DNA from: an uncultured Ignavibacteria bacterium | Lineage (GTDB): Bacteria > Bacteroidota > Ignavibacteria > SZUA-365 | NCBI GenBank assembly: GCA_913061095.1 | Contig: CAJXVM010000008.1 | Coordinates: 124,001 to 188,000 of the forward strand | DNA length: 64,000 bases | Direction: 5' to 3' | In this document: positions 1 through 64,000 of the stretch, one piece after another | How the letters are laid out: each line of letters starts with the position of its first letter | Position numbering within the stretch: the stretch's first letter is position 1 | The notes under the pieces: model-generated | Databases searched by the model: none | What the model was told of the DNA's origin: nothing | The model's input: the letters and a program-made list of their open reading frames with translations, nothing else | Position numbers and translations under genes: made by a program

Positions 1-324
1 GTAGACGACATGCACCGAAATCGTGTCACCCTTACGGACGGGATCCTCGGGATAAACGAGCAACCCGCCGAAATCGTGCACCCAGGGCACGGGCGTGTTG
101 TCAACGGCGACGGACAATACGCTCAGTCCGACCAGATCGAGCGGAATGCAGTGCATCTCCGTCTCGGAGGAATTGGTGAGCAGAATATCAGCGGTTGCTG
201 TGAGCGCTTTCTCTTCGATTTCGAACGTCAGCTCGGCGCGGTAGCACAGCACATCGAGCTGCGGAGCATAGGCCTGCAGCGACACGGGGAGCAGCAGCAT
301 GAGAAACAGCGGAACAACTTTCAT
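1..324 (-). CDS. Secreted M1-family aminopeptidase-like protein, N-terminal part (runs off window)
   Basis: The first 108 codons of a gene that continues beyond the left edge. The ATG at 324 has a strong Shine-Dalgarno (GAGGAGG, five bases upstream), so the start is well supported. It opens with a signal peptide (MKVVPLFLMLLLPVSLQAYA). The rest reads like the N-terminal beta domain of M1 metallopeptidases: a C-Y-R-A-E-L-T-F strand, an A-D-I-L-L-T-N strand, then I-P-L-D-L-V-G-L-S-V-L-S-V and a G-D-T-I-S-V-H-V-V-Y strand. The family removes N-terminal residues from peptides, but the zinc-binding HExxH domain would lie outside the window, so catalysis cannot be judged. It is divergent from the barrel gene at 934. 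It could instead be a non-catalytic M1-like N-domain protein. Confidence 0.6.
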   Translation of the reverse strand, partial: MKVVPLFLMLLLPVSLQAYAPQLDVLCYRAELTFEIEEKALTATADILLTNSSETEMHCIPLDLVGLSVLSVAVDNTPVPWVHDFGGLLVYPEDPVRKGDTISVHVVY

Positions 325-443
325 GGCATCCTCCTCGGGGATTTTCTATGGATGAATGGAAACCAATGATGCGTCTATCAACGCGGGCCCGGTGTGCGGC
401 CCGGCATATGCGAAGGAGGATATCCGCCACGCAATCAACGTGA

Positions 444-497
444 TGCAGGCATGTGACGAACTGCAGGCATGTGGCGGGATGCAGACATGCGGCGGAT
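444..497. repeat. Three-copy imperfect 18-bp tandem repeat
   Basis: Three contiguous 18-bp units at 444-461, 462-479 and 480-497, each beginning TGCAGRCATG and differing at a few positions. They lie about 120 bases upstream of the M1-like gene on the opposite strand. Seen directly in the sequence; function unknown. Confidence 0.75.
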
Positions 498-619
498 GGT
501 CGATGTGTCTCAGATGCGTATACCGGAGTTCTACGTAGCTTTTCTTCCCGGGATTCATGGGGATGAATTATTGCCCCCTCGCGGACTGTCCCCCGTCTGA
601 GTCCCGGAGCTCGGACCCT

Positions 620-829
620 GCGCTTTGCGCTTTGCACTCTGCGCTTTGCACTCTGCGCTTTGCACTCTGCGCTTTGCGCTTTGCGCTTTGCGCTTTGCAC
701 TTTGCGCTTTGCACTCTGCGCTTTGCACTCTGCGCTTTGCGCTTTGCGCTTTGCACTCTGCGCTTTGCACTCTGCGCTTTGCACTCTGCGCTTTGCACTC
801 TGCGCTTTGCACTCTGCGCTTTGCACTTT
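620..829. repeat. Heptanucleotide tandem repeat, 30 units
   Basis: Exactly 210 bases made of thirty head-to-tail heptamers and only three variants: GCGCTTT (17 units), GCACTCT (11) and GCACTTT (2). The variants differ only at positions 3 and 6 of the unit. Many GCGCTTT and GCACTCT units alternate, giving a partial 14-bp higher-order period. Because seven is not a multiple of three and no unit makes a stop, several frames stay open across the array on both strands. It ends 105 bases before the barrel gene start at 934. Its form recalls the short tandemly repeated heptamers (STRR) known from cyanobacteria, but the sequence is different. Confidence 0.95.
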
Positions 830-933
830 GAGATTCCTGATGTAGATTCGCTCGCGCATACTCCGCGATGGACTAAACCAGACCGGCGATGTGCGTGTCC
901 AAGAGATGCTGTATCCGAGTCATCGAGTCCACC

Positions 934-3759
934 ATGAAACACATCATTACGCTTTTCCTTTTCCTGTCCGTCTGCGCACCGGCCATCGCGCAGCAGCCAC
1001 AGGTCGTTCAGGGACGCATCGTCGGGGATGACGGCACTCCGCTGGCCGGCGCAAACGTACTTCTGCTGCGTCTGCCCGATTCCACCACCGCGGGCGGCGC
1101 CGTTACCGGACCAGACGGCAGTTTCCGCTTCAATACCGTGCGCCGCGGTCGATACACGCTGCGCGCGACCTTCATCGGGTACCGCGCCGAGCACCGCGAC
1201 CTGCGCGTGCAGAACACAGCGGTGTCTCTCGGCAGCGTCACGCTGCACGAACGGAGCATTCCCATGGAGGAAGTCGAGGTCGAAGGTACAGCCCCTATCG
1301 CAGTCCTGAAAGAGGACACCACGGAATTCATCGCCTCCGCCTTCAAGGTGAATCCGGACGCGTCTGCGGAAGACCTCGTGCGCAAGATGCCGGGCATAAC
1401 CGTGAAGGACGGCGAGGTCGAGGCACAGGGCGAAAAAGTGCAGCGCGTGCTCGTGGATAACCGCCCGTTCTTCGGCGACGACGCACGCGCGGTATTACGG
1501 AACATCCCCGCGGAAATCATCTCACGCATCCAGGTGTTCGATCAGCAGAGTGAGCAGGCGCAGTTCACCGGCTTCCGGGATGGAAACGAAGTGAAAGCAA
1601 TGAACATCATCACGCGTGACGCCATCCGGAACGCGCAATTCGGAAAAGTCTACGGCGGATACGGCGAGGATGAACACTACCGTGCCGGGACCGTCCTCAA
1701 CGCGTTCAGCGGTGATACGCGATGGTCCCTGCTCGGGATGACCAACAATGTCAACGAACAGAATTTCGCCTCTGAGGACCTGCTCGGCGTGATGCTCTCA
1801 TCCCGCTTCGGCGGCGGAGGCATGCGCGGTCGCGGACGCGGGATGCGCGGAGGACGTCCGCCGGGCGGTGGCGGCGGCATGCCGAATTTCGGCATGGGCG
1901 ATGTACGCGATTTCATGGTGAATACCACAAACGGCATCGCCACGACACATGCGGTCGGACTGAACTACGTCGATACCTGGGCGGAAACGATTGAGGTCTC
2001 CGGCAGCTATTTCTTCAACCTGAGCGACGCCGACGCGGCCAGCGGTCTCAAGCGGGAATATATCCTTCCTGAGATTCAGGGACAGTTCTACAACGAAACA
2101 ACGGGCGCAAACACCGAAAACCTGAATCATCGGCTGAACCTGAGGCTCGATTACAGGGTCGATTCGCTCAATTCCATTCTCTGGCGGCCGCGCCTCTCCG
2201 TGCAGCAGCACAACGGCACGGAGCTGACCTCCGCGTCGACGGCACTGCAGTCCGCACTGATCAACAGCAGCAGCAGTGATTTCTCATCTGACCTGGCCGG
2301 ACTCTCCTTCGAAAACGAGCTGCTGTGGCGGAGGCGCTTCGCAAAACAGGGCCGGACCATATCACTCGAAATCGAGACCGATTACAATCGCAACGCCGGC
2401 GATAACCGGCTGTATTCCGATTATCTTTCCTTCGGCCGCGACGCTGCCTCAGACACGGTATCCCAGCGTGCGGAACTCGAGAAGCGTGGATGGGAACTGG
2501 GAAGCAGCCTGATGTACACCGAGCCGGTCGGGGGCAGCGGACAACTGATGCTTCGCCATCGCGCCTCGTACAGCAATGACAACTCCGACCGGAAAACCTG
2601 GAACCTGCCCATGCTCACCGGCATGAGCGAAGAACTCGATCCCCTGCTGAGCAATGAATTCACCACGGGATACCTGACCCAGAATGCATCGATCGGTTAC
2701 CGACATCATGACGATCGCTTTGATGCCATGCTGGGCGCGGGGTACCAGTGGGCCGCGCTGGAAAACGAACAGGTCTATCCATCCGCCGCATCGCTCGACC
2801 GCAGCTTCGACGATGTAATGCCATTCGCGATGATGCGCTTCAAATTCGCGCAGGGACGCGACATGCGGCTGTTCTACCGCACGCGCACATCCCCGCCGAG
2901 CGTCGACGATCTGCAGGAAGTGCTCGACAACACGAATCCCCTGCAGCTGAGCATCGGCAACGAAGAACTGCAGCCTGATTACACCCATTTTCTCGGTATG
3001 CGTTACTCCGCCACGAATCCAGCCGCGGGCAGCTATTTCTTTCTGTTCGCCATGGCCTCCTATACGTTCAACGACGTGGGGAACAGCACGGTGTTCGCCT
3101 CGGCGGATACGAGCGTGTTCGGTGGCATCCCGCTGCTGCGTGGCGCGCAGATCACGCGTCCGGTGAACCTCGACGGTGCGTATGCGCTCCGTTCCTACAT
3201 GACTTACGGTCTGCCGGTCTCATTCCTGAAATCCAACCTCAACCTCAATCTGTCGGCCACCTATTCCCGCACGCCGAGCGAGATCAACGGACTTCGCAAT
3301 GAAGCATCGACACCGGCGGCCGGTGCCGGAGTGACGCTGACCAGCAACATCAGTCAGAACCTCGACTTCACGGTCTCGACACAGTCGAATCTCACGTGGA
3401 TCAGAAATTCCCTGCAGGAACGCACAGATACGGATTATTTCACACAGTCCTCCCGGCTGCGCCTGAACTGGATTTTCGGCGGCGGTTTCGTGTTCAGTAC
3501 GGATATGGCACATGAGCATTACAGCGGACTCGCGGAAGGATACAACGACAACGTATTGCTCTGGAACCTGAGCGTCGCGTACAAATTCCTGCCGCGTGAC
3601 CTGGCGGAAATCCGCCTGACGCTGTACGATGTGCTTGAGCAGAACGACAGCATTGTGCGCAATGTGACGGAAACATACATCGAGGATTCACGCACCGCGC
3701 TGCTGCAGCGGTTCGCGCTGCTCACGTTCACGTGGAATATCCGGAATTTCACTCTCTGA
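934..3759 (+). CDS. TonB-receptor-like outer-membrane beta-barrel protein
   Basis: 941 residues. ATG 934 is chosen because a clean signal peptide follows (MKHIITLFLFLSVCAPAIA); the in-frame ATG at 889 only adds a hydrophilic Cys-rich leader. Residues about 22-105 form a carboxypeptidase-regulatory-like Ig fold (V-V-Q-G-R-I-V-G-D-D-G-T-P-L-A-G-A-N-V). Residues about 110-215 form a plug-like domain (D-L-V-R-K-M-P-G-I-T-V; N-R-P-F-F-G-D-D), and the remainder is a long barrel of alternating aromatic strands. This is the architecture of Bacteroidota-type 'outer membrane beta-barrel family' proteins related to TonB-dependent transporters, which take up large substrates. No N-terminal TonB box was identified. 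A Gly/Arg-rich insert (DNA about 1801-1890) lies in an early barrel loop. The substrate is unknown. The gene converges on the S16/LamG gene with only 15 bases between their stops. Confidence 0.85.
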   Translation: MKHIITLFLFLSVCAPAIAQQPQVVQGRIVGDDGTPLAGANVLLLRLPDSTTAGGAVTGPDGSFRFNTVRRGRYTLRATFIGYRAEHRDLRVQNTAVSLGSVTLHERSIPMEEVEVEGTAPIAVLKEDTTEFIASAFKVNPDASAEDLVRKMPGITVKDGEVEAQGEKVQRVLVDNRPFFGDDARAVLRNIPAEIISRIQVFDQQSEQAQFTGFRDGNEVKAMNIITRDAIRNAQFGKVYGGYGEDEHYRAGTVLNAFSGDTRWSLLGMTNNVNEQNFASEDLLGVMLSSRFGGGGMRGRGRGMRGGRPPGGGGGMPNFGMGDVRDFMVNTTNGIATTHAVGLNYVDTWAETIEVSGSYFFNLSDADAASGLKREYILPEIQGQFYNETTGANTENLNHRLNLRLDYRVDSLNSILWRPRLSVQQHNGTELTSASTALQSALINSSSSDFSSDLAGLSFENELLWRRRFAKQGRTISLEIETDYNRNAGDNRLYSDYLSFGRDAASDTVSQRAELEKRGWELGSSLMYTEPVGGSGQLMLRHRASYSNDNSDRKTWNLPMLTGMSEELDPLLSNEFTTGYLTQNASIGYRHHDDRFDAMLGAGYQWAALENEQVYPSAASLDRSFDDVMPFAMMRFKFAQGRDMRLFYRTRTSPPSVDDLQEVLDNTNPLQLSIGNEELQPDYTHFLGMRYSATNPAAGSYFFLFAMASYTFNDVGNSTVFASADTSVFGGIPLLRGAQITRPVNLDGAYALRSYMTYGLPVSFLKSNLNLNLSATYSRTPSEINGLRNEASTPAAGAGVTLTSNISQNLDFTVSTQSNLTWIRNSLQERTDTDYFTQSSRLRLNWIFGGGFVFSTDMAHEHYSGLAEGYNDNVLLWNLSVAYKFLPRDLAEIRLTLYDVLEQNDSIVRNVTETYIEDSRTALLQRFALLTFTWNIRNFTL

Positions 3760-3774
3760 GTGCGCTCGGGCCCT

Positions 3775-6700
3775 TCACTCCCAGGCCCGGATTCTGCGCA
3801 GGTGCATGAGATGTCCGTGAAGCACGTCGGGAAAATTGTTCGTCGCATCGGGTGCACTGTCGAGCGGCCAGTGTGCGAGCAGCCCTTCTTCGGGAATCGA
3901 CCCGCGATACAGCGCCGCGATCTCCGCATCCTCCAGGCGCCGTTCCCATACACAGAAATCCGCCACGGCCCGTGCATTCGAGAGAAGACCGTATGAGCTG
4001 TCGAAATACTTGGTCCGCAGGTGGTTGTATCCATCATAAAAGAAACCCAGCTGCAATCCATAATAGCGGAAGAACGGCCCGCGGGCCAGTGTCTCCGACG
4101 TGATCGTCTTCACGAAGCTTCCGTTGAGGAAGTAGTCCAGCGTTCCGTCCCGGGCGACACGCAGTGCCACGTGATTCCATCCCTCACGGACGCGGACATC
4201 CCTGTATGGTCCTTCCCCCACGGCCACACCATCCGATAGCACCTGTATCCACGCATCCTGATTGGAGACGGCCATCATCACCCGTTCTTCCGGTCCGTCG
4301 TGACGGTACCACAGTGCGTAGCTGCGCGCGGAATCGGACTCCATGAGCTGCTGTGCGCAGTGCAGATAACAGAACGGAGCCAGTTCCGTCGCGGGACGGT
4401 CGAGCGGACCTTCGACGGAACGCACCGGCGGGGCTTCCGAGACCGTTACCGGTGCGGCCGATCGCACGGGAGCCGGTCTGCCATATGGCTCCGCTTCCTG
4501 GGCACTCTTGTATGCGACATTAATGCTTTCCTCGGTGACGTGATCCATGTCCCAGTATCCCCGCAAGCCGGGGGCGCGGGCGTCCACACGCTGCCGCATG
4601 GTTGCGCGGATCTCATCTGCCGAGCGATATCCACGCCAGAGACGGATTTCATCGACGGCGCCGCGGAAATGTCCTCCATGCTCGAATCCGTTGTGATAGG
4701 CGCCAACAGAGACATACGGCCGGAAAATGTTCTCCATGATGAATTCGTCCTCGCGGTCGAAGACCACCACACCGTTGCACAGGGCTGTCACACGTCCCGG
4801 TCCCTCCTCCCGCGGATGCCGGTACGTGAGAGCAAAATGCATCCATTCCCCGGCACGGACATTCGCTTCCTCGGGGATGCGTACGGAAACACCGATACTT
4901 GCGACGCCGATGTGAAGCGTATCATGGCTGAATGTGAAGGCCATATTCTCGATTGCCTGTCCGTCGGGCGGATTGTAGGTGTTGCTGTAGAAGCATCCCG
5001 CCAGTGTATCCGGACGCAGCCACATCTCGACGGTTGCGTCATCCATACCGAAGGCGTAGGACTTCTCACCGAAAACGAGCATGTCGTCCATTCCGTCGAG
5101 CTGCATTGCGTAGCCCGCGGGCTGTGGCGGACCGGCGCTTCCGTGGAGTGCAAGCACATAGCGCTCCTCACCGGAGCCGGCATCGCGCAGCACCAGCCGC
5201 GCGGTCTTCATTCGCCCCGGCCGCACGGGAGCGAACATGACCATCATGCGGAGTTTTTCCGTGGAAGCGATCTGCTGCTGCCCGCCGTTCCAGTTGCAGT
5301 ACCACTCTTCATCATCATCTGATTCCACGGTGATGTCGAGCTCGAGCGGGAAGCGGCCGAAATTGTAGATGTAGAAATTGCGGAAACAGCCGTCGCCAAT
5401 CTCCAGGTCACCGAATGGCACGATTGCGGATTTGTGTTCATCGCCGTCACGGAAAGTCCAGCTGACCTCATCTTTCGGATTGTAGACGATCGAACTGGCT
5501 TCCGGGATTTTCCCCTGCGCCTGTTCCAGATTCGGATAATCGTAGTAATACTTCCAGAGCAGAAAACCGGTATACCCGCCCAGGAGAAGCAGGATGAAGA
5601 TCAGCAGCGCAACGGCATGACGCCGGGAGAATTCGAAAACGCGGTCGGAGATCGCGCGGCGTTCATGGCGGATCACTCCGTCTGCATCAGCGCAGTCGCC
5701 GAGGGTCTCGATGCCATGTACATCGAGCTGCCGTGCGGGATAGCGCTGCTGCAAAGATCGCACGATACGCAGCGCCTCCTCCCTCTGGGCGGCAGCGATG
5801 ACCAGTCTGTCGACGGGAGAAAAAAACGCAACGGCAACCTTTCGCCGAAGCACGTCGGAGGGGAACTGCTGCACACTTCCGTCCGCGTTCAGTCCGCCGC
5901 TGCATGCCATGTGCGCCGCGAGATGCCAGCGTACCTCGCGATTGAAGCCGCGCTGCATATCGATGATCATCAGCAGGGCGGCGCCGAGACCCATGGAGGC
6001 ACCACGAAATTCGGCCCCACGGTCATGGAAGGAAAAATGGTACTCCCTCGGCGGCGGCGTGGAAAAGGAGCGGCGCACGAGGTCGGCTGCGAGACTGGCT
6101 CCGCGCTCGAGCTGCACCTGTGTCTCGGTATTATCCGGAGCAATCTCGCTTGTGAAATGGACATGCATTGCCGAACTCGGACGCGACCGCACATCGAGAC
6201 GCAGCACTGTCCCTGAATCCATGGCGGGATTATCAGACGCATCGAGCAGAACGACACCGACCCCGCCCTCTTCACGGGCATGCCGCCACTGCTGCAGCGC
6301 ACTGTCGATCGGGACGGGCACCGGGATCTCCGGAGGCACCGCGCGCCGCACGTATTGCACGAAGGCATCATGACCGAGCGTATCCGCATTCGAGATCGCG
6401 CTCCAGTCGGCCTCAGAAAGCTCGCGCAGCCGAAATCGCCGCATGCAGAGGTACCCGTGCAGCGCGCGAAACGCGCGCACACAGGCATGCGCGAATATCA
6501 TGCGACCGCAGGCAACGTCACGGATCCGGTCAAACTGTTCGCGGTGCGCGAACCAGCCGTATTCGCAGGCCGCATCGAGAAATCGCAAAATGATATTCCA
6601 CCGTTCAGGCTCGCCTCCGGAGATATAGACATGCTCTGCCAGCCGGGACACACGGCGGACCAGCACGGTGCCATACGAGGTCAGCCAGGGACGCGGCAGC

Positions 6701-6849
6701 GCCTCGGTGTGCGAGAGAAAATCCGTCAGCAGTGAGAAATTTCGTATCGGGGAGGCGGACTGCTCGAGATGCCGCTCCAGAGCGCGGAACGCCATGTCGA
6801 GTTCGATCGGAGTGCGTATGTAGGATTGCGGCCCTTCCCTCGAATCCAT
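3775..6849 (-). CDS. Single-pass membrane protein: Lon-type (S16) protease domain, ASH-like domain, two LamG-like domains
   Basis: 1,024 residues, third gene of an operon, nine bases after the zinc-motif gene; Shine-Dalgarno GAGGCG. Residues 1-190 are helical and unassigned. Residues about 195-395 align by eye with the Lon proteolytic domain: G-A-S-M-G-L-G holds Ser285 at the position of the catalytic Ser in Lon's GPSAG, S-G-G-L-N-A-D-G matches Lon's T-G-E-I-x-x-x-G, and V-L-R-R-K holds Lys337 at the dyad-Lys position of G-G-L-K-E-K. There is no AAA+ ATPase module. A transmembrane helix at about 411-432 is preceded by Arg-Arg and predicts N-inside topology. Residues about 470-572 resemble an ASH/HYDIN-type beta sandwich (P-F-G-D-L-E-I-G...N-F-G-R-F-P-L-E-L). 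About 580-770 and 835-1010 are concanavalin/LamG-like (M-Q-L-D-G-M-D-D; W-L-R-P; D-E-I-R-L-W). I infer a membrane receptor-protease; activity is unproven. Confidence 0.75.
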   Translation of the reverse strand: MDSREGPQSYIRTPIELDMAFRALERHLEQSASPIRNFSLLTDFLSHTEALPRPWLTSYGTVLVRRVSRLAEHVYISGGEPERWNIILRFLDAACEYGWFAHREQFDRIRDVACGRMIFAHACVRAFRALHGYLCMRRFRLRELSEADWSAISNADTLGHDAFVQYVRRAVPPEIPVPVPIDSALQQWRHAREEGGVGVVLLDASDNPAMDSGTVLRLDVRSRPSSAMHVHFTSEIAPDNTETQVQLERGASLAADLVRRSFSTPPPREYHFSFHDRGAEFRGASMGLGAALLMIIDMQRGFNREVRWHLAAHMACSGGLNADGSVQQFPSDVLRRKVAVAFFSPVDRLVIAAAQREEALRIVRSLQQRYPARQLDVHGIETLGDCADADGVIRHERRAISDRVFEFSRRHAVALLIFILLLLGGYTGFLLWKYYYDYPNLEQAQGKIPEASSIVYNPKDEVSWTFRDGDEHKSAIVPFGDLEIGDGCFRNFYIYNFGRFPLELDITVESDDDEEWYCNWNGGQQQIASTEKLRMMVMFAPVRPGRMKTARLVLRDAGSGEERYVLALHGSAGPPQPAGYAMQLDGMDDMLVFGEKSYAFGMDDATVEMWLRPDTLAGCFYSNTYNPPDGQAIENMAFTFSHDTLHIGVASIGVSVRIPEEANVRAGEWMHFALTYRHPREEGPGRVTALCNGVVVFDREDEFIMENIFRPYVSVGAYHNGFEHGGHFRGAVDEIRLWRGYRSADEIRATMRQRVDARAPGLRGYWDMDHVTEESINVAYKSAQEAEPYGRPAPVRSAAPVTVSEAPPVRSVEGPLDRPATELAPFCYLHCAQQLMESDSARSYALWYRHDGPEERVMMAVSNQDAWIQVLSDGVAVGEGPYRDVRVREGWNHVALRVARDGTLDYFLNGSFVKTITSETLARGPFFRYYGLQLGFFYDGYNHLRTKYFDSSYGLLSNARAVADFCVWERRLEDAEIAALYRGSIPEEGLLAHWPLDSAPDATNNFPDVLHGHLMHLRRIRAWE

Positions 6850-6858
6850 TGATACGCC

Positions 6859-7326
6859 TCAGCCCCGATCCTCGATATCCACCCGCATGGGTTCGATTTC
6901 AATTGAGGACGGTCCAATATCGAAGCGTCCCTGCGCATCCGGCGTGAAAACATCCTGCAGTCCGCTGAAACGGATGCGCAGGGCTGCGTAGCGCTCGGGA
7001 TCGCCGATGCAGAATCCGGTCAGCCGCTGTTTCTCCGTTTCCTCAATGACGCGAATAACCAGCGCACCGTCTTCGAGATACCAGGTCTGTCTCCAGCGCT
7101 GGTCTTCGTCCGTATCGGCTTCGGACTGCGCTGCAAGCCGGAACGACGAATCTCCAGGGTGTGTCCCGGCTCGCTGTTCCTGCGGAGCGCCGAGGAGCAT
7201 TTCCCGGAGAGCAACGTACTGTTCGCGGCAGAACGCGCATTCATACAGATGCGGATCGTCCTCTCCGCTCCGTGCAATCTGCACCAGGCGGAGTTCAGAC
7301 AGATGTGATATGTTCTGCTCGGTCAT
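6859..7326 (-). CDS. Small soluble protein with anti-sigma-type zinc motif (ZAS-like)
   Basis: 155 residues, 24 bases downstream of the sigma-like gene and nine bases upstream of the S16/LamG gene, so cotranscribed. The N-terminus carries His26-x3-Cys30-x2-Cys33 (H-L-Y-E-C-A-F-C), the exact spacing of the zinc-binding anti-sigma (ZAS) motif, within a helical segment typical of anti-sigma N-domains. Residues about 85-155 are predicted beta-rich and end in an acidic tail. No transmembrane segment or signal peptide is present, so it should be cytoplasmic. The inferred role is to bind and restrain the upstream sigma-like protein. An alternative is a zinc-finger adaptor with another partner. Confidence 0.55.
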   Translation of the reverse strand: MTEQNISHLSELRLVQIARSGEDDPHLYECAFCREQYVALREMLLGAPQEQRAGTHPGDSSFRLAAQSEADTDEDQRWRQTWYLEDGALVIRVIEETEKQRLTGFCIGDPERYAALRIRFSGLQDVFTPDAQGRFDIGPSSIEIEPMRVDIEDRG

Positions 7327-7350
7327 GCTCAGACCTTCTTCTCTGTACTA

Positions 7351-8355
7351 TTATTCGAGCCTCCGACGAACATTGGTGAAAACCGTGCGAACAATATATT
7401 CGTACGTATTACGATAGGATTTGCGATACCGCTGCTGTGTGAGACCGGGAAGAACCTGACGCAGATACGTAAAATGACCGAGGGCATCGTCACGCTTCAG
7501 ATCATCCACATACAGCTGGATCGCACGAAGCATGGCCTCAGCCTCCATGGTGCTGAGTTTGTGCCGCTGTACGTACTTCTCATCGACCCAGTTTCGCGCT
7601 TCGGCAAGCGCCGCGTTCAGTGCCCGGTCTGCCATGATGGAATCATCCACGTCTTCCGCCGTCATGGCAGCGTCGCTTTCAACGAGGTGTCGCGACTGCA
7701 GCATGCCATGGGTCCAGTCAAGGATGTCGTGTTCATACACCGCCTGGCGCACACCGGGGATACGCGCCACGGCATCGAGGGCGGCGTGCAGCACACTGCG
7801 CACGGGATGCCCGTCAAGCGTTGTCGCGGCGAGCGCGGAGCGCAGCGTGTCGGCGGGGACGGCAGGCAGATGGAGCTGCGGATCACGATCGGCGGCGGCA
7901 TACCAGTAACCGCTGACGCTGTCAATTCGCACGACAGCCGGAGAAGCCACGGTATACCGTCTCAGCGCGCGGAGCAGGCGCGACTGCAGCGGATTGATAT
8001 CCATGAAAAAACGGGCGAGGTTCAGGCGTGCGGTACGGTTGACGACGGCAACAAATGCACTGTCCGCATCGAACGCCTCCCCCTCCTCATCCCGAATTCC
8101 GCGAAGTGCGCTTTTGAGCCTGCCGAGCACTTCACCGTCAAGTTCCGATACCAGTTCGGCGACCAGATCGTATGCCAGGTCGTCGATGGAAAGCCCTGTC
8201 GGACCGAGATGGTACCCGCGCTGCCAGATCAGCCATTGAATATAGCGACGCGCGCACTCGACGGTGCGGTCGACGATATGATCGACACGGTGAGCGTTGA
8301 GCTCGTCATTGAGCAGACGCGCGATCAGGTCCGATGTTGCGGGCGGTGCGTGCAT
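7351..8355 (-). CDS. Large sigma-70-like regulator (tentative), first gene of S16/LamG operon
   Basis: 334 residues, mostly helical and soluble. Residues about 50-75 (L-S-I-D-D-L-A-Y-D-L-V-A-E-L-V) resemble the D-L-x-Q-E-x-F helix of sigma region 2. A later helix (A-V-V-N-R-T-A-R-L-N-L-A-R-F) could match the region 2 DNA-contact helix. The basic C-terminal segment (L-T-Q-Q-R-Y-R-K-S-Y-R) could be a helix-turn-helix. At 334 residues it is much longer than ECF sigma factors (about 180-200), and region 4 is not clear. The sigma call leans on the next gene, which has an anti-sigma type zinc motif. It may instead be an uncharacterised DNA-binding regulator. A promoter-like sequence lies just upstream of the start. 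Confidence 0.4.
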   Translation of the reverse strand: MHAPPATSDLIARLLNDELNAHRVDHIVDRTVECARRYIQWLIWQRGYHLGPTGLSIDDLAYDLVAELVSELDGEVLGRLKSALRGIRDEEGEAFDADSAFVAVVNRTARLNLARFFMDINPLQSRLLRALRRYTVASPAVVRIDSVSGYWYAAADRDPQLHLPAVPADTLRSALAATTLDGHPVRSVLHAALDAVARIPGVRQAVYEHDILDWTHGMLQSRHLVESDAAMTAEDVDDSIMADRALNAALAEARNWVDEKYVQRHKLSTMEAEAMLRAIQLYVDDLKRDDALGHFTYLRQVLPGLTQQRYRKSYRNTYEYIVRTVFTNVRRRLE

Positions 8356-8373
8356 AATTCAGATCAACGCTGA

Positions 8374-8403
8374 AATATACTTCCACGCACAATAACATAT
8401 CAA
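8374..8403 (-). promoter_or_regulatory. Candidate promoter for the sigma-like operon
   Basis: On the (-) strand a -35-like TTGATA (8403-8398) and a -10-like TATATT (8379-8374) are separated by 18 bases. This puts the start site about 12 bases before the ATG at 8355, a short leader with no obvious Shine-Dalgarno. The match is to the general sigma-70 consensus. Many Bacteroidota use a different -10/-33 pattern, so this is tentative. Confidence 0.35.
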
Positions 8404-8827
8404 ACGACATTCATGAGTTCGGAAATATCCCGTTCCCCGGAAACGCGGATGCGAAAAACCGCCGGAAATATCATCCGCCGCCGGTCTGCAGCTCCGTGTG
8501 GTGTGGTGGGTGTGGATTCCCCGGTGGTGAACACCGGCTCATCCGGTTGTGACCGACAGCATCCGTTTTTTCCAGCGGCTTTCCGCTGTTGCACACCCTC
8601 CGTCCCACCCGATGCAGCGCCCTTACAGGCAACAGATCCCTCGCCGCCCTTTCTTCTCCTTCCACTCTTCATGCATTGCAGCGCTTCCTGAATGCGCAGC
8701 GCTTACTGTATCCATTGCCCGACTGGCGCGGCACGTCCGCATGGCGTGGCACCTCCGCATGGCGCGGTGTGGCCGGGCGGCGCAGCGTGTCATGGCACCG
8801 CTGCGCGGGCGACCACAGGACAGTGCC
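8404..8827. other. Intergenic region, no gene seen
   Basis: Between the sigma-like operon start and the end of the small secreted protein gene. Open frames on both strands here are Arg/Pro/Ser-rich, lack ribosome binding sites and resemble no family. It includes two copies of an 18-bp repeat (8727-8744 and 8745-8762, consensus CGYGGCACSTCCGCATGG). Nothing else was recognised. Confidence 0.6.
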
Positions 8828-9247
8828 TCATCTGGTAATTCCCGCGATCAGCGACCGCTGGATGGCCGTGCGCGAGAAAAAGGCACGGTCATTGTCCGTG
8901 AGTCGCGCCCATATATCCCTGTGATCGGGAATGCTGATGTCGCACCATTTGCAGTTCACTCTCATCACAAGGCCCTGCTCGTTGATGCTCAGGCAGAAAC
9001 AGTTTTCCCTGCGCAGATCGAGCACGGCAGTCGCACCGGCATATTCGTCTTCCAGATAAATGATACCGTCATCCCATTTGACCGGGACCATCACATAGTC
9101 CCGCAGCTTCAGATTCATGGGTGTGATGACGATGTTCCCGTCACAGGATTTCACGAGGATCTCATCGGCTTCAAACGGCTGCGCCTGCGCGGTAAGCGGA
9201 AGCAGCAGGGCTGCGATAAGCAGGGACAGCAGATAGTGACGTGTCAT
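8828..9247 (-). CDS. Small secreted protein of unknown function
   Basis: 139 residues. ATG 9247 is chosen for its Shine-Dalgarno (GGAGG, six bases upstream) and the signal peptide that follows (MTRHYLLSLLIAALLLPLTAQA). The open frame extends upstream to 9436, but that part holds the leader signals and has no start signal. The mature protein of about 116 residues is mixed alpha/beta with five Cys (S-C-D-G-N, E-N-C-F-C-L and N-C-K-W-C-D), which could form disulphides or bind metal. I do not recognise the family. Its leader carries a perfect 12-bp inverted repeat and, further upstream, the palindromic motif also found upstream of the gene starting at 61396, so expression is probably regulated. 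Confidence 0.65.
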   Translation of the reverse strand: MTRHYLLSLLIAALLLPLTAQAQPFEADEILVKSCDGNIVITPMNLKLRDYVMVPVKWDDGIIYLEDEYAGATAVLDLRRENCFCLSINEQGLVMRVNCKWCDISIPDHRDIWARLTDNDRAFFSRTAIQRSLIAGITR

Positions 9248-9292
9248 GGCGACCTCCAACCTCTCTCGAATTATTGATGCGTGCCTCTGTGT

Positions 9293-9324
9293 GCGGTACA
9301 CATGCCGGGCGACATGTGTACCGC
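9293..9324 (-). promoter_or_regulatory. Perfect 12-bp inverted repeat in the leader of the small secreted protein gene
   Basis: GCGGTACACATG (9293-9304), an eight-base spacer, then CATGTGTACCGC (9313-9324): all 12 arm positions pair. It lies 46-77 bases upstream of the start codon and downstream of the 9401-9432 motif. It could be a stable mRNA hairpin or a DNA operator. There is no run of T after it on the (-) strand, so it is not a typical intrinsic terminator. Confidence 0.75.
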
Positions 9325-9400
9325 TGTTCATCCTCACAGGGCTCAGATTTTTTCGATTGAATGACTGGGGGTAATAAAAGGGAAGGCACGTCAATGCGCA

Positions 9401-9432
9401 ATAGGTAGTACCACCCATTTTTATAGGTAGTA
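9401..9432 (-). promoter_or_regulatory. Palindromic regulatory motif, copy 1
   Basis: ATAGGTAGTACCACCCAT at 9401-9418 is close to an 18-bp palindrome, followed by TTTTT and a further half copy ATAGGTAGTA at 9423-9432. The two ATAGGTAGTA starts are 22 bases apart, about two helical turns. The 24 bases from 9401 match those from 61531 at 23 positions. It lies 154 bases upstream of the (-) gene starting at 9247. TAGGT half-sites recall those bound by NarL/GerE-type regulators; this is inference. Confidence 0.65.
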
Positions 9433-9441
9433 GCACGCAAA

Positions 9442-9473
9442 TCTGACCATGGAAGCGGTTTCAAGAGGTCAGA
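9442..9473 (-). terminator. Possible stem-loop after the cytochrome gene
   Basis: TCTGACC (9442-9448) and GGTCAGA (9467-9473) form a seven-base-pair stem just downstream of the cytochrome stop at 9488. There is no clear T-tract, so it is a weak terminator candidate. Confidence 0.3.
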
Positions 9474-9487
9474 CGCCGTTGACGCGG

Positions 9488-10729
9488 TTACCGTCCGCCG
9501 GCTTTATCGCGGAGTTCGGCCGCCATGGACCTGATTTCGGTCAGATCGCGGACCAGCGCGCTCCAGCCGTCCCAGAGAGCATGGTTGGGACTGTTATGGA
9601 AGGTCCCCTGGAATGCGCGCATGCGATGTTTGTAAAACATTTCGAAAAGGCGCAGTTCGATCGTCGTCGGGGCGTCATGAAATGACAGCAGGTCGGGGAA
9701 AGGCTCCTCGTAGGAATCCGGCATGGTCAGGATCCCGTCACGGTAGAGCGCCGCCACGGTGCGGATGGCCTGCGCCATCAGACGGTCCGCTTCACGGATC
9801 ATCTGGTCGCCCTTCTCTAGTTCCTTTTCCGCGAATCTCCCGGAATGACAGTTCTCACAGTTTCGGATCATGCGATCACGCTCGATCTGCCAGGCGGATT
9901 CGGTAAGACGCATGACGTCGTATTTGCGGAGATTGATGACGCGTGTGGTTGGATTTCCCAGCATGTCGAGCATACCCAGTGCCTGCATGATGGCAGCGCG
10001 ATCCGCCGCCCAGGCGTTGTCGTCCGGCATTGGAAGCCGGATACCGAAAAAGCCCCAGGAGGTGCGCACCTCGTGATTCCCCTTCGCCATATGGCAGTCC
10101 TGACAGGTCGGTGCCGATGTCTCGCTGTGGAGCGTGCCGTTCTGGCGAAGCAGCGCGCGCACGCCGTGCTTTGATGAGGAATACATTTCCCACTGCGCGT
10201 GGTCGAAGCCCATATGGCAGGTCTTGCAGGCCTGCGGCTGCTGCGCTTCCGTCTTCGAGAACGTGTGGCGTGTGTGACACGCATCGCAGCTCGCAAGACC
10301 GTACCCCTGGCCTTCCGACTTCAGCGTTGCGATATCCTCCTCCGACTTGAGTCCGATCTTGTGGCAGCCGTTGCAGCCCTTCATCCCGCTCATCATGGCC
10401 ATTGGCTGGGCGTGTGCCGTCGGCATGGCCTTTGAGGCAGTCCATGCAAGCGCGTGTTTACCCTTTGAATACTGCGTGACCTGCGTCTCATGACACGGCG
10501 CGCAAACGGCGGGCGTGGGGATACGCGCCTCGTGTACATCGTCGATCCCGGAGTGTGCTTCTCCATGACAGGTCACACAATCGACATCGTTCTGCGCATG
10601 ACGGCTCAGCTCCCAGTCCCGGACAATGCCGGGCGTTTTCAGTTCATGGCAGCTGATACACTCCTGCGCCGACGCTCCATCCCAGCCCATCATAAAAAGA
10701 GCAACCGCGATGAAAATCCATTTATGCAT
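9488..10729 (-). CDS. Octaheme c-type cytochrome, hydroxylamine oxidoreductase (HAO) family
   Basis: 413 residues from ATG 10729, where GGAG precedes a signal peptide (MHKWIFIAVALFMMGWDGASA). An upstream in-frame start at 10774 would bury the signal. Eight CxxCH haem sites begin at about residues 24, 51, 76, 119, 148, 168, 209 and 291. The pattern C-D-A-C-H-T-R-H-T-F-S...C-K-T-C-H-M-G-F-D-H...Y-S-S-S-K-H-G is typical of octaheme HAO-like proteins, as is the C-terminal region F-Y-K-H-R-M-R-A-F-Q-G-T-F-H. The family acts in the periplasm on hydroxylamine, nitrite or hydrazine. Whether this one oxidises or reduces depends on a cross-linking Tyr that I cannot place with certainty. No quinol-oxidising partner (NrfH or cytM type) is adjacent, so its electron partner must be elsewhere. 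TGACAGGTCA at 10780-10789 is a possible upstream operator. Confidence 0.88.
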   Translation of the reverse strand: MHKWIFIAVALFMMGWDGASAQECISCHELKTPGIVRDWELSRHAQNDVDCVTCHGEAHSGIDDVHEARIPTPAVCAPCHETQVTQYSKGKHALAWTASKAMPTAHAQPMAMMSGMKGCNGCHKIGLKSEEDIATLKSEGQGYGLASCDACHTRHTFSKTEAQQPQACKTCHMGFDHAQWEMYSSSKHGVRALLRQNGTLHSETSAPTCQDCHMAKGNHEVRTSWGFFGIRLPMPDDNAWAADRAAIMQALGMLDMLGNPTTRVINLRKYDVMRLTESAWQIERDRMIRNCENCHSGRFAEKELEKGDQMIREADRLMAQAIRTVAALYRDGILTMPDSYEEPFPDLLSFHDAPTTIELRLFEMFYKHRMRAFQGTFHNSPNHALWDGWSALVRDLTEIRSMAAELRDKAGGR

Positions 10730-10978
10730 GCATACTCCGGGACGATACGAGAAAGACAATATCAGACACGTCATTCGCCTGACAGGTCAATATACGGGTT
10801 TCGGATTACAAACCATTGTTTTTATTTCGTTAAGAGTGTTTATCCCTCGGCAGCGCTGTGACGACCCCGCAGACGCCGTGCGCACCGTTGAATCTATGTG
10901 AAGAAAGACCTACTATGCAGGGTTCTCCGGATTCAATTATCTCTTATGTACCGCCACTTGCATAGGCTGAGGTGAACC

Positions 10979-12466
10979 ATGTTTCGTCCCGCATGGATAC
11001 TTCTTGTGCTTCTTCTCCTGTTTTCCTGCCGTTCCCGCGAGGAACGTATCGCTGAAACCCGTACCCGATGTGCCGATGTCCTCGGTTTCTGGACCATGAC
11101 CTTCGACGACGGTTCACCGCATCCTCCCACCGCGCTGAAATGGATCGACGTCGATGAGGACGGTGATCTCATGGAACGCCTGCATGTGGAATTGCAGTGG
11201 AATGCGTTCATGCGGGTAGATAATGAGGACATCGCATTCGACGATGGCATGCTGCAATTCTACGATGAATTTTCCGGCAGGATGGATGTCGGGGCGGAGA
11301 AGGTACGGCTCTCATATCGGACATGGGATGCGCGGGACATTACCTTTGTGTTGCGCAGAATGCATGATCCAGATACGATCCGCATGATGAAGGAGATCTA
11401 TGCCGAACGCAGCGCAAGTATCATGCCACTTCCCGTGCCGGATCTCCGTGACGGGCTGGCAGCAGCCTCCTTTGCGGAACTCGGCGTCGACAGCATCCCG
11501 CTGATTGAACTGCTCGGGGATATCCACGACGGGAATTATGGTGATCTCCATTCTCTGCTCATGATGAAAAACGGCCGGCTGTTCCTGGAGGAATATTTCG
11601 GGGCTGACGGCGCACTGCATGGTCCGGCCACAGCGAAGTTTCTTCGACGACAACCTGTATCTCCGCAATCCGTGTCGAAGAGTGTGCTGTCGGCACTCGT
11701 CGGAATCGCCATCGACAGCGGGCTGATTCCGGACGTCAACACTCCTGTCGCAGAGCTGTTTCCTGAGTACGCGCATTTCCTAGAAGATCGCAAGTTGGAG
11801 ATGACACTCGAGCATCTGCTGGCGATGAATTCCGGACTGGAGTGGAACGGACCGAGCGTCGCAATGACCGACACCACCAACGACACGAACCGTCTTCAAA
11901 GGCACGAAGATCCCCTGGCCTTCCTGTTTTCGCGACGGCTGCGGCATCTGCCCGGAAAAGTGTTCCGCTACAATAACGGTCATTACCATGCCGTGCAGGA
12001 ACTGCTCGACTGCCGCATCCCCGGCGGAACCGGCGCATTCGCACGGCGTGTACTGTTCGATTCCCTCGGCTGCGATTCCGTACGCTGGGGCCGTCAGTCC
12101 GCTCCCCACCTGCGCCCGCGCGACATGGCACGTTTCGGGATGCTGTATCTCCGCAGCGGCAGATGGCAGGGCCGGCAGATCATTCCCGCCGAGTGGGTGA
12201 CGGTCTCGACTGTCAATCACCAGCAGCCCGGACAGACGCGCTACGGCTATTTCTGGTGGCCGCAGAAGTACATCACCGCGGGAGACACTCTTTCCTGCAT
12301 CACCGCCATCGGCTCAGGCGGACAGTACATTCTCCTGTTCCCATCCATCGATTTTCTGCTTGCGACCACCGCGAACAACTACGACCGACGCACACGCGAC
12401 CTGCGCGCCACCGTCGAAGACATCATCCTGCCGGCCGTGATGTGCTGTCCGGATCGTTGTTCCTAG
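10979..12466 (+). CDS. Serine hydrolase lipoprotein, beta-lactamase/DD-peptidase (class C) fold
   Basis: 495 residues. ATG 10979 follows a GAGGTG ribosome site. The N-terminus is a lipoprotein signal ending L-F-S-C with Cys17 as the lipid site. Residues about 20-150 are an N-terminal extension. The catalytic domain has S-x-x-K (S-V-S-K, Ser231 and Lys234), a Y-x-N-type motif (R-Y-N-N-G-H-Y) and a late Gly-rich strand (G-S-G-G-Q-Y-I-L-L-F-P). These are the hallmarks of the class C beta-lactamase-related family, which includes esterases, D-amino acid peptidases and PBP-like hydrolases. The substrate cannot be told from sequence, and there is no reason to call it a resistance gene. It is divergent from the cytochrome and overlaps the BNR gene convergently by four bases, the stop codons sharing CTAG. 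Confidence 0.85.
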   Translation: MFRPAWILLVLLLLFSCRSREERIAETRTRCADVLGFWTMTFDDGSPHPPTALKWIDVDEDGDLMERLHVELQWNAFMRVDNEDIAFDDGMLQFYDEFSGRMDVGAEKVRLSYRTWDARDITFVLRRMHDPDTIRMMKEIYAERSASIMPLPVPDLRDGLAAASFAELGVDSIPLIELLGDIHDGNYGDLHSLLMMKNGRLFLEEYFGADGALHGPATAKFLRRQPVSPQSVSKSVLSALVGIAIDSGLIPDVNTPVAELFPEYAHFLEDRKLEMTLEHLLAMNSGLEWNGPSVAMTDTTNDTNRLQRHEDPLAFLFSRRLRHLPGKVFRYNNGHYHAVQELLDCRIPGGTGAFARRVLFDSLGCDSVRWGRQSAPHLRPRDMARFGMLYLRSGRWQGRQIIPAEWVTVSTVNHQQPGQTRYGYFWWPQKYITAGDTLSCITAIGSGGQYILLFPSIDFLLATTANNYDRRTRDLRATVEDIILPAVMCCPDRCS

Positions 12467-14559
12467 CGCAGACGTACTATCGGAATGCGGGTGGCCCGGT
12501 CCTGTGTGAGAAGATGGAGATGATAAATTCCTCCCGGCAGTGAGGTTGCAAAAAACGGAAGAACGTGCTTTCCAGCCGGGAACCGACGCGAATCCGCAAT
12601 GCGCGCGACTTCACGCCCAAGCATGTCGGTGACGAGCAGCGTGACGGACATCGACCGCTCAAGCGAGAAACGGATCACGGTGTTGTCGCGGAACGGATTG
12701 GGATGATTCTGCTCGAGGCGCGCGGCGGATGGCAGAGGAGGCGAGTCCGCATGCACGGGACGGAAGACATGACGATAAATCCCGTGCCATCGTGTACGTG
12801 CATACACCACGCCCTCATCCCCGATGCAGAATCCGTCGATGAAGATGCGGGGCAGCCCGTCGGTGAATTCCTCCCATTCCCGTTCCGGATCCTGAAGGAT
12901 GTACACGCCGTCGTCATAGGATGCAAGGAGTTCCCCGGATGGCAAAAGCATCATCGTTTTCGGGACCCTGCCCCGTGATGAACAATAATTTTTCCACGAC
13001 ACCCCTCCGTCGAGGGAGCGGAATATACCTTCGGGAGTACTCACAAATACCGAATCCGTGTCTCCCGTGATGCAGCTGAACTGCGTCCCCGGCAGACCGT
13101 TTTCACATTTCTCCCAGCTCTGCGCCCCGTCATCGGAACGGTACAGTCCGTCACCAACCGCGAAGGCGAACACTATTTCCCCGGCACACTGAAGCAGACC
13201 AATTCCGACATTGCTGAGTGGCGCACCGAATTCCTGCCAGGTGTTGGTGCCGGGAGGGAGATGCATGTTCGGTGAATTCCGCAGCACCGCGTAGAGATGT
13301 CCGTCGGGCGCAACTGCGAACTGATAGAAGCGCGGCCGGTCCAGTCCCTCGCCCAGTGGATTCCATGTCGTACCTCCATCCGAGGTGACGGAAATACCGC
13401 GATAATCCATGGCATTGTATATCCTTGCGGATGCGTCCATGCCGAGCAGCCTCCCTCCGTAGGTCTCATCCGCTTCCTGCCACGTGTCTCCGTGATCGGT
13501 GCTTTTCAGCAGATGCCTGCTTCGGAAGGCAACATACAGCGTTCCACTTCCATCGACGACCATGCCCGTCGCATCGATGTTCCTGATGCCCTGACTGGAT
13601 GGTACCCAGCTTTGACCGCCGTCTGTGGAGCGAAACAGGCCGTAATCACCCCTTCCGCAGTAGAATGTCCCTGAATCGACCTCACGAATCACGAGTATTG
13701 GACCAACATCTCCGGGACTTGGCAGCTGCGTCCAGCTCCCACCGAGGTCCGTACTCTTCCAGATCTCCCCGGCCTGGGTACCGACGAGGATATCACCGTT
13801 GTCGCGTATGAGAATTGAATTGACGCGCAGATCGTTCACGCCGGTGCTGCGATTCTCCCAAGTGAACCCGTTATCCGGGGAGATATAGAGACCCTTTCCC
13901 CAGACGGATGCGACCAGCGTTCTTCCATTTCGCGCGAGAGTCTGTACCTGCTCGCCGTCGAAGGCGGGATCCGCGAGTGCCCAGCTATCACCGCCGTCGG
14001 TCGAGCGTCGCAGTCCGGCATTATTGAACCCGGCGAGGACAGTATTCTGATCAGTGACACAGACACACAGGCCCTGCGAGCCTTCCGCACCGGCATCCAG
14101 ATGTCCCCAGGCATCGCCGTCGTCTATGCTCCGGAACAGCCCTTCCCGCCCCGCGGCGAAGAATGTCCCCGCGCCGTCGTCATCGATTGAGAAAATAAAA
14201 CCTTCCGGACTTGCTACGACCCCTCGCCAGCTGCTGCCGTTATCCGTGGAGACAATGATCTCATTCTGGCATCCTGCGAAAAGTCTCGAGGAGGATGCGC
14301 GGTGAAAAACGAACACCGCCATCTCTTCCATTCCCGCCGGTGTCCACTGACGCCCACCGTCATCGGAGCGGTACAACCCTCCGAAGTAGGTGCCGGCAAG
14401 AACGGTCTGGACGTCGAGGGCGACAAGGTCGCGCACTGCTCCGCCGTATGGTCCGGGCGTGGGCTCCCAGATTTCCTGTGCGGGAAGCGAAGTAATGAAC
14501 AGCATGGTGAGGACTGTGATGCAGAGCAGATCGCGAGTGGTTGTGCGGAAACTCATCAT
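12463..14559 (-). CDS. BNR/sortilin-type propeller protein with T9SS sorting domain (BNR paralogue 1)
   Basis: 698 residues; ATG 14559 follows a GGAGG site. Signal peptide, then from about residue 30 repeated blades with Asp-box motifs (S-T-D-G-G-x-S-W, S-D-D-G-x-x-W) about every 40-45 residues, forming a Ycf48/sortilin-like beta-propeller. Residues about 615-698 are a T9SS C-terminal domain (L-E-Q-N-H-P-N-P-F then G-R-E-V-A-R-I, ending in a basic strand). It should cross the outer membrane by T9SS and be released or attached at the surface. It is paralogous to the proteins at 37703 and 43637, which share the opening pattern W-E-P-x-P-G-x-Y-G-G-A-V. The role is unknown; adhesion or protein binding is a guess. 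Confidence 0.88.
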   Translation of the reverse strand: MMSFRTTTRDLLCITVLTMLFITSLPAQEIWEPTPGPYGGAVRDLVALDVQTVLAGTYFGGLYRSDDGGRQWTPAGMEEMAVFVFHRASSSRLFAGCQNEIIVSTDNGSSWRGVVASPEGFIFSIDDDGAGTFFAAGREGLFRSIDDGDAWGHLDAGAEGSQGLCVCVTDQNTVLAGFNNAGLRRSTDGGDSWALADPAFDGEQVQTLARNGRTLVASVWGKGLYISPDNGFTWENRSTGVNDLRVNSILIRDNGDILVGTQAGEIWKSTDLGGSWTQLPSPGDVGPILVIREVDSGTFYCGRGDYGLFRSTDGGQSWVPSSQGIRNIDATGMVVDGSGTLYVAFRSRHLLKSTDHGDTWQEADETYGGRLLGMDASARIYNAMDYRGISVTSDGGTTWNPLGEGLDRPRFYQFAVAPDGHLYAVLRNSPNMHLPPGTNTWQEFGAPLSNVGIGLLQCAGEIVFAFAVGDGLYRSDDGAQSWEKCENGLPGTQFSCITGDTDSVFVSTPEGIFRSLDGGVSWKNYCSSRGRVPKTMMLLPSGELLASYDDGVYILQDPEREWEEFTDGLPRIFIDGFCIGDEGVVYARTRWHGIYRHVFRPVHADSPPLPSAARLEQNHPNPFRDNTVIRFSLERSMSVTLLVTDMLGREVARIADSRRFPAGKHVLPFFATSLPGGIYHLHLLTQDRATRIPIVRLR

Positions 14560-14727
14560 GGACCTCCGTTCGAATTCCCTGCGCGAACGAACTTCGCGGA
14601 TGGCACCGCATCGTCCGAGAGGAGTGATGCAAATACATCTGCTGAGATAGAGGGATAATAGAGGTGCAGGAAGACAGATGCAAGGTATCAGACTGCATTA
14701 TCACTATTTTTCGCAGAGGTCCCCTGC

Positions 14728-14762
14728 AAAAAAAGGCAGGTCCCGGAGGACCTGCCTTTTTT
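14728..14762 (-). terminator. Strong bidirectional intrinsic terminator
   Basis: A perfect nine-base-pair stem, GGCAGGTCC (14735-14743) with GGACCTGCC (14748-14756), and a four-base loop. It is flanked by seven A on the left and six T on the right, so it can terminate transcription in both directions. It lies just past the stop of the HYR adhesin gene (14784, -). Confidence 0.92.
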
Positions 14763-14783
14763 GTCGTGGAAGAATGCGCGGGT

Positions 14784-17700
14784 TTATTTCACCAGCATCA
14801 TCTTCCGGAGCTGGTGGAAGATCTGTCCGCTGTCTCCGGTCGCGATGATGCGATAGAGATAGATACCGGACGGAAGATCGCGGGCAGCATTGCCGCTGTC
14901 GAATGTGACGGCGTGCGTGCCTGCAGGGACCTCCTCGTTCACCAGGACGGCGACTTCCTCACCCATGGAGTTGTGTACTGTCAGGTGGACAGTGCTGCGC
15001 TCTGGCAGGGTGTAGGTGATCGTCGTCACCGGATTGAACGGATTCGGATGGTTCTGATCCAATGCAAAGCCGGTCGGCGTCAGATCGAGACGGACATCCT
15101 TCGGCGGCGGCATCGCGTAGAATCCGGCAAGGAAGCGCGCTTCGTCGAAGCCCTTGTTGATGGCGTCGAGAGCGGCCACGATGTCGGACAGCGACACACC
15201 GGTGAAGGACGTGCCGGCAAGAGCCTGGTTGGCCATGTCGAGAAGATCCTGCGGCGTCACATTCATTCCGTTCGAGCCGAGCTCGCTGAGCACGTTGGGC
15301 GGGAAGAAGAAGAACTGGTACGTCGTATCCGGCATGTCGTCCGCGTCGCCGCAGATGCCGTTGCCGTATATCGATGCCGCAGTGCGCATCCAGGGCGTCG
15401 TCGGAGGCGGCAGGTACATCTTCGTCAGGTTCGAATCCAGGCGCATGTTGAGTGCGAAGGTGATCGTCTGCGACAGGAGGATGTTCCGGAATCTGCCTCT
15501 CTTCAGCGGGAGATTGCCCGGGGTGATGTTGCAGTTGTTGTTGTAGCTGTAGTCGTGGGTGAGCGCCTTTGCAGGACCACCACCCGGAAGGTTGCCGATG
15601 AGACAGGACGCATCGCCGTGGAGGATTTCGAAGGAGCCGGAGCCCTTCACTCCGACGATGAGTGTGTCACCGGAGAGCAGCAGCGAGTCGATCAGCGTCT
15701 GCGTTCCCTGTCCGGTTCCGCAGTACTTGCCGCCGCTGTTACCGTAGAAGCCCTGCGTCAGGGTCTCGAACTGGTTGCACAGTTCGACAATGGTCTGACT
15801 GACAACGACGGATGCGTTGCCGCAGGTGTCGACCGCCTGCCAGCTTCGCGTGTGATAGTAGATACCCGCGACGTACGTCGTCGTGTCAGACACGATGACC
15901 AGTGCGGGATCGTTGTCACAGTTGTCGCTGTACGTCGGGTCGGTGAAGACGATGGCCTCGCGGCATGCCACCGTGTCCTGCGGAGCCGCCGTGATCGTCG
16001 GGGCTTCGTCGTCGACGACGGTGATGGTCTGGCTGACAGTGGTGGATTCGTTGCCGCATCCGTCCACGGCCTTCCAGGTGCGCGTGACGCTGTAGTTCTG
16101 CGGGCAGCTGCCCGGCGTCGTCACGTCGCTGCCGACCTGCATGACCGTCGGGGTACCGCAGTTGTCCGTCGCCGTCGGCGTACCGAACACCGGTGTGGAA
16201 GCACAGTCGATGGTCGTATCGGCCGGGACAAAGGTGAACGTCGGCGGTGTGCCGTCGATGGTCGTGTTGTAGGTCACGGTTGTGTCATTGCCACAGTCGT
16301 CGGTCGCGGTCACGGTGATGACGGCGTTGCAGTCACCGACCGTGGAAGCGGAGAGCGTCACACCGCTGCAGACATCGCTGGATGTCGTGGCGGCGATGGC
16401 GGCTGCTTCGGCTGCCGCTTCCGTCGGATAACAGCTGCTGATGCTGCCGGCCGAAATCGAAGGCGGTGTGGTGTCTTCAATGGTGAAGGTGGCGGTCGTG
16501 GAGTCCACGTTGCCGCAGTCGTCGGTGGCGTAGAACGTCACCGTCGCACTGCCCGTGGCACCACAGTCGTCACTGAGTCCGGTGAAGTTGTTCGTCCACT
16601 GGAAGTTCGAGCAGACATCGCTGGCCACGGCACCGCCGTTGGAGGCGAGCCATGCGTTCAGCGCTGCCGTGTTGCCCGCACCGTCGCACTCGACCGTCTG
16701 ATCACTGGCCGCGGTCGTGATGTCCGGCGGCGTGGTGTCTTCGATCTCGAAGCGCGCGGTGGTGGAATCGACATTGCCGCAGTCGTCGGTGGCATAGAAT
16801 GTTACATCGACGTAGCCGCTGCCGCCGCAGCCCGGCACGAAGTTATTCGCGTCGCAATTGTTGCTCCACGAGAAATTGGAGCAGACATCGCTTGCGACAG
16901 CCCCGCCGTTGTTGGCGAGCCAGCTGTTCAGGTCGGTGAGATTTCCGTTGCCGTCGCACTCGACCGTCGTGTCAGCGGCTGCCGTCGTGATATCCGGCGG
17001 CGTCGTGTCCACGATGGTGAAGCGGGCGGTAGTGGAATCCACGTTGCTGCAGGCGTCGGTGGCGTAGAAGATCACGTCCACGTAGCCGGTTCCGCCGCAC
17101 AGCGGGACGAAATTGTTGGCGTCGTAGTTGTTGCTCCACGTGATCGCCGAGCAGATGTCGGTTGCCGTCGCACCGCCATTGTTGGCGAGCCAGCTGTTCA
17201 GATCCGTGGTGTTGCCGTTTCCGTCGCACTCGACCGTCGTGTCGGAAGCCGCGACGACTGTCGGAGGCGTCGTATCGACGATGGTGAAGCGTGCGGTGGT
17301 GGAATCGACGTTGTTGCAGTCGTCGGTGGCGTAGAAGGTCACGTCCACGTAGCCGGCGCCGCCACAGGTCGGGACGAAGTTCGCTGCGTCGTAGTTGTTG
17401 CTCCAGCTGAAGTTGGAACAGACATCGCTGGCGATCGCGCCGCCCTGGTTGCTGAGCCAGTTATTGAGGTCCGTGAGATTGCCGTTGCCGTCACACTCGA
17501 CCGTGGTGTCGGCCGCTGCCGTCGTGATATCCGGCGGCGTCGTGTCCTCGATCGTGAAGCGTGCGCTGGTGGAATCAACGTTGTTGCAGTCGTCGGTGGC
17601 GTAGAATGTCACGTCAACGTAACCGGCATTGCCGCAGGTCGACACGAAGTTCGCCGCGTCGTAATTGTTGCTCCAGCTGAAATCGGAGCAGACATCGCTG

Positions 17701-20700
17701 GCAACCGCACCACCCTGGTTGTTGAGCCAGTTGTTGAGATCCGTAAGGTTGCCGTTGCCGTCGCACTCAACCGTCGTGTCGGCTGCTGCCGTCGTGATAT
17801 CCGGCGGCGTCGTATCCTCGATCGTGAAGCGTGCGGTAGTGGAGTCGACGTTATTGCAGGCGTCCGTGGCGTAGAAGGTCACGTCCACATATCCGGCATT
17901 TCCGCAGGTCGGCACGAAGTTCGCCGCGATGTAGTTGTTCGACCACGAGAAGTCCGAACACACATCGGTGGCAACTGCGCCGGCCTGATGGGCAAGCCAG
18001 TTGTTGAGGTCCGTCAGGTTGCCATTGCCGTCACACTCGACCGTGGTATCTGCGGCTGCCGTCGTGATGGACGGGGGCGTGGTATCCTCGATCGTGAAGC
18101 GTGCGGTGGTGGAGTCGACGTTGTTGCAATCATCGGTGGCGTAGAACGTCACGTCCACGTATCCGGCACCGCCACAGGTCGATACGAAGTTCGCCGCGTC
18201 GTAGTTGTTGCTCCAGCTGAAGTTGGAACAGACATCGCTGGCGACCGCACCGCCCTGGTTGTTGAGCCAGTTGTTGAGGTCCGTGATGTTGCCGTTGCCG
18301 TCGCATTCGACGGTGGTGTCAGCCGCTGCGGTGGTTATGGACGGAGGCGTCGTGTCTTCGATCGTGAATCGTGCGGTCGTGGAATCCACATTGTTGCACT
18401 CATCGGTCGCGTAGAAGGTCACGTCGACGTATCCGGCACCGCCGCAGGTCGGCATGAAGTTGTTGGCGTCGTAATTGTTCGTCCAGGTCACGCCCGAGCA
18501 GGCGTCGCTGGCCGTGGCGCCGCCGTGATTGGCGAGCCAGTTGTTGAGATCGGTCGTGTTTCCGTTTCCGTCACACTCGACGGTGGTGTCAGACGCGGCG
18601 ACAATGGTCGGCGGCGTGGTGTCCACGATCGTGAACGTCGCGGAAGTAGAGTCCACATTGCCGCACTCATCGGTCGCGTAGAACGTGACCGTGGCGCTGC
18701 CGGTGGCACCGCACAGGTCGGAAAGACCCGTGAAGTCGTTGCTCCAGCTCACCGAACCGCACTGGTCGGACGCCATCGCGCCACCGTTGCTGTTCAGCCA
18801 GTCATTGAGCGCCGTGGTATTGCCGTTGCCGTCGCACTCCACGGTGGAATCGGACGCGGCGACCGAGATGGTCGGCGGCGTCGTGTCCACGATCGTGAAT
18901 GTCGCGGATGTGGAATCCACGTTGCCGCAGTCATCGGTGGCATAGAAGGTCACCATCGCACTGCCGGTGGCGCCGCAGAGATCGGAAAGCACCGTGAAAT
19001 TGTTGCTCCACGTGACCGATCCGCAGGCGTCCGTTGCCGTTGCGCCGCCGTTGGCGTTGAGCCAGGCATTCAGCGCCGTGGTATTGCCGTTGCCGTCACA
19101 CTCGACCGTCGAGTCGGACGCTGCGGTCACGACCGGTGGTGTGGTGTCGACGACGAAAATCGTCTGCGAGCAGGTGTCGGCGTTGTTGTAAATGTCCGTT
19201 GCGACCCACGTGCGCGTGACACTGTACTCGTTGGCGCAGCTGCCGGGTGTCGTGTTGGTGCTCAGAATGGTGACGACCGGGTTCTGATCGCAGTTGTCCA
19301 CTGCCGTGGGCGTGGTGAACGGCAGCGTTCCGGGTGCCGGACATTCGATCGTCGTATCCGCGCTGCAGGTGATCACCGGCGGCTCAATGTCGCGCACGTT
19401 CACCGTCAGCGAGCAGGTGCTCTGGCAGAAGGGGAAGGTGGTTTCGGTGATCGTCAGCGTCAGCGTGAAGGTCCCGACGTTATTGCCGGCATCGACGCTG
19501 ACGGACTGTCCGTTAGTCGCACCGTTGATGCTGCCGTTGCCGCTGATGCTCCACGCGTACGTGAAAGCACCGTTCGGCGCGTTAAAGATGTTGCCCGTGG
19601 ATCCCGGGCAGACATCGCCGACCGGTGTGATCGAACAGGTCGGAAGCGCCTTGACGGTCACAGTCTGCGAGACGGTCTCGCTGCAACCGTAGGTGTCCGT
19701 GACGGTCAGGGTAAGCGTGTAGCTGCCGTTTGTCCCGGCGTCAACGGTAACGGTGTCGGTGTTCGTTGCGGAGGTGATGGTGCCGTTGCCCGAAATGGAC
19801 CAGCTCCATGTGACGATGGAATCGATGGGCAACGGCGAATTCGCATCGAACATCGCATAGTAGATGTTGCCCACGGAGTTCTCACAGACAAGAATATCAC
19901 CTTCGATATCGAAATCAGGCACCGGGAACACGTTCACCGTGCCCGAGCATCCGGATGATGTGAGTCCGTTCGCATCCGTCAGCGTCACCGTATAGGTGCC
20001 CGCGGCGGAAGCGGGAACGACGATGCTCTGCGTGGTCGCACTGAAATTGTTCGGTCCCGACCAGAGATAGGTGTACGGCGGAGTGCCCTGCGCGATGCGC
20101 TGGGCCGTCAACGTCACCTGCGACTCGTCGCAGATCGTCGTGTCGGCGGGATACACGGCACAGACCGGCGCCGGAATGTGATTGCCAAAATTGATATTCG
20201 CGACCGTTGTCGCATTCAATAGATCGACTTCCCAGGAAAACGGGCCATATCCCCCAAGCACGGCAGGTGCCGGGGTATTCACACCGTCGATATCCGTACC
20301 GGTGGAATTCGCGTCCGGATAGGTCTGCACCCATTCCGAGGGCGGGATCTGCGCGAATGCCGGTGCGGCGTTCGTATACCCCGAGGCGTTTCCGGTCGTG
20401 GGGGCGCTGCCGAGTTCCTCGCTCACGAGATAGATCGACTGCGGCAGTCCGGTCAGACTCCAGCTTCCGGTATTATCAGTATATGCCGTATCCGAAATCG
20501 GTACGCCGCCAATGATGGTTCCAATATAGATCGGCCAGCCATCCAGCGATGACTCTCCGCCGTCCTGCGTCTGGTTTCCGTTGATATCGTGGAATTTCAG
20601 ACCGGAAAGCTGTCCCGCCGGCTGCGGCGGCACAGGGATGGGCACGGTCTTGTTTCCGAGTGTCAGGTAGGTCTGTCCGGATGATCCGGAGACGAAACCG

Positions 20701-21464
20701 GAGCCCTGCCGCTGATCATTCTGGTACGCAGTGTATGCGTAGGCATATCCTCCCCAGAAATCCGTCGGCGGCTGATTGAGCTGCGTCTGCAGGGAATTGT
20801 CCCAGATGAAGGTCTGGGAGAGATGCAGATGAAAATAAATGTAAAAGGTCGTGGAATTCGGAACGTTATTGAGTCCTCCGTAGGCGTTGATGATATCCTG
20901 ACGGGTGATGGTGAAGCAGTGTGTTCCGTCCGTCGGCCCGCCCTGCAGCCCATTGGTGTTCAGGTTCTGCTGCGAGGTGTCAATTGCCAGCTTCTCATAG
21001 CCGGACCAGAGATACTCGTTTCCCCACGACGTGATTCCCTGATTGTTCTGCGCCTGCTCAAGCTGTGGTCGCGCCGTCAAGGAAAATGCCGTGCCCAGAG
21101 TATCCGACGGCCATCCCTGGCTGTTGCTCAGCCCGGTCGTCCCGATCTGAATGGCACGGACGAGATCCACGAAACGGGCATTGAGATTCCCCGCCGTGAA
21201 GTCGTAGCAGATGGTGATGTCTGAGAAATTCTGGTTGTTGATGTTGACATTCTTGAGCTCGAGCAGGTAGGGAACCCACTCGCCCTCGTTCCATGTATTG
21301 CCGAGATTACCGGTTGACCACCCGACGTTGAGTGTTCCGTTGCCGGTGGTATCGGCACGGAAGCCCTCATAGCGGGCGACCCCCCAGCCGGTTTGCGCCT
21401 GTGCCGACATGCCAAAACACGCCAGCAGCACAAACACGGTCAGGACCGTGGTACATCGTTTCAT
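14784..21464 (-). CDS. Giant HYR/Ig-repeat surface adhesin with T9SS sorting domain
   Basis: 2,226 residues from ATG 21464, chosen for the strong GAGGAGGAG site and signal peptide (MKRCTTVLTVFVLLACFGMSAQA). The order is: a unique N-terminal region (about 25-280); an SdrD-B-like domain (about 285-390; L-K-F-H-D-I-N-G-N); PKD/SprB-like Ig domains (about 430-700); an array of ten HYR-like repeats (about 775-1665; each with D-T-T-P-P and E-C-D-G-N-G-N); more HYR-like units; a unique Cys-containing region (about 1900-2100); and the T9SS domain (about 2133-2226; N-H-P-N-P-F-N-P, ending K-M-M-L-V-K). The frequent paired Cys suggest disulphide-stabilised domains. It should be a long stalk-like surface or secreted protein, probably adhesive. 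It is divergent from the polysaccharide cassette and is followed by a strong terminator. Confidence 0.9.
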   Translation of the reverse strand: MKRCTTVLTVFVLLACFGMSAQAQTGWGVARYEGFRADTTGNGTLNVGWSTGNLGNTWNEGEWVPYLLELKNVNINNQNFSDITICYDFTAGNLNARFVDLVRAIQIGTTGLSNSQGWPSDTLGTAFSLTARPQLEQAQNNQGITSWGNEYLWSGYEKLAIDTSQQNLNTNGLQGGPTDGTHCFTITRQDIINAYGGLNNVPNSTTFYIYFHLHLSQTFIWDNSLQTQLNQPPTDFWGGYAYAYTAYQNDQRQGSGFVSGSSGQTYLTLGNKTVPIPVPPQPAGQLSGLKFHDINGNQTQDGGESSLDGWPIYIGTIIGGVPISDTAYTDNTGSWSLTGLPQSIYLVSEELGSAPTTGNASGYTNAAPAFAQIPPSEWVQTYPDANSTGTDIDGVNTPAPAVLGGYGPFSWEVDLLNATTVANINFGNHIPAPVCAVYPADTTICDESQVTLTAQRIAQGTPPYTYLWSGPNNFSATTQSIVVPASAAGTYTVTLTDANGLTSSGCSGTVNVFPVPDFDIEGDILVCENSVGNIYYAMFDANSPLPIDSIVTWSWSISGNGTITSATNTDTVTVDAGTNGSYTLTLTVTDTYGCSETVSQTVTVKALPTCSITPVGDVCPGSTGNIFNAPNGAFTYAWSISGNGSINGATNGQSVSVDAGNNVGTFTLTLTITETTFPFCQSTCSLTVNVRDIEPPVITCSADTTIECPAPGTLPFTTPTAVDNCDQNPVVTILSTNTTPGSCANEYSVTRTWVATDIYNNADTCSQTIFVVDTTPPVVTAASDSTVECDGNGNTTALNAWLNANGGATATDACGSVTWSNNFTVLSDLCGATGSAMVTFYATDDCGNVDSTSATFTIVDTTPPTISVAASDSTVECDGNGNTTALNDWLNSNGGAMASDQCGSVSWSNDFTGLSDLCGATGSATVTFYATDECGNVDSTSATFTIVDTTPPTIVAASDTTVECDGNGNTTDLNNWLANHGGATASDACSGVTWTNNYDANNFMPTCGGAGYVDVTFYATDECNNVDSTTARFTIEDTTPPSITTAAADTTVECDGNGNITDLNNWLNNQGGAVASDVCSNFSWSNNYDAANFVSTCGGAGYVDVTFYATDDCNNVDSTTARFTIEDTTPPSITTAAADTTVECDGNGNLTDLNNWLAHQAGAVATDVCSDFSWSNNYIAANFVPTCGNAGYVDVTFYATDACNNVDSTTARFTIEDTTPPDITTAAADTTVECDGNGNLTDLNNWLNNQGGAVASDVCSDFSWSNNYDAANFVSTCGNAGYVDVTFYATDDCNNVDSTSARFTIEDTTPPDITTAAADTTVECDGNGNLTDLNNWLSNQGGAIASDVCSNFSWSNNYDAANFVPTCGGAGYVDVTFYATDDCNNVDSTTARFTIVDTTPPTVVAASDTTVECDGNGNTTDLNSWLANNGGATATDICSAITWSNNYDANNFVPLCGGTGYVDVIFYATDACSNVDSTTARFTIVDTTPPDITTAAADTTVECDGNGNLTDLNSWLANNGGAVASDVCSNFSWSNNCDANNFVPGCGGSGYVDVTFYATDDCGNVDSTTARFEIEDTTPPDITTAASDQTVECDGAGNTAALNAWLASNGGAVASDVCSNFQWTNNFTGLSDDCGATGSATVTFYATDDCGNVDSTTATFTIEDTTPPSISAGSISSCYPTEAAAEAAAIAATTSSDVCSGVTLSASTVGDCNAVITVTATDDCGNDTTVTYNTTIDGTPPTFTFVPADTTIDCASTPVFGTPTATDNCGTPTVMQVGSDVTTPGSCPQNYSVTRTWKAVDGCGNESTTVSQTITVVDDEAPTITAAPQDTVACREAIVFTDPTYSDNCDNDPALVIVSDTTTYVAGIYYHTRSWQAVDTCGNASVVVSQTIVELCNQFETLTQGFYGNSGGKYCGTGQGTQTLIDSLLLSGDTLIVGVKGSGSFEILHGDASCLIGNLPGGGPAKALTHDYSYNNNCNITPGNLPLKRGRFRNILLSQTITFALNMRLDSNLTKMYLPPPTTPWMRTAASIYGNGICGDADDMPDTTYQFFFFPPNVLSELGSNGMNVTPQDLLDMANQALAGTSFTGVSLSDIVAALDAINKGFDEARFLAGFYAMPPPKDVRLDLTPTGFALDQNHPNPFNPVTTITYTLPERSTVHLTVHNSMGEEVAVLVNEEVPAGTHAVTFDSGNAARDLPSGIYLYRIIATGDSGQIFHQLRKMMLVK
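16470..19140 (-). repeat. Ten in-frame HYR-coding tandem repeats of about 265-270 bp
   Basis: Ten consecutive units of about 90 codons inside the adhesin gene, marked by the recurring V-E-C-D-G-[NA]-G-N motif at roughly 270-bp steps (near 19095, 18835, 18570, 18300, 18030, 17760, 17490, 17220, 16950 and 16685). The inner units are nearly identical in DNA as well as protein, so recombination could change copy number. Confidence 0.9.
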
Positions 21465-21937
21465 TCTTCTCCTCCTCATACTGTATGTAAAGTGGTTGAA
21501 CATGGTTGAAGCTCATGATTCCAGGCTGTATGACCGCAGCCCAGAGGCGTGGCGGGATTTCTCTCCACAAAATTCCACCACATTCATGCTCTCTCGATGT
21601 CGATGGCGTCCAGCATGAAACGTTTCCGGATGCTTCGCTCCGATAAACGGGAGTGCGATTGAGCGCATCCTGTTGCTGAAATTTCCCTCGCAGGATCAAA
21701 TATCACCTGAGTGTGCGTCCCGCACAGACCGGGATCGACCTATTTCGTATAAGACGACTCACAATTATCCGGATTTGAAAACAAAAAGTCAAGCATTTTC
21801 GAAAAAAAATCCATCGCAGATTTTTCTGCCGCGGAAAGGACACTGCGGAATTCTCCCTTTCGCATTGAATAGCAAGGCAAAACCTGCTAATATTGAAAGA
21901 TTATGAGCCGACGTGTCCCTGAGTTGAGCTGAACTGC
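21465..21937. other. Divergent intergenic region upstream of the adhesin and the polysaccharide cassette
   Basis: 473 bases between the starts of the HYR adhesin (-) and wzz-like (+) genes. The right half is AT-rich with runs of A and T (about 21770-21850). No gene, tRNA or repeat was found. A sigma-70-like promoter for the cassette is listed separately. Confidence 0.6.
21865..21893 (+). promoter_or_regulatory. Candidate promoter for the polysaccharide cassette
   Basis: TTGAAT (21865-21870) and TAATAT (21888-21893) are separated by exactly 17 bases, about 45 bases before the ATG at 21938. This is the only good -35/-10 pair I saw in the region. It fits a sigma-70-type promoter, with the caution that lineage-specific promoters may differ. 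Confidence 0.4.
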
Positions 21938-23137
21938 ATGGCCGAAGTATCCACATCCGATAATGCCTCCCGTCCGATCATGCGATCGCTGATCGTGATG
22001 CTGCGCCACTGGCGCTTCCTGCTCGCGGCCTTCGCGCTGGCCGCCGTGATCGGCGGGGTGTTTGCGGCGCTCATGCCGGAGTGGTACAAGTCGAGCGCGA
22101 CCTTTCTGCCGCCGCAGCGGCGGTCGGGACTGCTCGAACGCCTCGGCGCGGGCGGCATCAGCTCCACCCTGCGCTCCTTCGGCATTTCCGGCCTCGGCGG
22201 CGAAGGTGAGGGCTATAGCTATATCGCCATTCTTGAAAGCCGCAGCATGGGCGAGCGTATGGTCGAGGAATTCGATCTGATGCAGGTGTATGAGATTATC
22301 GACGGCTCGATGGAAAAGGCGCTCAAGGCACTGGGGAATAACACCGATTTCGCGTATGTGGATGATGGCCGCGTGATCATTTCGGTATGGGACAGAGATG
22401 AACAGCGCGCAGCGGCGATGGCCAACGCCTACTTCCGCCATCTCAATGAAATCAGCACGCGACTTAACAGCATCGAGGCGCGTCACAACAGCGAATTCAT
22501 CCACCTGCGCTACACCGCTGTTACGGACAGCCTGCGCCGGCTCGAACGGCAGTTCGCTGCGTTTCAGCGGCGCACGAACATCTATGCCCTCGAGGAACAG
22601 ACCAAAGCGGCCATCGAAGCGGCCGGGGAGCTGTATGCCGTGCTCGGTATGCAGAAGGTGCGGCTCGGCATGCTCGAACGCACGCGCAGGCCGGACGACG
22701 CCGAGCTGCAGTCCCTCCGCATCACCATCAGTGAACTGGAAGATCAGGTGCCCGGCATGGGCGACAATGATCTCGCAGGACTCATCGGCAAGGATCGCAC
22801 GGATCTCGGCGAAGAGGGGCTCACCTACCTGCGTCTCTACCGGGACATCGAGATTCTCAGCCGGCTGCAGGGCATCCTCCTGCCGCTCTATCAGCAGGCG
22901 CGCATCGAGGAGCAGAAAGACATGCAGGCCCTCGTGCCGCTCGACACCGCCCGGGCGGCCGAACGGCACGACCGGCCGCAGCGAACCGTCGTCGCTCTGA
23001 CGGCGGGATTCAGCATCCTCGCTCTTGCCATTGTCTTTGTCCTGCTGCGCGAACGTTTCCTTTACTATATATATCGATATCCGGACGCATGGACGTCGGT
23101 GCTCCGCACCATCGGATTCAGACGCAGCAACTCATGA
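21938..23137 (+). CDS. Wzz-type polysaccharide chain-length determinant
   Basis: 399 residues. A transmembrane helix at about 27-47 (L-L-A-A-F-A-L-A-A-V-I-G-G-V) is followed by a periplasmic domain with a long coiled-coil (about 175-345) and a second helix at about 352-374 just before a short basic C-terminus. This two-helix hairpin layout is the Wzz/PCP family, which sets the modal length of polymer made by the Wzy polymerase in the inner membrane. There is no C-terminal tyrosine-kinase domain, so it is not a Wzc-type PCP-2a. First gene of the cassette; the next gene starts within its stop codon (ATGA). Confidence 0.85.
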   Translation: MAEVSTSDNASRPIMRSLIVMLRHWRFLLAAFALAAVIGGVFAALMPEWYKSSATFLPPQRRSGLLERLGAGGISSTLRSFGISGLGGEGEGYSYIAILESRSMGERMVEEFDLMQVYEIIDGSMEKALKALGNNTDFAYVDDGRVIISVWDRDEQRAAAMANAYFRHLNEISTRLNSIEARHNSEFIHLRYTAVTDSLRRLERQFAAFQRRTNIYALEEQTKAAIEAAGELYAVLGMQKVRLGMLERTRRPDDAELQSLRITISELEDQVPGMGDNDLAGLIGKDRTDLGEEGLTYLRLYRDIEILSRLQGILLPLYQQARIEEQKDMQALVPLDTARAAERHDRPQRTVVALTAGFSILALAIVFVLLRERFLYYIYRYPDAWTSVLRTIGFRRSNS

Positions 23138-24594
23138 AGCGCTTTCTCCAATCCATTCATACCGTCGATACGGCTCTGGAGTTGAACCACCCGCTCTCAA
23201 CCCGCGAGGCTGCCGGGTTTCTCACGGCGGCCGGACTGGTGCTCGCGGCGGCGTTCCTGCTCCAGCAGCAGCTGCTGCTGTTTATGCTCATCGTCGCCGT
23301 GGTGGGTGGCCTGCTGGCCTTCCAGAGTCCCATCCTCTGGATCTCCGCGGTCGTACTCGGGTATGCGCCCATTCTCTGGCAGTGGGGAAAGGAGTTCACG
23401 GTCGTCGAAGCAGCCCACGCAGTACTCTTTTACGGCGGATTGATCTGGTGGCTCTTCCATCGCATCGTGATAGCCCGGAAACAGATCCGATGGAGTTTCG
23501 GCGGTCTGCTGTTTGTCGCCGTATTCTTCCAGGCGATCCTCCTGAGCCCGCTCTCACTCGCCAGGGGAGCGGAACCGTTCATCCTGATCCGTGAGATCAC
23601 CGTGCTCGGGAGTCCGCTGCTCTTCATTCCCATCGCGCATGAATGCGACACGCGTTTCAAACAGCATATGGTGGGCCTTTCCCTGATCGCCGCCTCCCTC
23701 CTGCTTGCGCTCAAGAACATTTACATGTACAAGCAGAAGGTCATCTCCGCCGTCTACTTCTGGCAGGTCGGGTCATCGCGCGCCGCGGATACGTTCTATC
23801 TGGTCATGGTACTGACCATCATCGCCGCGGGACTGATGATTGCTTCCTCCCGCGTGCGCACCATCCTGCTTTCGAGTGCGCTGTTCATCATCGGCGCCGC
23901 GGCGACCATTCTCTCCTTCTACCGCACGATCTGGGTCGCGGCACTGGTGGCCGTGTTCGCCATGGGGATGCTGCTCGGCCGCAAATTCTGGAAGCGCACC
24001 GTCGCCTACGGCGGAGTCGCACTCCTGCTCGCCGGCAGCGGATACTTCCTCTTTTTCCAGGAAGCCATCTCGCTCGATGTGCTCGCAAACTCCGTCACCA
24101 GCAGGTTCTCGTCGATCAAAACCTACGGTTCGGACATCTCGCTGCGAAACCGCCAGGCAGAAACAGCCGCGACGCTGGAAGCGGCAGGCGACAGTCCGAT
24201 CGTCGGCTCTGGACTCGCGACGGAGATCACATACAAGAATCTGATCACACTTACTTCCGTGACCACGTCGTGGACGCACAACGGATACGCATGGCTGATG
24301 TATCATTTCGGGGTACTCGGAATGCTGATGATGCTCGGGGCGTACGGTGCGTTCATCTGGCTGGGTCTCCGCGTACTGCGCCGTCTGCGCGCCCGATCCG
24401 GGCTCAGCGCACAGGAGCGGTTTCGCCGGCGCACACTCGCCGCGACCGGCGTCGGCATCATCATCGCGACCATGCTCGTATCGCTGACCATCAACCAGTT
24501 TCACACGCGGGAATGTGCGCTCGTGCTGGCACTCGTCTGGGGATTCCTGGAACGCTGGGATCATGATCTCCAACCTGCGGGAAGCGGCGCATGA
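23134..24594 (+). CDS. O-antigen polymerase/ligase-like membrane protein (Wzy/WaaL family)
   Basis: 486 residues from ATG 23134, which overlaps the wzz stop as ATGA and so favours translational coupling; an in-frame ATG at 23089 is further inside wzz. About ten or more hydrophobic helices. A large periplasmic loop near the C-terminal half has G-D-S-P-I-V-G-S-G-L-A-T followed by W-T-H-N-G-Y-A-W-L, matching the Wzy_C pattern (P-x-x-G-x-G ... H-N). The family polymerises lipid-linked repeat units or ligates polymer to lipid acceptors; sequence does not separate the two. Placed between wzz and wzx, a polymerase is the simpler reading. Confidence 0.8.
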   Translation: MKRFLQSIHTVDTALELNHPLSTREAAGFLTAAGLVLAAAFLLQQQLLLFMLIVAVVGGLLAFQSPILWISAVVLGYAPILWQWGKEFTVVEAAHAVLFYGGLIWWLFHRIVIARKQIRWSFGGLLFVAVFFQAILLSPLSLARGAEPFILIREITVLGSPLLFIPIAHECDTRFKQHMVGLSLIAASLLLALKNIYMYKQKVISAVYFWQVGSSRAADTFYLVMVLTIIAAGLMIASSRVRTILLSSALFIIGAAATILSFYRTIWVAALVAVFAMGMLLGRKFWKRTVAYGGVALLLAGSGYFLFFQEAISLDVLANSVTSRFSSIKTYGSDISLRNRQAETAATLEAAGDSPIVGSGLATEITYKNLITLTSVTTSWTHNGYAWLMYHFGVLGMLMMLGAYGAFIWLGLRVLRRLRARSGLSAQERFRRRTLAATGVGIIIATMLVSLTINQFHTRECALVLALVWGFLERWDHDLQPAGSGA

Positions 24595-26075
24595 GTGCTG
24601 ACGACAGCCGGCAATCGGGCATCCTCTCCCAGGGCCTGCTCTCCATGCTCGCTTACGGGGTGAATTTCGCCGCGAGCTTCGTCGCCATCATCGGGATGAT
24701 CCGCATCCTGGGCGAAGCGTCATACGGCCTCTTCGCCCTCGCGATTCAGATCGTCAGCTTCACCGCCATGATCTCGGACTTCGGCATCGGACCGGTGATC
24801 ATGCGTCGGATGGCGATCAATCCGGGTGCCTGCGGGCGCATCCTGCTCGAGGCCACTTCCGCGCGAGCGCTGCTTCTCGTACCAACCTGGGCCATCTCAC
24901 TGGTGATCGGCTGGGTGCTGGAACCCGGCGGCACGTTTTTCCTGCTGCTGAACCTGATGCTGCTCAATACGCTGATATCCTCAAAGCTTCCGGTACTGCG
25001 GGGAACGCTCGAAGCATTCTACCGGTCGCAGTCACGGATGGGCTTCCCGACGCTGACCATGGCCGTCGACTCCATCGTGCTGCTCGGCGCGGTCATCGCC
25101 ATGCCGGTGATGTTTACCGATCCCGTCACGGCCATGGCCCTGTATACGGGAAGCAATATCGTGGGCGCATTCCTTCTGACGGCCGGGACGGTGCGGCTCG
25201 CCCGGCGCCTCAATACCGAGGCAGTGACGGTTTCCTGGACCGCGGTGCGCGCACTGATTACCGCATCCGCTCCCCTGGCGCTCTACCTCGTGCTCAATGC
25301 ACTGCACGTGAGCATCGACACAATCTACCTCAAACTCTTTCATGACAACCAGACCGTCGGCGTGTTCAATGCCGCCCTGCGCATCATGACGCCGCTTGCG
25401 GTCTTTCCCACGATCGTCGCCATTTCCGCGGCTCCTTCATTCGCGCGCGCTAGTGTGGCAGAAGACGAGCAGGGCAGCGAACGTATGTCGGCGCTGTTCT
25501 CTCTCGGCGTGAAAACGCTGCTGCTCGGATCGGTGCTGCTCGCCGGCTTCGGCGTCACGAACGCGGATCTGCTCGTCAGCATCGCCTTTCAGGAGAAGTT
25601 CGCCGACGCCGCGGTGCCGATGGCGGTGCTGTTCATCACCTTCCTCCCGATGGCGCTGAATATTTTCATGGTGGAAGTGAATAATGCGCGGGACCGCCTG
25701 CGCACGAATACCATGTTCGCCGTCGTCATCGCCGCGGTCAGCGTGCTGGCAGGACCCCTGCTCGTCATGCATTTCGGCGCGGCCGGGGCAGCGTCCACAA
25801 AACTCGCCGCCGTGTGTGCCGGACTGATCTTCCTGCTGCTGCGATCCCGCGACGGGCTGTCCATGCCCGTGCGTCCCGTGATCTGGAAAGCAATCGTGCT
25901 GTTCGCGCTGCTGCTCATCCCCCGCCTCCTCCTCGACGGCTTCCATCCCCTGCTCTCCAACGCCGTCGCCCTGCTCTGCGTCACCGGCGGCATGGTCGTG
26001 CTGCGCGTGTACAGCAGCGAAGAGATTGCCCGCTGGCGGTCACTGTTCTCAGGCATACTGCGGAGGACGGGGTGA
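24591..26075 (+). CDS. Wzx-type polysaccharide flippase (MOP superfamily)
   Basis: 494 residues; the start overlaps the previous stop (ATGA). Some twelve to fourteen hydrophobic helices with the polysaccharide-transporter N-terminus (Y-G-V-N-F-A-A-S-F-V-A-I-I-G-M-I-R-I-L-G, then Y-G-L-F-A-L-A). The family flips undecaprenyl-linked oligosaccharides across the inner membrane. Its neighbours wzz and wzy complete a Wzx/Wzy-dependent export set. Its TGA overlaps the ATG of a 23-codon ORF (TGATG). Confidence 0.85.
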   Translation: MSADDSRQSGILSQGLLSMLAYGVNFAASFVAIIGMIRILGEASYGLFALAIQIVSFTAMISDFGIGPVIMRRMAINPGACGRILLEATSARALLLVPTWAISLVIGWVLEPGGTFFLLLNLMLLNTLISSKLPVLRGTLEAFYRSQSRMGFPTLTMAVDSIVLLGAVIAMPVMFTDPVTAMALYTGSNIVGAFLLTAGTVRLARRLNTEAVTVSWTAVRALITASAPLALYLVLNALHVSIDTIYLKLFHDNQTVGVFNAALRIMTPLAVFPTIVAISAAPSFARASVAEDEQGSERMSALFSLGVKTLLLGSVLLAGFGVTNADLLVSIAFQEKFADAAVPMAVLFITFLPMALNIFMVEVNNARDRLRTNTMFAVVIAAVSVLAGPLLVMHFGAAGAASTKLAAVCAGLIFLLLRSRDGLSMPVRPVIWKAIVLFALLLIPRLLLDGFHPLLSNAVALLCVTGGMVVLRVYSSEEIARWRSLFSGILRRTG

Positions 26076-26146
26076 TGACACAGGAATCGATTACACGAAG
26101 TTGTGAACCGCGTTTCGTGGCCGGCGGCCCGGGGAGGGAGGCATGA
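26075..26146 (+). CDS. 23-codon bridging ORF between flippase and GT2 genes
   Basis: ATG 26075 shares a base with the flippase TGA. The 23-residue frame (starting M-T-Q-E-S-I-T-R, ending G-R-E-A) closes with a TGA that overlaps the GT2 ATG at 26143 as ATGA. It has no transmembrane or other recognisable feature. It may keep ribosomes moving across an otherwise untranslated 67-base gap, as a coupling peptide, rather than make a functional product. It could be chance, but both junctions matching the operon's coupling style is notable. Confidence 0.4.
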   Translation: MTQESITRSCEPRFVAGGPGREA

Positions 26147-27048
26147 GCGGACGTGCCGATATCACTGCGGGAGTGCTCAGCTTCAACCGCCTCGCAGACC
26201 TGCAACACACCGTCAGCTCCGTGCTCGCCATTGACGGACTCCGTCTGCTGGTGTTCGACAACGGCTCGACGGACGGTTCCGCGGAGTTCCTGCGGGATGC
26301 CGCCGCGGCGCATCCCGAACAGCTCCGCGTCATTCTTCGTGAGGAGAACATCGGCATCGCGGCACGGAATGAGATGTTCGCGGAGATCGATACGCCCTAC
26401 CTGCTCACCCTTGATGACGATTCCTGGCCACGTTCCGGTGAGGATGTCGACGCACTGCATGCCGCGATGGAGCGTGACGAATCCATCGCGTCCGTGTGCG
26501 CTTCGTGCATCCATCCGGAAACACATGTGGCCGAGACGATGGGAATCGAGCGCTTTGCGTCCGACGGTCCCCGTGACGGACTCTTCGACGTCGTGAACAT
26601 CGCCGCCGGTGGCACGCTGCTGCGCATGGAGGCGGTACGGCAGACCGACGGATACGGCGAAGAATTTTTCTGGGGACGCGAGGAGAACGATCTTGCGTTT
26701 CAGCTGCTGCTGCGCGGTTGGCGCGTGACCTTCCTTCCCGAGGCAGTGATCTGGCACAGCCTTTCGGGTACCGGACGCGATCCGTACCGCCGGCTGCAGA
26801 ACGTGACACGCAACAGTTTCTGGCTGCTGTGGAAATATTTCCCGCTTCCCGTCGCCCAGCCTGTCTCGGTCCTTTTCGCTGCGCGTCGGCTGCTGCCTGT
26901 CGTGCGGGACATCCGGCGTCTGCGTCCCGTCCTGCGCGGCATCGCGGCGGGATACGGCGGAATACGCGCCCGCCGGCAGTCCGAACGATTCTCGATCCGC
27001 CGCACTATCGCACTGCGTGGATGGTTCCTGAAGCTGCTCTATGAATAA
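26143..27048 (+). CDS. Glycosyltransferase family 2
   Basis: 301 residues. GT-A fold marks: an N-terminal strand with V-L-S-F-N-R, F-D-N-G-S-T-D-G-S, the metal/nucleotide-binding L-D-D-D at about residues 88-91, and the acceptor/catalytic region G-R-E-E-N-D-L-A-F-Q-L-L. It adds a sugar from a nucleotide donor to the growing lipid-linked unit at the cytoplasmic face of the inner membrane; donor and linkage are unknown. The C-terminal 60 residues are basic and amphipathic, fitting membrane association. Its end overlaps the next start by eight bases. Confidence 0.88.
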   Translation: MSGRADITAGVLSFNRLADLQHTVSSVLAIDGLRLLVFDNGSTDGSAEFLRDAAAAHPEQLRVILREENIGIAARNEMFAEIDTPYLLTLDDDSWPRSGEDVDALHAAMERDESIASVCASCIHPETHVAETMGIERFASDGPRDGLFDVVNIAAGGTLLRMEAVRQTDGYGEEFFWGREENDLAFQLLLRGWRVTFLPEAVIWHSLSGTGRDPYRRLQNVTRNSFWLLWKYFPLPVAQPVSVLFAARRLLPVVRDIRRLRPVLRGIAAGYGGIRARRQSERFSIRRTIALRGWFLKLLYE

Positions 27049-28234
27049 ACCGCTCAACATCCTGCAGATTTCACCGCGTCTGCCCTGGCCCCCCGAGGAC
27101 GGCGGCAGTATCGGCATATACAATATCACCCGTTTCGTCGCGCGGCGCGGTCACCGGGTGACATTCGTCTGCTTCGGCAATCCGTCTGCCGACCACGGCG
27201 ACATGGAAGAAATCTGTGATCTGCACGTCGTTGCCCACGACAACGGCAATCGTCCCCTCGACATGCTGCGGAATCTTTTCTCTTCCCTTCCATATACCGT
27301 CAGCAAATACCGCAGTGCGGCGATGACGGCGCAGCTGCGAACGCTGTGCTCTGACCATCATTTTGACATCGTGCACGTGGATCACGCGCATCTCGCCTGG
27401 TACGGCGAACTGCTGCAGCGTGAGTTCGGTCTGCCCTGGGTGCTGCGTGAGCATAATTACGAAAGCCGCATTCATGAGCGCTTCGCGGCACAGCACCGCC
27501 TGCCGCTTTTTTCTGGATATCTGCGGATGCAAGCCCGGCGCTGGGACGCCTACGAACGCGCTGCCCTGCAGCATCCCGACTGCATCGCCGCCATCACCCC
27601 GGAAGATGCGGACGTCATTCGCTCGGCCACCCGGCGTCCCGTACGCGTCCTTCCCGCCGGCGTGGACACTGACACGCTGATGCCGTTCGATCCTGCCGCA
27701 GCCGAGGAAGCGCATGTGCTGCTGCTCGGGTCCCTGAACTGGCTTCCGAATCGGGACGCCGCGCAGTGGTTCGTCGATGAGATCTGGCCCGCCGTGCGCG
27801 AGCGCGTTCCGCAGGCGCACTGTACGATCGCGGGATCGCATCCGTCCGCGTCGCTTCGCGCGCGTGCATCCGATCATCTCGCCGTCCCCGGATACGTCCG
27901 TGACCTGCCGGCACTGCTGGAACGGGCCACCGTCGTCGCCGTCCCGTTGCGTGTCGGCGGCGGAATGCGCATCAAGCTGCTCGAGTTCTTCGCGCGCGGC
28001 AAAGCCGTGGTATCCACCCGCATCGGCGCGGAAGGAAACAGCGCGGAGCACGACACCCATATCCTGCACGCCGACACGCCGGAGAATTTCGCCGACGCCA
28101 TCGCCCGCATCATCGCCGACGAATCCCTGCGCCGCAGCCTCGGTGCCGCCGCTCGAGAGCTCGTCGAACGCGATTACTCCTGGACCAGCGTCGCCGCCGC
28201 GTTTGAAACAATATACCGGGATCTCCAGCGTTGA
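27041..28234 (+). CDS. Glycosyltransferase family 4 (GT-B fold)
   Basis: 397 residues. The N-domain has P-P-E-D-G-G-S-I-G near the start, typical of GT4 acceptor-side loops. The C-domain holds L-L-G-S-L-N-W-L-P-N, then P-L-R-V-G-G-G-M-R-I-K-L-L-E-F-F-A, including the donor-binding Glu of the E-x7-E-type region, and a C-terminal helix. It should be a retaining transferase acting on the lipid-linked oligosaccharide in the cytoplasm. The specific sugar is not predictable. It overlaps the GT2 gene and is followed by a 128-base gap with a 9-bp tandem repeat. Confidence 0.88.
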   Translation: MNKPLNILQISPRLPWPPEDGGSIGIYNITRFVARRGHRVTFVCFGNPSADHGDMEEICDLHVVAHDNGNRPLDMLRNLFSSLPYTVSKYRSAAMTAQLRTLCSDHHFDIVHVDHAHLAWYGELLQREFGLPWVLREHNYESRIHERFAAQHRLPLFSGYLRMQARRWDAYERAALQHPDCIAAITPEDADVIRSATRRPVRVLPAGVDTDTLMPFDPAAAEEAHVLLLGSLNWLPNRDAAQWFVDEIWPAVRERVPQAHCTIAGSHPSASLRARASDHLAVPGYVRDLPALLERATVVAVPLRVGGGMRIKLLEFFARGKAVVSTRIGAEGNSAEHDTHILHADTPENFADAIARIIADESLRRSLGAAARELVERDYSWTSVAAAFETIYRDLQR

Positions 28235-28277
28235 TACACGAAACGGCACATCCATCGGATACACATCCCCGATCCTC

Positions 28278-28313
28278 TCGTTCCTATCGTTCCTCTCGTT
28301 CCTATCGTTCCTA
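28278..28313. repeat. Four-copy 9-bp tandem repeat
   Basis: TCGTTCCTA, TCGTTCCTC, TCGTTCCTA, TCGTTCCTA at 28278-28313, in the only non-coding gap of the cassette, 49 bases before the next start codon. Copy number could alter spacing between the GT4 and GT39-like genes; no function shown. Confidence 0.85.
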
Positions 28314-28362
28314 TCGACTTTGTATACACGAAATATCTGCATAGTTTTATCCCGATACATCC

Positions 28363-29685
28363 ATGCGCTCCAACGCCATCACATCCATCCCCGCTGTCCG
28401 CTTCTGGATCGCCATTCTGGCCGCCGGTCTCGTGCTGCGTATCGCGGCCGTGGCAGCCTTCGCCGACGTCGATCAGCCACCGCTGTATGAATACGGTGGC
28501 ATCGCGCGCTACCTGATCGACGGACAGGGCTACAGCCTCGTGTTTCCGGGACTGCATCAGGAGGTCGGCTTCAGCACGGATCTCCCTGAGGGGGCGACTC
28601 CCACGGCATTCACGCTGCCAGGACTCACACTGGTCATCGCGGGCGTGTTCGCCGTATTCGGTGACAATATCGCGGCCTACATCGTGCTCTTCATCCTCAA
28701 CATCATCGTCGGAATGCTCGCGGTGTACCTGATCGCGCGTGTTGCAGAGGAGCTGTACGGTATTTCGGTGGGACGATGGACAGCCGTGATCGCGACACTG
28801 TATCCCACCATCGCCGCGACCGTCGCGACCACCGGAGGCACGCCGTGGTATCACGCAACGATGGCCCTCACGATTCTCCTCGTCATTCGCGCGTCCCGCA
28901 CGGACGCCGGACTGCGCATGGCGGTACTCGCCGGCGCGTCAGCGGGACTCTGGGTGCTGTTCCGCAGCGAGGGGCTCGCCGCATCGGGTTTCCTCGGTCT
29001 CTGGATCTGGCAGCGTACCTCGTTCAAACGCGCGGCGGTATTCGGTATCGTGACCGTATTCGTTTTCCTGCCCTGGTCGCTGCGCAATACCATCGTCTTC
29101 GACCGCTTCATCCCGTTTTCCACCAACGTCTGGCTCAACGCGTGGCGCGGCAATCACGAGGGCACCACCGGCGGCGCGTTCACCACGGACGGACGGCCGA
29201 ACTGGTCGAACGCGGAGATCTTCGCGGAGATTTCCGCAGTGCCGCAGACTCGGGACCGTGAACTGCGCATCATGGAAATCTACCGTGAGCACACGCTGGA
29301 GTTCGTCAGCGAGCACCCCGGGCGGGTCGCCGTGCTGTATGCAAAAAAGCTGCTCATGTTTTTCACCCTCGAGATCTCCGATCCGCGGGTGCAATCGCCT
29401 ATTTTCTGGATACCGCATCTCGCGCTGATGCTCGGCGCCCTGGCGGGAGTCATCGTCCTGTGGCGACGCCGCGCGGTACTCTGGCCCATTCTCGCCATCA
29501 TCATTTCCAACGCCCTGGTCGTGTCCTTCCTCCACGTGGAGTCGCGGTATCAGCTCATCCTGTCCATTCTCTACGCGGTATTTTTCGTGGCGGCGCTCGA
29601 TGCCCTGCTCACACGTCTGCGCGGCGGACGAGGCCGTGCCGCGTCAGGAGCTTCCAGCATCGCATCAACGGAGGGACGCGCATGA
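28363..29685 (+). CDS. Polytopic glycosyltransferase, GT39/ArnT-like (GT-C)
   Basis: 440 residues with about ten hydrophobic helices. The first periplasmic loop has D-V-D-Q-P-P-L-Y-E-Y-G-G-I-A-R-Y, the acidic loop expected of GT-C enzymes such as ArnT/PMT and related dolichyl- or undecaprenyl-phosphate-sugar transferases. These transfer sugars from lipid-phosphate donors on the periplasmic side. Its acceptor here could be the polymer or a protein. There is no clear Shine-Dalgarno at ATG 28363. It ends in an ATGA overlap with the Wzi-like gene, so it belongs to the cassette despite the preceding gap. Confidence 0.75.
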   Translation: MRSNAITSIPAVRFWIAILAAGLVLRIAAVAAFADVDQPPLYEYGGIARYLIDGQGYSLVFPGLHQEVGFSTDLPEGATPTAFTLPGLTLVIAGVFAVFGDNIAAYIVLFILNIIVGMLAVYLIARVAEELYGISVGRWTAVIATLYPTIAATVATTGGTPWYHATMALTILLVIRASRTDAGLRMAVLAGASAGLWVLFRSEGLAASGFLGLWIWQRTSFKRAAVFGIVTVFVFLPWSLRNTIVFDRFIPFSTNVWLNAWRGNHEGTTGGAFTTDGRPNWSNAEIFAEISAVPQTRDRELRIMEIYREHTLEFVSEHPGRVAVLYAKKLLMFFTLEISDPRVQSPIFWIPHLALMLGALAGVIVLWRRRAVLWPILAIIISNALVVSFLHVESRYQLILSILYAVFFVAALDALLTRLRGGRGRAASGASSIASTEGRA

Positions 29686-31346
29686 CCTTTCTGCGATACG
29701 GCATTCTGCTGATTGTTTTCTGCGTCGCGCTTCTTCCCCGGCAGGCGGCGGCGCAGGCGGAGCACGTCCCCGTCGATCATCCGGTGTATCAGTTCCTCAA
29801 CCGCATGCACGTGCGCGGCACCGTGGAGGGATATTCGCGCAGCAGCCTCCCGCTGGAGCGCAAACAGGTAACCGGACTGCTGCGCCTGCTGGATTCCAGT
29901 GCGACCGGACTTTCAGGAGTGGAGCGCGATCTGCAGGCGCGCTTCCGCGATGAGTTCGTGGCGGAGGCGGACGGCACGCAGCAGCCCGCCGTCCTTTTCG
30001 AAACGCCGCCGGCGGAGCTCCCCGCCGCCACCTTGAGCGACCGGGAAAAATTCCTCTATCGCTGGCGATCCGATGACCGGCAGAGCAGCTTTTACATGGA
30101 GCTGCTCGGGTCGCTGGAATACCGTACCCGTCTCGCGGAAGACGGTGATGCCAATGTCACGGTGGGACAGATCGGCGGACGTTTCCGCGGCACGCTGGGC
30201 GGGATATTCGGATATCAGCTCGCCGCCACCAACGGCACCACTGCGGGCAACCGCTCGCTGGCGCTGACCGATCCGCAGCTGCGGCGGAGTTTCACCTACG
30301 GGAAGCTCGATAATCCGTTCTTCGACTTCGCCGAGGCAGTTGTGTCGGGCACATGGGCATGGGGATCGGCCTCGCTCGGAAAGGAGAAGCGGCTGTCAGG
30401 CACCGGACACTCCAACCGCGCCGTGCTCAGCACGAACGCACAGCCCTTCGACGCGCTGACACTGTCGCTGCATGCGGGAGACGTGCGTTTCTCCTTCCTG
30501 CACGGCAGCCTGCTTTCCGAACTCGAGATGCTCGAGGGCGGCCGCCCCTACTACGACGCGAAATACATCGCCACGCATCGTCTCGAGGCCGACCTCTTCG
30601 GTGCCCTGCGGCTCGGCGTGTTTGAGAGCGTGATCTACTCGGGACGGCAGATCGACCTCGCGTACCTGAATCCCGTGAATTTTTACAAGTCCGCCGAACA
30701 CGCCGGCGGCGACCGCGACAATCCCCTGCTGGGCTTCGAACTCTCCTCCCTCGGTATCGGCGGACTCGAGCTCTACGGCAGCTGGCTGCTCGACGACGTG
30801 GACTTCAGCCGCATCGGGGATTCGTGGTGGGGCAACAAATTCGTCTTTCAGGCGGGCGCGACATCCACGCACATCGTCAATACCGATTTCACCGTGGAAT
30901 ACACGCGCATCAATCCCTACGTGTACACGCATCGTCTCGAAGGCAATCAGTACACGCACAATCGTGACGTGCTCGGGCTGGAGATCCCGCCGAACAGTGA
31001 CGAACTCTACGCGAGCGTGCGGCACTGGCTGAGCGCCGAGCTCTGGGTCGAGCTGGAGTACCGGCATCGCCGCCACGGACGCAATGAGCTCGACGCGGAG
31101 GGCAATGTGATTGTCAATCACGGCGGGGATGTATACGAGTCACTCGATTACGTGCGGGATTCGGATATCGCGCCGTTTCTCGACGGTCCGCGCGACACCG
31201 TGGATCTTCTTACACTGCTGCTGAGGTGGGAACCGTGGCGGAATATCATTTTCGCGGGGCAGTACCGGTATCGGGACCGGCGCTCGGAGATCGACGGGGA
31301 TCGGGCGGATCACTACATCTCTTTCGGGATGTGGATTGAATATTGA
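29682..31346 (+). CDS. Wzi-type capsule-assembly outer-membrane protein
   Basis: 554 residues from ATG 29682, which overlaps the previous stop as ATGA; a signal peptide follows (MTFLRYGILLIVFCVALLPRQAAA). The N-terminal region (V-P-V-D-H-P-V-Y-Q-F-L-N-R-M-H-V-R-G) and the succession of amphipathic strands ending in Y-I-S-F-G-M-W-I-E-Y fit the 'capsule assembly Wzi' family. Members are outer-membrane barrels that help retain or attach exported polysaccharide at the surface. As last gene of the cassette it suggests the product is cell-associated rather than released. Confidence 0.8.
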   Translation: MTFLRYGILLIVFCVALLPRQAAAQAEHVPVDHPVYQFLNRMHVRGTVEGYSRSSLPLERKQVTGLLRLLDSSATGLSGVERDLQARFRDEFVAEADGTQQPAVLFETPPAELPAATLSDREKFLYRWRSDDRQSSFYMELLGSLEYRTRLAEDGDANVTVGQIGGRFRGTLGGIFGYQLAATNGTTAGNRSLALTDPQLRRSFTYGKLDNPFFDFAEAVVSGTWAWGSASLGKEKRLSGTGHSNRAVLSTNAQPFDALTLSLHAGDVRFSFLHGSLLSELEMLEGGRPYYDAKYIATHRLEADLFGALRLGVFESVIYSGRQIDLAYLNPVNFYKSAEHAGGDRDNPLLGFELSSLGIGGLELYGSWLLDDVDFSRIGDSWWGNKFVFQAGATSTHIVNTDFTVEYTRINPYVYTHRLEGNQYTHNRDVLGLEIPPNSDELYASVRHWLSAELWVELEYRHRRHGRNELDAEGNVIVNHGGDVYESLDYVRDSDIAPFLDGPRDTVDLLTLLLRWEPWRNIIFAGQYRYRDRRSEIDGDRADHYISFGMWIEY

Positions 31347-31469
31347 ATGTCCGATTGCGATATCCAGAGACGCCCGCCATCCTGCACCTACCTCTGCAAC
31401 CTCCAATGCGAAGCCCCATGCGCATGGGGACCATGCTGCCATGGTAGCCAGATAGTCCAAGACAACAAC

Positions 31470-31512
31470 AGGGCGGATGCTGTTGAAGCATCCGCCCTGC
31501 CGGGTTTTGTTC
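31470..31512. terminator. Bidirectional stem-loop terminator between convergent genes
   Basis: A perfect 12-base-pair stem, AGGGCGGATGCT (31470-31481) with AGCATCCGCCCT (31487-31498), and a five-base loop. On (+) it is followed by GCCGGGTTTTGTT. It lies between the end of the polysaccharide cassette (31346) and the end of the SprB-repeat adhesin (31549, -). Confidence 0.8.
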
Positions 31513-31548
31513 CTTTCGATTGAGGAAAAACCTGCGACCGGTTTCCGG

Positions 31549-34500
31549 TTACTTGAGCAGCAGCATCAGCCGCTCCTTGACGAACTCGCGGTTGCTGACG
31601 CGCGAGGTGGCATGGATTCGGTAGATGTAGCTGCCGGAAGCGACCTTGCTTCCATGTGTGTTCGCAGTGGCATTCCACACGGCACTGTGCATGCCGGCCG
31701 GAACCTCCGTGTCGACGAGCGTCGTGATGGTCTTTCCGAGCGTGTTGATAATGCTCAGGCGGACATGGCTCGCCTCCGGCACGAAGTACTGGATGGTCGT
31801 GGTCGGATTGAACGGGTTGGGGTAGTTTTCATAGAGTGCGTATTCAGATCCCGTCACCGAGGGTTCACCGCCCTGCTCCGCAGAACCCTTCGAGAAGATG
31901 TTCAGCGTGCAGAAGGCCTCGCAGGCGGCGTTGTTCGGATCGTTGGGATCCCAGTTCGCATCGCGCACCTGCAGCGTAATGGTGCCGTTGTAATTGCACG
32001 GGATGTCGAACATCGGTCCCATGTGCTGTGACGGCATCCAGAGGTACGAGTATGGCGGGGTGCCGCCACTCACCGTCGCCGACACCGTGCGGATACCGTT
32101 GATGCATGGCGATACGTTGCACACCACGTTGAGCGGTGGTGGTTCGGGAACGTGGATGGTCACCGTATCCGTGCAGTTGTTCGCATCGGTCACGATGAAC
32201 GTGTACGTACCCGCCTTGTAGGTGAACGTTCCGACACCGCTGTACGGGGGCGTGCCGCCCCACGCCGACACGGTAATGTCGGAGAACCCTCCATGACAGA
32301 GAACTGGCGTCGCGGCTGCGGTCGCATAGACCGGCGGCGGAGAGGCGATCGTTGCCTGGACGGTATCCGCGCATCCGTTGGCATCGGTCACGATAAACGT
32401 ATACGTGCCGGCCAGACGCTTGAAATCGCCCGTGCCCGAATACGGCGTCGTACCACCGATCGCCGTGATTCTGATGACCGCGCTGTCGCGTCCGCAGCTG
32501 ACGGACGGCGCATTCGCGTTCGCCTTCAGCTCGGGCGGTTCGGTAATTGTGATCGTCGTGCTGGCGTTGCAGCCCCTGGAGTCAGTGACAACATAGGTGT
32601 GTGTGCCCGCCAGTGCGGTGAACGTCCCGGTACCGGTGTACGGCGGTGTACCACCCGTTGCCGTGACCGTAACGGTGGAGAGATCTCCGTGACAGAGAAT
32701 CGGCGTCGCGATGGCCGCAACGAAGAGCGGCGGCGGATCGTCGAGTGTGATCGATACCGAGTCCTTGCAGCCGTTGCCGTCCGTGACGACGAAGGTATGC
32801 GTGCCCGGACCACGGGTGAAGCTTCCGACACCGTTGTAGGGCGGCGTGCCGCCGGACGCGGTGACGGTGATCGTTGTGGTTCCGCCATTACATGCGATGG
32901 GTGCAGCGGTAATCGATGCCACGAGATCGGGCGGCTCGGTGATCGTCACCTCGACCGTATCGGTGCAATTGTTCGCATCGGACACGACAAAGGTGTACGT
33001 ACCAGCGCCCTTGTAGAAGATGCCGACACCGGAATACGGCGGCGTACCGCCCCAGCCGCTGACTGTGATCGTGGAAAGATCACCATGGCAAAGAATGGGA
33101 GTGGCGTTTGCTGCCGCGTAAATTGGCGGCGGTCCCGTGACCGTCACCTGCACCGAGTCCTTGCAGCCGTTCGCATCCTCGACGGTAAACGAATGCGTGC
33201 CCAGGGTACGGCGGAAGGTACCGGTACCGGTGTACGGAGAGGTACCGCCGGAGGCCGAGACCGTAACCGTCGCGGTGTCCCGACCGCAGGTCAGCGTTGT
33301 TGCATTGGCCGTCAGTGTCAGGAGTGGCGGTTCCGTGATGGTGATGCTCACCGACTCCGAGCAGCCGTTGGCGTCCGTGACGGTAAAGGTGTACGAACCG
33401 GCAGGTTTCAGGAATACGCCATCCCCGGCGTACGGCGGAGTGCCGCCCGAGGCCGTGATGGTCACCGTGGAGCTGCCGCCGTTGCAGAGAATCGGCGTCG
33501 CCGTGATACCGACGATCAGCGTCGGCGGCTCGGTGACCGTCACTTTGACCGTATCAGTACAGCCGTTGTCATCCGTGACCATGTAGGTGTAGGTACCTGC
33601 GCCGACCTGGAACGTCCCGGTTCCGGTGTATGGCAGTGTGCCGCCGATGGCCGATACGGTGATCGTTGTGGTTCCGCCATTACAGGGAATTGGCGGGACG
33701 TTTGCAGATGCCACAAGTTTCGGCGGTTCCGTGATCGTCACCGACGCTATGGCCGTGCAGTTGTTGGCATCGGTGACCACGAAATTATAGGTACCCGGAC
33801 CGCGCGTATAGGTCGTCACACCCGTATACGGTGGTGTTCCGCCGGTGGCGGTCACGGTCACCGTGGAGCTGCCGCCGTTGCAGAGAATCGGCGTCGCGCT
33901 TGCACTTGCGGTCAGCGCCTGCGACGGCTGTGTCAGCGTGACGCTTGTCGAAGCCTGACAGCCGTTCGCATCCGTCACCGTGAATGTGTGCGTACCGGCT
34001 GTTTTCGAGAACGTGCCCGTGCCCGTATACGGCGGGGTGCCACCGGTGGCGGTCACGGTGACGGTTCCCGTACCGCCGTAGCAGTCGATCTGGGACGAAA
34101 CCGCCGCACTGATACTGACGGCGGATGACGGCTCGGTCAGCGTCACTGTCGTGGTTGTCGTGCAGTTGTTGGCGTCCGTGACCGTAAACGTGTAGGTTCC
34201 GGCACTCTTCGTAAACGTGCCCGTTCCGCTGTACGGCGGCGTGCCGCCGGAAGCGGTCACGGTCACCGTGCCGGTGCCGCCATAACACATGATCGGCGAT
34301 GTCACCGTGGCGGAAGCGGTCAGCGCGTTCGCCGGCTGCGTGATCGTCAATGTGGTCGACTCCATGCAGCCATTGGCGTCGGTGACCGTGAAAGTGTACG
34401 TACCGGCGCTCTTCGTGAATGTTCCCGTTCCCGCGTAGGGTGGTGTGCCGCCGGTGGCGGAGACGGTAACCGTCGCTGTGCCGCCGTAGCAGTCGATCGC

Positions 34501-37278
34501 AGTGGTGACCGCGGCACTGACGCTCAGCGGATTGGCCGGCTGCGTCAGGGTCACACTCGCAGAAGCCGCACAGCCGTTGGCATCTGTAACCGTAAACGTG
34601 TGCGTGCCGGCCGCCATCGAAAATGTTCCCGTGCCGGTGTACGGGGGCGTGCCGCCGGTCGCGGTGACATCCACCGTGCCGGTGCCGCCGTAGCAGTCGA
34701 TCTGGGAGGTCACGGCAGCGTTGACGGTGACCGCACTCGCGGGCTGCGTCAGTGTCGCACTCGCCGTGGCCGTGCAGTTGTTGGCATCGGTGACCGTGAA
34801 GGTGTATGTTCCGGCGGATTTGTTGAACGTGCCGGTCCCCGTATACGGCGGCGTGCCGCCGGAAGCGGAGACCTGCACCGTGCCGGTGCCTCCATAGCAA
34901 TCGATCTGAGATGTCACGGCAGCCGTGGCCGCCAGCGCCTGCGACGGCTGTGTGATCGTCAGCGTCGTCGATTCCGTACAGTTGTTCGCATCGGTGACAG
35001 TGAACGTATGCGTGCCGGCTGCCACTGAGAATGTGCCCGTACCGCTGTACGGCGGTGTGCCGCCTGTCGCGGTGACGTCCACTGTCGCGGTACCGCCGTA
35101 GCAGTCGATCGCTGAGGTGACCGCCGCACTGATGCTCAGGGCGGATGCAGGCTGCGACAGCGTCACGGTCGTGGATGCCGCACAGCCGTTGGCATCGGTC
35201 ACGGTAATCGTATGCGTGCCGCCGGACAGCTGCTGCGTTCCGGTGCCCGTGTACGGCGGCGTCCCGCCGGAAGCCGTGACGGTCACCGTACCGGTGCCGC
35301 CATAACAGTCGATCTGGGATGTGACCGCGGCGCTGACGGTGACCGCGCTTGCGGGCTGTGTCAGTGTCGCACTCGCCGTGGCCGTGCAGTTGTTCGCGTC
35401 GGTAACAGTGAAGGTGTACGTCCCGGCGGCTTTGATGAATGTTCCGGTACCGGAATACGGCGGTGTTCCTCCTGTCGCCGTCACCTCTACCGTGCCGTTG
35501 CCGCCGTAGCAATCGATCGCGGATGTCACGGCAGCGGAAGCCGACAGCGACTGCGATGGTTGCGTGATGGTCAGCGTCGTCGATTCGGCACAGTTGTTCG
35601 CATCGGTGACGGTGAACGTGTGCGTTCCGGCCGCCTTCGAGAACGTCCCGGTGCCGGTGTACGGCGGCGTGCCGCCGGAAGCCGCCACATCAACGGTCGC
35701 GCTGCCGCCGTAGCAGTCAATCGTGGAAGTGATCGCCGCACTGATGCTCAGGGCGGATGCAGGCTGTGTCAGCGTCACGCTTGTCGTCGCCGCGCAGTTG
35801 TTTGCGTCGTACACAGTAAAGGTATGTGTCCCGGCGGACTTGGTGAACGTCCCGGTGCCGGTGTATGGCGGAGTGCCCCCGGTCGCCGTCACCTCGACGG
35901 TGCCGGTGCCTCCGTAGCAATCGATTTCGGATGTGACGAAGGCATTGGCGACACAGGCGGAGGCAGGTTCCGCCAGCGTGATGCTCGCCGTGTTGGCACA
36001 GCCGTTTGCGTCCGTGACGGTAAAAGTGTGTGTCCCGGCCTTTTTATGGAACGTGCCGGTCCCGTTGTACGGCGCTGTACCGCCGGATGCTGTGACCGTG
36101 ACCGGTGCTGTTCCTCCGACACAGGCGATCTGGCCTTTTGCCGAGGCCATCACACCGAATCCGAGTACCTTCACTTGCATCGGACAGATGACTGTCTGCA
36201 GTCCATCACGCACGATCAGCGAAAGCGTGAACGATCCCGCATGCGGTCCTGCATCGACGAGAACAGACTCTCCGGTTGTCGATCCCAGAATCGTGGCACC
36301 GCTTGTATTGTCCGCCAGTGACCAGGAGTACGTGTAATTGCTGGCCGCGCCGCCGAAGGTGTACGTATGCTGTGTGCGCATACATACCAGGTCGGGACCC
36401 GAGGTGCCGCAGATGATGCTCGTCATCACCGCGGCGCTTTTGATCTGATTGTCCTGGCTCCCGAGCGGACTGCCGTCGAGTTTCTCCAAGGTGACATGAT
36501 ACGAACCGCCGCTGATGCTGCCGGCGCCGTATCCGCCACCATAGCCGATTCCGCCACCCGCACCGGTGACATCACTGCCCATCGCGAGATGGGTGGCGAA
36601 TTCGACAATGACATTTTTCGACTCCGACGTCCATGTCAGCGTATACAGCGCCATGGCGTCCCGTCCCGGTGTGTATCCGTCGAAACGCAGTTCGGCATCC
36701 GTGATCGGCTCCTCGCCGTAGATCTGAACCGTGCGGTCTCCGAAGCGTTTTTCGTACTGCTGCACGCTGCTTTCGATACTGTGCGTCAGCAGTGTGCTCA
36801 TCTTCGTCGGCGCGCGCACCGGGAGCGAGTACCCGTTGGTGCGCAGGTCTTTGGCCATGCTCTGCATGGACTTGGGCGGACCGATGTCATCGCCCCATGG
36901 ATTCATTTCAGACATGACACTCGGACCCACGATTGCGGTTGCCGCCTTCTCTGCCTGACTCCAGGAAGTCAGATAGTCATAGGCGTGTTTGCCGTTTTTC
37001 GTGGCCCTGTGACTGAACGTCAGTTTATGAACGTTCCCCTGCGTGGCGGGAACGTTCATCAGAACGATACGCTGGGGCACGGACATGCCTTCATAATAGA
37101 CAGCGTTATTCTGATGAAGAATTGATTGGACCCAATGTACTTCTCCCGTGCTGTAGGGACTGTCGTTATTCGCTGCCTGACGGAAATCAATCCGCATCGG
37201 CTGCGACAGAGCAGTCACCGAGCAGCATAACATGAGCAGAAGCAATATAGGCGCAGAAACCGTGGGCAAGCGTTTCAT
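31549..37278 (-). CDS. Giant SprB-repeat adhesin with T9SS sorting domain
   Basis: 1,909 residues from ATG 37278 (upstream GGAAAGGTG; signal peptide ending V-T-A-L-S-Q). Residues about 30-370 are a unique N-terminal domain with a Ser/Gly-rich turn near 36480-36560. About 375-1725 are twenty full SprB repeats plus one partial, each about 66-68 residues with G-G-T-P-P-Y-x-G-x-G-x-F and V-T-D-A-N-[NG]-C. About 1815-1909 are the T9SS domain (N-Y-P-N-P-F-N-P; ends L-M-L-L-L-K). SprB in Flavobacterium is the T9SS-exported gliding adhesin. This protein is much smaller and need not imply motility, but a surface adhesin role is likely. One Cys pair per repeat could give a disulphide ladder. Confidence 0.9.
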   Translation of the reverse strand: MKRLPTVSAPILLLLMLCCSVTALSQPMRIDFRQAANNDSPYSTGEVHWVQSILHQNNAVYYEGMSVPQRIVLMNVPATQGNVHKLTFSHRATKNGKHAYDYLTSWSQAEKAATAIVGPSVMSEMNPWGDDIGPPKSMQSMAKDLRTNGYSLPVRAPTKMSTLLTHSIESSVQQYEKRFGDRTVQIYGEEPITDAELRFDGYTPGRDAMALYTLTWTSESKNVIVEFATHLAMGSDVTGAGGGIGYGGGYGAGSISGGSYHVTLEKLDGSPLGSQDNQIKSAAVMTSIICGTSGPDLVCMRTQHTYTFGGAASNYTYSWSLADNTSGATILGSTTGESVLVDAGPHAGSFTLSLIVRDGLQTVICPMQVKVLGFGVMASAKGQIACVGGTAPVTVTASGGTAPYNGTGTFHKKAGTHTFTVTDANGCANTASITLAEPASACVANAFVTSEIDCYGGTGTVEVTATGGTPPYTGTGTFTKSAGTHTFTVYDANNCAATTSVTLTQPASALSISAAITSTIDCYGGSATVDVAASGGTPPYTGTGTFSKAAGTHTFTVTDANNCAESTTLTITQPSQSLSASAAVTSAIDCYGGNGTVEVTATGGTPPYSGTGTFIKAAGTYTFTVTDANNCTATASATLTQPASAVTVSAAVTSQIDCYGGTGTVTVTASGGTPPYTGTGTQQLSGGTHTITVTDANGCAASTTVTLSQPASALSISAAVTSAIDCYGGTATVDVTATGGTPPYSGTGTFSVAAGTHTFTVTDANNCTESTTLTITQPSQALAATAAVTSQIDCYGGTGTVQVSASGGTPPYTGTGTFNKSAGTYTFTVTDANNCTATASATLTQPASAVTVNAAVTSQIDCYGGTGTVDVTATGGTPPYTGTGTFSMAAGTHTFTVTDANGCAASASVTLTQPANPLSVSAAVTTAIDCYGGTATVTVSATGGTPPYAGTGTFTKSAGTYTFTVTDANGCMESTTLTITQPANALTASATVTSPIMCYGGTGTVTVTASGGTPPYSGTGTFTKSAGTYTFTVTDANNCTTTTTVTLTEPSSAVSISAAVSSQIDCYGGTGTVTVTATGGTPPYTGTGTFSKTAGTHTFTVTDANGCQASTSVTLTQPSQALTASASATPILCNGGSSTVTVTATGGTPPYTGVTTYTRGPGTYNFVVTDANNCTAIASVTITEPPKLVASANVPPIPCNGGTTTITVSAIGGTLPYTGTGTFQVGAGTYTYMVTDDNGCTDTVKVTVTEPPTLIVGITATPILCNGGSSTVTITASGGTPPYAGDGVFLKPAGSYTFTVTDANGCSESVSITITEPPLLTLTANATTLTCGRDTATVTVSASGGTSPYTGTGTFRRTLGTHSFTVEDANGCKDSVQVTVTGPPPIYAAANATPILCHGDLSTITVSGWGGTPPYSGVGIFYKGAGTYTFVVSDANNCTDTVEVTITEPPDLVASITAAPIACNGGTTTITVTASGGTPPYNGVGSFTRGPGTHTFVVTDGNGCKDSVSITLDDPPPLFVAAIATPILCHGDLSTVTVTATGGTPPYTGTGTFTALAGTHTYVVTDSRGCNASTTITITEPPELKANANAPSVSCGRDSAVIRITAIGGTTPYSGTGDFKRLAGTYTFIVTDANGCADTVQATIASPPPVYATAAATPVLCHGGFSDITVSAWGGTPPYSGVGTFTYKAGTYTFIVTDANNCTDTVTIHVPEPPPLNVVCNVSPCINGIRTVSATVSGGTPPYSYLWMPSQHMGPMFDIPCNYNGTITLQVRDANWDPNDPNNAACEAFCTLNIFSKGSAEQGGEPSVTGSEYALYENYPNPFNPTTTIQYFVPEASHVRLSIINTLGKTITTLVDTEVPAGMHSAVWNATANTHGSKVASGSYIYRIHATSRVSNREFVKERLMLLLK
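32105..36160 (-). repeat. About 20 SprB-coding tandem repeats of roughly 200 bp
   Basis: In-frame repeats inside the adhesin. The N-terminal half (repeats 2-11, high coordinates) is more uniform: all but repeat 10 have I-D-C-Y-G-G. The C-terminal half is more varied: C-N-G-G, C-H-G-D, C-G-R-D. The pattern suggests recent expansion or homogenisation of the N-terminal block only. Confidence 0.9.
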
Positions 37279-37702
37279 GGCGCACCTTTCCTTAATTGGT
37301 GAATCGCATGAATCCACATTCGGGCAGACGGGATTCGTCCTTTTTTAGGCTCACCACAAAGCTAGGTTGGCAACCTTTCAGGAGATTGAATATCACATGA
37401 CAATTCCCTTTCAATCGGCTTACAATTCTGAAAGGAAGTTCGGATGCTTCTATCCTCCCATAGATCATCCGAATTGGCGCATTCATGCTCCATCAGGAGG
37501 GATCCGGATTCTCATGCAGCAGTCGCGCTGCCGTGGCATGCCGCAGCCCAAAGGCATCCCGAGGCCGGCAGGATGCTCTCTTTATTGTGGGGAAACCCTC
37601 ACACCCCGCATTCTACCCGGGTAATATTCAATTTTACCCGGGTAATATTATATTTTACCCGGGTAAAAGCAGATTTTTACCCGGGTAATACTTTGGAGGA
37701 CA
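37279..37702. other. Upstream region of the SprB adhesin
   Basis: 424 bases with no gene. It holds an AGGTTG/CAACCT inverted repeat (37364-37376), a CCTTTCA/TGAAAGG inverted repeat (37407-37413 and 37429-37435) and the phased ACCCGGGT array listed next. These suggest a complex regulatory region for the adhesin. Confidence 0.6.
37614..37687. promoter_or_regulatory. Four helically phased ACCCGGGT palindromes
   Basis: Cores at 37615-37622, 37636-37643, 37657-37664 and 37679-37686, with spacing 21, 21 and 22 bases (two helical turns). Each core is flanked by TA, and copy 3 extends to the 16-base palindrome TTTTACCCGGGTAAAA. The linkers are pure A/T-rich except one. The array sits 15 bases beyond the stop of the BNR gene (37703) and about 335 bases upstream of the SprB adhesin start. 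It is most like an operator array for a dimeric repressor; it could also pair as RNA hairpins and help termination. Confidence 0.75.
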
Positions 37703-39844
37703 TCACTTCAGGAGCATCATTTTGCGCGTCAGCACATGTGGAGCGGCAGGAGACGGTGAGAGCGGAAGCGCCTCGATCCTGTAGAAATACACACCCGAGG
37801 GCAGTCCGCTGGCATCGAACTGCACGGAATGACTTCCTCCGGACAATCCGTTTTCGCTCCGATCCGGCGCGGCAAACAGCTCACGGCTGCTGATCCTTTT
37901 CACTTCCCTTCCCAGCGCATCGGTAATCACCAGTGAGACGACCATCGGTCGCGGAAGCGTGTAGGAGATCGTCGTCGTCGGGTTGAACGGATTCGGGTAG
38001 TTCTGATGCAGGACGACACGCAGAGGTGAGACGGCTGCCGGGATCCCTGTCGGTGACGGCGTGTACCGGTACACACCATTCCAGTCGACCACCGCGAACA
38101 GCGTCCCCGACCCGTCGATGACCATCTCATCGACATTGTCCCGCGGCAACCCTTCGGCGACGGTCTCCCATTCATCCGTCACTGCATTCAATTTCAGGAC
38201 GCCCCGCGCCGTCGTGGAGATATACAGACTCCCGTCCGCGGCGGGCGCCACACTCGTGACCACTGCCGCGGTCTCGTTTCCCAGCTGTGTCCAGGAATCC
38301 CCCATGTCCGTGCTCCTGTACACCTGGCCGAGCGATCCCGCCCACAGCGCCGCACCGTCGCGGGTGAGACAGGTCAGCCGCTCACGCCCGGCGCCGCCAC
38401 ACTCCTCCCAGGTGAGACCGTTGTCCGAGCTGCGATATGCTCCGTTGTCCCGGGTTCCGGCAAAGAAATGGGAGCCGGCATTCAGGAACCACAGGATGTT
38501 CTTCCCTTCCATGATCCCGCCGAGCGGCTGCCATTCGTCAGCTCCGGGCGGGAGATGGTAGCACGACTGATCGCGGAGAACGACGTACATATGCCCGTTC
38601 CCCGCGACGCCGAAACCGCGGAACTGCGGACGGTCCAGTCCCTCGGAATGCTCCACCCACGTGACGCCGTTGTCTTCGGAATGAAACACACCGACATACT
38701 CGCGCGCGCAATACAGGACGCCCTGATCGGAGACGGCGATGCGTCGACCGGATCCACGCACATCGTCGACGGCCTCCCAGTGCTCTCCGTGATCGCTGCT
38801 TTTCAGCCAGTGCAGATAGTAGGGGGTGATGTGCACCGCACCATCGGGAGCGAGGAGAAGATCATCCACTCGGAGATTCGCCAGCCCCTCGGCGGATGCT
38901 GTCCATGTCGCTCCGTCGTCGGTCGAGCGCGCGATACCGGTGGCTTCCAGACCGCAGAGCAGGGTTCCGTCGGGACCGGCGCACATCGTCAGCGCGCCAT
39001 CAGTGCGGGGGAGCGTGCCAAGGGGAATCCAGCTCTGCCCCAGATCCGTACTCCGCATCGTTTCCCCGGTATAGAAGGATGCGAGCATATCGCCGTTGTC
39101 GCACACGCAGAGGTGATTGATGCGGGGGCGGTCGAGTCCGCCGCTGCGGACCTCCCATGTCGTACCGTTGTCGGTAGAGCAGTATATATCGCTGAACCAG
39201 ACCGGAACGATCAGCGTCTGATCAACGCTGCAGAGGGCCACGATGCGTCCGCCGGAGAACACCGTATCGACCGGTGCCCAGGTATCCCCGCCGTCTTCGG
39301 AGCGGAGAAGCCCGGCATTGTTCGTCCCGGCATACAGCGCATCACCATTGACGAGCAGACTGAGCACCTGCGCATTATCAGCGTCGAGATCGAGCTGTTC
39401 CCAGCTGAGGCCGTCGTCGGTGCTGCGGAATGCGCCCTGCGCGCCTCCCGCGAAGATGGTTCCGTTTCCATCGGCAGCCAGCTGCTCGATGAATCCCACC
39501 GGTTCCATTTCCAGGGTTTCCCAGGTCATTCCCTGGTCCGTCGACCGTGCGACGCCTCCGGCAAATCCGGCGAGCAGGTCCCCGCTCGCGAGCCCGAGGA
39601 AATCATACACAGAGTACCCTGACAGCGCCCGGTAATGCCAGCTCCGGCCCGCATCGGTTGATCGGAATATTCCTCCATAGGTCCCGCCAGCGAGCACGGT
39701 GTTCGCGTCGAGAAACAGCAGGCACTTGACGGCTCCCCCGTAGACTCCGGGAACGGGCTCCCACCGCTCCTGTGACATCGCGGTCAGAGGCAGCAATGCC
39801 AGTATCGCTGCCGTGGCAAGGATTCGATGCATTCGAGCACTCAT
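37703..39844 (-). CDS. BNR-repeat propeller protein with T9SS sorting domain (BNR paralogue 2)
   Basis: 713 residues from ATG 39844, chosen for the GAGAGGTG site six bases upstream; a signal peptide follows (M-S-A-R-M-H-R-I-L-A-T-A-A-I-L). Blades with S-T-D-x-G-x-[ST]-W Asp-boxes fill residues about 25-610. The T9SS domain at about 620-713 has N-Y-P-N-P-F-N-P and ends R-K-M-M-L-L-K. It is about the same length and design as the proteins at 12463 and 43637. It lies downstream of the response regulator gene (234-base gap), so it may be that system's target or part of the same transcript. Function unknown beyond an exported propeller. Confidence 0.88.
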   Translation of the reverse strand: MSARMHRILATAAILALLPLTAMSQERWEPVPGVYGGAVKCLLFLDANTVLAGGTYGGIFRSTDAGRSWHYRALSGYSVYDFLGLASGDLLAGFAGGVARSTDQGMTWETLEMEPVGFIEQLAADGNGTIFAGGAQGAFRSTDDGLSWEQLDLDADNAQVLSLLVNGDALYAGTNNAGLLRSEDGGDTWAPVDTVFSGGRIVALCSVDQTLIVPVWFSDIYCSTDNGTTWEVRSGGLDRPRINHLCVCDNGDMLASFYTGETMRSTDLGQSWIPLGTLPRTDGALTMCAGPDGTLLCGLEATGIARSTDDGATWTASAEGLANLRVDDLLLAPDGAVHITPYYLHWLKSSDHGEHWEAVDDVRGSGRRIAVSDQGVLYCAREYVGVFHSEDNGVTWVEHSEGLDRPQFRGFGVAGNGHMYVVLRDQSCYHLPPGADEWQPLGGIMEGKNILWFLNAGSHFFAGTRDNGAYRSSDNGLTWEECGGAGRERLTCLTRDGAALWAGSLGQVYRSTDMGDSWTQLGNETAAVVTSVAPAADGSLYISTTARGVLKLNAVTDEWETVAEGLPRDNVDEMVIDGSGTLFAVVDWNGVYRYTPSPTGIPAAVSPLRVVLHQNYPNPFNPTTTISYTLPRPMVVSLVITDALGREVKRISSRELFAAPDRSENGLSGGSHSVQFDASGLPSGVYFYRIEALPLSPSPAAPHVLTRKMMLLK

Positions 39845-40078
39845 CGGTACACCTCTCGGATAGTCATACACATGCGTACATGCTCCGCAGTCAGCGACAG
39901 CTCGGCGCGGCGGAATATCGGACATACTTGGATGGATTACAACGAATAATACAGACTGAGCGCGTGAGATTCAAGTACTTTTACGGCGGAGCACATTCAG
40001 CTGAGGCCCCTCCTTAAATCTGAAGCGGAATCAGACGAGACGCCGAGTCATTCGGCCTGCCTTTTTCCGGCAAGTCCA

Positions 40079-40732
40079 TCAAATATGCGTGCGATGGGTG
40101 AGGGCAAAGCGGAGGAGGGCGTTGCTGCCGTTCAATCCGAGCTTATGGCAGATGTGCGAGCGATGATTGTCCACTGTTCGCTGGCTGATACCAAGAATCT
40201 CAGCGATTTCCGAAGAGGATTTCTCATCCGAGACAAGCTTCAGCACGCGCCGTTCGGAAGGGGAGAGGGTGAGAAGTCCCAGACGCATCTCAGTGGACGT
40301 GCTGCGAGGGGGCTGCGGTTTGAGAGCAAGATTGGAGAGATCGGAACTGACAAAATATTCTCCTCTGGCCACCGCCCTGATGGCCTTGATAATATCCATT
40401 GACGCACTGTCCTTCAGCACATATCCAAGGACACCGTAATCCATGGCCTCATTGAACATGGCCTCGTCATCGTACATCGTGAGGATGATGACTGCGGTTG
40501 GAAGTCGTTCGGAACTGATCCTCCGCGTGAGGTCCAATCCATTCATCCTGGGCATCTCGAGGTCAATAACCGCGATGTCGGGATGGAGATCCCGGATGGA
40601 CGCAAGCGCGGATTCCCCGTCACCCGCTTCTCCCACGACGGTATACCCCGCCTCTCTTTCGATAACCTGCCGCAGACCGGTACGAACCAGCGGGTGATCA
40701 TCTGCGATGACGATGTTCAGTGTCTCAGTCAT
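40079..40732 (-). CDS. NarL/FixJ-family response regulator
   Basis: 217 residues from ATG 40732 (GAGGAGC upstream). The receiver domain (about 5-120) has the acidic pair D11-D12, phospho-acceptor Asp57 in V-I-D-L-E-M-P, and the switch region V-L-K-D-S-A. The C-terminal LuxR/GerE helix-turn-helix (about 148-212) has L-S-P-S-E-R-R-V-L-K-L-V and S-Q-R-T-V-D-N-H-R-S-H-I-C-H-K-L-G. The start lies eight bases inside the end of the histidine kinase gene, so the two are translationally coupled and are partners. It should bind DNA when phosphorylated. Targets are unknown; the TAGGT palindromes at 9401 and 61531 are possible. Confidence 0.93.
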   Translation of the reverse strand: MTETLNIVIADDHPLVRTGLRQVIEREAGYTVVGEAGDGESALASIRDLHPDIAVIDLEMPRMNGLDLTRRISSERLPTAVIILTMYDDEAMFNEAMDYGVLGYVLKDSASMDIIKAIRAVARGEYFVSSDLSNLALKPQPPRSTSTEMRLGLLTLSPSERRVLKLVSDEKSSSEIAEILGISQRTVDNHRSHICHKLGLNGSNALLRFALTHRTHI

Positions 40733-43586
40733 GGTGCTCCTCATCCGCATCACTCAACACGTGATGCGTCCGTTCTTCTTTGAGGGGGATCATGATATGA
40801 ATCGTTGTTCCCTCCTCTCGTGCCGATGAGATGCGCATTTCCCCGTTCAGCAGGTCCACGCGCTGCTGCATGCCGAGCAAACCGAAGCCGTACTGCTCCA
40901 TACGCGCATCAAAACCATTCCCGTCATCCCGGATGACAATTTCCACGAGCGCATCGCCGTGGACAATGCGAATCGTCGCTTCATCGGCGTCCGCATGGCG
41001 GATGATGTTGTTCATTCCCTCCTGTACGATACGGTACACGTTGATTTCCAGCTGTTTCTCAAATGCGCCCTCCATGTCATCAATCTCCACGGTAAACTCA
41101 ATACTCGAACTCTCGCCGACACGACGAATCATATCGTTCAGTGCTCGCGCAAGACCGTAGCGTTCAAGCTGGAATGGTCGGAGATCACGCGCCAGACGGC
41201 GTACGTTATCCAGCATCATTCCGGTCGTCTTTACTGCCGCGGTAAGATTCCCGTTCATGGACTGGTCCTTCAACGCGACCAGGATGTTGTTTCTGATGAA
41301 TACGATATCCTGTCCGAGTTCATCATGGAGTTCCGATGCGATACGCGACCGCTCGTGTTCCTGCGACTGGATGAGCTGTTTCAGGAATTGCCGCTGAGCG
41401 CGATGTTCTTTTTCAATGCTCTCTGTCTCGATGACACGCGCCCTGATCTCCGCTGTCTCGGCACGCAGCGCAGCTTCACGTCGTTTGCCCTGCACTCTCT
41501 TCATACTCAGATAAGCGATGACTGCGAGCAGCACAATGCCCACGATAAGCGATATGATCAAGAGGTTGCGTCTGCCAAGCTCAGCGCGTGAAGCAGCTTC
41601 CCTCTGGCGGAGCAGAGCAGATTCCTTCCGCATGGAATCCTGCTTCATCTCTTTCATACGAATCACCGCGCCGCTCTGGAGCAGCTCGAGCGCTTGCAGT
41701 TCGTTGGACTGGGTCAGGATCTGCATTTCCTGCTCCTTTCTTTCCGCCTGCAGGTTGTGACGCAGGATTTCATCCGCCTGGTGCGCGAGGGTCAACTGCT
41801 GGATCGCTCTCTCCTGTTCCAGCATGTCAATCTGCTGCTCTTTCCTTTCGGCATCATATTTTTCCCTCAGTTCATTAATCTTCTTCGTATTTGCCTCATT
41901 GTACAGACTGTCTTCGAGCGTCTTGTAGTGGCGGTAATGCTCCAGCGCCGTCCGGTGGTTTCCCCCTTCTGCAGCGATATTACTGAGATGGAGTTCCAGT
42001 GCACTCATTTCTCTTACAGCGCCAAGTTCATGAAACATTGCGAGAGCCCTTCTCCCATGCTGTTCGGCCATATCAAGATCGCCAAGACTTTCAAAGTAGA
42101 TGGCTGATAGGACACCCTGAATACGGGCGGCAACTTCCTTTATACCAAGTGTCATATTCATCTCCCCGGCACGTGATAGCGTCTGAATTGCCTTCTCCGT
42201 TTCGCCAACCTGGTAATAACAAATCCCGAGGTTCAGGAGAATGGACGCAATGCCCGGACGGTCATTGAGCTCTTCACGGATGAGAAAAGCCCTCTCGAAG
42301 AAGGACAGTGCTTCTTTAATCTTTCCGAGTTGAATATAGCACGCTGCAATATTATTGTATGCCTTGCTCAGCCCGATTCTGTCGTGAATCGTCTCTCGAA
42401 GCGCTGCGGCCCGTGAGAACCACGTAATCGCCTCACTGCAGTTTCCCCAGTTCATGTACACGACGCCGATGTTGGTGACGACATCGGCGATACCCGAGGT
42501 GTCCCGGAGCTCCTCCTGCAATGCAAGTGCACGGTCACAATACCACAGGGCTGAATCATACACTCCTGTTGACAGATGGATCGTTCCAATGTTGTTCAGC
42601 ATGAAGGCCATACCGCTGCGATTGCCAATGTTCTCGCGTAACTCATAGCTCCTGCGATAATGAGACATTGCCTCCGCATATATTCCAATCTCTGCATACA
42701 GATTACCCACAGCGCCATACGTATATCCCGCTTTCTCCGGATTTCCGAGCTGCTCTGTTGTGTGAAGACATCGCTGAAAATAGACCTTTGCTGAATCATA
42801 TTCCTGCTGACGCAGGAATAATTCACCGAGATTATAGAAGCATGCACTCGCAGCATCGAGATTTCCGAATGCCTCTGAAATTTGAAGACCCTGCCGAAAA
42901 CACACGCGTGCTGAGTCGTACTCAGCCTGTCGTATGAATATCTCACCAAGACACAGGAGACATGCACCGATACCTTTCTCGTTGCCGCAGCGCCGCTGTT
43001 TCTGGAGAAACGACCGAAGCAGCTCATATGCACCTTCGATGTTATGCTGCTTCAGAAATACCGCTGACAGCCTCTGATGCATTTCAATGATTTTATTCGA
43101 ATCACCGATCTTTGTATAGATTGATAACGCACGTCGAAGACATGTCGCCGCAGCATCGTAGTGATAACGGGCCATCTGTACGCTGGCGAAGGCACACCAT
43201 GCTTCCGCGATTTCCGCCGGACAATTGGATTTCTCGAGTTCGCGCAGACTTTCCTCTGCCAGGTGCCCGGCCTGGTCGAAGTCTCCCGTTCTGAATGCGA
43301 ACGACGCCAGCTGCAGCAGGGCACACCCCGTGCCCTTAACATAGGATATATCCCGTGACAGCTTCAATGCCTGCCTGGCATATTCCTGCGCACGGTCAGG
43401 GTTGGATGAACTGAGTTCCCTGCTCAGTCGAAGTAAAAGCTGTACGCGCGCCGTATCGTTTTCTTGATTGAAAGAAAGTTCATTTTCAAGACTGTCAACA
43501 GTACTCTCCTGAGATTTTCCCGCTTCGGTCAGTCCAATGGTGAGACTGAGCGCAAATACAATACACATCACTGATTTCCGTATCAT
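40725..43586 (-). CDS. TPR-sensor histidine kinase (HisKA_3 type)
   Basis: 953 residues from ATG 43586 (AGGTGAAG upstream; signal-like helix M-I-R-K-S-V-M-C-I-V-F-A). About a dozen tetratricopeptide repeats fill residues about 35-560 (A-x-x-x-Y-x-x-A-L pattern with G-N/A-Y). A coiled-coil follows at about 570-670 and a transmembrane helix at about 674-694. The kinase core has His754 in S-E-L-H-D-E-L-G-Q, the HisKA_3/NarX-type dimerisation motif. The HATPase_c domain has N-N-I-I-R-H-A, D-D-G-N-G-F-D and G-F-G-L-L-G-M-Q-Q-R. The TPR part is probably outside the cytoplasm. It phosphorylates the coupled NarL-type regulator. It follows the BNR/SBBP genes by only 50 bases, suggesting cotranscription with secreted proteins. 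Confidence 0.92.
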   Translation of the reverse strand: MIRKSVMCIVFALSLTIGLTEAGKSQESTVDSLENELSFNQENDTARVQLLLRLSRELSSSNPDRAQEYARQALKLSRDISYVKGTGCALLQLASFAFRTGDFDQAGHLAEESLRELEKSNCPAEIAEAWCAFASVQMARYHYDAAATCLRRALSIYTKIGDSNKIIEMHQRLSAVFLKQHNIEGAYELLRSFLQKQRRCGNEKGIGACLLCLGEIFIRQAEYDSARVCFRQGLQISEAFGNLDAASACFYNLGELFLRQQEYDSAKVYFQRCLHTTEQLGNPEKAGYTYGAVGNLYAEIGIYAEAMSHYRRSYELRENIGNRSGMAFMLNNIGTIHLSTGVYDSALWYCDRALALQEELRDTSGIADVVTNIGVVYMNWGNCSEAITWFSRAAALRETIHDRIGLSKAYNNIAACYIQLGKIKEALSFFERAFLIREELNDRPGIASILLNLGICYYQVGETEKAIQTLSRAGEMNMTLGIKEVAARIQGVLSAIYFESLGDLDMAEQHGRRALAMFHELGAVREMSALELHLSNIAAEGGNHRTALEHYRHYKTLEDSLYNEANTKKINELREKYDAERKEQQIDMLEQERAIQQLTLAHQADEILRHNLQAERKEQEMQILTQSNELQALELLQSGAVIRMKEMKQDSMRKESALLRQREAASRAELGRRNLLIISLIVGIVLLAVIAYLSMKRVQGKRREAALRAETAEIRARVIETESIEKEHRAQRQFLKQLIQSQEHERSRIASELHDELGQDIVFIRNNILVALKDQSMNGNLTAAVKTTGMMLDNVRRLARDLRPFQLERYGLARALNDMIRRVGESSSIEFTVEIDDMEGAFEKQLEINVYRIVQEGMNNIIRHADADEATIRIVHGDALVEIVIRDDGNGFDARMEQYGFGLLGMQQRVDLLNGEMRISSAREEGTTIHIMIPLKEERTHHVLSDADEEHHD

Positions 43587-43636
43587 GGCTTCACCTATCA
43601 TGCAAATGCATCTGGGCTTCAATGCCGGGTTCTCGA

Positions 43637-45766
43637 TCAATGGATCACAAGCATGCGTCGCGTCTGAACGCCGTTATCTGTCGTCAATTGATAGAAATAC
43701 AGGCCCGCTGACGGAAGGAGTGACCGATCTATGACAACTTCGTCACCATTTCGCACCTCTTCTGTGAGGTCAATGACCTCCCTGCCGAGCTGATCGTACA
43801 CGAGGAGGGATCTCGCTTTCGATGGATCCCACCCGCAAACAGGGATTCGTGTCGTGCTCGTGAAGGGATTCGGATAATTCTGACTGAGCTTCATATCATG
43901 AACCTCGAACGCAGGATTTGCCGAAACGGGAGTCATTGACAGACGAAACACCCCGCCGTTTGTGACCCCGGCGAGCAGGTTGCCGGTTTCTTCGAAAGCA
44001 AGACAGAATACATCCGCACCTGTGAGACCCTGTGAAATATCCATCCAGGAATTCCCCATGTCACGAGATGTATAGAGACATCGTGCCTGTCCTCCAACGA
44101 ATACATCTCCACTTTCGTTGACTGTCATACAGTATATGCGAGCTTCTCTGAGCTCGGAGCTGCTGATCTCCGTCCATGAATCCCCGAAATCTGTTGACAG
44201 ATGCACTCCCCCTCTATCACCCCCGAGGTATATCCGACCATCGCCGTCTATTGCGATCACCGGATATGGATGAGTAACTCTCCAATCCATCTGCAGCGAT
44301 GTCCATGTTCTGCCGGTATCCGACGTGCGATAGATATCACCATGCGGCGAAGATGCATAGATGGTTCCCCTTACGCTGTCTGTTTCGATCCAGTACACGT
44401 CGCGCGCTGAAAGTCCGTCGGATCGCTCAATCCAACTGTCGCCCTGGTTTCTCGACACGTACACTCCCCCCGATATATCGCTCCATGCTATTCCCGCAAT
44501 GATCGTAGAATCGTCCAGTACTTTTATGGATCGTGCCATTGTACTACGCACTCCATGATGAATGCTCTCCCATGACTCTCCATCGTTCGACGAACGATAC
44601 AGACCGTCATCCGTCGCAGCATAGACGATGCCGCGCTTCTCATCATAATCAACGTACCAGCCCTTCTCAGGTCTCGATTTCGACCATGTCGAGCCCTCAT
44701 CCCCGGAGATGTGTACACCAAAGCTTGCAGCCGCAATGAATCGATTGTCCGAGGTGACATGAACACAGAACACCCAGTCCGCGGGGGCTCCGACATGCTC
44801 CCATACCACGTGACCACTCTTCAGACGATAAATCCCGGCCATCGTAGCAATCAGCACATCTTTCTGTTCGTTCACGCAGGATATCCGGAAAATCGCCGCA
44901 TCCGGGATGTTCAGCTCGCGATGCTTCCAGCTTTTCCCGAAATCGGTGGACTCAAACAATCCCTCATCGGTCCCTGCCAAAACGATCCCCGGCTTTCTGA
45001 CATCGATTCGAACCGGGAATATCGCTGTATTCAAAGATATTCTTGATCCACTCCAACTCTGTCCGTTATCCGTGGATACAAACACGGTATCATTCGAATT
45101 GACATACACAATGTCATTGGCCTGATCATACGTGATTGCGTGAAGCGCTTGCATCGATCCATCCTCACTCACCTGATCCCAGGAAAGACCATCATCGTGT
45201 GACATCCATAGTCCATCGTCCGAGGTCGCGGCATACATGTTTCCTTCGTTGTCACTCGTCATGCAGAACACATCATTGATGAATATGCTCCTTACAGCAA
45301 GGGTGTCCCGATCCCAGCTTTCACCACCATCCGTTGACCGAAGAATGATACTGTTGCTGCAGCAGGCAAATAATGTCCCGGTAACACGATTCCGATGAAT
45401 ATTTCTGATGATGTGTGCATTATATGTCTCATAGCGTTTCTCCCAGCTTCGATCATCTGAGTCGTATGCATATATGCCCTCTTCCATGCCGGCCAACAGC
45501 ATTGAGTCACCATCGGAAAACAGACAATAAATGATTGAGGAATACACATTCAGTGCAATGAAATCCCAATTCCGGCCATCATTGACCGAAGTGAGAATAC
45601 CTCCATAGGCGCCAAGATACAGGCAACCAGTGCTCTCATCCATGATCATGCAGGAAATTGGTCCTCCATATGGGCCGCGCAGCTGTTCCCATCCTTCCGT
45701 CTGCGCACGACAGGGATCACTCCCAATGAGGATACCTATCACAATCACCACAATCATTCGATCCAT
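43637..45766 (-). CDS. BNR-repeat propeller protein with T9SS sorting domain (BNR paralogue 3)
   Basis: 709 residues. ATG 45766 is chosen because GGAGG lies five bases upstream; a GTG at 45772 overlaps that site and is unlikely. Signal peptide, then Asp-box blades (S-T-D-x-G-x-S-W, S-x-D-x-G-x-x-W) through residue about 615, then a T9SS domain (L-S-Q-N-Y-P-N-P-F; ends R-R-M-L-V-I-H). The stop of the SBBP/FN3 gene lies within its ribosome site, two bases before this ATG, so translation is coupled. By eye the GC content and codon use are lower than in its paralogue at 37703, which suggests separate histories. The function of the exported propeller is not known. Confidence 0.88.
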   Translation of the reverse strand: MDRMIVVIVIGILIGSDPCRAQTEGWEQLRGPYGGPISCMIMDESTGCLYLGAYGGILTSVNDGRNWDFIALNVYSSIIYCLFSDGDSMLLAGMEEGIYAYDSDDRSWEKRYETYNAHIIRNIHRNRVTGTLFACCSNSIILRSTDGGESWDRDTLAVRSIFINDVFCMTSDNEGNMYAATSDDGLWMSHDDGLSWDQVSEDGSMQALHAITYDQANDIVYVNSNDTVFVSTDNGQSWSGSRISLNTAIFPVRIDVRKPGIVLAGTDEGLFESTDFGKSWKHRELNIPDAAIFRISCVNEQKDVLIATMAGIYRLKSGHVVWEHVGAPADWVFCVHVTSDNRFIAAASFGVHISGDEGSTWSKSRPEKGWYVDYDEKRGIVYAATDDGLYRSSNDGESWESIHHGVRSTMARSIKVLDDSTIIAGIAWSDISGGVYVSRNQGDSWIERSDGLSARDVYWIETDSVRGTIYASSPHGDIYRTSDTGRTWTSLQMDWRVTHPYPVIAIDGDGRIYLGGDRGGVHLSTDFGDSWTEISSSELREARIYCMTVNESGDVFVGGQARCLYTSRDMGNSWMDISQGLTGADVFCLAFEETGNLLAGVTNGGVFRLSMTPVSANPAFEVHDMKLSQNYPNPFTSTTRIPVCGWDPSKARSLLVYDQLGREVIDLTEEVRNGDEVVIDRSLLPSAGLYFYQLTTDNGVQTRRMLVIH

Positions 45767-45768
45767 AT

Positions 45769-48700
45769 TCACCTCCGAAGCACGAGCATCTTTTCAAGAA
45801 GCACCGCTGATGGAGTCTCCAGACGATAGAAATACACACCGCTCGGCATGTCATGTGCATCCATTTCTATGGCATATATTCCTGATCCATACCACTGATC
45901 GTCAACGATTCTTTTCACTGTTCTTCCATATATATCTGTAATGACCATGGAAACAGTCATCGCATGCGGAATCATGAACCTCACCGTCGTCGAACTGCTG
46001 AACGGATTAGGATAATTCTGATCCAGAGTACAGCATGGTGCATGGGCGGCGCCCTCGTCGCAGTCAGTGACCGTCGGTATGGACAGGAATCTCCGTTCAT
46101 AAAAGCTTCGCTGTCCAGATTTGAGTATCGTACTGAATATTATATATGACAGGTTCTGTAATGCAGAAATCTCTATGCTGTCGCGATACGTTTCATCTGG
46201 TCGCAGTATCCCGATAGAGACATTTCCTTGGCTCAGCATGGTAACTCCCGGCGTGATGATGTCGATGCTTGCCGCTGCAGAGTCAGCCCCTCCGCATCCG
46301 ACATTTTCTACCGTGAAACGGATCCGCCAGCGATCTGAGCCTGATGCGCTGGCACGAACAATCGCTACATCGTCAAGAGTGAGCGCCGGCATACGAATCA
46401 GATCCACAACATCATCAGTGAACGTGGAGAGATCCGTCATCACATCATTCATGGGATCAATAATGGAATCGATTTCCGTCACCAGATTGCCCTTTTTCTC
46501 TTCGCTCGGTGCCAATAAATAATCCGCAAGCGCCACGGACAGAACAGCACGACGCATTTTCATCCGCTGAACGCGAGCAAGAATGGCATAATAATGCGTA
46601 CAGACGTCCGTCTTTCCCAATACATCTCCAGGTGCGATGCCAAGCAGTGGACACAGGGACGCCGTCATCTCTGCAGTCATCTCATCGCCGCTCATGCGAA
46701 GTGAGTCATAATACATATCGATAAAGTGAATATCCTGTTGTATCACCCTTTCTCGCATTTCTCGGAGCATGTTTGTATCTCTGGCGATTGCATCATTCAT
46801 ATCCGGGGAGCGCCCCTCGGAAGAGCAATAGACTGCAGGCGCCGTACCTCTGTCAGATCCGATCATTCCCGTCGCCTTGCGCAATGGTGACGCCAATGGA
46901 GCGCTGCTGTGATTCCCTCGCTCATCCTGCTGAATGACACAGTTGACCGGATCAAAGATGGCATTCCCGGCATTCCACAGGGCTGACGGCAGGGTTTCGA
47001 TACCAGGTATGGCATCTGTCGACGTAAGGTACAGGAAGCGCTCCACTGGGACATTCCCGGCGTGAAGAGCATCGTGCATATTCTCTATGAGCCTGGGACG
47101 CAATACAGCCAGCTTGTTAAGAAATACATCCAGAGGATTCCCGGCCGTCTGACAGATAGAAAATGCGGCGTCAAGACCGGAGCATATCCTGCTGTAGTCA
47201 CCGAATCCGAGAGTGAACGTATCAGCAACCGCTCGCAGTATTGCGAGTACTGTATCCCGGTTCTTTTCCGCATCGACCAGTGATCCGGATACATCATACT
47301 GACTCGTTCTGCCGGAAAACAACGTAATAAGCGGATTTACAGCCGGAATGTGATTCATGGCCAGGAAGCGTTCTTGCCAGTAGTCTTTCATTGAGAGCAG
47401 CAGCGGTACTGAGAGCCCGGGCACCTCACCTCGACCACGTACAATTGCGTTCGACAGTGCAGATACTTCCGCGGCATGGTTCGATCCCATAAGCGTTAAC
47501 AGCAAGGCAAGATTATCAGTGTGAGACAGCACGACATCTTCCATGGCCGACGTAAGGAACCTACCGCCTGACCCGAGAAATGCACACTCATCCTTCCATG
47601 CAATGGCAAGTGCAACGAGATCTTTGCATGTGAACGCCGGTGCGCGAGCTGCCTGTTCGGCAATGTCCTGCGTGCCGGGAATCACCGGTGAGACATCTTC
47701 ATCTCCCCAGCTGTCCTGGAGCAGTTTCTCAAAAATGGTCAGTCGCTTCATCGCTTCGGTCGCACGCCCGGGATCATCCGCACCCGTATCCATCCACTCA
47801 GAGATCAGCTCTCTGGCAGCGGATTCATCATATCCACGCAAATAATCGCCAAGAAGAGAGCGCAGGAGCGACAATTGCTCACTGCCATCCGGGATGATGC
47901 CTTCAACCGCAGTGATGACTGCGCGCTTTTCATCCATTATTGCACGCAGTGCAGGATCAATATCAATGTTCAGCGTTGTCGCACTGACTGGCTCCGTCCA
48001 GGGTGAATGACCATAGCTGTTGAAGGACCGCAACCGATAGTAGTACCTCGTCTCCGCTGTCAGTCCACTATCAATGTGCTGCCGAGCCCCCTGCTCGGGT
48101 TGTCGGGATACCGGAAGGAATTCCTCTTCGACTGGCGTCCGGGAGCGCTGCAGTTCGAATCCCTCTTCATTCGAGACTGCCGGCATCTCCCAGGTGATCT
48201 CGATATGATTCCTGCCCAATGCACGAGCTGATACATTTCGTGGTTGTACAGGGTCGTCGGATTTCAACGTGGTCGCGCTGGCCAGATTGCTGTATTCCGA
48301 CTCCCCTGAGTGATTCACAGCCCGAATTCGGAAATAATATGTTATCTGTTGATCAAGCCCGGATACGGAATATGTATCTTCATTTCCTCCAACAATTGCA
48401 GGGATGCGTTCGAAATCGTCTTCACTATCGGTCAGTGACATCTCAATGTCGAACGACTCGGCATAGTTGGGTGAAGCAGGGATCCACGTCAGCGTAACGG
48501 ATGTCGGTCCAACGGCTTCCGCCTGCAGTCCGAACGGGTCACCTGGTATTGGGACGTCAAACGTTGTGGCGCTGTCTTCATTGGACCAGTCCGACACACC
48601 CAATTCATTCTCAGCACGTACGCGATACCAATATGTGGTGGTCATCTCCAAATTCTCGTCAAGAATATTTTCTTCTCCCGGACCTGCAGTTGTCAGGAAT

Positions 48701-51700
48701 TCCCAGTCACCTTCAGGCACCCTGCGCCACACCTCATACCCATCCTCATTTTCCGATCCCCGCTCCCAGGTGACACGGACGGAGGTGTGATCAACCGCAC
48801 TCGCAAGAAGGTTATATGGGGCAGCGGGTTTCATGCGGGTACGGATCGAGCAAACGTTGGAATACCCGGACGCCGCATTCGGTCCTATGGCGCGGATACG
48901 GAATGCGTTCGTCGTGTTCGGCGTGAGTCCCCGGGCATCGTAGCTCGTTGCATCCGCAACTGTGGTATCCAACATCTTCCAGCCCTGATTCTCCTGGTTA
49001 TGCTCGATCTCATATCCTGATTCCCCGTCCGCTTTATCCTCCCAGGAGAGTACGACCTGAGATTCCGTCATTAGCGTGCCATTGAGATTCGTTGGAGCTG
49101 CGAGATAAAGCAGCGTCGTTGCCTGGGCGATGTTCGAATACGCTGTCCTTATGTATCCTGCGTACGCGTAAATGCGAAAATGATATGATGTGCTGTGCTC
49201 AAGGTTCCCGGCCATATAATACTCGGAAGCCCGGTCAACCGAGTCAATAATGTTCCACGAACCACCTGTCTTCATGCGTTCCATGATGTAGCCATCTTCT
49301 CCATCGGTGGAACCCACCCATGCAAGACTGATTTCCACCGATGAATGCGCCGTAGCGGTAAGGTTCAACGGCGGATCAAATGCACCGGTCGTCACCGTCG
49401 CGACATTTGACCAGTCTGATTTGTATCTGGAGTTGACCGCCCGGACACGGAACGAGTGCTCTGTCAGCGGTGCGAGATTCGCGGCAAGACATGAATCTGA
49501 ATTCTTTGGTACAGTCTGAAGGTCATACCATGTTTTCCCAGGATGACACGATTGGATGTCGAACACTGCCTCGTTCTCAGAATTATCCTGCCAGTTCAAT
49601 CGTACACGTGTCGGAGATTCGACAGATGCCGTCAGTTCGGTTGGCGCCGGAGGCGGGATTGATGACAACTCTCCATCACAGTCGAATGAGGCAATGAATA
49701 CGTCAAAAGGACCGCCACCATACGAACTTGAAATTGTGATGGGCAGATCCGTGCTGCTCGTCCTCCCGGTAATCGAGATGTTGCCGTTTGCGTCTACACC
49801 ACATCCTCCACCCGGTCCACCGAAGAGAGGGATGAAGTGTTCGTCACCACTTCCGCCATAATAGGTGGCCCAGAGGATATTCCCGTTTCCATCAAGTTTC
49901 GTCACGAAGTTGTCGAACGCCCCCTTGCAGGTCGAAGAATTTGTCACCGGGAGATTTGTACTCTGTGTCTCGCCTTTGACGGCGATATTCCCTGCCCCGT
50001 CAACAGCTATGCCAACACCGTAATCCCAGCCCATTCCGCCAAAAAACCGTCCCCACTCCAGCGTGCCAGATGCGGAATACTTCATCACAAATGCATCGAT
50101 ACCGCCGCTGTGTGCTGTCATTGTCACAGGGAAATCGTGGCTTCTTGTAAACCCGGTAAGAAAAATGCATCCAATCGCATCGACCGCTACGCTTAGCCCG
50201 CGATCATCGCCGTTTCCCCCGATGTACAGTCCCCACAGCTGTGTGCCAGATCCGCTGAGCTTGACAAGGAACGCATCTCGGTCACTGTGATTTGAATTTG
50301 TCGCAGGGAAATCCGGACTTCCTGTCATCCCAGTTATGATCACATTGCCTCCGGTATCCATCGCAAGATCATACGCATCTTCTTCCCACATCCCGCTGAG
50401 ATAGTGCGTCCATTGAATCGTCCCTGATGGGGAGATGCCCGCGACAAAGACGTCTTCATATCCGGAATACGATGTTGAACCTGGATGTGGAAGATCCGGA
50501 CTTCGCGTCCATCCAGCGATAATGACGGATCCACCAGAAGCGATCCCAACGCCATTACTTTCTTCACGATCGCTCCCGCCTACGTACGTTGACCATTGCA
50601 ATGTGCCATCACTGTTGAATCGAGCGACGAAGCTGTCGGTCGGCCCTGACAATGATGAGGACGCAGCATTTGGCAAATCAGGACTTCCTGTCCACCCGGT
50701 GATCGCAATGTCTCCAGCCTGATTGATCCCGATGCCGTGGCCTTCTTCAAGACCGGTGCCCCCAAAGAAGGTGGACCACTTCACCGTACCTGCTGTATCA
50801 AACTTCGTAATAAAGGCATCTCCCCCGCCAACGTAGGTCGAAGGATTGTCAACGGGGAAATCAGGTCCGGATAATCCGGTAATGAGAACATCCCCATTCG
50901 AATCCACCTCTAGATCCCATGCGCGTTCATTGTCGACTGAGCCGAAATATCTGGCCCACGGATCTATGACAAGTATTTTTGTATGGTCATATTCGTCTAC
51001 CATGAATCCGACTTCAGAATCAATCTTCCTGAACCTCGCCGTTACCCCAACGCGTTCGATTCTTCCGGGGTTAATATTCTGCTTTTGATACGTGAAAGGC
51101 ACCTCCTCTTCCAGACCTCCAAATGAGCTCAATATCCGCAGCCGTCCACCCGGGGATATTTCAATCGATTCCGCACCACTGTACCTGAGGCGTATATCAT
51201 CCACCTGGCCGCCTGGATGGACGATAAACGTATATTTCAGTCTTCCACTGATGCTCAGGTATTCCAGGTCGATGTGGTCGTAGACTCCCACATAGGTGAT
51301 TTTCCTGTATTCACGCACGCCGAGAATACCGTCAGGGCAGTGTGCCAGATAGTAGTTGTTTCCACCTTGAAGTTCATCTTCAGCGATGATGCGTACTGCG
51401 GGATTCACCCCGACCAGCTCCATGCTCAGTCTGCATATCTCGGTTCTCAGTTCCCGCGACCGGACACCGTGCTCGTTGTTGTCAATGATCGGCTCTCCTG
51501 TGGCTTCACTGATGCTTCGGGATTCCGGGACTCTTCGTGCATAGACATAGTGGGTCCCTCGCAGGGTGAAAAACACTCTGGCTCCATCCACATCTGCAAC
51601 GTATTTGATCTCCGGTCTGGTTTGACCATCCGTATCGACGACCTGGCCACGGTTTTCGGTGAACCCCTTCACCTGTCGGGAATGCACCCGTGCCGGGGAT

Positions 51701-51870
51701 GGCACAGATGATCTTGTACTGCCTTCGCTCAGGGAATTCTCGACAGAAGTGGGTTTTCCACTGCTTTGCGGATTGCCCCTGGAAGCGGTCAATGGACAAT
51801 GACTGTGGAGCATGAGGAGCAGGACCACAAGCACACTGGCCGTGATCCAGGGAGTTTTTCGCCGTACCAT
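45769..51870 (-). CDS. SBBP propeller / six FN3 / helical-domain giant protein with T9SS sorting domain (paralogue A)
   Basis: 2,033 residues; ATG 51870 follows GGAGG. Signal-anchor-like N-terminus, then an SBBP-associated N-domain (about 65-300; F-T-E-N-R-G-Q-V-V-D-T-D-G). Then SBBP propeller repeats (about 303-720; W-x-x-Y-x-G-G, V-D-x-x-G-N-I-x-I-T-G), six fibronectin III domains (about 725-1295), an unnamed helical domain (about 1300-1800) with W-K-D-E-C-A-F-L-G-S, a CARDB-like beta domain (about 1825-1930) and the T9SS domain (about 1945-2033; ends K-M-L-V-L-R-R). Domain order matches the gene at 55325 throughout. It is expected at the cell surface or released. It is the first gene of an apparent run through BNR3, kinase and regulator. 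Confidence 0.88.
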   Translation of the reverse strand: MVRRKTPWITASVLVVLLLMLHSHCPLTASRGNPQSSGKPTSVENSLSEGSTRSSVPSPARVHSRQVKGFTENRGQVVDTDGQTRPEIKYVADVDGARVFFTLRGTHYVYARRVPESRSISEATGEPIIDNNEHGVRSRELRTEICRLSMELVGVNPAVRIIAEDELQGGNNYYLAHCPDGILGVREYRKITYVGVYDHIDLEYLSISGRLKYTFIVHPGGQVDDIRLRYSGAESIEISPGGRLRILSSFGGLEEEVPFTYQKQNINPGRIERVGVTARFRKIDSEVGFMVDEYDHTKILVIDPWARYFGSVDNERAWDLEVDSNGDVLITGLSGPDFPVDNPSTYVGGGDAFITKFDTAGTVKWSTFFGGTGLEEGHGIGINQAGDIAITGWTGSPDLPNAASSSLSGPTDSFVARFNSDGTLQWSTYVGGSDREESNGVGIASGGSVIIAGWTRSPDLPHPGSTSYSGYEDVFVAGISPSGTIQWTHYLSGMWEEDAYDLAMDTGGNVIITGMTGSPDFPATNSNHSDRDAFLVKLSGSGTQLWGLYIGGNGDDRGLSVAVDAIGCIFLTGFTRSHDFPVTMTAHSGGIDAFVMKYSASGTLEWGRFFGGMGWDYGVGIAVDGAGNIAVKGETQSTNLPVTNSSTCKGAFDNFVTKLDGNGNILWATYYGGSGDEHFIPLFGGPGGGCGVDANGNISITGRTSSTDLPITISSSYGGGPFDVFIASFDCDGELSSIPPPAPTELTASVESPTRVRLNWQDNSENEAVFDIQSCHPGKTWYDLQTVPKNSDSCLAANLAPLTEHSFRVRAVNSRYKSDWSNVATVTTGAFDPPLNLTATAHSSVEISLAWVGSTDGEDGYIMERMKTGGSWNIIDSVDRASEYYMAGNLEHSTSYHFRIYAYAGYIRTAYSNIAQATTLLYLAAPTNLNGTLMTESQVVLSWEDKADGESGYEIEHNQENQGWKMLDTTVADATSYDARGLTPNTTNAFRIRAIGPNAASGYSNVCSIRTRMKPAAPYNLLASAVDHTSVRVTWERGSENEDGYEVWRRVPEGDWEFLTTAGPGEENILDENLEMTTTYWYRVRAENELGVSDWSNEDSATTFDVPIPGDPFGLQAEAVGPTSVTLTWIPASPNYAESFDIEMSLTDSEDDFERIPAIVGGNEDTYSVSGLDQQITYYFRIRAVNHSGESEYSNLASATTLKSDDPVQPRNVSARALGRNHIEITWEMPAVSNEEGFELQRSRTPVEEEFLPVSRQPEQGARQHIDSGLTAETRYYYRLRSFNSYGHSPWTEPVSATTLNIDIDPALRAIMDEKRAVITAVEGIIPDGSEQLSLLRSLLGDYLRGYDESAARELISEWMDTGADDPGRATEAMKRLTIFEKLLQDSWGDEDVSPVIPGTQDIAEQAARAPAFTCKDLVALAIAWKDECAFLGSGGRFLTSAMEDVVLSHTDNLALLLTLMGSNHAAEVSALSNAIVRGRGEVPGLSVPLLLSMKDYWQERFLAMNHIPAVNPLITLFSGRTSQYDVSGSLVDAEKNRDTVLAILRAVADTFTLGFGDYSRICSGLDAAFSICQTAGNPLDVFLNKLAVLRPRLIENMHDALHAGNVPVERFLYLTSTDAIPGIETLPSALWNAGNAIFDPVNCVIQQDERGNHSSAPLASPLRKATGMIGSDRGTAPAVYCSSEGRSPDMNDAIARDTNMLREMRERVIQQDIHFIDMYYDSLRMSGDEMTAEMTASLCPLLGIAPGDVLGKTDVCTHYYAILARVQRMKMRRAVLSVALADYLLAPSEEKKGNLVTEIDSIIDPMNDVMTDLSTFTDDVVDLIRMPALTLDDVAIVRASASGSDRWRIRFTVENVGCGGADSAAASIDIITPGVTMLSQGNVSIGILRPDETYRDSIEISALQNLSYIIFSTILKSGQRSFYERRFLSIPTVTDCDEGAAHAPCCTLDQNYPNPFSSSTTVRFMIPHAMTVSMVITDIYGRTVKRIVDDQWYGSGIYAIEMDAHDMPSGVYFYRLETPSAVLLEKMLVLRR

Positions 51871-52283
51871 GATTCCTCCAGGTGAAATCGAATCGGTTCT
51901 TGGAGAATTTCCGTCCGGTCATCAGGATATCTCCCTTCTCCCAATGGCCGCAGCCGGAATACAACACGATCGATCAGGTCAGACGCGAAATAGCGCAGTG
52001 ACGAACTTCGGTGAGACGGTACGATTCTTCGACACGGACGTCAGATCAACGCACAAGACATACGCCCCTCCGACCGCGAGGACGCAGCTGTTGTCTTGGC
52101 AGTTCAGCTCTTGTAGGAAGTCGTTGCCTGTATGAAATGTACGATCTCGGATCTATTGATTCAAGATATTAGCGTCCTCCAAATATTATTTTTTCCTGTC
52201 CAGCGGCGTTTTTCCGAATAACGATGTGCTCGCATTCGAAAGCGCGGTGAAGTATCCGTTCCACCGCGCATCCAAGGGCTGTG
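51871..52283. other. Intergenic region upstream of SBBP paralogue A
   Basis: 413 bases between the start of the 45769-51870 gene and the stop of the next (-) gene. No gene or repeat found. It must hold the promoter of the SBBP/BNR/kinase/regulator unit, but I could not pick one with confidence. A stem-loop at its right end is listed separately. Confidence 0.55.
52242..52269 (-). terminator. Possible stem-loop terminator after the short SBBP gene
   Basis: GCGCGGTG (52242-52249) and CACCGCGC (52262-52269) form an eight-base-pair stem with a 12-base loop. On (-) it is followed by TTTCG. It lies 15 bases past the stop at 52284. Confidence 0.4.
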
Positions 52284-55019
52284 CTACTTCAGAAGAAAGA
52301 GGCGCCTCGCGAGGACACGACCGCTGACATCCAGACTGAGAATGTAGATTCCACTCGGCAGACAGGCCGGAACGAACACTGTGGTGTATCTTCCAATGTT
52401 TCGCTCTGCATCGACAGGGGTTGCGACTTCCCGTCCCAGCAGGTCGTACATCCGCACGGCAATATGCCCCGGCTCGGGCACCGTATATGCGATAACGGCA
52501 TCCGATCGCACCGGATGTGGACTGATGTCCAGTTCAATACGCACCGGCTTGATCGCCTGAACCTTGGGAGAGGATGATCCCTCACACTCGTACAGATGAC
52601 TGAGTGCGGTGTTGAAGCTGTAGCCGCTCTTCCGCACGTCAGTGACGGTGAAACACCAGATGCTACCCGGATTGCGATCCCAGCTGGATTCGAGAACGGC
52701 CTCACCATTCGCGCCGGTAGTGCCGGTAACCGTGCCGGATGTCGGACCGCTGTAATCCGCTGTCACGACGGCGCCTCCGGCCGCCTGTCCGTTGTTGTCC
52801 CTGACGATGACGACATCCTGCGCAAACTCCTTGTTCCCCGGCTTGTACTGGCGGGTCACTAACTGGCTTTCGACATAGAGATATCCGCCGACGGTGGAGA
52901 CGGTGATGGTCACCTGGTCCGTTCCCGTCGCGTTATCGTTGTCCGTGACCGTCAGTGTCGCCTCATAGGTACCGGTGTTCGGGTACGTGTGCGTGGGGTT
53001 CGCATCAGTGGAGCTGTTTCCGTCGTCGAAATCCCAGTGATAGCCCGTGATGCTTCCGTCTGGATCGTACGATCCGCTGGAAGAGAAATCCACTGTGAGA
53101 GGAGGTGCGCCGCTCGTGGGTGACACACTCGCCACAGCGACGGGATCCTGGTTTACAACCGCACAGGGACCCAGCGTCGCACCCTTCTTGTCACAGGCCT
53201 GCAGCGCCTTTCGTTCGGTGTCGCATTTGGTCGTGCCGTTCTCACAGTATGTGACATCCGTCAGCCCCGGACCACAGCGGACATCCACCACGTTGACATG
53301 GAACCAGCATGTACTGACGTTATTGTTCGCATCCGTGATCGTGACGGAATAGGTCGTGGGCACCACTGGTGAAATCGATATGGACGATGTCATCTCGCTC
53401 GTGCTCCAGAGGTAACTCGTCACGGGATATCCACTGGTATTGCCCGCGGTCAGTGTCACCGACTGCGCACCGATCCCGAGGTAGAGGGTATTGAGCTGCT
53501 GGTTGACGACCGTGGGATTGGGAGTCATGGCGATCGTGGCATAGCGCAGCGCGGGACCCGTGCCGGATGCGGTGAACGTACTAAGGAAACCATCCTGCGC
53601 CCCCTGATAATAGGGGTGGCAGGAAGGAGGTGACAATGGGAAATCCTGACTCTCGGTCCAGCCGATGAGAGCAAGATCCCCTTCTGCGTTCGCTGAAACG
53701 GCGCGTCCCTGGTCATCTGCCGCGCCGCCGAGGAGCGTGCTCCATAGCGGGGTACCGTTCGCATTCAGCTTGAAGATGAATGCATCATCCCCTCCCGAGA
53801 GGACGGACTGATGCGCATTCACAAACGGAAAGGATGTGCTCGACGACCTGCCGATGACGATGACGTTCCCACTCCCATCAACGGTTGAACCATACACGTT
53901 TTCCTCCTGACTTCCGCCGGCATATGTCGCCCAGATCCTGCCGCATGCGGGATCGAGTTTCACAACGAACGCATCATTCCCGCCCTGCAGGCTGCTCTGC
54001 CAGGCTCCGGATGTCGTCGGAATATCCGTGCTGTTCGTCTCGAACGCAAGGAGCACGTTCCCGGATGCATCCGTATTGATATCGGTGCCGATTCCGAGTC
54101 CGTCCTCGTATCCTGTCCCGCCGTAATACGTCGATGCAAGGAGCGCGCACGCGGGAGAGAATTTCGCAACGTACACGTCGGAATTCCCCGCAAGAGAAGA
54201 CTGACACGCGCCCACCGTCGTCGGCAGGCCTGCACTCCTCGTATTCCCGCTGACGTGGATATTTCCGCCTGCATCGGAACAGAGCCCTTGAATTCCATCC
54301 GAATCACCACCACCGAGAAACGTCGCCCATACGCGTCCTCCCGTGGCATTCATTTTGACGATGAAGCCATCGTGCGTTCCACCGAACGTCCACTGGTAAC
54401 AGGATGTCGACACGGGGAAATCCGAACTGGCGGTCACTCCGGCCAGGATGCAGTTCCCGCCCGGATCGAATGCGACTGCATTCGCCCAGTCCGAACCGCT
54501 GCCGCCGTAATAGGACGCCCACTGCAACTGTCCGTTAGTATTGAACACAGCGACGAACGCGTCATTGCTCCCCGAAAGCGAAGCCTGATACGCATTCCGT
54601 GTCGGCAGGTCCGCACTCCAGGTCAGTCCGGACACGGCCACATTCCCGCTGGCGTCGACGGCAATACCTGCCGCGCGATCATTGTCCGATCCACCGAAAT
54701 ACGTCATCCACAGAAGCGTCCCGGAGCTGGAAAATTTTCCGACGACCGCGTCCACGTATCCGCCGAACGTCGCTTGCGCGGCGTTGAGCACCGGGGAACC
54801 GCCGCCGTAGGTTCTTCCGCATACATAGATATTCCCTTCACCGTCCACCGCAACGTCGGTGAACAGGTCCTGCATCGATCCACCATAGTACGTCGCCCAG
54901 GGATCGATGATGATTGACTCATTCGCATCGTTCAAATAATCGGTGTTCGCGAACGCCCGGGGCATCGCGAAGCACGCACTGAGCAGAAGTCCGCATAAAA
55001 TCAATGTAATGTGTCTCAT
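52284..55019 (-). CDS. Short SBBP-propeller protein with Ig, PKD and T9SS domains
   Basis: 911 residues from ATG 55019 (GGAG upstream; signal peptide MRHITLILCGLLLSACFAMP). The SBBP propeller starts almost at once (about 35-500; D-P-W-A-T-Y-Y-G-G then eight or so blades with G-N-x-x-V-x-G). An Ig-like domain, a Cys-rich linker (C-G-P-G...Y-C-E-N-G...C-D-T-E) and a PKD domain (about 660-740; Y-D-P-D-G-S-I-T-G-Y-H-W-D-F-D-D-G) follow. Then come a Big-1/invasin-like domain and a degenerate T9SS domain ending L-F-L-L-K without the full N-P-N-P-F. It lacks the SBBP N-domain and FN3 array of its two neighbours, so it is a sibling of different build. Probably exported; role unknown. Confidence 0.82.
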   Translation of the reverse strand: MRHITLILCGLLLSACFAMPRAFANTDYLNDANESIIIDPWATYYGGSMQDLFTDVAVDGEGNIYVCGRTYGGGSPVLNAAQATFGGYVDAVVGKFSSSGTLLWMTYFGGSDNDRAAGIAVDASGNVAVSGLTWSADLPTRNAYQASLSGSNDAFVAVFNTNGQLQWASYYGGSGSDWANAVAFDPGGNCILAGVTASSDFPVSTSCYQWTFGGTHDGFIVKMNATGGRVWATFLGGGDSDGIQGLCSDAGGNIHVSGNTRSAGLPTTVGACQSSLAGNSDVYVAKFSPACALLASTYYGGTGYEDGLGIGTDINTDASGNVLLAFETNSTDIPTTSGAWQSSLQGGNDAFVVKLDPACGRIWATYAGGSQEENVYGSTVDGSGNVIVIGRSSSTSFPFVNAHQSVLSGGDDAFIFKLNANGTPLWSTLLGGAADDQGRAVSANAEGDLALIGWTESQDFPLSPPSCHPYYQGAQDGFLSTFTASGTGPALRYATIAMTPNPTVVNQQLNTLYLGIGAQSVTLTAGNTSGYPVTSYLWSTSEMTSSISISPVVPTTYSVTITDANNNVSTCWFHVNVVDVRCGPGLTDVTYCENGTTKCDTERKALQACDKKGATLGPCAVVNQDPVAVASVSPTSGAPPLTVDFSSSGSYDPDGSITGYHWDFDDGNSSTDANPTHTYPNTGTYEATLTVTDNDNATGTDQVTITVSTVGGYLYVESQLVTRQYKPGNKEFAQDVVIVRDNNGQAAGGAVVTADYSGPTSGTVTGTTGANGEAVLESSWDRNPGSIWCFTVTDVRKSGYSFNTALSHLYECEGSSSPKVQAIKPVRIELDISPHPVRSDAVIAYTVPEPGHIAVRMYDLLGREVATPVDAERNIGRYTTVFVPACLPSGIYILSLDVSGRVLARRLFLLK

Positions 55020-55229
55020 GACTACTCCGCCTGATATATTGATATAACGCACGGTAAGAACGTGCCTGATTTCATCACCGATTTCACATTGGATGACGCT
55101 GAAATCAGTCAATATTTCCGGGGAATCTCAATGAGCAGGGTATCACGTTTTCATGAGTATGAATACTCATTTTTGCATGGTCGGGGATGCCACATGGCTT
55201 CGCCCACGGCACAGGCGATGGCCGGAAAA

Positions 55230-55254
55230 GCGAAGCCCCCGTTCGGGGGCTCGC
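55230..55254 (-). terminator. Intrinsic terminator after SBBP paralogue B
   Basis: On the (-) strand GCGAGCCCCCG, a two-base loop and CGGGGGCTTCGC form a strong stem with one bulged base, followed by TTTT. It lies about 70 bases past the stop at 55325 and before the start of the next (-) gene (55019). The rest of the 305-base gap holds no gene I can support. Confidence 0.75.
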
Positions 55255-55324
55255 GTAATCGTGAATGTGTGAAATCTTCGTTCGAACAGTATCTGTCCGT
55301 GCATCGGCTCTCGACAGAGAACAG

Positions 55325-58300
55325 CTACCGCATCAGCACCATCTTCCGTGTCAGCACAACATCCGGTGTCTCTAACCGATAGGAGTACACACCCGAAGGG
55401 AGTCCGCTCGCATCGAACGCAACCGCATGCGTGCCTGCGGCCAGCGGCCAACGGCTGGCGATTCTCTTTACCTCCCGTCCCAGCGCGTCCGTGACGATCA
55501 GCGCTACACGCATCGGTTTCGTCAGCGTATAGGAGATGGTCGTCCCGGGATTGAAGGGATTCGGGTAGTTCTGATGCAGGATGCAGGATGCCGGCAGCCC
55601 TCCGGGGGTATCGACAGCTGTCGTGGTGTCTGCCGGAGACGGAACCGCAATCGTTCTGCGGTCGAGAAAACGACGGTTCCCGGTCTCGAGGACGACCGAG
55701 ACTTCCACATGTCTGGTCGACGGAGGGACCTCGATTTCCATGCTGCCCTCTCCGGAACTTCCGGGCTGCAGTGCACCGAGAGAAAAAACGTTTCCTGTCA
55801 TCGCGGTGACGTCTCTGCTGAGAATGGTGACGATTGCCCTGGCACCGGGAGCGTCCGATCCGCCGAGGTTCGCGGTCGTCAGACGGAGACTGCAGCGGTG
55901 CTCACCGCTCGAAGGTTCGCGAACGATCTCCCCTTCCGTCACACCGAGCGCAGGCAGGGTGATCAGGCTCTCCGTACCGGTTCTCATAGCGGTGATCGCA
56001 TCCACGGCGGCATCGAGCGGGGCAAGAATGGAATCGATTTCCACGAGGAGATTGTCCTGCCGCTCTGTCGTCGGTGTGAGCACATAATCCATCAGGGAAA
56101 CCGACAGCACGGCGCGGCGCATCGCAAGCAGCTGCATGCGCGCAAGAATACCGTAATAGTCGTCACGCAGATCCTGCCGGAGGTAGATATCCATGGGCTC
56201 AATCCCGAGCAGGGGCCGCTGCAGCAGTGCCGCCTCCGCAATCATGGCATGACCGCTCCGCCGCAGTGCCTCGAAATGTTCGATAATGAAATCGGTGTCA
56301 CCCTCCTGCACCTTGCCGCGCAGTTCGATAAGCGAATCCCTGTCGGAAGCGACTGAAGGAGCGACGACGGAACGCCGCAGCGCAGCGGGGGAAGCTTTCC
56401 TCCCGGTCCGACCGGACGCAGCGGAAAAGCCGGGAAGTACATCCCGGAATCCGCTCGTTTCCGGATTGAAAATCGCCAGCCCGGATTGCCGGAGCAGCGC
56501 AGGGAGCGAACCGAGTTCCGGGATCTCTTCGGATGCAGTGAGATACAGCATGCGCGCCACAGGCGTGGCTGCTGCCGCGATCGCATCGTGAAGACCGGTC
56601 ACCATGCGTGGACGTAGATCCCGCAGTTTCTGGAAAAATGCCTCAAGGGGAGTACCCGCCGCCTGGTCGAGGGCGTACGCGGCATCCATCGCCGTACAGA
56701 TGCTGCCGTACGGTGCGAAGGCCATCCTCAGCGCATCGACCTCGGTGCGCACTGTCTGAACCGCGGTGCTGCGCTTCGCGATGGCCGCCTGACGGCTTCC
56801 GGAACAATCCAGCTGTTCCGTTTTGTCCGCGAAGAACGGGATGAGCGGTTGTGTGACCGGGAGATAGTGCGTTCCAAGGATGTACTCTTTCCAGTAATCC
56901 ACCATCGGCACCAGTATCGTTTTGCTCATATTCGGGATTTCACCCCGTTCCTCCAGCATGGTGACATAGAGGTCCGCCAGCTTCGCATCGGGTGTTATTC
57001 CCATGAGCTGCATCAAAAGGATGGCGCCGTCGAACACGGGATTGATCATGTCGACGATAGCCGCATCCAGGCACGGCTCCTCGCTGCCGAGAAACGCACA
57101 TTCGTCCTCCCATGTGAGACCGAGCGCACAGACGTTCCTCATCGTCATTCCGATCGGCGCGGCTGCCTGTTTCGCCGTTCCCGCCGCTCCCTCGATGGGA
57201 GGGGTATAACTCAGATCCTGGAATCCGCTGGACATCACGCGCTCCAGAAATGCAAAGCGTTCAAACGCCTCCACGGCTTTGCTCTGATCTTCAGGATAAT
57301 CGGTCTGCCACCGGGCGATCAGGCTGCGCGCTGCTGTTTCGTCGTACCCGCGCTGATAATCCGCGAATATCTGACGCAGAATCACCATTGACGCGCTTCC
57401 ATCGGGGATGAGTTCTTCGAGTCCGGAGAACATCGCTTCTTTCATCGCCATGGCGTCACGCAGTTCCTGTCCCATCGGGTTTCGGTCGGTTGTCGCACTG
57501 ACGACGGCAGACCAGTCGGAACACCCGTCGCTGTTGCGCGCACGCACGCGGTACCAGTACTTCGCATTCTGCCGGAGTCCGTGATCCGTATAACTGCTGT
57601 CGCCGGCGCCGAGATTCGATGTGACCGTCTGGAAGCCGGCGTCATGTGCAATCTCGGAACGTTCGATTTCGAAACCGTCTTCGTTCGATGGCGACGGCAT
57701 CTCCCAGGTGATCCGTATCTCGCTGGTGCTCAGGGGCCTCGCGTACACGTTCGTCGGCACGGGCGGCAGATCAAGATTCTCCTCGAGCGTCGTCGCATAG
57801 ACGACATCCGACCACGGCGACGTTCCGCTGCTGTTGTATGCGCGGACGCGGTAATAGTAGGTTGTCAGCGGCTCCAGGCCCTTCCGCTCATACGCGCGTT
57901 TCCCCGGCGCCACCGCGGGTTCGATTGTCACGAAGTCCGCGTCGTCGCGTGTCGGGGATTCCTGGATCTCGCAGCCATCCTCATACGAGTTGGGCGGCAG
58001 AACCCACGTGATTTTGATGGTATGCCCATCCAGTGCCTCGGCGTCGGCGAAGAACGGCCGGCCGGGAGCGGGGCGCGCATAGGTCCGCGCGGTGTCAACA
58101 TTCGAATACCCCGAGTTCGCGACTTCGTTCACAGCGCGAACACGGTACCAGTAGACGGTATTCGGTTCGAGATGCTCATCTTTCAGTTCGGTGATTCCTG
58201 CAGTTGTCGTGTGAACAGAGGAGGTCCAGGTCGCGCCGTCCTCACTGCGATCGATTTCGAAAAGATTTTCGTTCGTCGAGGCACGCTCCCAGGACAACTG

Positions 58301-61300
58301 TACGGTGTAAATGTCCAGTGCGTCCGCGACGAGATTGACGGGCGTCGCGGGGGCGAGGCTGGTGAGGATGAACACCTCGTTCGAGTACGCGGAGGCAGCG
58401 TCAGCACCCACGGCACGGACACGGAACGCATAGGTCGTGTCTTCCGTCAGGCCGGTGACATCATAGTGCGTTACGTCGGCATCCGCCGTGTGAATGACCG
58501 TCCAGAGCCCGTATTTGATGCGCTGTTCGATGTCATAGCCGGTCTCGTCGGGGGAATGATCCGTCCACTCGAGATGAACGGAGGTTTCACTCAACAGCGA
58601 GGCAGTGAGATCCGTGGGCGCGTGAAGGAATTTCAGTGTCGTCGCCTGTACGACGTTCGAATAGTCGGAAGCGATCAGGCTGTCCATCGCGAACACGCGG
58701 AATGAGTAAGTCGTCAGCGGAGTGAGATTCGTCACGGTGGCGGTGGTGCTGTTCTCGCGGAGCGTATCCACCGGGCGCCAGTCGCCGCCATTTTTCAATT
58801 CCACGATATAGTCCGTTTCATTGGTGGCGATATCCTCCCAGAGAAGCCCCACCTCTTTTGAAGAAACATCCGCGACTTTCAGATTCAGCGGCGCCGGAAA
58901 CACCGGCATGATGATCTCCTTTTCGGGCGAATAGTCGGAGTCGAACGCCCAGTTGACTGCCTTGACGCGGAAAGTGTACCGCGTCTGCGGTTGCAATCCG
59001 GTGAGCATGTGCTGAAAAGCGTTCATCGTGTCCGTCGCCACGACCTGCCACGGTCCGTCTTCCTTGCGCATTTCGATGATGTACTCGGTCTCGTTGTCTG
59101 CGTTGTCTGTCCAGCTCAGCATGACTTTCGTCGGCGACAGTGCGGTCACCGACAGGTTGGTCGGTGTGGCAGGCTTGTAGAGCGGCATGATGATACCGTC
59201 CGGAGACATCGAAGCGACGAACATGTCGGTACCGTAGAAGTTGTCACCGGACTGGATGGTCACGAGATCCGGCTGCCAAGCATTGTACACCGGGAAATCC
59301 AGGCTCGAGGTGCGGCCGCAGAGAATCACGTTTCCGCTTCCGTCACAGTCGATACTCCGGCCGACGTCGTAGCGATCGCCACCCAGGTAGGTTGCCCATT
59401 GCTTCTTTCCATGCCGGTCCAGCTTGACGACATACGCGTCACTGCTGCTGGCGTGTTTGGGCTGCCAGGGATTGACGACCGGCAGATTGACACTGTTTGT
59501 CCCTCCCGTGAAAAACATGTTGTCATTCGCATCCGTCGCCACGCCCCCGATGCCATCACCGCCGCTGCCGCCGAAGAACGTAGCCAGGATACGGGCTCCG
59601 CCCGGGGTCATTTTCAGAATGTATGCGTCACTCCCGCCTCCGATATAGGGCTGTTCGGCTCCGCTCACAGGGAAGTCGGCGCTGCCGGTGCTGCCGCCCA
59701 CGATCACGTTCCGGCTGTTGTCCGTCGTCACGGCGTATGCACCGTCGCCGCCGCTGCCGCCGCAGTACGTGCACCAGTCGAGGACTCCCGCGCTGCTGAA
59801 CTTCGCGATGAAGGCATCATTCGAACTCGGATTGCCGATCACAGGCTGCAACGCATTCTGAACCGGGAAATACTGGCTCGTGGTGACACCGACCAGAACA
59901 ATATCTCCGGAGGCGTCGACAGTCACACCTTCGCCCCCGTCACCCCGTTCACCGCCGATGTAGGTGGACCAGAGCAGTGCACCGGTCGACGAGAACTTGG
60001 AGAGGAAGGCATCATTCTGCTGTTTCTTGTCCTTCTGCCACGCGTTCTTGACGGGGAAATCATCGCTCTCGGTAAATCCGGTGATCACGACATCCCCGCT
60101 CCCGTCCAAGGCGATCCCGATGCCGTGTTCACGGTACGTTCCTCCAAAATACGTTGCCCACTGACAGGCACCGCTGCCGCTGAGCATCAGGACAAAGGCA
60201 TCATCCGCGGTCTTCGCCGCGATCGCCGGCTGCAGGGCATTCTTGACGGGAAAATCAATGCTGCCGACCGGACCGACGATTGCGATGTTTCCACTTGCAT
60301 CCACGGCGATATCATGTCCCATCTCGTTCGCACTCCCGCCATAGTACGTCGACCAGAGCGGTGAACCCGAATTGCTGAATTTCAGGATGGCGATGTCGTA
60401 TCCTCCCGCGTGCGTTCCCTGCGGCCCTCCACTGACGGGAAAATCCGTACTGTAGGTGTAGCCGCACACGATGATGTCGCCGCTCGGATCGACGGCGACA
60501 CCGTACGCGTCGTCCGTCTCGGTTCCGCCGTAATACGTCGCCCAGGGATCAATCACCAGGGTCTGTGTCGGGTCGTAGGCGCCGACATCAAAGGTGACCT
60601 CTTTCCCGCTCAGGACGAATGTTGTGGGAACGTCCTTCCCCATGACCTGATAGGAGTACGGCGACTGTTCATCGATCGCGCCGATGGGCGTGGCGATGAA
60701 AAGCCTGCCGTCCGCGGCATGTTCCATCGCGACCGCACCGTCGTAGCGCAGGCGGATCTGTGAGGGATCACCGCCGGCACGGACAACGAATTCATATTTC
60801 GTTTTTCCCGGCGCAGCCGCGAACACCATGTCGATGTGATCATAGACGTTCTCATAGACGATCCGCCGGTACCCGGGCACATGCGTGATGCCCTCCGGGC
60901 AGTGCGGATAGTAATAGTTGCTGTAGGACGAAAGTTTTTCCTCTGCCCGGATGCGCACGAACGGATTGCTTCCGACGAGCTGCATATCCATGCGATGTGT
61001 CGAGAATCCAGCGTCCGCAGGAAACGCCGCCCGCATCGGACCGGATATTTTACTCGCATCCTGTTCAACCAGATCGCTGGACTCACCGGCTGATTCATGA
61101 AACACGTAACTGACGCCGCCGGTCGTAAAATACAGCCGCGCGGTTCCCGCGTCCGCAGTGTAGAGGATGTCGGGACGGAGTCTGCCATCCGTATCCACGA
61201 CCTGTCCGCGGTTTTCAGTAAACACGATCTGTGACTGCGACCGGCCTCGTGCGGGCGTTTCCTGATGATCAGTGATGGTATGCGTGTTTCGGGATACGTG

Positions 61301-61396
61301 ATCCTCCGCTCCATCGACGGGCGTGGCGGTTCCGGTTGTCCGGCACAGGATGAAGCAGAGACTGATGCAGAGACAGGAGGACAGAGCATATTTCAT
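55325..61396 (-). CDS. SBBP propeller / six FN3 / helical-domain giant protein with T9SS sorting domain (paralogue B)
   Basis: 2,023 residues; ATG 61396 after GAGGTG; signal peptide (MKYALSSCLCISLCFILC). Same domain order as the 45769 gene: N-domain with V-F-T-E-N-R-G-Q-V-V-D-T-D-G; SBBP blades from D-P-W-A-T-Y-Y-G-G; six FN3 domains; the unnamed helical domain with T-W-E-D-E-C-A-F-L-G-S and D-Y-Q-R-G-Y-D-E-T-A-A-R; a beta domain; and a T9SS domain (N-Y-P-N-P-F-N-P; ends R-K-M-V-L-M-R). By eye it is clearly higher in GC than paralogue A. The leader carries copy 2 of the palindromic motif and a stem-loop, so this copy may be controlled together with the small secreted protein gene at 9247. Confidence 0.9.
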   Translation of the reverse strand: MKYALSSCLCISLCFILCRTTGTATPVDGAEDHVSRNTHTITDHQETPARGRSQSQIVFTENRGQVVDTDGRLRPDILYTADAGTARLYFTTGGVSYVFHESAGESSDLVEQDASKISGPMRAAFPADAGFSTHRMDMQLVGSNPFVRIRAEEKLSSYSNYYYPHCPEGITHVPGYRRIVYENVYDHIDMVFAAAPGKTKYEFVVRAGGDPSQIRLRYDGAVAMEHAADGRLFIATPIGAIDEQSPYSYQVMGKDVPTTFVLSGKEVTFDVGAYDPTQTLVIDPWATYYGGTETDDAYGVAVDPSGDIIVCGYTYSTDFPVSGGPQGTHAGGYDIAILKFSNSGSPLWSTYYGGSANEMGHDIAVDASGNIAIVGPVGSIDFPVKNALQPAIAAKTADDAFVLMLSGSGACQWATYFGGTYREHGIGIALDGSGDVVITGFTESDDFPVKNAWQKDKKQQNDAFLSKFSSTGALLWSTYIGGERGDGGEGVTVDASGDIVLVGVTTSQYFPVQNALQPVIGNPSSNDAFIAKFSSAGVLDWCTYCGGSGGDGAYAVTTDNSRNVIVGGSTGSADFPVSGAEQPYIGGGSDAYILKMTPGGARILATFFGGSGGDGIGGVATDANDNMFFTGGTNSVNLPVVNPWQPKHASSSDAYVVKLDRHGKKQWATYLGGDRYDVGRSIDCDGSGNVILCGRTSSLDFPVYNAWQPDLVTIQSGDNFYGTDMFVASMSPDGIIMPLYKPATPTNLSVTALSPTKVMLSWTDNADNETEYIIEMRKEDGPWQVVATDTMNAFQHMLTGLQPQTRYTFRVKAVNWAFDSDYSPEKEIIMPVFPAPLNLKVADVSSKEVGLLWEDIATNETDYIVELKNGGDWRPVDTLRENSTTATVTNLTPLTTYSFRVFAMDSLIASDYSNVVQATTLKFLHAPTDLTASLLSETSVHLEWTDHSPDETGYDIEQRIKYGLWTVIHTADADVTHYDVTGLTEDTTYAFRVRAVGADAASAYSNEVFILTSLAPATPVNLVADALDIYTVQLSWERASTNENLFEIDRSEDGATWTSSVHTTTAGITELKDEHLEPNTVYWYRVRAVNEVANSGYSNVDTARTYARPAPGRPFFADAEALDGHTIKITWVLPPNSYEDGCEIQESPTRDDADFVTIEPAVAPGKRAYERKGLEPLTTYYYRVRAYNSSGTSPWSDVVYATTLEENLDLPPVPTNVYARPLSTSEIRITWEMPSPSNEDGFEIERSEIAHDAGFQTVTSNLGAGDSSYTDHGLRQNAKYWYRVRARNSDGCSDWSAVVSATTDRNPMGQELRDAMAMKEAMFSGLEELIPDGSASMVILRQIFADYQRGYDETAARSLIARWQTDYPEDQSKAVEAFERFAFLERVMSSGFQDLSYTPPIEGAAGTAKQAAAPIGMTMRNVCALGLTWEDECAFLGSEEPCLDAAIVDMINPVFDGAILLMQLMGITPDAKLADLYVTMLEERGEIPNMSKTILVPMVDYWKEYILGTHYLPVTQPLIPFFADKTEQLDCSGSRQAAIAKRSTAVQTVRTEVDALRMAFAPYGSICTAMDAAYALDQAAGTPLEAFFQKLRDLRPRMVTGLHDAIAAAATPVARMLYLTASEEIPELGSLPALLRQSGLAIFNPETSGFRDVLPGFSAASGRTGRKASPAALRRSVVAPSVASDRDSLIELRGKVQEGDTDFIIEHFEALRRSGHAMIAEAALLQRPLLGIEPMDIYLRQDLRDDYYGILARMQLLAMRRAVLSVSLMDYVLTPTTERQDNLLVEIDSILAPLDAAVDAITAMRTGTESLITLPALGVTEGEIVREPSSGEHRCSLRLTTANLGGSDAPGARAIVTILSRDVTAMTGNVFSLGALQPGSSGEGSMEIEVPPSTRHVEVSVVLETGNRRFLDRRTIAVPSPADTTTAVDTPGGLPASCILHQNYPNPFNPGTTISYTLTKPMRVALIVTDALGREVKRIASRWPLAAGTHAVAFDASGLPSGVYSYRLETPDVVLTRKMVLMR

Positions 61397-61439
61397 GGCA
61401 CACCTCTATAGAGAATGACACTCGACGGCATGGCAAACC

Positions 61440-61464
61440 ACCCGCGGCCGGAGAAATCGCGGGT
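61440..61464 (-). promoter_or_regulatory. Stem-loop in the leader of SBBP paralogue B
   Basis: ACCCGCG (61440-61446) and CGCGGGT (61458-61464) pair with an 11-base loop, 44-68 bases upstream of the start codon. Its place mirrors the stem-loop at 9293-9324 in the other motif-bearing leader, though the sequences are unrelated. Confidence 0.5.
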
Positions 61465-61530
61465 ATTGGGAAAAATGAAATGGGATTATTTGCGCTTGTG
61501 AAATGGTACGAAACGGGAAACGAGAAAGAT

Positions 61531-61562
61531 ATAGGTAGTACCACCTATTTTTATCGGCAATA
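61531..61562 (-). promoter_or_regulatory. Palindromic regulatory motif, copy 2
   Basis: ATAGGTAGTACCACCTAT (61531-61548) is an 18-bp palindrome with one mismatched pair, followed by TTTTTAT and a degenerate third half-site (ATCGGCAATA, 61553-61562) at the same 22-base step as in copy 1. It is 135 bases upstream of the (-) start at 61396 and has the same orientation relative to its gene as copy 1. Confidence 0.7.
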
Positions 61563-61626
61563 ACTCCGGGGACTCGCGCCCCCGGTCTGCGGTATTCGTG
61601 CCGCTGCCCGCATTGTGTGTCGCGTA

Positions 61627-61695
61627 TCAGCGCATCAGCACCATCTTCCGAGTCAGCACAACATCCGCCGCCTCCATCCAAGGGCTGCGGGAGAT
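61627..61695 (-). pseudogene. Remnant of a T9SS sorting-domain 3' end
   Basis: Reading (-) into a stop at 61629-61627, the last twelve codons give D-V-V-L-T-R-K-M-V-L-M-R, identical in protein and nearly identical in DNA to the last twelve residues of SBBP paralogue B. About ten codons further upstream the frame hits a stop, and nothing else of the gene remains. It is best read as the tail of a lost or duplicated gene. The rest of the 61397-61935 gap holds only the motif, the stem-loop and the upstream region of the S74 gene. Confidence 0.7.
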
Positions 61696-61935
61696 TCATC
61701 ATCGTTCTCACAGAAGGAATGACACCCGACTTTACACATTCCCTCCGTTAAAGTCAACCTTGTCTCATTTTCTGAACGTCAGGACGTATTCTGTTGACAT
61801 TACCTCCAGAGCCCACTACCTTCCCTGTAACGCAATCCCGAATATTCCGCTCCACATCACTCTCAGTCCCTCAGGGACCGCTGTACCATCGCGCATAATT
61901 CCCCTTCCCATAGACAATCCATCGGAGGAATGACG

Positions 61936-63324
61936 ATGACGGCACGATTATACCTGATGATAGTGGGCCTCTGCACCTGTGCAATGGTGAGTCAGGCCCA
62001 GGACATCCAATCCAGGCTCACAGGCAACACGACAGGGGAGGGATTCTCTGTTGTTGATAAGACAAACAATACGCTGTTTACTGTCCGCGGGAACGGTAAC
62101 ACAGGAATTGGCACATCAAACCCAGCATTCAAACTGACACTCAATTCGGATGCCGGTATCCTCGCCACGGGAACCTATAATTCGGGGACAACACTGCCCT
62201 CGATTGTCGATGGTCCCATCATGATCTGGTACGCGAGAAAGGGGGCATTTCGCGCAGGTTACGCACGGTTCGGGAATTGGGACGATTCAAACATCGGGGA
62301 TTTTTCTTTTGCATCGGGAGAAGGTACGAAGGCCAGTGGTATGTACGCTGCCGCCTTTGGGGACAGATCAATTGCGAGCGGAACATGGTCTTTCGCTGCC
62401 GGGAACGGAGCAGAAGCCTCGGGTGGGGGGGCATCTGCATTCGGATACGCGTACGCGACCGGGAATTATTCCATGGCGGCGGGTCAGCTTGCGCGAGCAG
62501 ATGGGGACAAATCGTTTGCATTCGGATTTGATGTGAAGGCTTCCGGCGAGGAATCCTGTGCAATCGGCAGAAAACTCTTTGCCAGCGGGGACAACTCTGT
62601 CGCGATCGGGAGTTTCGTTTCGACCAACGGGAGGACCGGTTCCATGTACCTCGGTGATGCCAGTGCAACATCAATAGGCACTCGACAGGCGTATGGCAAC
62701 AATCATTTCTACGCGGTCTTCCACACCGGATTCAGTCTGTTCACCGACAAGTCAGCCGGAAACACGTACTGCGTGGTCCTTCAGAATCATAGCACCTCAT
62801 GGAGTTCCTGCTCGGATTCGTCCAAGAAAGAGAATCATCAACCGGCAGATGGAGAATCCGTGCTTCGGAAGTTCAGCCACCTGCGTCTCGGCAGCTGGAA
62901 CTTCATCGGCCATGACCCGTTCACCGAGAGGCATTACGGCCCCATGGCGCAGGAGTGGTACGCCGCGTTTGGTCATGACGGGATCGGGACGATCGGCACC
63001 GACACCCTGCTCGCCTCGGCCGATGTCGACGGTGTGCTCTGTATCGCCGTGAAGGCGCTGGAGAAAAGGACTTCGGCAAATGTGAGCTCGGTAGCTGAGT
63101 TGCAAAAGGAACTCGCAACACTCCGGGAACAGCTGAGGAGCAAGGATCTGGAGATCGCCGGCCTCCGCACACGGCTTTCAGCTCAGGAGAACGAAATGCA
63201 GGAAATACGGCGGGGAAATGAACACCGATATACCGAACTGGAGCGTCTTGTTCGCAATCTTCAGCAGGACCAGCAGAACGCAGCCCGGCACGTGCAACTT
63301 CTCAATCAGGAGGCAGAGCAATGA
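61936..63324 (+). CDS. YadA-head-like / S74 chaperone-domain surface protein
   Basis: 462 residues. ATG 61936 has better spacing to GGAGG than the ATG at 61930, and a signal peptide follows (MTARLYLMIVGLCTCAMVSQA). Residues about 20-75 are N-terminal strands. About 115-230 are YadA/Hia-head-like repeats (A-S-G-x-x-[SA]-x-A-F-G, A-x-A-x-G). About 285-385 form a Peptidase_S74-type intramolecular chaperone (S-D-S-S-K-K-E-N; L-R-L-G-S-W-N-F-I-G; G-P-M-A-Q-E-W-Y-A-A-F-G). A C-terminal coiled-coil runs from about 385 to the end. Such proteins are trimeric, and S74 domains usually cleave themselves off after folding. There is no T9SS domain and no phage neighbour. The stop overlaps the next start (ATGA). 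Confidence 0.82.
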   Translation: MTARLYLMIVGLCTCAMVSQAQDIQSRLTGNTTGEGFSVVDKTNNTLFTVRGNGNTGIGTSNPAFKLTLNSDAGILATGTYNSGTTLPSIVDGPIMIWYARKGAFRAGYARFGNWDDSNIGDFSFASGEGTKASGMYAAAFGDRSIASGTWSFAAGNGAEASGGGASAFGYAYATGNYSMAAGQLARADGDKSFAFGFDVKASGEESCAIGRKLFASGDNSVAIGSFVSTNGRTGSMYLGDASATSIGTRQAYGNNHFYAVFHTGFSLFTDKSAGNTYCVVLQNHSTSWSSCSDSSKKENHQPADGESVLRKFSHLRLGSWNFIGHDPFTERHYGPMAQEWYAAFGHDGIGTIGTDTLLASADVDGVLCIAVKALEKRTSANVSSVAELQKELATLREQLRSKDLEIAGLRTRLSAQENEMQEIRRGNEHRYTELERLVRNLQQDQQNAARHVQLLNQEAEQ

Positions 63325-64000
63325 TACGATGCAGATTCAGCATTATCCTTTGTGTGTTCCTGGTGGGTTTCCTGCTGCCGGGGATGCTCGCCGCCCAGCG
63401 CGGCACTATCACGATTCCCGTCGGAGCGGAAATCTCCGTGCCGATCGGTGCGAAAATCTGCGCCGACACCATTTTCGCGAACGGTGCGGGACATGGCAGG
63501 CTCAACCTCGCTGATCCGTCCTGCATCTGTTCCGGAGTGGTGATCACTCCGGTCGAGTTGCTCACCCTCTCCGCCACGTTGCATAACGGCATCGTGCAGC
63601 TGACCTGGACAACAGCGACGGAATCACGCAACTACGGTTTTGAGCTGCAGCGGAGTACTGCGTCGCAGGATTGGACGCCAATCGGTTTTGTTGAGGGACA
63701 TGGCAGCAGCGCAGCACCGCATTCCTACCGCTTCACCGACCGTCTCGAGGATCTTCCTCGCTCCACTTCCGTGCTGCGCTATCGACTACGCCAGATCGAT
63801 TTCGACGGGCAATTCGAGTTTTCACCGGAGGTGGAAGTACATCTGGACCAGCCCCTTCCCCGTTTAGTTCTGAAGGGATACCCCTCCCCCTGCGATGAAA
63901 CCTACACCCTGTTCCTGACAATGTCTGAAGCCGCATCACCTGATATTCGACTGCACGACGTGACCGGGCGCGTTGTGATGCCCATTGCACAGAATGCGCT
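63321..64000 (+). CDS. Secreted T9SS-substrate protein, partial (runs off window)
   Basis: ATG 63321 overlaps the S74 gene stop (ATGA). About 226 codons are present and the frame is open at the right edge. Signal peptide (I-I-L-C-V-F-L-V-G-F-L-L-P-G-M-L-A-A), a short unique part with C-I-C, then from about residue 85 a fibronectin-like segment (V-Q-L-T-W-T-T-A-T-E-S-R-N-Y-G-F-E-L-Q-R) that is typical just ahead of T9SS domains. The start of the sorting domain follows (G-Y-P-S-P-C...H-D-V-T-G-R-V-V). Only the last strands should be missing. It is coupled to the S74 protein, so the two probably act together at the surface. Confidence 0.8.
   Translation, partial: MIRCRFSIILCVFLVGFLLPGMLAAQRGTITIPVGAEISVPIGAKICADTIFANGAGHGRLNLADPSCICSGVVITPVELLTLSATLHNGIVQLTWTTATESRNYGFELQRSTASQDWTPIGFVEGHGSSAAPHSYRFTDRLEDLPRSTSVLRYRLRQIDFDGQFEFSPEVEVHLDQPLPRLVLKGYPSPCDETYTLFLTMSEAASPDIRLHDVTGRVVMPIAQNA

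Follow-up and report, generated by a model that had tools for sequence, protein, structure and literature searches.

A membrane receptor with a Lon-type protease domain is linked to a zinc anti-sigma-like protein and a putative sigma-like regulator in Ignavibacteria and related Bacteroidota

Three adjoining genes of an uncultured Ignavibacteria bacterium appear to form a transmembrane signalling cassette, in which sensing outside the membrane would lead to Lon-type cleavage of a small zinc protein and to release of a regulator. We put the probability of this reading at about 0.6. The genes lie in a 64,000-nucleotide stretch of DNA, termed here the window. The trio is real, recurring and widespread, and is a receptor version of the logic of the Calp cascade known from type III CRISPR systems. 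The mechanism as we infer it, from ligand sensing and activation to the identity of the substrate and sigma activity, would run as follows. The largest protein, of 1,024 amino acids, would sense something outside the cytoplasmic membrane via its LamG and ASH domains, and binding would alter the oligomeric state or conformation of the receptor and so activate a cytoplasmic, ATPase-free Lon-type Ser/Lys protease. The activated receptor protease would cut the neighbouring 155-aa zinc anti-sigma-like protein, and the cut would free the 334-aa regulator and change transcription. The features on which this builds, namely a Lon fold with its dyad, the topology, the conserved linkage of the genes and a domain swap, come from computation.

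An earlier note on this DNA, made from the sequence, described three closely packed genes on the (-) strand, separated by 24 and 9 bases, and open reading frame calls and translations bear this out. The 334-aa regulator (7351–8355, (-) strand), a putative sigma-like factor and constant partner of zinc anti-sigma-like proteins, is followed by the 155-aa soluble protein (6859–7326, (-)), which consists of a zinc anti-sigma (ZAS) module and a C-terminal domain, and by the receptor (3775–6849, (-)), which has 79 relatives. Pfam gives a significant match in the window trio for the LamG domain of the large protein alone and none in the other two proteins; NCBIfam gives no usable match for the trio. 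Just upstream of the operon is a promoter-like site of the sigma-70 type, TTGATA-18-TATATT (8374–8403, (-)), which is a pattern match only (10/12 positions), such sites being no more numerous than in shuffled sequence. Upstream of 78 regulator genes, no convincing common promoter motif emerged. In the window's group GTATATT precedes some of the genes and resembles an ordinary -10 element. The window's genome contains a second trio on another contig.

The receptor has a single predicted transmembrane helix at residues ~413–437 (5539–5613, (-); model helix 412–437), in agreement with the one helix previously proposed to connect the Lon domain with the outside part. A hydrophobic helix is present at or just past the end of the Lon domain in 74/74 long copies. 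The mean number of lysines plus arginines is 4.5 before the helix and 1.2 after it, with the N side richer in 70 of the 74 copies, four ties and no reversals. This bias toward the N side points to a Lon domain inside the cell and 314–602 residues outside. The outside part differs between copies. The window's group has LamG and ASH domains, most other scanned receptors have FG-GAP-like repeats, and one has a DUF5122 propeller. In the window copy an ASH-like domain can be placed approximately at residues ~450–575 (5125–5502, (-)); its presence, as originally suggested, is supported at the family level by matches to Cep192_D4 in 10/12 members and to ASH in 1/12. Two LamG-like domains had also been proposed. 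One stands, at residues 602–747 (4609–5046, (-); Pfam Laminin_G_3, E=3.8e-13). The second, possible and only roughly placed at residues ~825–1000 (3850–4377, (-)), is a sub-threshold Laminin_G_3 stretch in the window copy and is lost at E<=0.05 in the scan of family members.

Relatives were gathered from 61 near genomes and from 395 genomes of the phylum. The survey of genome neighbourhoods shows that the trio recurs. Around 61 well-flanked receptors, i.e. copies with 2.5 kb or more of sequence on each side, a 334-aa-type gene is found within 6 kb in 45 cases, a 155-aa-type gene in 42 and both in 41, nearly always on the strand of the receptor. One or both partners are missing within 6 kb of the other 20/61, which counts against the proposed mechanism. 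In some loci (e.g. L115, L120) two to four tandem receptors lie beside one or two regulator pairs. Among the 395 phylum genomes a strong receptor match is present in 38 and the regulator in 53, and all 38 receptor genomes have the regulator (hypergeometric 4e-41, uncorrected for kinship). This co-occurrence covers 12 families. The distance matrices of the three genes from 36 trios show correlations of 0.80–0.84, although such values may come from vertical descent alone. Plasmid records yielded LamG matches only; neither the Lon part nor the regulator was found in them. Those neighbours that have names are metagenome-assembled Bacteroidetes/Ignavibacteria bacteria, SZUA-365 among them.

The small protein carries the H-x3-C-x2-C motif for which it was first singled out, as H26-x3-C30-x2-C33 (7228–7251, (-)). 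The best PDB match of its family profile is the anti-sigma factor RsiW (E=0.0047), with 3hug chain B at E=0.49, and zf-HC2 is matched in two relatives. The motif is retained in 29/51 members of the family. The 22 members that lack it retain the C-terminal domain; their loss of the motif is a point against the mechanism.

The regulator also occurs without a Lon receptor, in 15 genomes, and to us these loci argue more strongly than any other evidence for an action of the receptor on the anti-sigma step. When 20 extra regulator loci were fetched, the regulator gene was followed in 15 of them by a gene for a 440–490-aa protein with H-x3-C-x2-C near residue 30 (at 61 in one copy that starts earlier), a single membrane helix around 103–139 and ~340 residues outside. 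Proteins of this kind (ZAS-TM) are built like a classical membrane zinc anti-sigma factor, and the RsrA model matches one ZAS-TM relative at 7.5e-4. The order of regulator gene, then ZAS protein, is found in both architectures, with and without the receptor. A hidden Markov model built from 18 ZAS-TM ectodomains matches 53/74 Lon receptors, nearly over its full length and with a best value of 8e-58; the receptors left unmatched are essentially the LamG group. The homologous ectodomains thus form one sensor family, joined in some loci to the ZAS module and in others to Lon; where the sensor is on Lon, the ZAS module stands as a separate soluble protein. This domain swap independently supports a link from receptor to anti-sigma protein. 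As the same sensor family is carried by either the anti-sigma protein or Lon, the best mechanism on offer is that the receptor cleaves the small zinc protein.

Perhaps the receptor instead cuts the 334-aa regulator itself, as a switch-off or a maturation step, with the zinc protein as a presenting adaptor. The regulator, present in every receptor genome, is the more constant partner when set against second proteins that so often lose the zinc motif. However, loci lacking the receptor have the sensor joined to the ZAS module and not to the regulator, so that the ZAS step comes immediately after the sensor, and an anti-sigma protein is also what is cut in the Calp precedent. We consider cleavage of the regulator unlikely.

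The 334-aa protein had been described as sigma-like, and here the analysis does not follow the earlier note: no test linked it significantly to sigma factors by sequence or fold, the proposed comparison with sigma regions 2 and 4 included, and this too weighs against the mechanism. Pfam finds no sigma family among 33 members, NCBIfam gives no sigma identity, a PDB profile search with the family returns no sigma match, and a PF04542 search of the window's own genome does not have the protein among its matches. Comparison by hhalign with 17 and 39 ECF sigmas gave nothing significant, the score against the 39 not being above a reversed control; the top segment fits sigma region 2.1–2.2, but a reversed control scores higher. 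The structural model is moderate (pLDDT 78.6, pTM 0.49), and its best PDB fold matches are insignificant (E 0.13–0.9). Thermus thermophilus sigma-A recurs among the weak fold matches of this moderate model (E 0.8–2.5), and a viral fold search with it gave nothing significant. A sigma-like identity is nevertheless presumed because of the constant pairing with anti-sigma-type proteins, and a sigma factor that has diverged very far is the most likely reading of the regulator. It is possible, though less likely than not, that the family forms a new class of transcription-initiation regulators that fall outside recognisable sigma-70. Zinc anti-sigma proteins would hold these regulators, and a new class of transmembrane receptor-proteases, spread over 12 or more families within the Bacteroidota/Ignavibacteria lineage, would release them.

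The protease assignment of the 1,024-residue protein has fared better. Its domain at residues ~196–397 (5659–6264, (-)) proves S16-like by family profile and by predicted fold, including in the structural comparison of residues 195–395 with the Lon P-domain that had been suggested. Pfam on the window copy alone misses the domain, and so does its Lon_C model. The family profile matches archaeal LonB P-domains in the PDB at E=1.9e-9, followed by LonA and mitochondrial Lon, and in the profile alignment (1z0c) Ser285 and Lys337 stand opposite the Lon catalytic pair. An AlphaFold2 model of residues 1–440 has a mean pLDDT of 86.7; the top 50 Foldseek chains from the PDB are all Lon (E from 1.2e-8), and the target TM to isolated Lon P-domains is up to 0.77. 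It should be pointed out that the structure models stem from shallow alignments, of 7 and 12 rows, the receptor model having the 12. Residues ~1–193 (6271–6849, (-)) are modelled as an all-helical domain with pLDDT mostly 80–95, and there is no Pfam match to an AAA+ ATPase. In a 32-sequence alignment of the Lon domain, only Ser285, Gly324 and Lys337 are invariant. The predicted catalytic Ser285 (TCC, 5995–5997, (-)) and Lys337 (AAG, 5839–5841, (-)), whose conservation had been named as a test of the proposal, are each present in 78/79 copies, at an overall identity to the window copy of 18–62%. The exception lacks both residues (locus L146, 6519–8756) and adjoins an intact tandem copy. With its S16-like region, its retained dyad and the recurrence of the trio, the proposal comes through the refuting conditions that the earlier note had set. 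The weak tail of the phylum search (E 1e-4 to 1e-7) consists of frames of mostly ~800–870 aa; these read as ordinary Lon proteases and serve as an internal control. On profile and model, the receptor is thus predicted to have a true Lon (S16) protease fold with a Ser/Lys dyad, and would be proteolytic.

The earlier note knew of no described system built on a receptor-linked Lon domain; taken to mean that there is no Lon-based system, this is too strong a statement. In the published CalpL/CalpT/CalpS cascade, CalpL, a Lon-SAVED protein activated by oligomerisation, cuts the anti-sigma protein CalpT and thereby frees the ECF sigma factor CalpS (PMC11417357, PMC12751052). Taken as a precedent, this cascade supports the cleavage mechanism proposed for the trio. 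Both systems have three genes, for a Lon protease that is, or here would be, activated by a signal, an anti-sigma-type protein and a regulator. The trio differs in that it would sense with an outside domain (LamG, FG-GAP-like or DUF5122) linked through the membrane, whereas the sensor of CalpL is a SAVED domain that binds cA4 inside the cell. In addition, the trio's regulator is not a recognisable ECF sigma factor, and its brake is a ZAS-type protein. No description of a receptor-linked Lon with an anti-sigma protein was found in the open-access papers searched.

Among 32 Lon-like members, PADLOC matches CARF_LON in eight (best 6.6e-6), CRISPR-Lon in two and SAVED_LON_TM in two. The CARF_LON and SAVED_LON_TM matches make kinship with the CRISPR-linked Lon proteins plausible. 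They also bring up a defence or conflict device, with Lon as a toxic or alarm protease as in CARF-Lon and SAVED-Lon, but neither Pfam nor PADLOC detects a SAVED or CARF domain in the window receptor, so that it is not a member of CalpL, and the sensor lies outside the membrane, the architecture is the one seen in signalling through anti-sigma pairs, and several loci have tandem receptor copies; such a device is very unlikely. A structural, non-proteolytic Lon-like domain that does no more than bind the zinc protein or let it go would fit the missing AAA+ unfoldase, the distance from housekeeping Lon and the L146 copy without its dyad, yet is hardly probable given retention of Ser and Lys in all other copies despite their divergence.

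The proposed cassette can also be set beside other families. With transmembrane ZAS anti-sigma factors such as RsiW it shares the ZAS motif, an outside sensor and the sigma/anti-sigma gene order, and the same outside domain family is found on the ZAS-TM proteins beside this regulator family; here, however, the ZAS module is separate and soluble, and the sensor carries a protease. The receptor has the P-domain fold and Ser/Lys dyad of Lon/S16 proteins (archaeal LonB, LonA and stand-alone P-domains), but differs in its lack of an AAA+ ATPase, its N-terminal helical domain and the one membrane helix leading to large outside domains. In regulated intramembrane proteolysis of the RseP/DegS type, an outside signal ends in destruction of an anti-sigma factor; in the trio, a single protein is both receptor and protease, and the proposed cut would be in the cytoplasm.

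If this mechanism is correct, bacteria would have a one-protein receptor-protease for outside signals, and the CRISPR Calp cascade would exemplify a broader design of Lon, anti-sigma protein and regulator. That one sensor is exchanged between anti-sigma protein and protease suggests, in a form open to testing, how cascades of this kind come about. Pfam and NCBIfam do not see the regulator family, which may be a group of sigma-like factors that has been missed. The trio suggests a new route, via a presumed cleavage step, from outside signals to gene expression in many uncultured Bacteroidota-type bacteria.

A 14-base repeat, TGCGCTTTGCACTC, forms an array of about 15 copies between two genes of the window (626-827). 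Longer tandem arrays lie at 16462-18683 and 33827-35925, with units of about 264-270 bases and 204 bases, respectively, and probably represent repeat domains of large surface proteins.

In the second-gene family of anti-sigma-like proteins, 22 of the 51 members, including those of related loci L113, L119, L120, L122, L124, L125, L131, L132 and L136, lack the H-x3-C-x2-C zinc motif and retain the C-terminal domain. Loci L074, L077 and L079 have relatives of the presumed sigma-like regulator followed by a multi-pass membrane protein in place of the anti-sigma; an NTPase_1-type protein also follows in this place in L074. The regulator gene of L135 (7886-8881) contains an in-frame TGA and reads as two open reading frames of 146 and 183 aa; it may be a pseudogene or reflect an assembly error.

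One copy of the membrane Lon receptor, at L146:6519-8756, has lost both catalytic residues, and adjoins an intact copy whose outside part carries a DUF5122 propeller. Lon receptors are also found in tandem, four in L115 and three in L120. The tandem receptors of a locus have one or two regulator/anti-sigma pairs in common, which suggests that several sensors feed one regulator.

Follow-up and report, generated by a model that had tools for sequence, protein, structure and literature searches.

The window, a 64,000-nucleotide stretch of DNA, encodes a putative receptor-protease of 1024 amino acids as the last gene of a three-gene operon. We consider it probable that this is a transmembrane protein in which a LamG sensor (LamG or FG-GAP across the family) governs a cytoplasmic Lon-like protease, and that the protease cleaves a co-encoded protein, P2, so freeing a second one, P3. 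The extracytoplasmic LamG (elsewhere FG-GAP) sensor would perceive a signal, which would activate the ATP-independent Ser-Lys protease across a single transmembrane helix, probably by clustering. The activated protease would then cleave P2, a soluble ZAS anti-sigma-like protein, and this cleavage would release P3, which once free would alter gene expression. Within this scheme we infer P2 to be the substrate, P2 and P3 to bind each other and P3 to be the released regulator, and we likewise infer the nature of the signal.

The original prediction was narrower, namely an AAA-less Lon-type catalytic domain that retains both dyad residues and shares its chain with a transmembrane helix and lectin-like domains. 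The operon, the anti-sigma-like partner and the domain swap described below are more informative than that fusion.

Domain architecture and topology

From its N terminus the protease consists of an N-terminal region, the Lon-like domain, a transmembrane helix, an ASH-like domain and two LamG domains. The features of the protein and its operon are as follows.

3775..6849, minus strand: putative membrane-anchored Lon-like protease, 1024 aa (ORF call)
6295..6849, minus strand: N-terminal region, residues 1-185 (aligned across the protease family)
5650..6258, minus strand: Lon (S16)-type proteolytic domain, predicted, about residues 198-400 (hhalign and PDB profile matches)
5995..5997, minus strand: Ser285 codon, predicted catalytic (within GASMGLG; aligned to Lon Ser)
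5839..5841, minus strand: Lys337 codon, predicted catalytic (within VLRRK; aligned to Lon Lys)
5557..5613, minus strand: transmembrane helix, residues 413-431 (hydropathy and charge bias)
5095..5496, minus strand: ASH/Cep192-D4-like beta domain, about residues 452-585 (approximate, transferred by homology)
4609..5046, minus strand: first LamG (Laminin_G_3), residues 602-747 (Pfam E 3.8e-13 for the protein)
3820..4362, minus strand: second LamG, about residues 830-1010 (approximate; limits estimated from the sequence)
6859..7326, minus strand: P2, 155 aa, soluble, with an N-terminal ZAS anti-sigma-type domain and a C-terminal beta-rich domain (hhalign, zinc motif)
7351..8355, minus strand: P3, 334 aa, candidate regulated factor (conserved partner)

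LamG is the sole match of the window protease in Pfam and NCBIfam scans, with Laminin_G_3 found by Pfam in two stretches; residues 1-185 match nothing in either collection. Since these scans see LamG alone, the Lon claim had only the motif reading as its footing and relatives were needed to assess it. Relatives also supply the ASH-like assignment, through Cep192_D4 matches in two of them (L041 and L054).

Hydropathy places a hydrophobic helix directly C-terminal of the Lon-like domain in the window protease and most relatives. Positive charge is in excess on the Lon side of this helix in nearly all members examined, which puts the protease on the cytoplasmic side of the membrane and LamG or FG-GAP on the outer side; the predicted topology is therefore a cytoplasmic Lon-like domain and an extracytoplasmic sensor. 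Together with the profile comparisons described below, hydropathy, charge bias and Pfam support the proposed presence of a Lon-type domain, a transmembrane helix and lectin-like LamG in one chain. A single-sequence AlphaFold2 model of residues 174-443 is of low confidence (pLDDT 51); the proposed structural comparison is replaced here by homology to solved Lon P-domains, in which the dyad is aligned.

The Lon-type domain and its dyad

The region at about residues 198-400 is well supported, by profile comparison, as a real Lon (S16)-type domain with an intact dyad. A profile of the Lon-like domain matched 30 Lon proteolytic domains in hhalign at 98.1% (E 1.1e-13, 157 columns), aligning Ser285 with the catalytic Ser of Lon and Lys337 with its catalytic Lys, while the controls (reversed and shuffled Lon profiles, and neighbour families) reached at most 0.5% in the same comparison. 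When PDB sequences were searched with the family profile, Lon P-domains ranked first (best A. fulgidus 1z0e, 8.5e-10), and the dyad was aligned here too. The two residues lie in ORF 3775-6849 where they had been assigned, Ser285 within GASMGLG and Lys337 within VLRRK, and their correspondence to the Lon dyad is upheld by these matches. Both are invariant in 39/39 relatives in the class, and in 49/49 when other families of the phylum are included; because most neighbouring positions vary, this is far from chance.

The dyad residues are 52 apart in the window protease and in all members but one. The contrasting figure of 43 given for E. coli Lon recurs in all 11 Lon proteases of the class with a readable motif, and in the Lon alignment the difference is accounted for by two insertions between Ser and Lys, one of 7 residues and one of 2. 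The segment CSGGLNADGSV, which had been likened to the TGEI strand of Lon, aligns with MTGEITLRGQV.

Pfam does not detect the Lon domain in the window protease itself and finds Lon_C in 5 of 18 single relatives (best E 1.1e-5). A relative, L054, is above the Lon_C cut-off (21.2 versus 21.1 bits) and carries Lon_C, an ASH-like domain and LamG domains in a single chain. No AAA+ module was matched by Pfam or NCBIfam in the window protease or the scanned relatives, as the term AAA-less had implied. Two candidates from the same genome for closer Lon-fold relatives, RadA-like and ComM-like proteins, were rejected; they were unmatched at 0.8% in a single-sequence comparison in which Lon and an AAA+ Lon-like paralogue reached 82-87%. 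The protein is presumably proteolytically active.

Family extent and distribution

Of the 294 genomes of the class, 53 contain homologues of the first 448 residues of the protease, and the Lon-like domain profile finds members in 58. Further members occur in other families of the phylum, where true members score well above the matches near 20 bits, which are probably ordinary Lon or Lon-like proteases. Family members are mostly 700-1050 aa long. Two scans of viral contigs found no relatives, and the one match among plasmids is through LamG alone. The predicted architecture, a cytoplasmic Lon-like domain, one transmembrane helix and an outer LamG or FG-GAP sensor, appears to be undescribed; we found no earlier description of this protease family in the open-access literature.

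The P3-P2-protease operon

The P3 and P2 genes lie upstream of the protease gene, which ends the operon. Loci were picked from matches, so that the following counts describe those loci rather than a random sample: P3, P2 and protease are contiguous in this order at 26 of 41, across many families of the phylum, and P3 and/or P2 is within 6 kb of the protease at 35 of 41. The 6 loci of 41 with neither P2 nor P3 nearby count against the receptor-protease explanation. By genome, P3 is present in 56/58 that bear the protease versus 108/294 overall (Fisher 2.7e-27, a value that ignores shared ancestry). Two loci (L134 and L136) have tandem protease copies with one P2 and one P3 in common; between such copies the Lon-like domain is best conserved and the sensors differ more.

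Two further loci deserve record. The genome of the window has a second, diverged P3-P2-protease operon (L042, 6134-10972), whose protease is 34% identical to the window protease over the first 448 residues. At L050 (8886-9881) P3 appears to be divided between two neighbouring ORFs, the cause being either a frameshift or a fault in the assembly.

P2 has a ZAS-like anti-sigma-type domain at its N terminus, as judged from profile matches and the zinc motif, and hydropathy shows no transmembrane helix in it. The residues of an H...HxxxCxxC zinc motif (H8, H26, C30 and C33) are invariant in 11 close P2 proteins; these ligands are missing in some distant P2 proteins, which counts against our favoured explanation. 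In hhalign the P2 family profile gave 93.8% (E 1.8e-7) against zf-HC2 proteins of the class and a profile of close P2 proteins only gave 77.5%, with shuffled controls at or below 0.3%.

P3 was compared with sigma factors of its own genome by profile-profile methods in three rounds, using 14 to 51 P3 sequences. No similarity to sigma regions 2 and 4 was detectable, and identification of P3 as a sigma factor was rejected at hhalign 0.3-0.5%, no better than the reversed control. P3 profiles match nothing in Pfam or among PDB chains. NCBIfam gives only stray matches (SigW 0.023, ShbA 0.051), which are no evidence by themselves, and an AlphaFold2 model of P3 built from two sequences is of low confidence (pLDDT 50). 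That P3 has no detectable sigma-factor similarity counts against the favoured explanation at its output step, in which P3 would act on gene expression. P3 is possibly a highly divergent sigma factor.

Domain swap and competing explanations

Twenty loci (L183-L202) were taken from genomes that have P3 and lack the protease. At 17 of these 20, the gene after P3 encodes a protein of ~440-590 aa whose N terminus resembles P2, and most of these fusion proteins have a detectable transmembrane helix near residue 105-140. Their outer domain matches the FG-GAP sensor of the protease family at 100% in hhalign (E 4.5e-54), and their N terminus matches P2 at 97.8% and zf-HC2 proteins at 95.7%. At the level of sequence, then, the sensor is joined either to the ZAS domain directly or to the protease, in which case ZAS is a separate soluble protein. 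It is mainly because the same sensor alternates between ZAS and protease that P2 is proposed as the substrate, and the contrast between ZAS-TM-sensor on the one hand and ZAS plus protease-TM-sensor on the other offers a direct way to test what the protease does.

Proteases of the S16 family are mostly quality-control enzymes. This general knowledge, and the want of recognisable transcription-factor features in P3, would suit a membrane-bound quality-control protease whose operon partners are adaptors or inhibitors, with no transcription factor freed. We regard this as unlikely, given that the protease has no AAA+ unfoldase, is fused to variable outer sensor domains, is linked to a ZAS protein and replaced elsewhere by ZAS-TM-sensor fusions, and co-occurs with P3 in 56 of 58 genomes. 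It is quite unlikely that P3 is instead the substrate, destroyed by the protease while P2 shields or presents it: P3 is indeed the most constant partner, and operon linkage is silent on which partner is cut, but in the protease-free architecture the sensor is attached to ZAS, an arrangement suggesting that ZAS is what is controlled. Least probable is a Lon-like domain that only regulates or binds, with P2 controlled by conformational change and not cleavage; the ZAS-TM-sensor protein does work without this protease in the other architecture, but a Ser and a Lys invariant in 49 diverged members are hard to explain without catalysis.

The receptor-protease that cleaves P2 may also be read more broadly, as a mode of transmembrane signalling widespread in this phylum. 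In it an outer sensor would directly switch a cytoplasmic, ATP-independent Lon-like protease, P2 would be destroyed, and the freed P3 would represent a transcription factor of a new class, one that either has no kinship with sigma factors or has diverged from them to an extreme degree. We put this forward tentatively, as rather less than an even chance.

Comparison with known systems

CalpL cleaves the anti-sigma factor CalpT, which is bound to the ECF sigma factor CalpS, in a type III CRISPR-associated system where its sensor, an intracellular SAVED domain, detects cA4 (PMC11417357). There an AAA-less Lon protease cuts an anti-sigma factor, which gives the proposed mechanism a working precedent. 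The operon resembles CalpL-CalpT-CalpS in grouping the gene of an AAA-less Lon-type protease that has a putative sensor with genes for an anti-sigma-type protein and for a candidate regulated factor. The sensor, however, is predicted to lie outside the membrane, neither Pfam nor NCBIfam gave a match to SAVED, and P3, unlike CalpS, is not recognisable as a sigma factor.

The YlbL family (PDZ-Lon_C) likewise comprises membrane proteins that carry Lon_C and lack AAA+, but YlbL has a PDZ domain and is linked to coaD and rsmD (PMC6411480), in place of LamG or FG-GAP and of P2 and P3. LonA and LonB (S16) share the homologous proteolytic domain with its Ser-Lys dyad; they have an AAA+ unfoldase in the same chain and a spacing of 43, as against no AAA+ and 52. 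Pairs of ECF sigma factors and membrane ZAS anti-sigma factors resemble the operon in the ZAS domain, in the factor gene preceding the inhibitor gene and in the outer signal, which for the operon is a prediction. Such pairs are subject to RseP-type regulated proteolysis, whereas in the operon the putative inhibitor is a soluble protein and sensing would fall to the protease.

If the receptor-protease explanation is true, signalling by proteolysis would proceed in one step from a membrane receptor, dispensing with the usual site-1/site-2 cascade. It would further suggest a more general Lon-anti-sigma design, with the Calp system of CRISPR as one instance, and P3 would be a new regulator family, to which the searched libraries assign no function.

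Other features of the window

Several repeats were noted elsewhere in the window. At 626-827, upstream of a 956-aa ORF (889-3759), a 14-bp unit, TGCGCTTTGCACTC, is repeated in tandem about 15 times. A 2239-aa ORF (14784-21503, minus strand) holds ~8 copies of a 270-bp tandem repeat at 16462-18683, and a 1922-aa ORF (31549-37317, minus strand) holds ~10 copies of a 204-bp tandem repeat at 33827-35925. Upstream of the latter ORF, at 37610-37690, are ~4 copies of a 21-bp unit with the palindrome TTACCCGGGTAA, which looks like an operator array.

Follow-up and report, generated by a model that had tools for sequence, protein, structure and literature searches.

The tail fibres of phages are the best-known setting of Peptidase_S74 domains and fibre tips. 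By description, the closest system to the locus reported here is the mosaic adhesive trimeric (MAT) fibre family of Bdellovibrio; in the text available of PMC10769870, one genome holds 13 S74 and 8 non-S74 members, S74 self-cleavage is demonstrated, and the substitution S782A abolished localisation of the protein. The present locus joins two known kinds of protein, S74 fibres as in the Bdellovibrio MAT proteins and T9SS substrates, in a real, conserved two-gene module. Such a pair was not found described in literature on S74 or endosialidase chaperones with T9SS or Bacteroidetes, or on T9SS with tail fibers, and the available text of sources on T9SS cargo without a sorting domain held nothing to the point. 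The window, a stretch of 64,000 nucleotides from an uncultured Ignavibacteria bacterium, carries the two genes, termed the fibre and the partner, at its right-hand end with the following features.

61936 to 63324, plus strand: fibre gene, 462 amino acids (464 amino acids from the alternative ATG at 61930).
61936 to 61998, plus strand: Sec signal peptide of the fibre, a hydrophobic N terminus probably cleaved between ...SQA and QDIQ.
61999 to 62142, plus strand: fibre N-terminal segment, QDIQSRLTGNTTGEGFSVV...LFTVRGNG, common to paired fibres class-wide.
62305 to 62623, plus strand: YadA-type head repeats, from Pfam PF05658, PDB matches and repeat positions.
62812 to 62973, plus strand: Peptidase_S74 core from the SDSSKK motif, Pfam PF13884, residues 295-348.
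63028 to 63318, plus strand: coiled coil at the C terminus with a short tail, ...HVQLLNQEAEQ, from a long model helix and the sequence.
63321 to 64000, plus strand: partner gene, cut by the window edge after 226 of its 266 codons.
63321 to 63395, plus strand: partner signal peptide, from alignment and from a helix at residues 3-22 of the modelled L059 homologue.
63396 to 63560, plus strand: partner N-module, QRGTITIPVGAEISVPIGAKICAD...CSG, conserved class-wide, A2 profile E 4.2e-20.
63552 to 63845, plus strand: FN3/Ig-like beta sandwich of the partner, from an AlphaFold2 model of the L059 homologue, alignment and fold search.
63879 to 64000, plus strand: first part of the T9SS sorting domain (type A), running past the window (TIGR04183, residues 187-264 in the complete partner, L038:4322-5122).

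The second ATG of the open reading frame 61930-63324, at 61936, is the likelier start of the fibre because the sequence GGAGGA finishes 6 nt before it. Residues 24-71 match the fibre N-terminal profile with E 2.6e-22 for the model built on its own group and E 2.6e-10 for the class-wide model. The YadA_head repeats (PF05658) score 55.3 bits against a Pfam cut-off of 25 and the Peptidase_S74 domain (PF13884) scores 32.3 bits against a cut-off of 22, placing the protein in the S74 family, and the SDxxxK motif is intact as SDSSKK with Ser293 and Lys298 in the 462-residue numbering. Profile matches in the PDB include BpaC and other YadA-type heads, and also MYRF (7dc3) and the distal subunit of a phage long tail fibre (6f45). 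The single-chain model is of low confidence with a mean pLDDT of 51.5, too poor for a fold search, and within it the coiled-coil helix spans residues 391-464 at pLDDT 56-84. Trimerisation and S74 self-cleavage are predicted by analogy with known S74 proteins. No obvious membrane segment follows the signal peptide, beyond which the 19-residue mean hydropathy stays at or below 1.54; a Pfam scan finds no YadA anchor barrel, the C terminus being a coiled coil instead, and Pfam and NCBIfam scans find no T9SS sorting domain in the fibre.

The fibre stop codon overlaps the partner start in the ATGA at 63321-63324. The complete partner is 266 amino acids long (L038:4322-5122), and another genome of this genus carries a near-identical contig (G003:C421, locus L059), the source of the homologue used for modeling. 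The partner N-module comprises ~50 residues, among them QRG, CAD and one further Cys; the alignment shows invariant positions in it, and in the model of the homologue it is a short, beta-rich unit of four short strands at a pLDDT of roughly 55-75. A fold search with the partner model returned only generic Ig/FN3-type matches, Porphyromonas gingivalis PorU among them. Elsewhere in the class there are short partners from which the FN3/Ig-like sandwich is missing, leaving little beyond the N-module and the sorting domain. The sorting domain scores 27 bits with TIGR04183, above the cut-off of 23, which classes the partner as a type A substrate, and 24.5 bits with Pfam PF18962, below the cut-off of 27; both paralogous partners of the same genome clear the two cut-offs. 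The genome encodes T9SS machinery, with SprA (1068.9 bits), PorU (974.4 bits) and PorV (310.6 bits) all matched. A first-pass annotation of the sequence had described YadA-type heads and an S74 domain in one protein with an ordinary signal peptide, no membrane anchor and an ATGA link to a T9SS-sorted protein, and each of these points is borne out by the profile scores, the hydropathy, the 63321-63324 overlap and the TIGR04183 match.

The distribution of the partner was surveyed with the A2 profile, which was built on 19 partner N-modules and covers the N-terminal ~47 residues; the full-length partner profile is unspecific, FN3 and the sorting domain matching in 197 of 197 class genomes, and the N-module profile was therefore used. 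A2 matches 77 places in 33 of the 197 genomes, spanning 18 of 106 genera and eight families, and in a 395-genome draw from the phylum all 13 matching genomes belong to the same class. A contig search with the partner alignment gave three loci only, none of them on a new contig. The surroundings were taken for all 77 loci, 76 of which have a readable partner frame, the one excluded being a broken fragment in the source genome. A fibre-type protein lies upstream of the partner at 72 of these 76 loci, 71 of these frames matching one of the two fibre profiles (N-terminal or S74) and the frame at L184 having a Pfam S74 match; three of the upstream stops are distant from the module match, at 945 (L170), 370 (L176) and 697 nt (L227). 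L216 shows a piece of coiled coil at a contig edge, and there is no fibre near L207, whose partner has a broken sorting domain, or L210, which lies at a contig end. The order is reversed in L229:1-6135, with a short partner first and a GKLG-type fibre directly downstream. The fibre profiles were partly built from proteins that they then detected, and a half-and-half test recovered 26 of 27 and all 28 of 28 held-out cases. Of the 76 upstream frames, 66 give a Pfam S74 match. With seven loci set aside, the in-frame 4-nt overlap recurs in 24 of the remaining 69.

As a control, 20 other sorting-domain genes of the source genome were considered, and in the 19 that could be judged no upstream frame was of the fibre or S74 kind. 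The pairing is more than chance, given these controls, the 72 of 76 upstream fibres and two further ATGA-linked pairs in the same genome. By tally, S74 is present in 28 of the 33 partner genomes compared with 42 of the 164 other class genomes; the five partner genomes with no S74 match are G085, G119, G124, G176 and G187, four of which hold S74-less fibres. The first-pass annotation had made its case depend on conservation of the pair and of the S74 catalytic residues, and both hold: beyond the recurrence of the pair, Ser and Lys of the SDxxxK motif are retained in 64 of 71 upstream proteins (63 by script and L209 by eye), with five having no S74 domain. In two, L199 (L054:2387-3865) and L227, Cys replaces the catalytic Ser, the motifs reading CDRNKK and CDRNLK. 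The fibre ends vary, with L214, L215 and L220 showing a hydrophobic stretch and then basic residues (KRKKR, RKKR) in place of a coiled-coil end, and fibres outside the order of the source genome having weakly conserved, KEVKLTEK-like last residues with Lys at the end in 36 of 55. A KEVKLTEK-like conserved tail signal was considered and is weak, its information being barely above that of the preceding coil and the regular expression fitting 13 of 67.

The same annotation had put its stress on S74. This emphasis proved too narrow: the partner follows the N-terminal segment and accompanies S74-less fibres too. Five upstream proteins (L162, L183, L185, L203 and L218) have the fibre N terminus and no S74 with the partner kept, and one of the 76 scanned upstream frames, probably L162, bears a C1q match. 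Across the 65 loci with a readable fibre N terminus, the short FN3-less partner accompanies 8 of 10 fibres of the GKLG type (INGKLG) and 1 of 37 of the NTLG type (Fisher p 1.2e-6), and within five genomes of one genus the figures are 6 of 8 and 1 of 13 (p 0.003); L229 is outside the count, yet fits. The persistence of the partner with S74-less fibres and the matching of FN3-less partners to one N-terminal type indicate that the partner is tied to the fibre N terminus more than to S74, as far as sequences can tell.

Mirror-tree comparisons used within-genome distances in genomes with at least three pairs. In the version based on match positions, which kept 60 of 65 pairs, partner N-module distances correlate with those of the fibre N terminus at r 0.39 (11 of 2000 permutations as high) and with those of S74 at r 0.40 (14 of 2000), and the sorting domain correlates with the fibre N terminus at r 0.04. 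An earlier version based on regular expressions, with 53 of 65 pairs, gave r 0.42 for the fibre N terminus against the N-module (50 of 2000) and r 0.35 against the sorting domain (181 of 2000), so that the low sorting-domain correlation, at 0.04 in one version and 0.35 in the other, is fragile. The equal correlation of S74 distances with the N-module counts against docking through the N-module, and genes of one operon can be inherited together although their products never touch. It is conceivable, though we consider it rather unlikely, that the two proteins are co-expressed to serve the same condition and make no contact, the partner being secreted independently and the fibre staying periplasmic or leaving by another route. 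The L207 partner fragment with no fibre gene near it would agree with this, as would two fibres of the source genome with no intact partner nearby, while L210, at its contig end, likewise shows none; conservation over eight families, the matching of types and persistence of the partner after replacement of S74 exceed what shared regulation would need.

The source genome has seven S74 matches. Three belong to ATGA-linked pairs, the window pair, L039:5345-6745 and L041:6539-8149, the last preceded in tandem by a further fibre (L041:5028-6530). Behind the fibre L039:8928-10376 lies a broken partner module with an internal stop (L039:10448-10552, equivalent to G000:C3:90447-90551), the S74 fibre of L040 has no partner, and the S74 protein of L042 has a different N terminus. 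Two S74 fibres of this genome (C11 and C3b) are without an intact partner nearby and one (C1) is of another N-terminal type. Upstream of the window fibre, positions 61631-61679 repeat, at 88% identity, the 3' end (55329-55377) of the sorting-domain gene next door on the minus strand; this lone copy is probably the leftover end of another sorting-domain gene. Descent from a prophage or tailocin tail-fibre cassette, of which the pair would be a remnant, appears most improbable: the PDB profile matches of the fibre do include phage fibres, set against signal peptides, a partner with a sorting domain and several paralogous loci per genome. Two scans of viral contigs with short peptide patterns, which distant relatives could escape, found no relatives, and the signal peptides together with the class-wide pairing largely refute a prophage origin.

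S74 proteins outside the pairs were sampled as 20 S74 regions with higher-scoring matches in genomes without an A2 match. In eight of the 20, a separate sorting-domain gene lies close to the S74 gene and on its strand, each scoring above the NCBIfam cut-off, and seven of these genes adjoin the S74 gene, with a further fibre-like gene lying between in L281. A sorting-like domain is fused behind S74 in L264, L269, L273, L275, L276 and L283 by profile and in L277 by eye, only one of the seven (L264) being above the NCBIfam cut-off, and at L267, L268, L272, L279 and L282 a sorting domain is absent or could not be judged. The prediction that sorting-fused S74 proteins would have lost the catalytic Ser fails in the five of the seven read at that site, L264, L269, L273 and L277 keeping the motif and L275 reading SSRAWK; as self-cleavage would be retained in the fused proteins where the motif is read, covalent towing is not the whole story. 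A small T9SS family of the SGGxD...GQ type adjoins or lies near S74 proteins with a different N terminus (L044:732-1253, L048:457-978, L278:4713-5195 and L281:1108-1656) and may represent a second kind of partner. The S74 proteins of the class thus show a tendency to be linked with T9SS, by more than one arrangement. These ties bear on whether the partner could be a factor that assembles or caps the fibre in the periplasm or at the surface and carries nothing, the fibre being released or held otherwise. Its short, beta-rich N-module could cap the fibre base, and the short partners are little more than this module and a sorting domain; the one other constant element is, however, the T9SS sorting domain, which points to surface transport, and S74 proteins of other types likewise adjoin or carry sorting domains, leaving a capping role improbable.

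Display of the fibre by its T9SS-sorted partner appears to be the best fit. The fibre has no visible route to the surface and is repeatedly encoded beside a small T9SS-sorted protein, and this class-wide recurrent adjacency suggests that the latter carries or anchors the former. We lean slightly towards a trimeric surface fibre, probably adhesive, that is displayed and perhaps also exported in trans by the partner. The two proteins would be translated together through the ATGA overlap present in the sequence and, with their signal peptides, would both reach the periplasm through Sec. There the fibre trimer would fold under its S74 domain as known S74 proteins do, and S74 would probably cut itself off at Ser293 to leave a trimer of the N-terminal segment and YadA-type head. 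The T9SS machinery seen in the genome would move the partner across the outer membrane by means of its type A sorting domain, and the partner N-module would grip the fibre N-terminal segment and so form the surface anchor of the fibre. The partner may also take the fibre through the T9SS channel, a carrier role considered because sorting domain, barrel and lipid anchor are all lacking in the fibre itself. Adhesion is the likely role, with varied heads and tips swapped on one anchoring scheme. A tentative extension, which we hold to be possible and somewhat doubtful, is that T9SS exports a folded trimer that itself lacks a sorting domain, bound to an adaptor recognising the fibre N terminus, and that this docking scheme with interchangeable tips is class-wide. 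If display by the partner is correct, a pair with a separate sorting domain and a displayed fibre shows how phage-like trimeric fibres reach the surface, the T9SS secretome extends to proteins missed by sorting-domain searches, and the matched docking pair can be used to ask whether the T9SS channel passes assembled complexes.

Compared with the S74 (ICA) proteins of phage tail fibres and endosialidases and with MYRF, the fibre shares the S74 domain with its SDxxxK motif and differs in being an exported cellular protein with a signal peptide and a sorting-domain partner. It shares head repeats with the YadA-type trimeric autotransporter adhesins (type Vc), whereas their C-terminal anchor barrel is absent and S74 and the coiled coil take its place. 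The partner resembles T9SS type A substrates in its TIGR04183 sorting domain, unlike the fibre, which has none. Every T9SS substrate known to us has a sorting domain of its own, we know of none that acts in trans as a carrier or anchor for a trimer, and T9SS is not, as far as we are aware, a Bdellovibrio system. T9SS type B substrates with a PorP/SprF-like neighbour are similar in that the genes are adjacent and one product anchors the other at the surface, whereas in those pairs an outer-membrane barrel serves as the anchor and a sorting domain is present in the client itself, as described in the available portions of PMC12618676 and PMC9143113. The likeness to the Bdellovibrio MAT fibres, compared by description with the available part of PMC10769870, extends to the signal peptide, the conserved beta-rich N-terminal domain, the trimeric fibre, the S74 or non-S74 ends and the SDxxxK motif, whereas the module reported here has a shorter conserved N terminus (about 50 residues compared with ~130), YadA-like heads and a T9SS-sorted partner gene.
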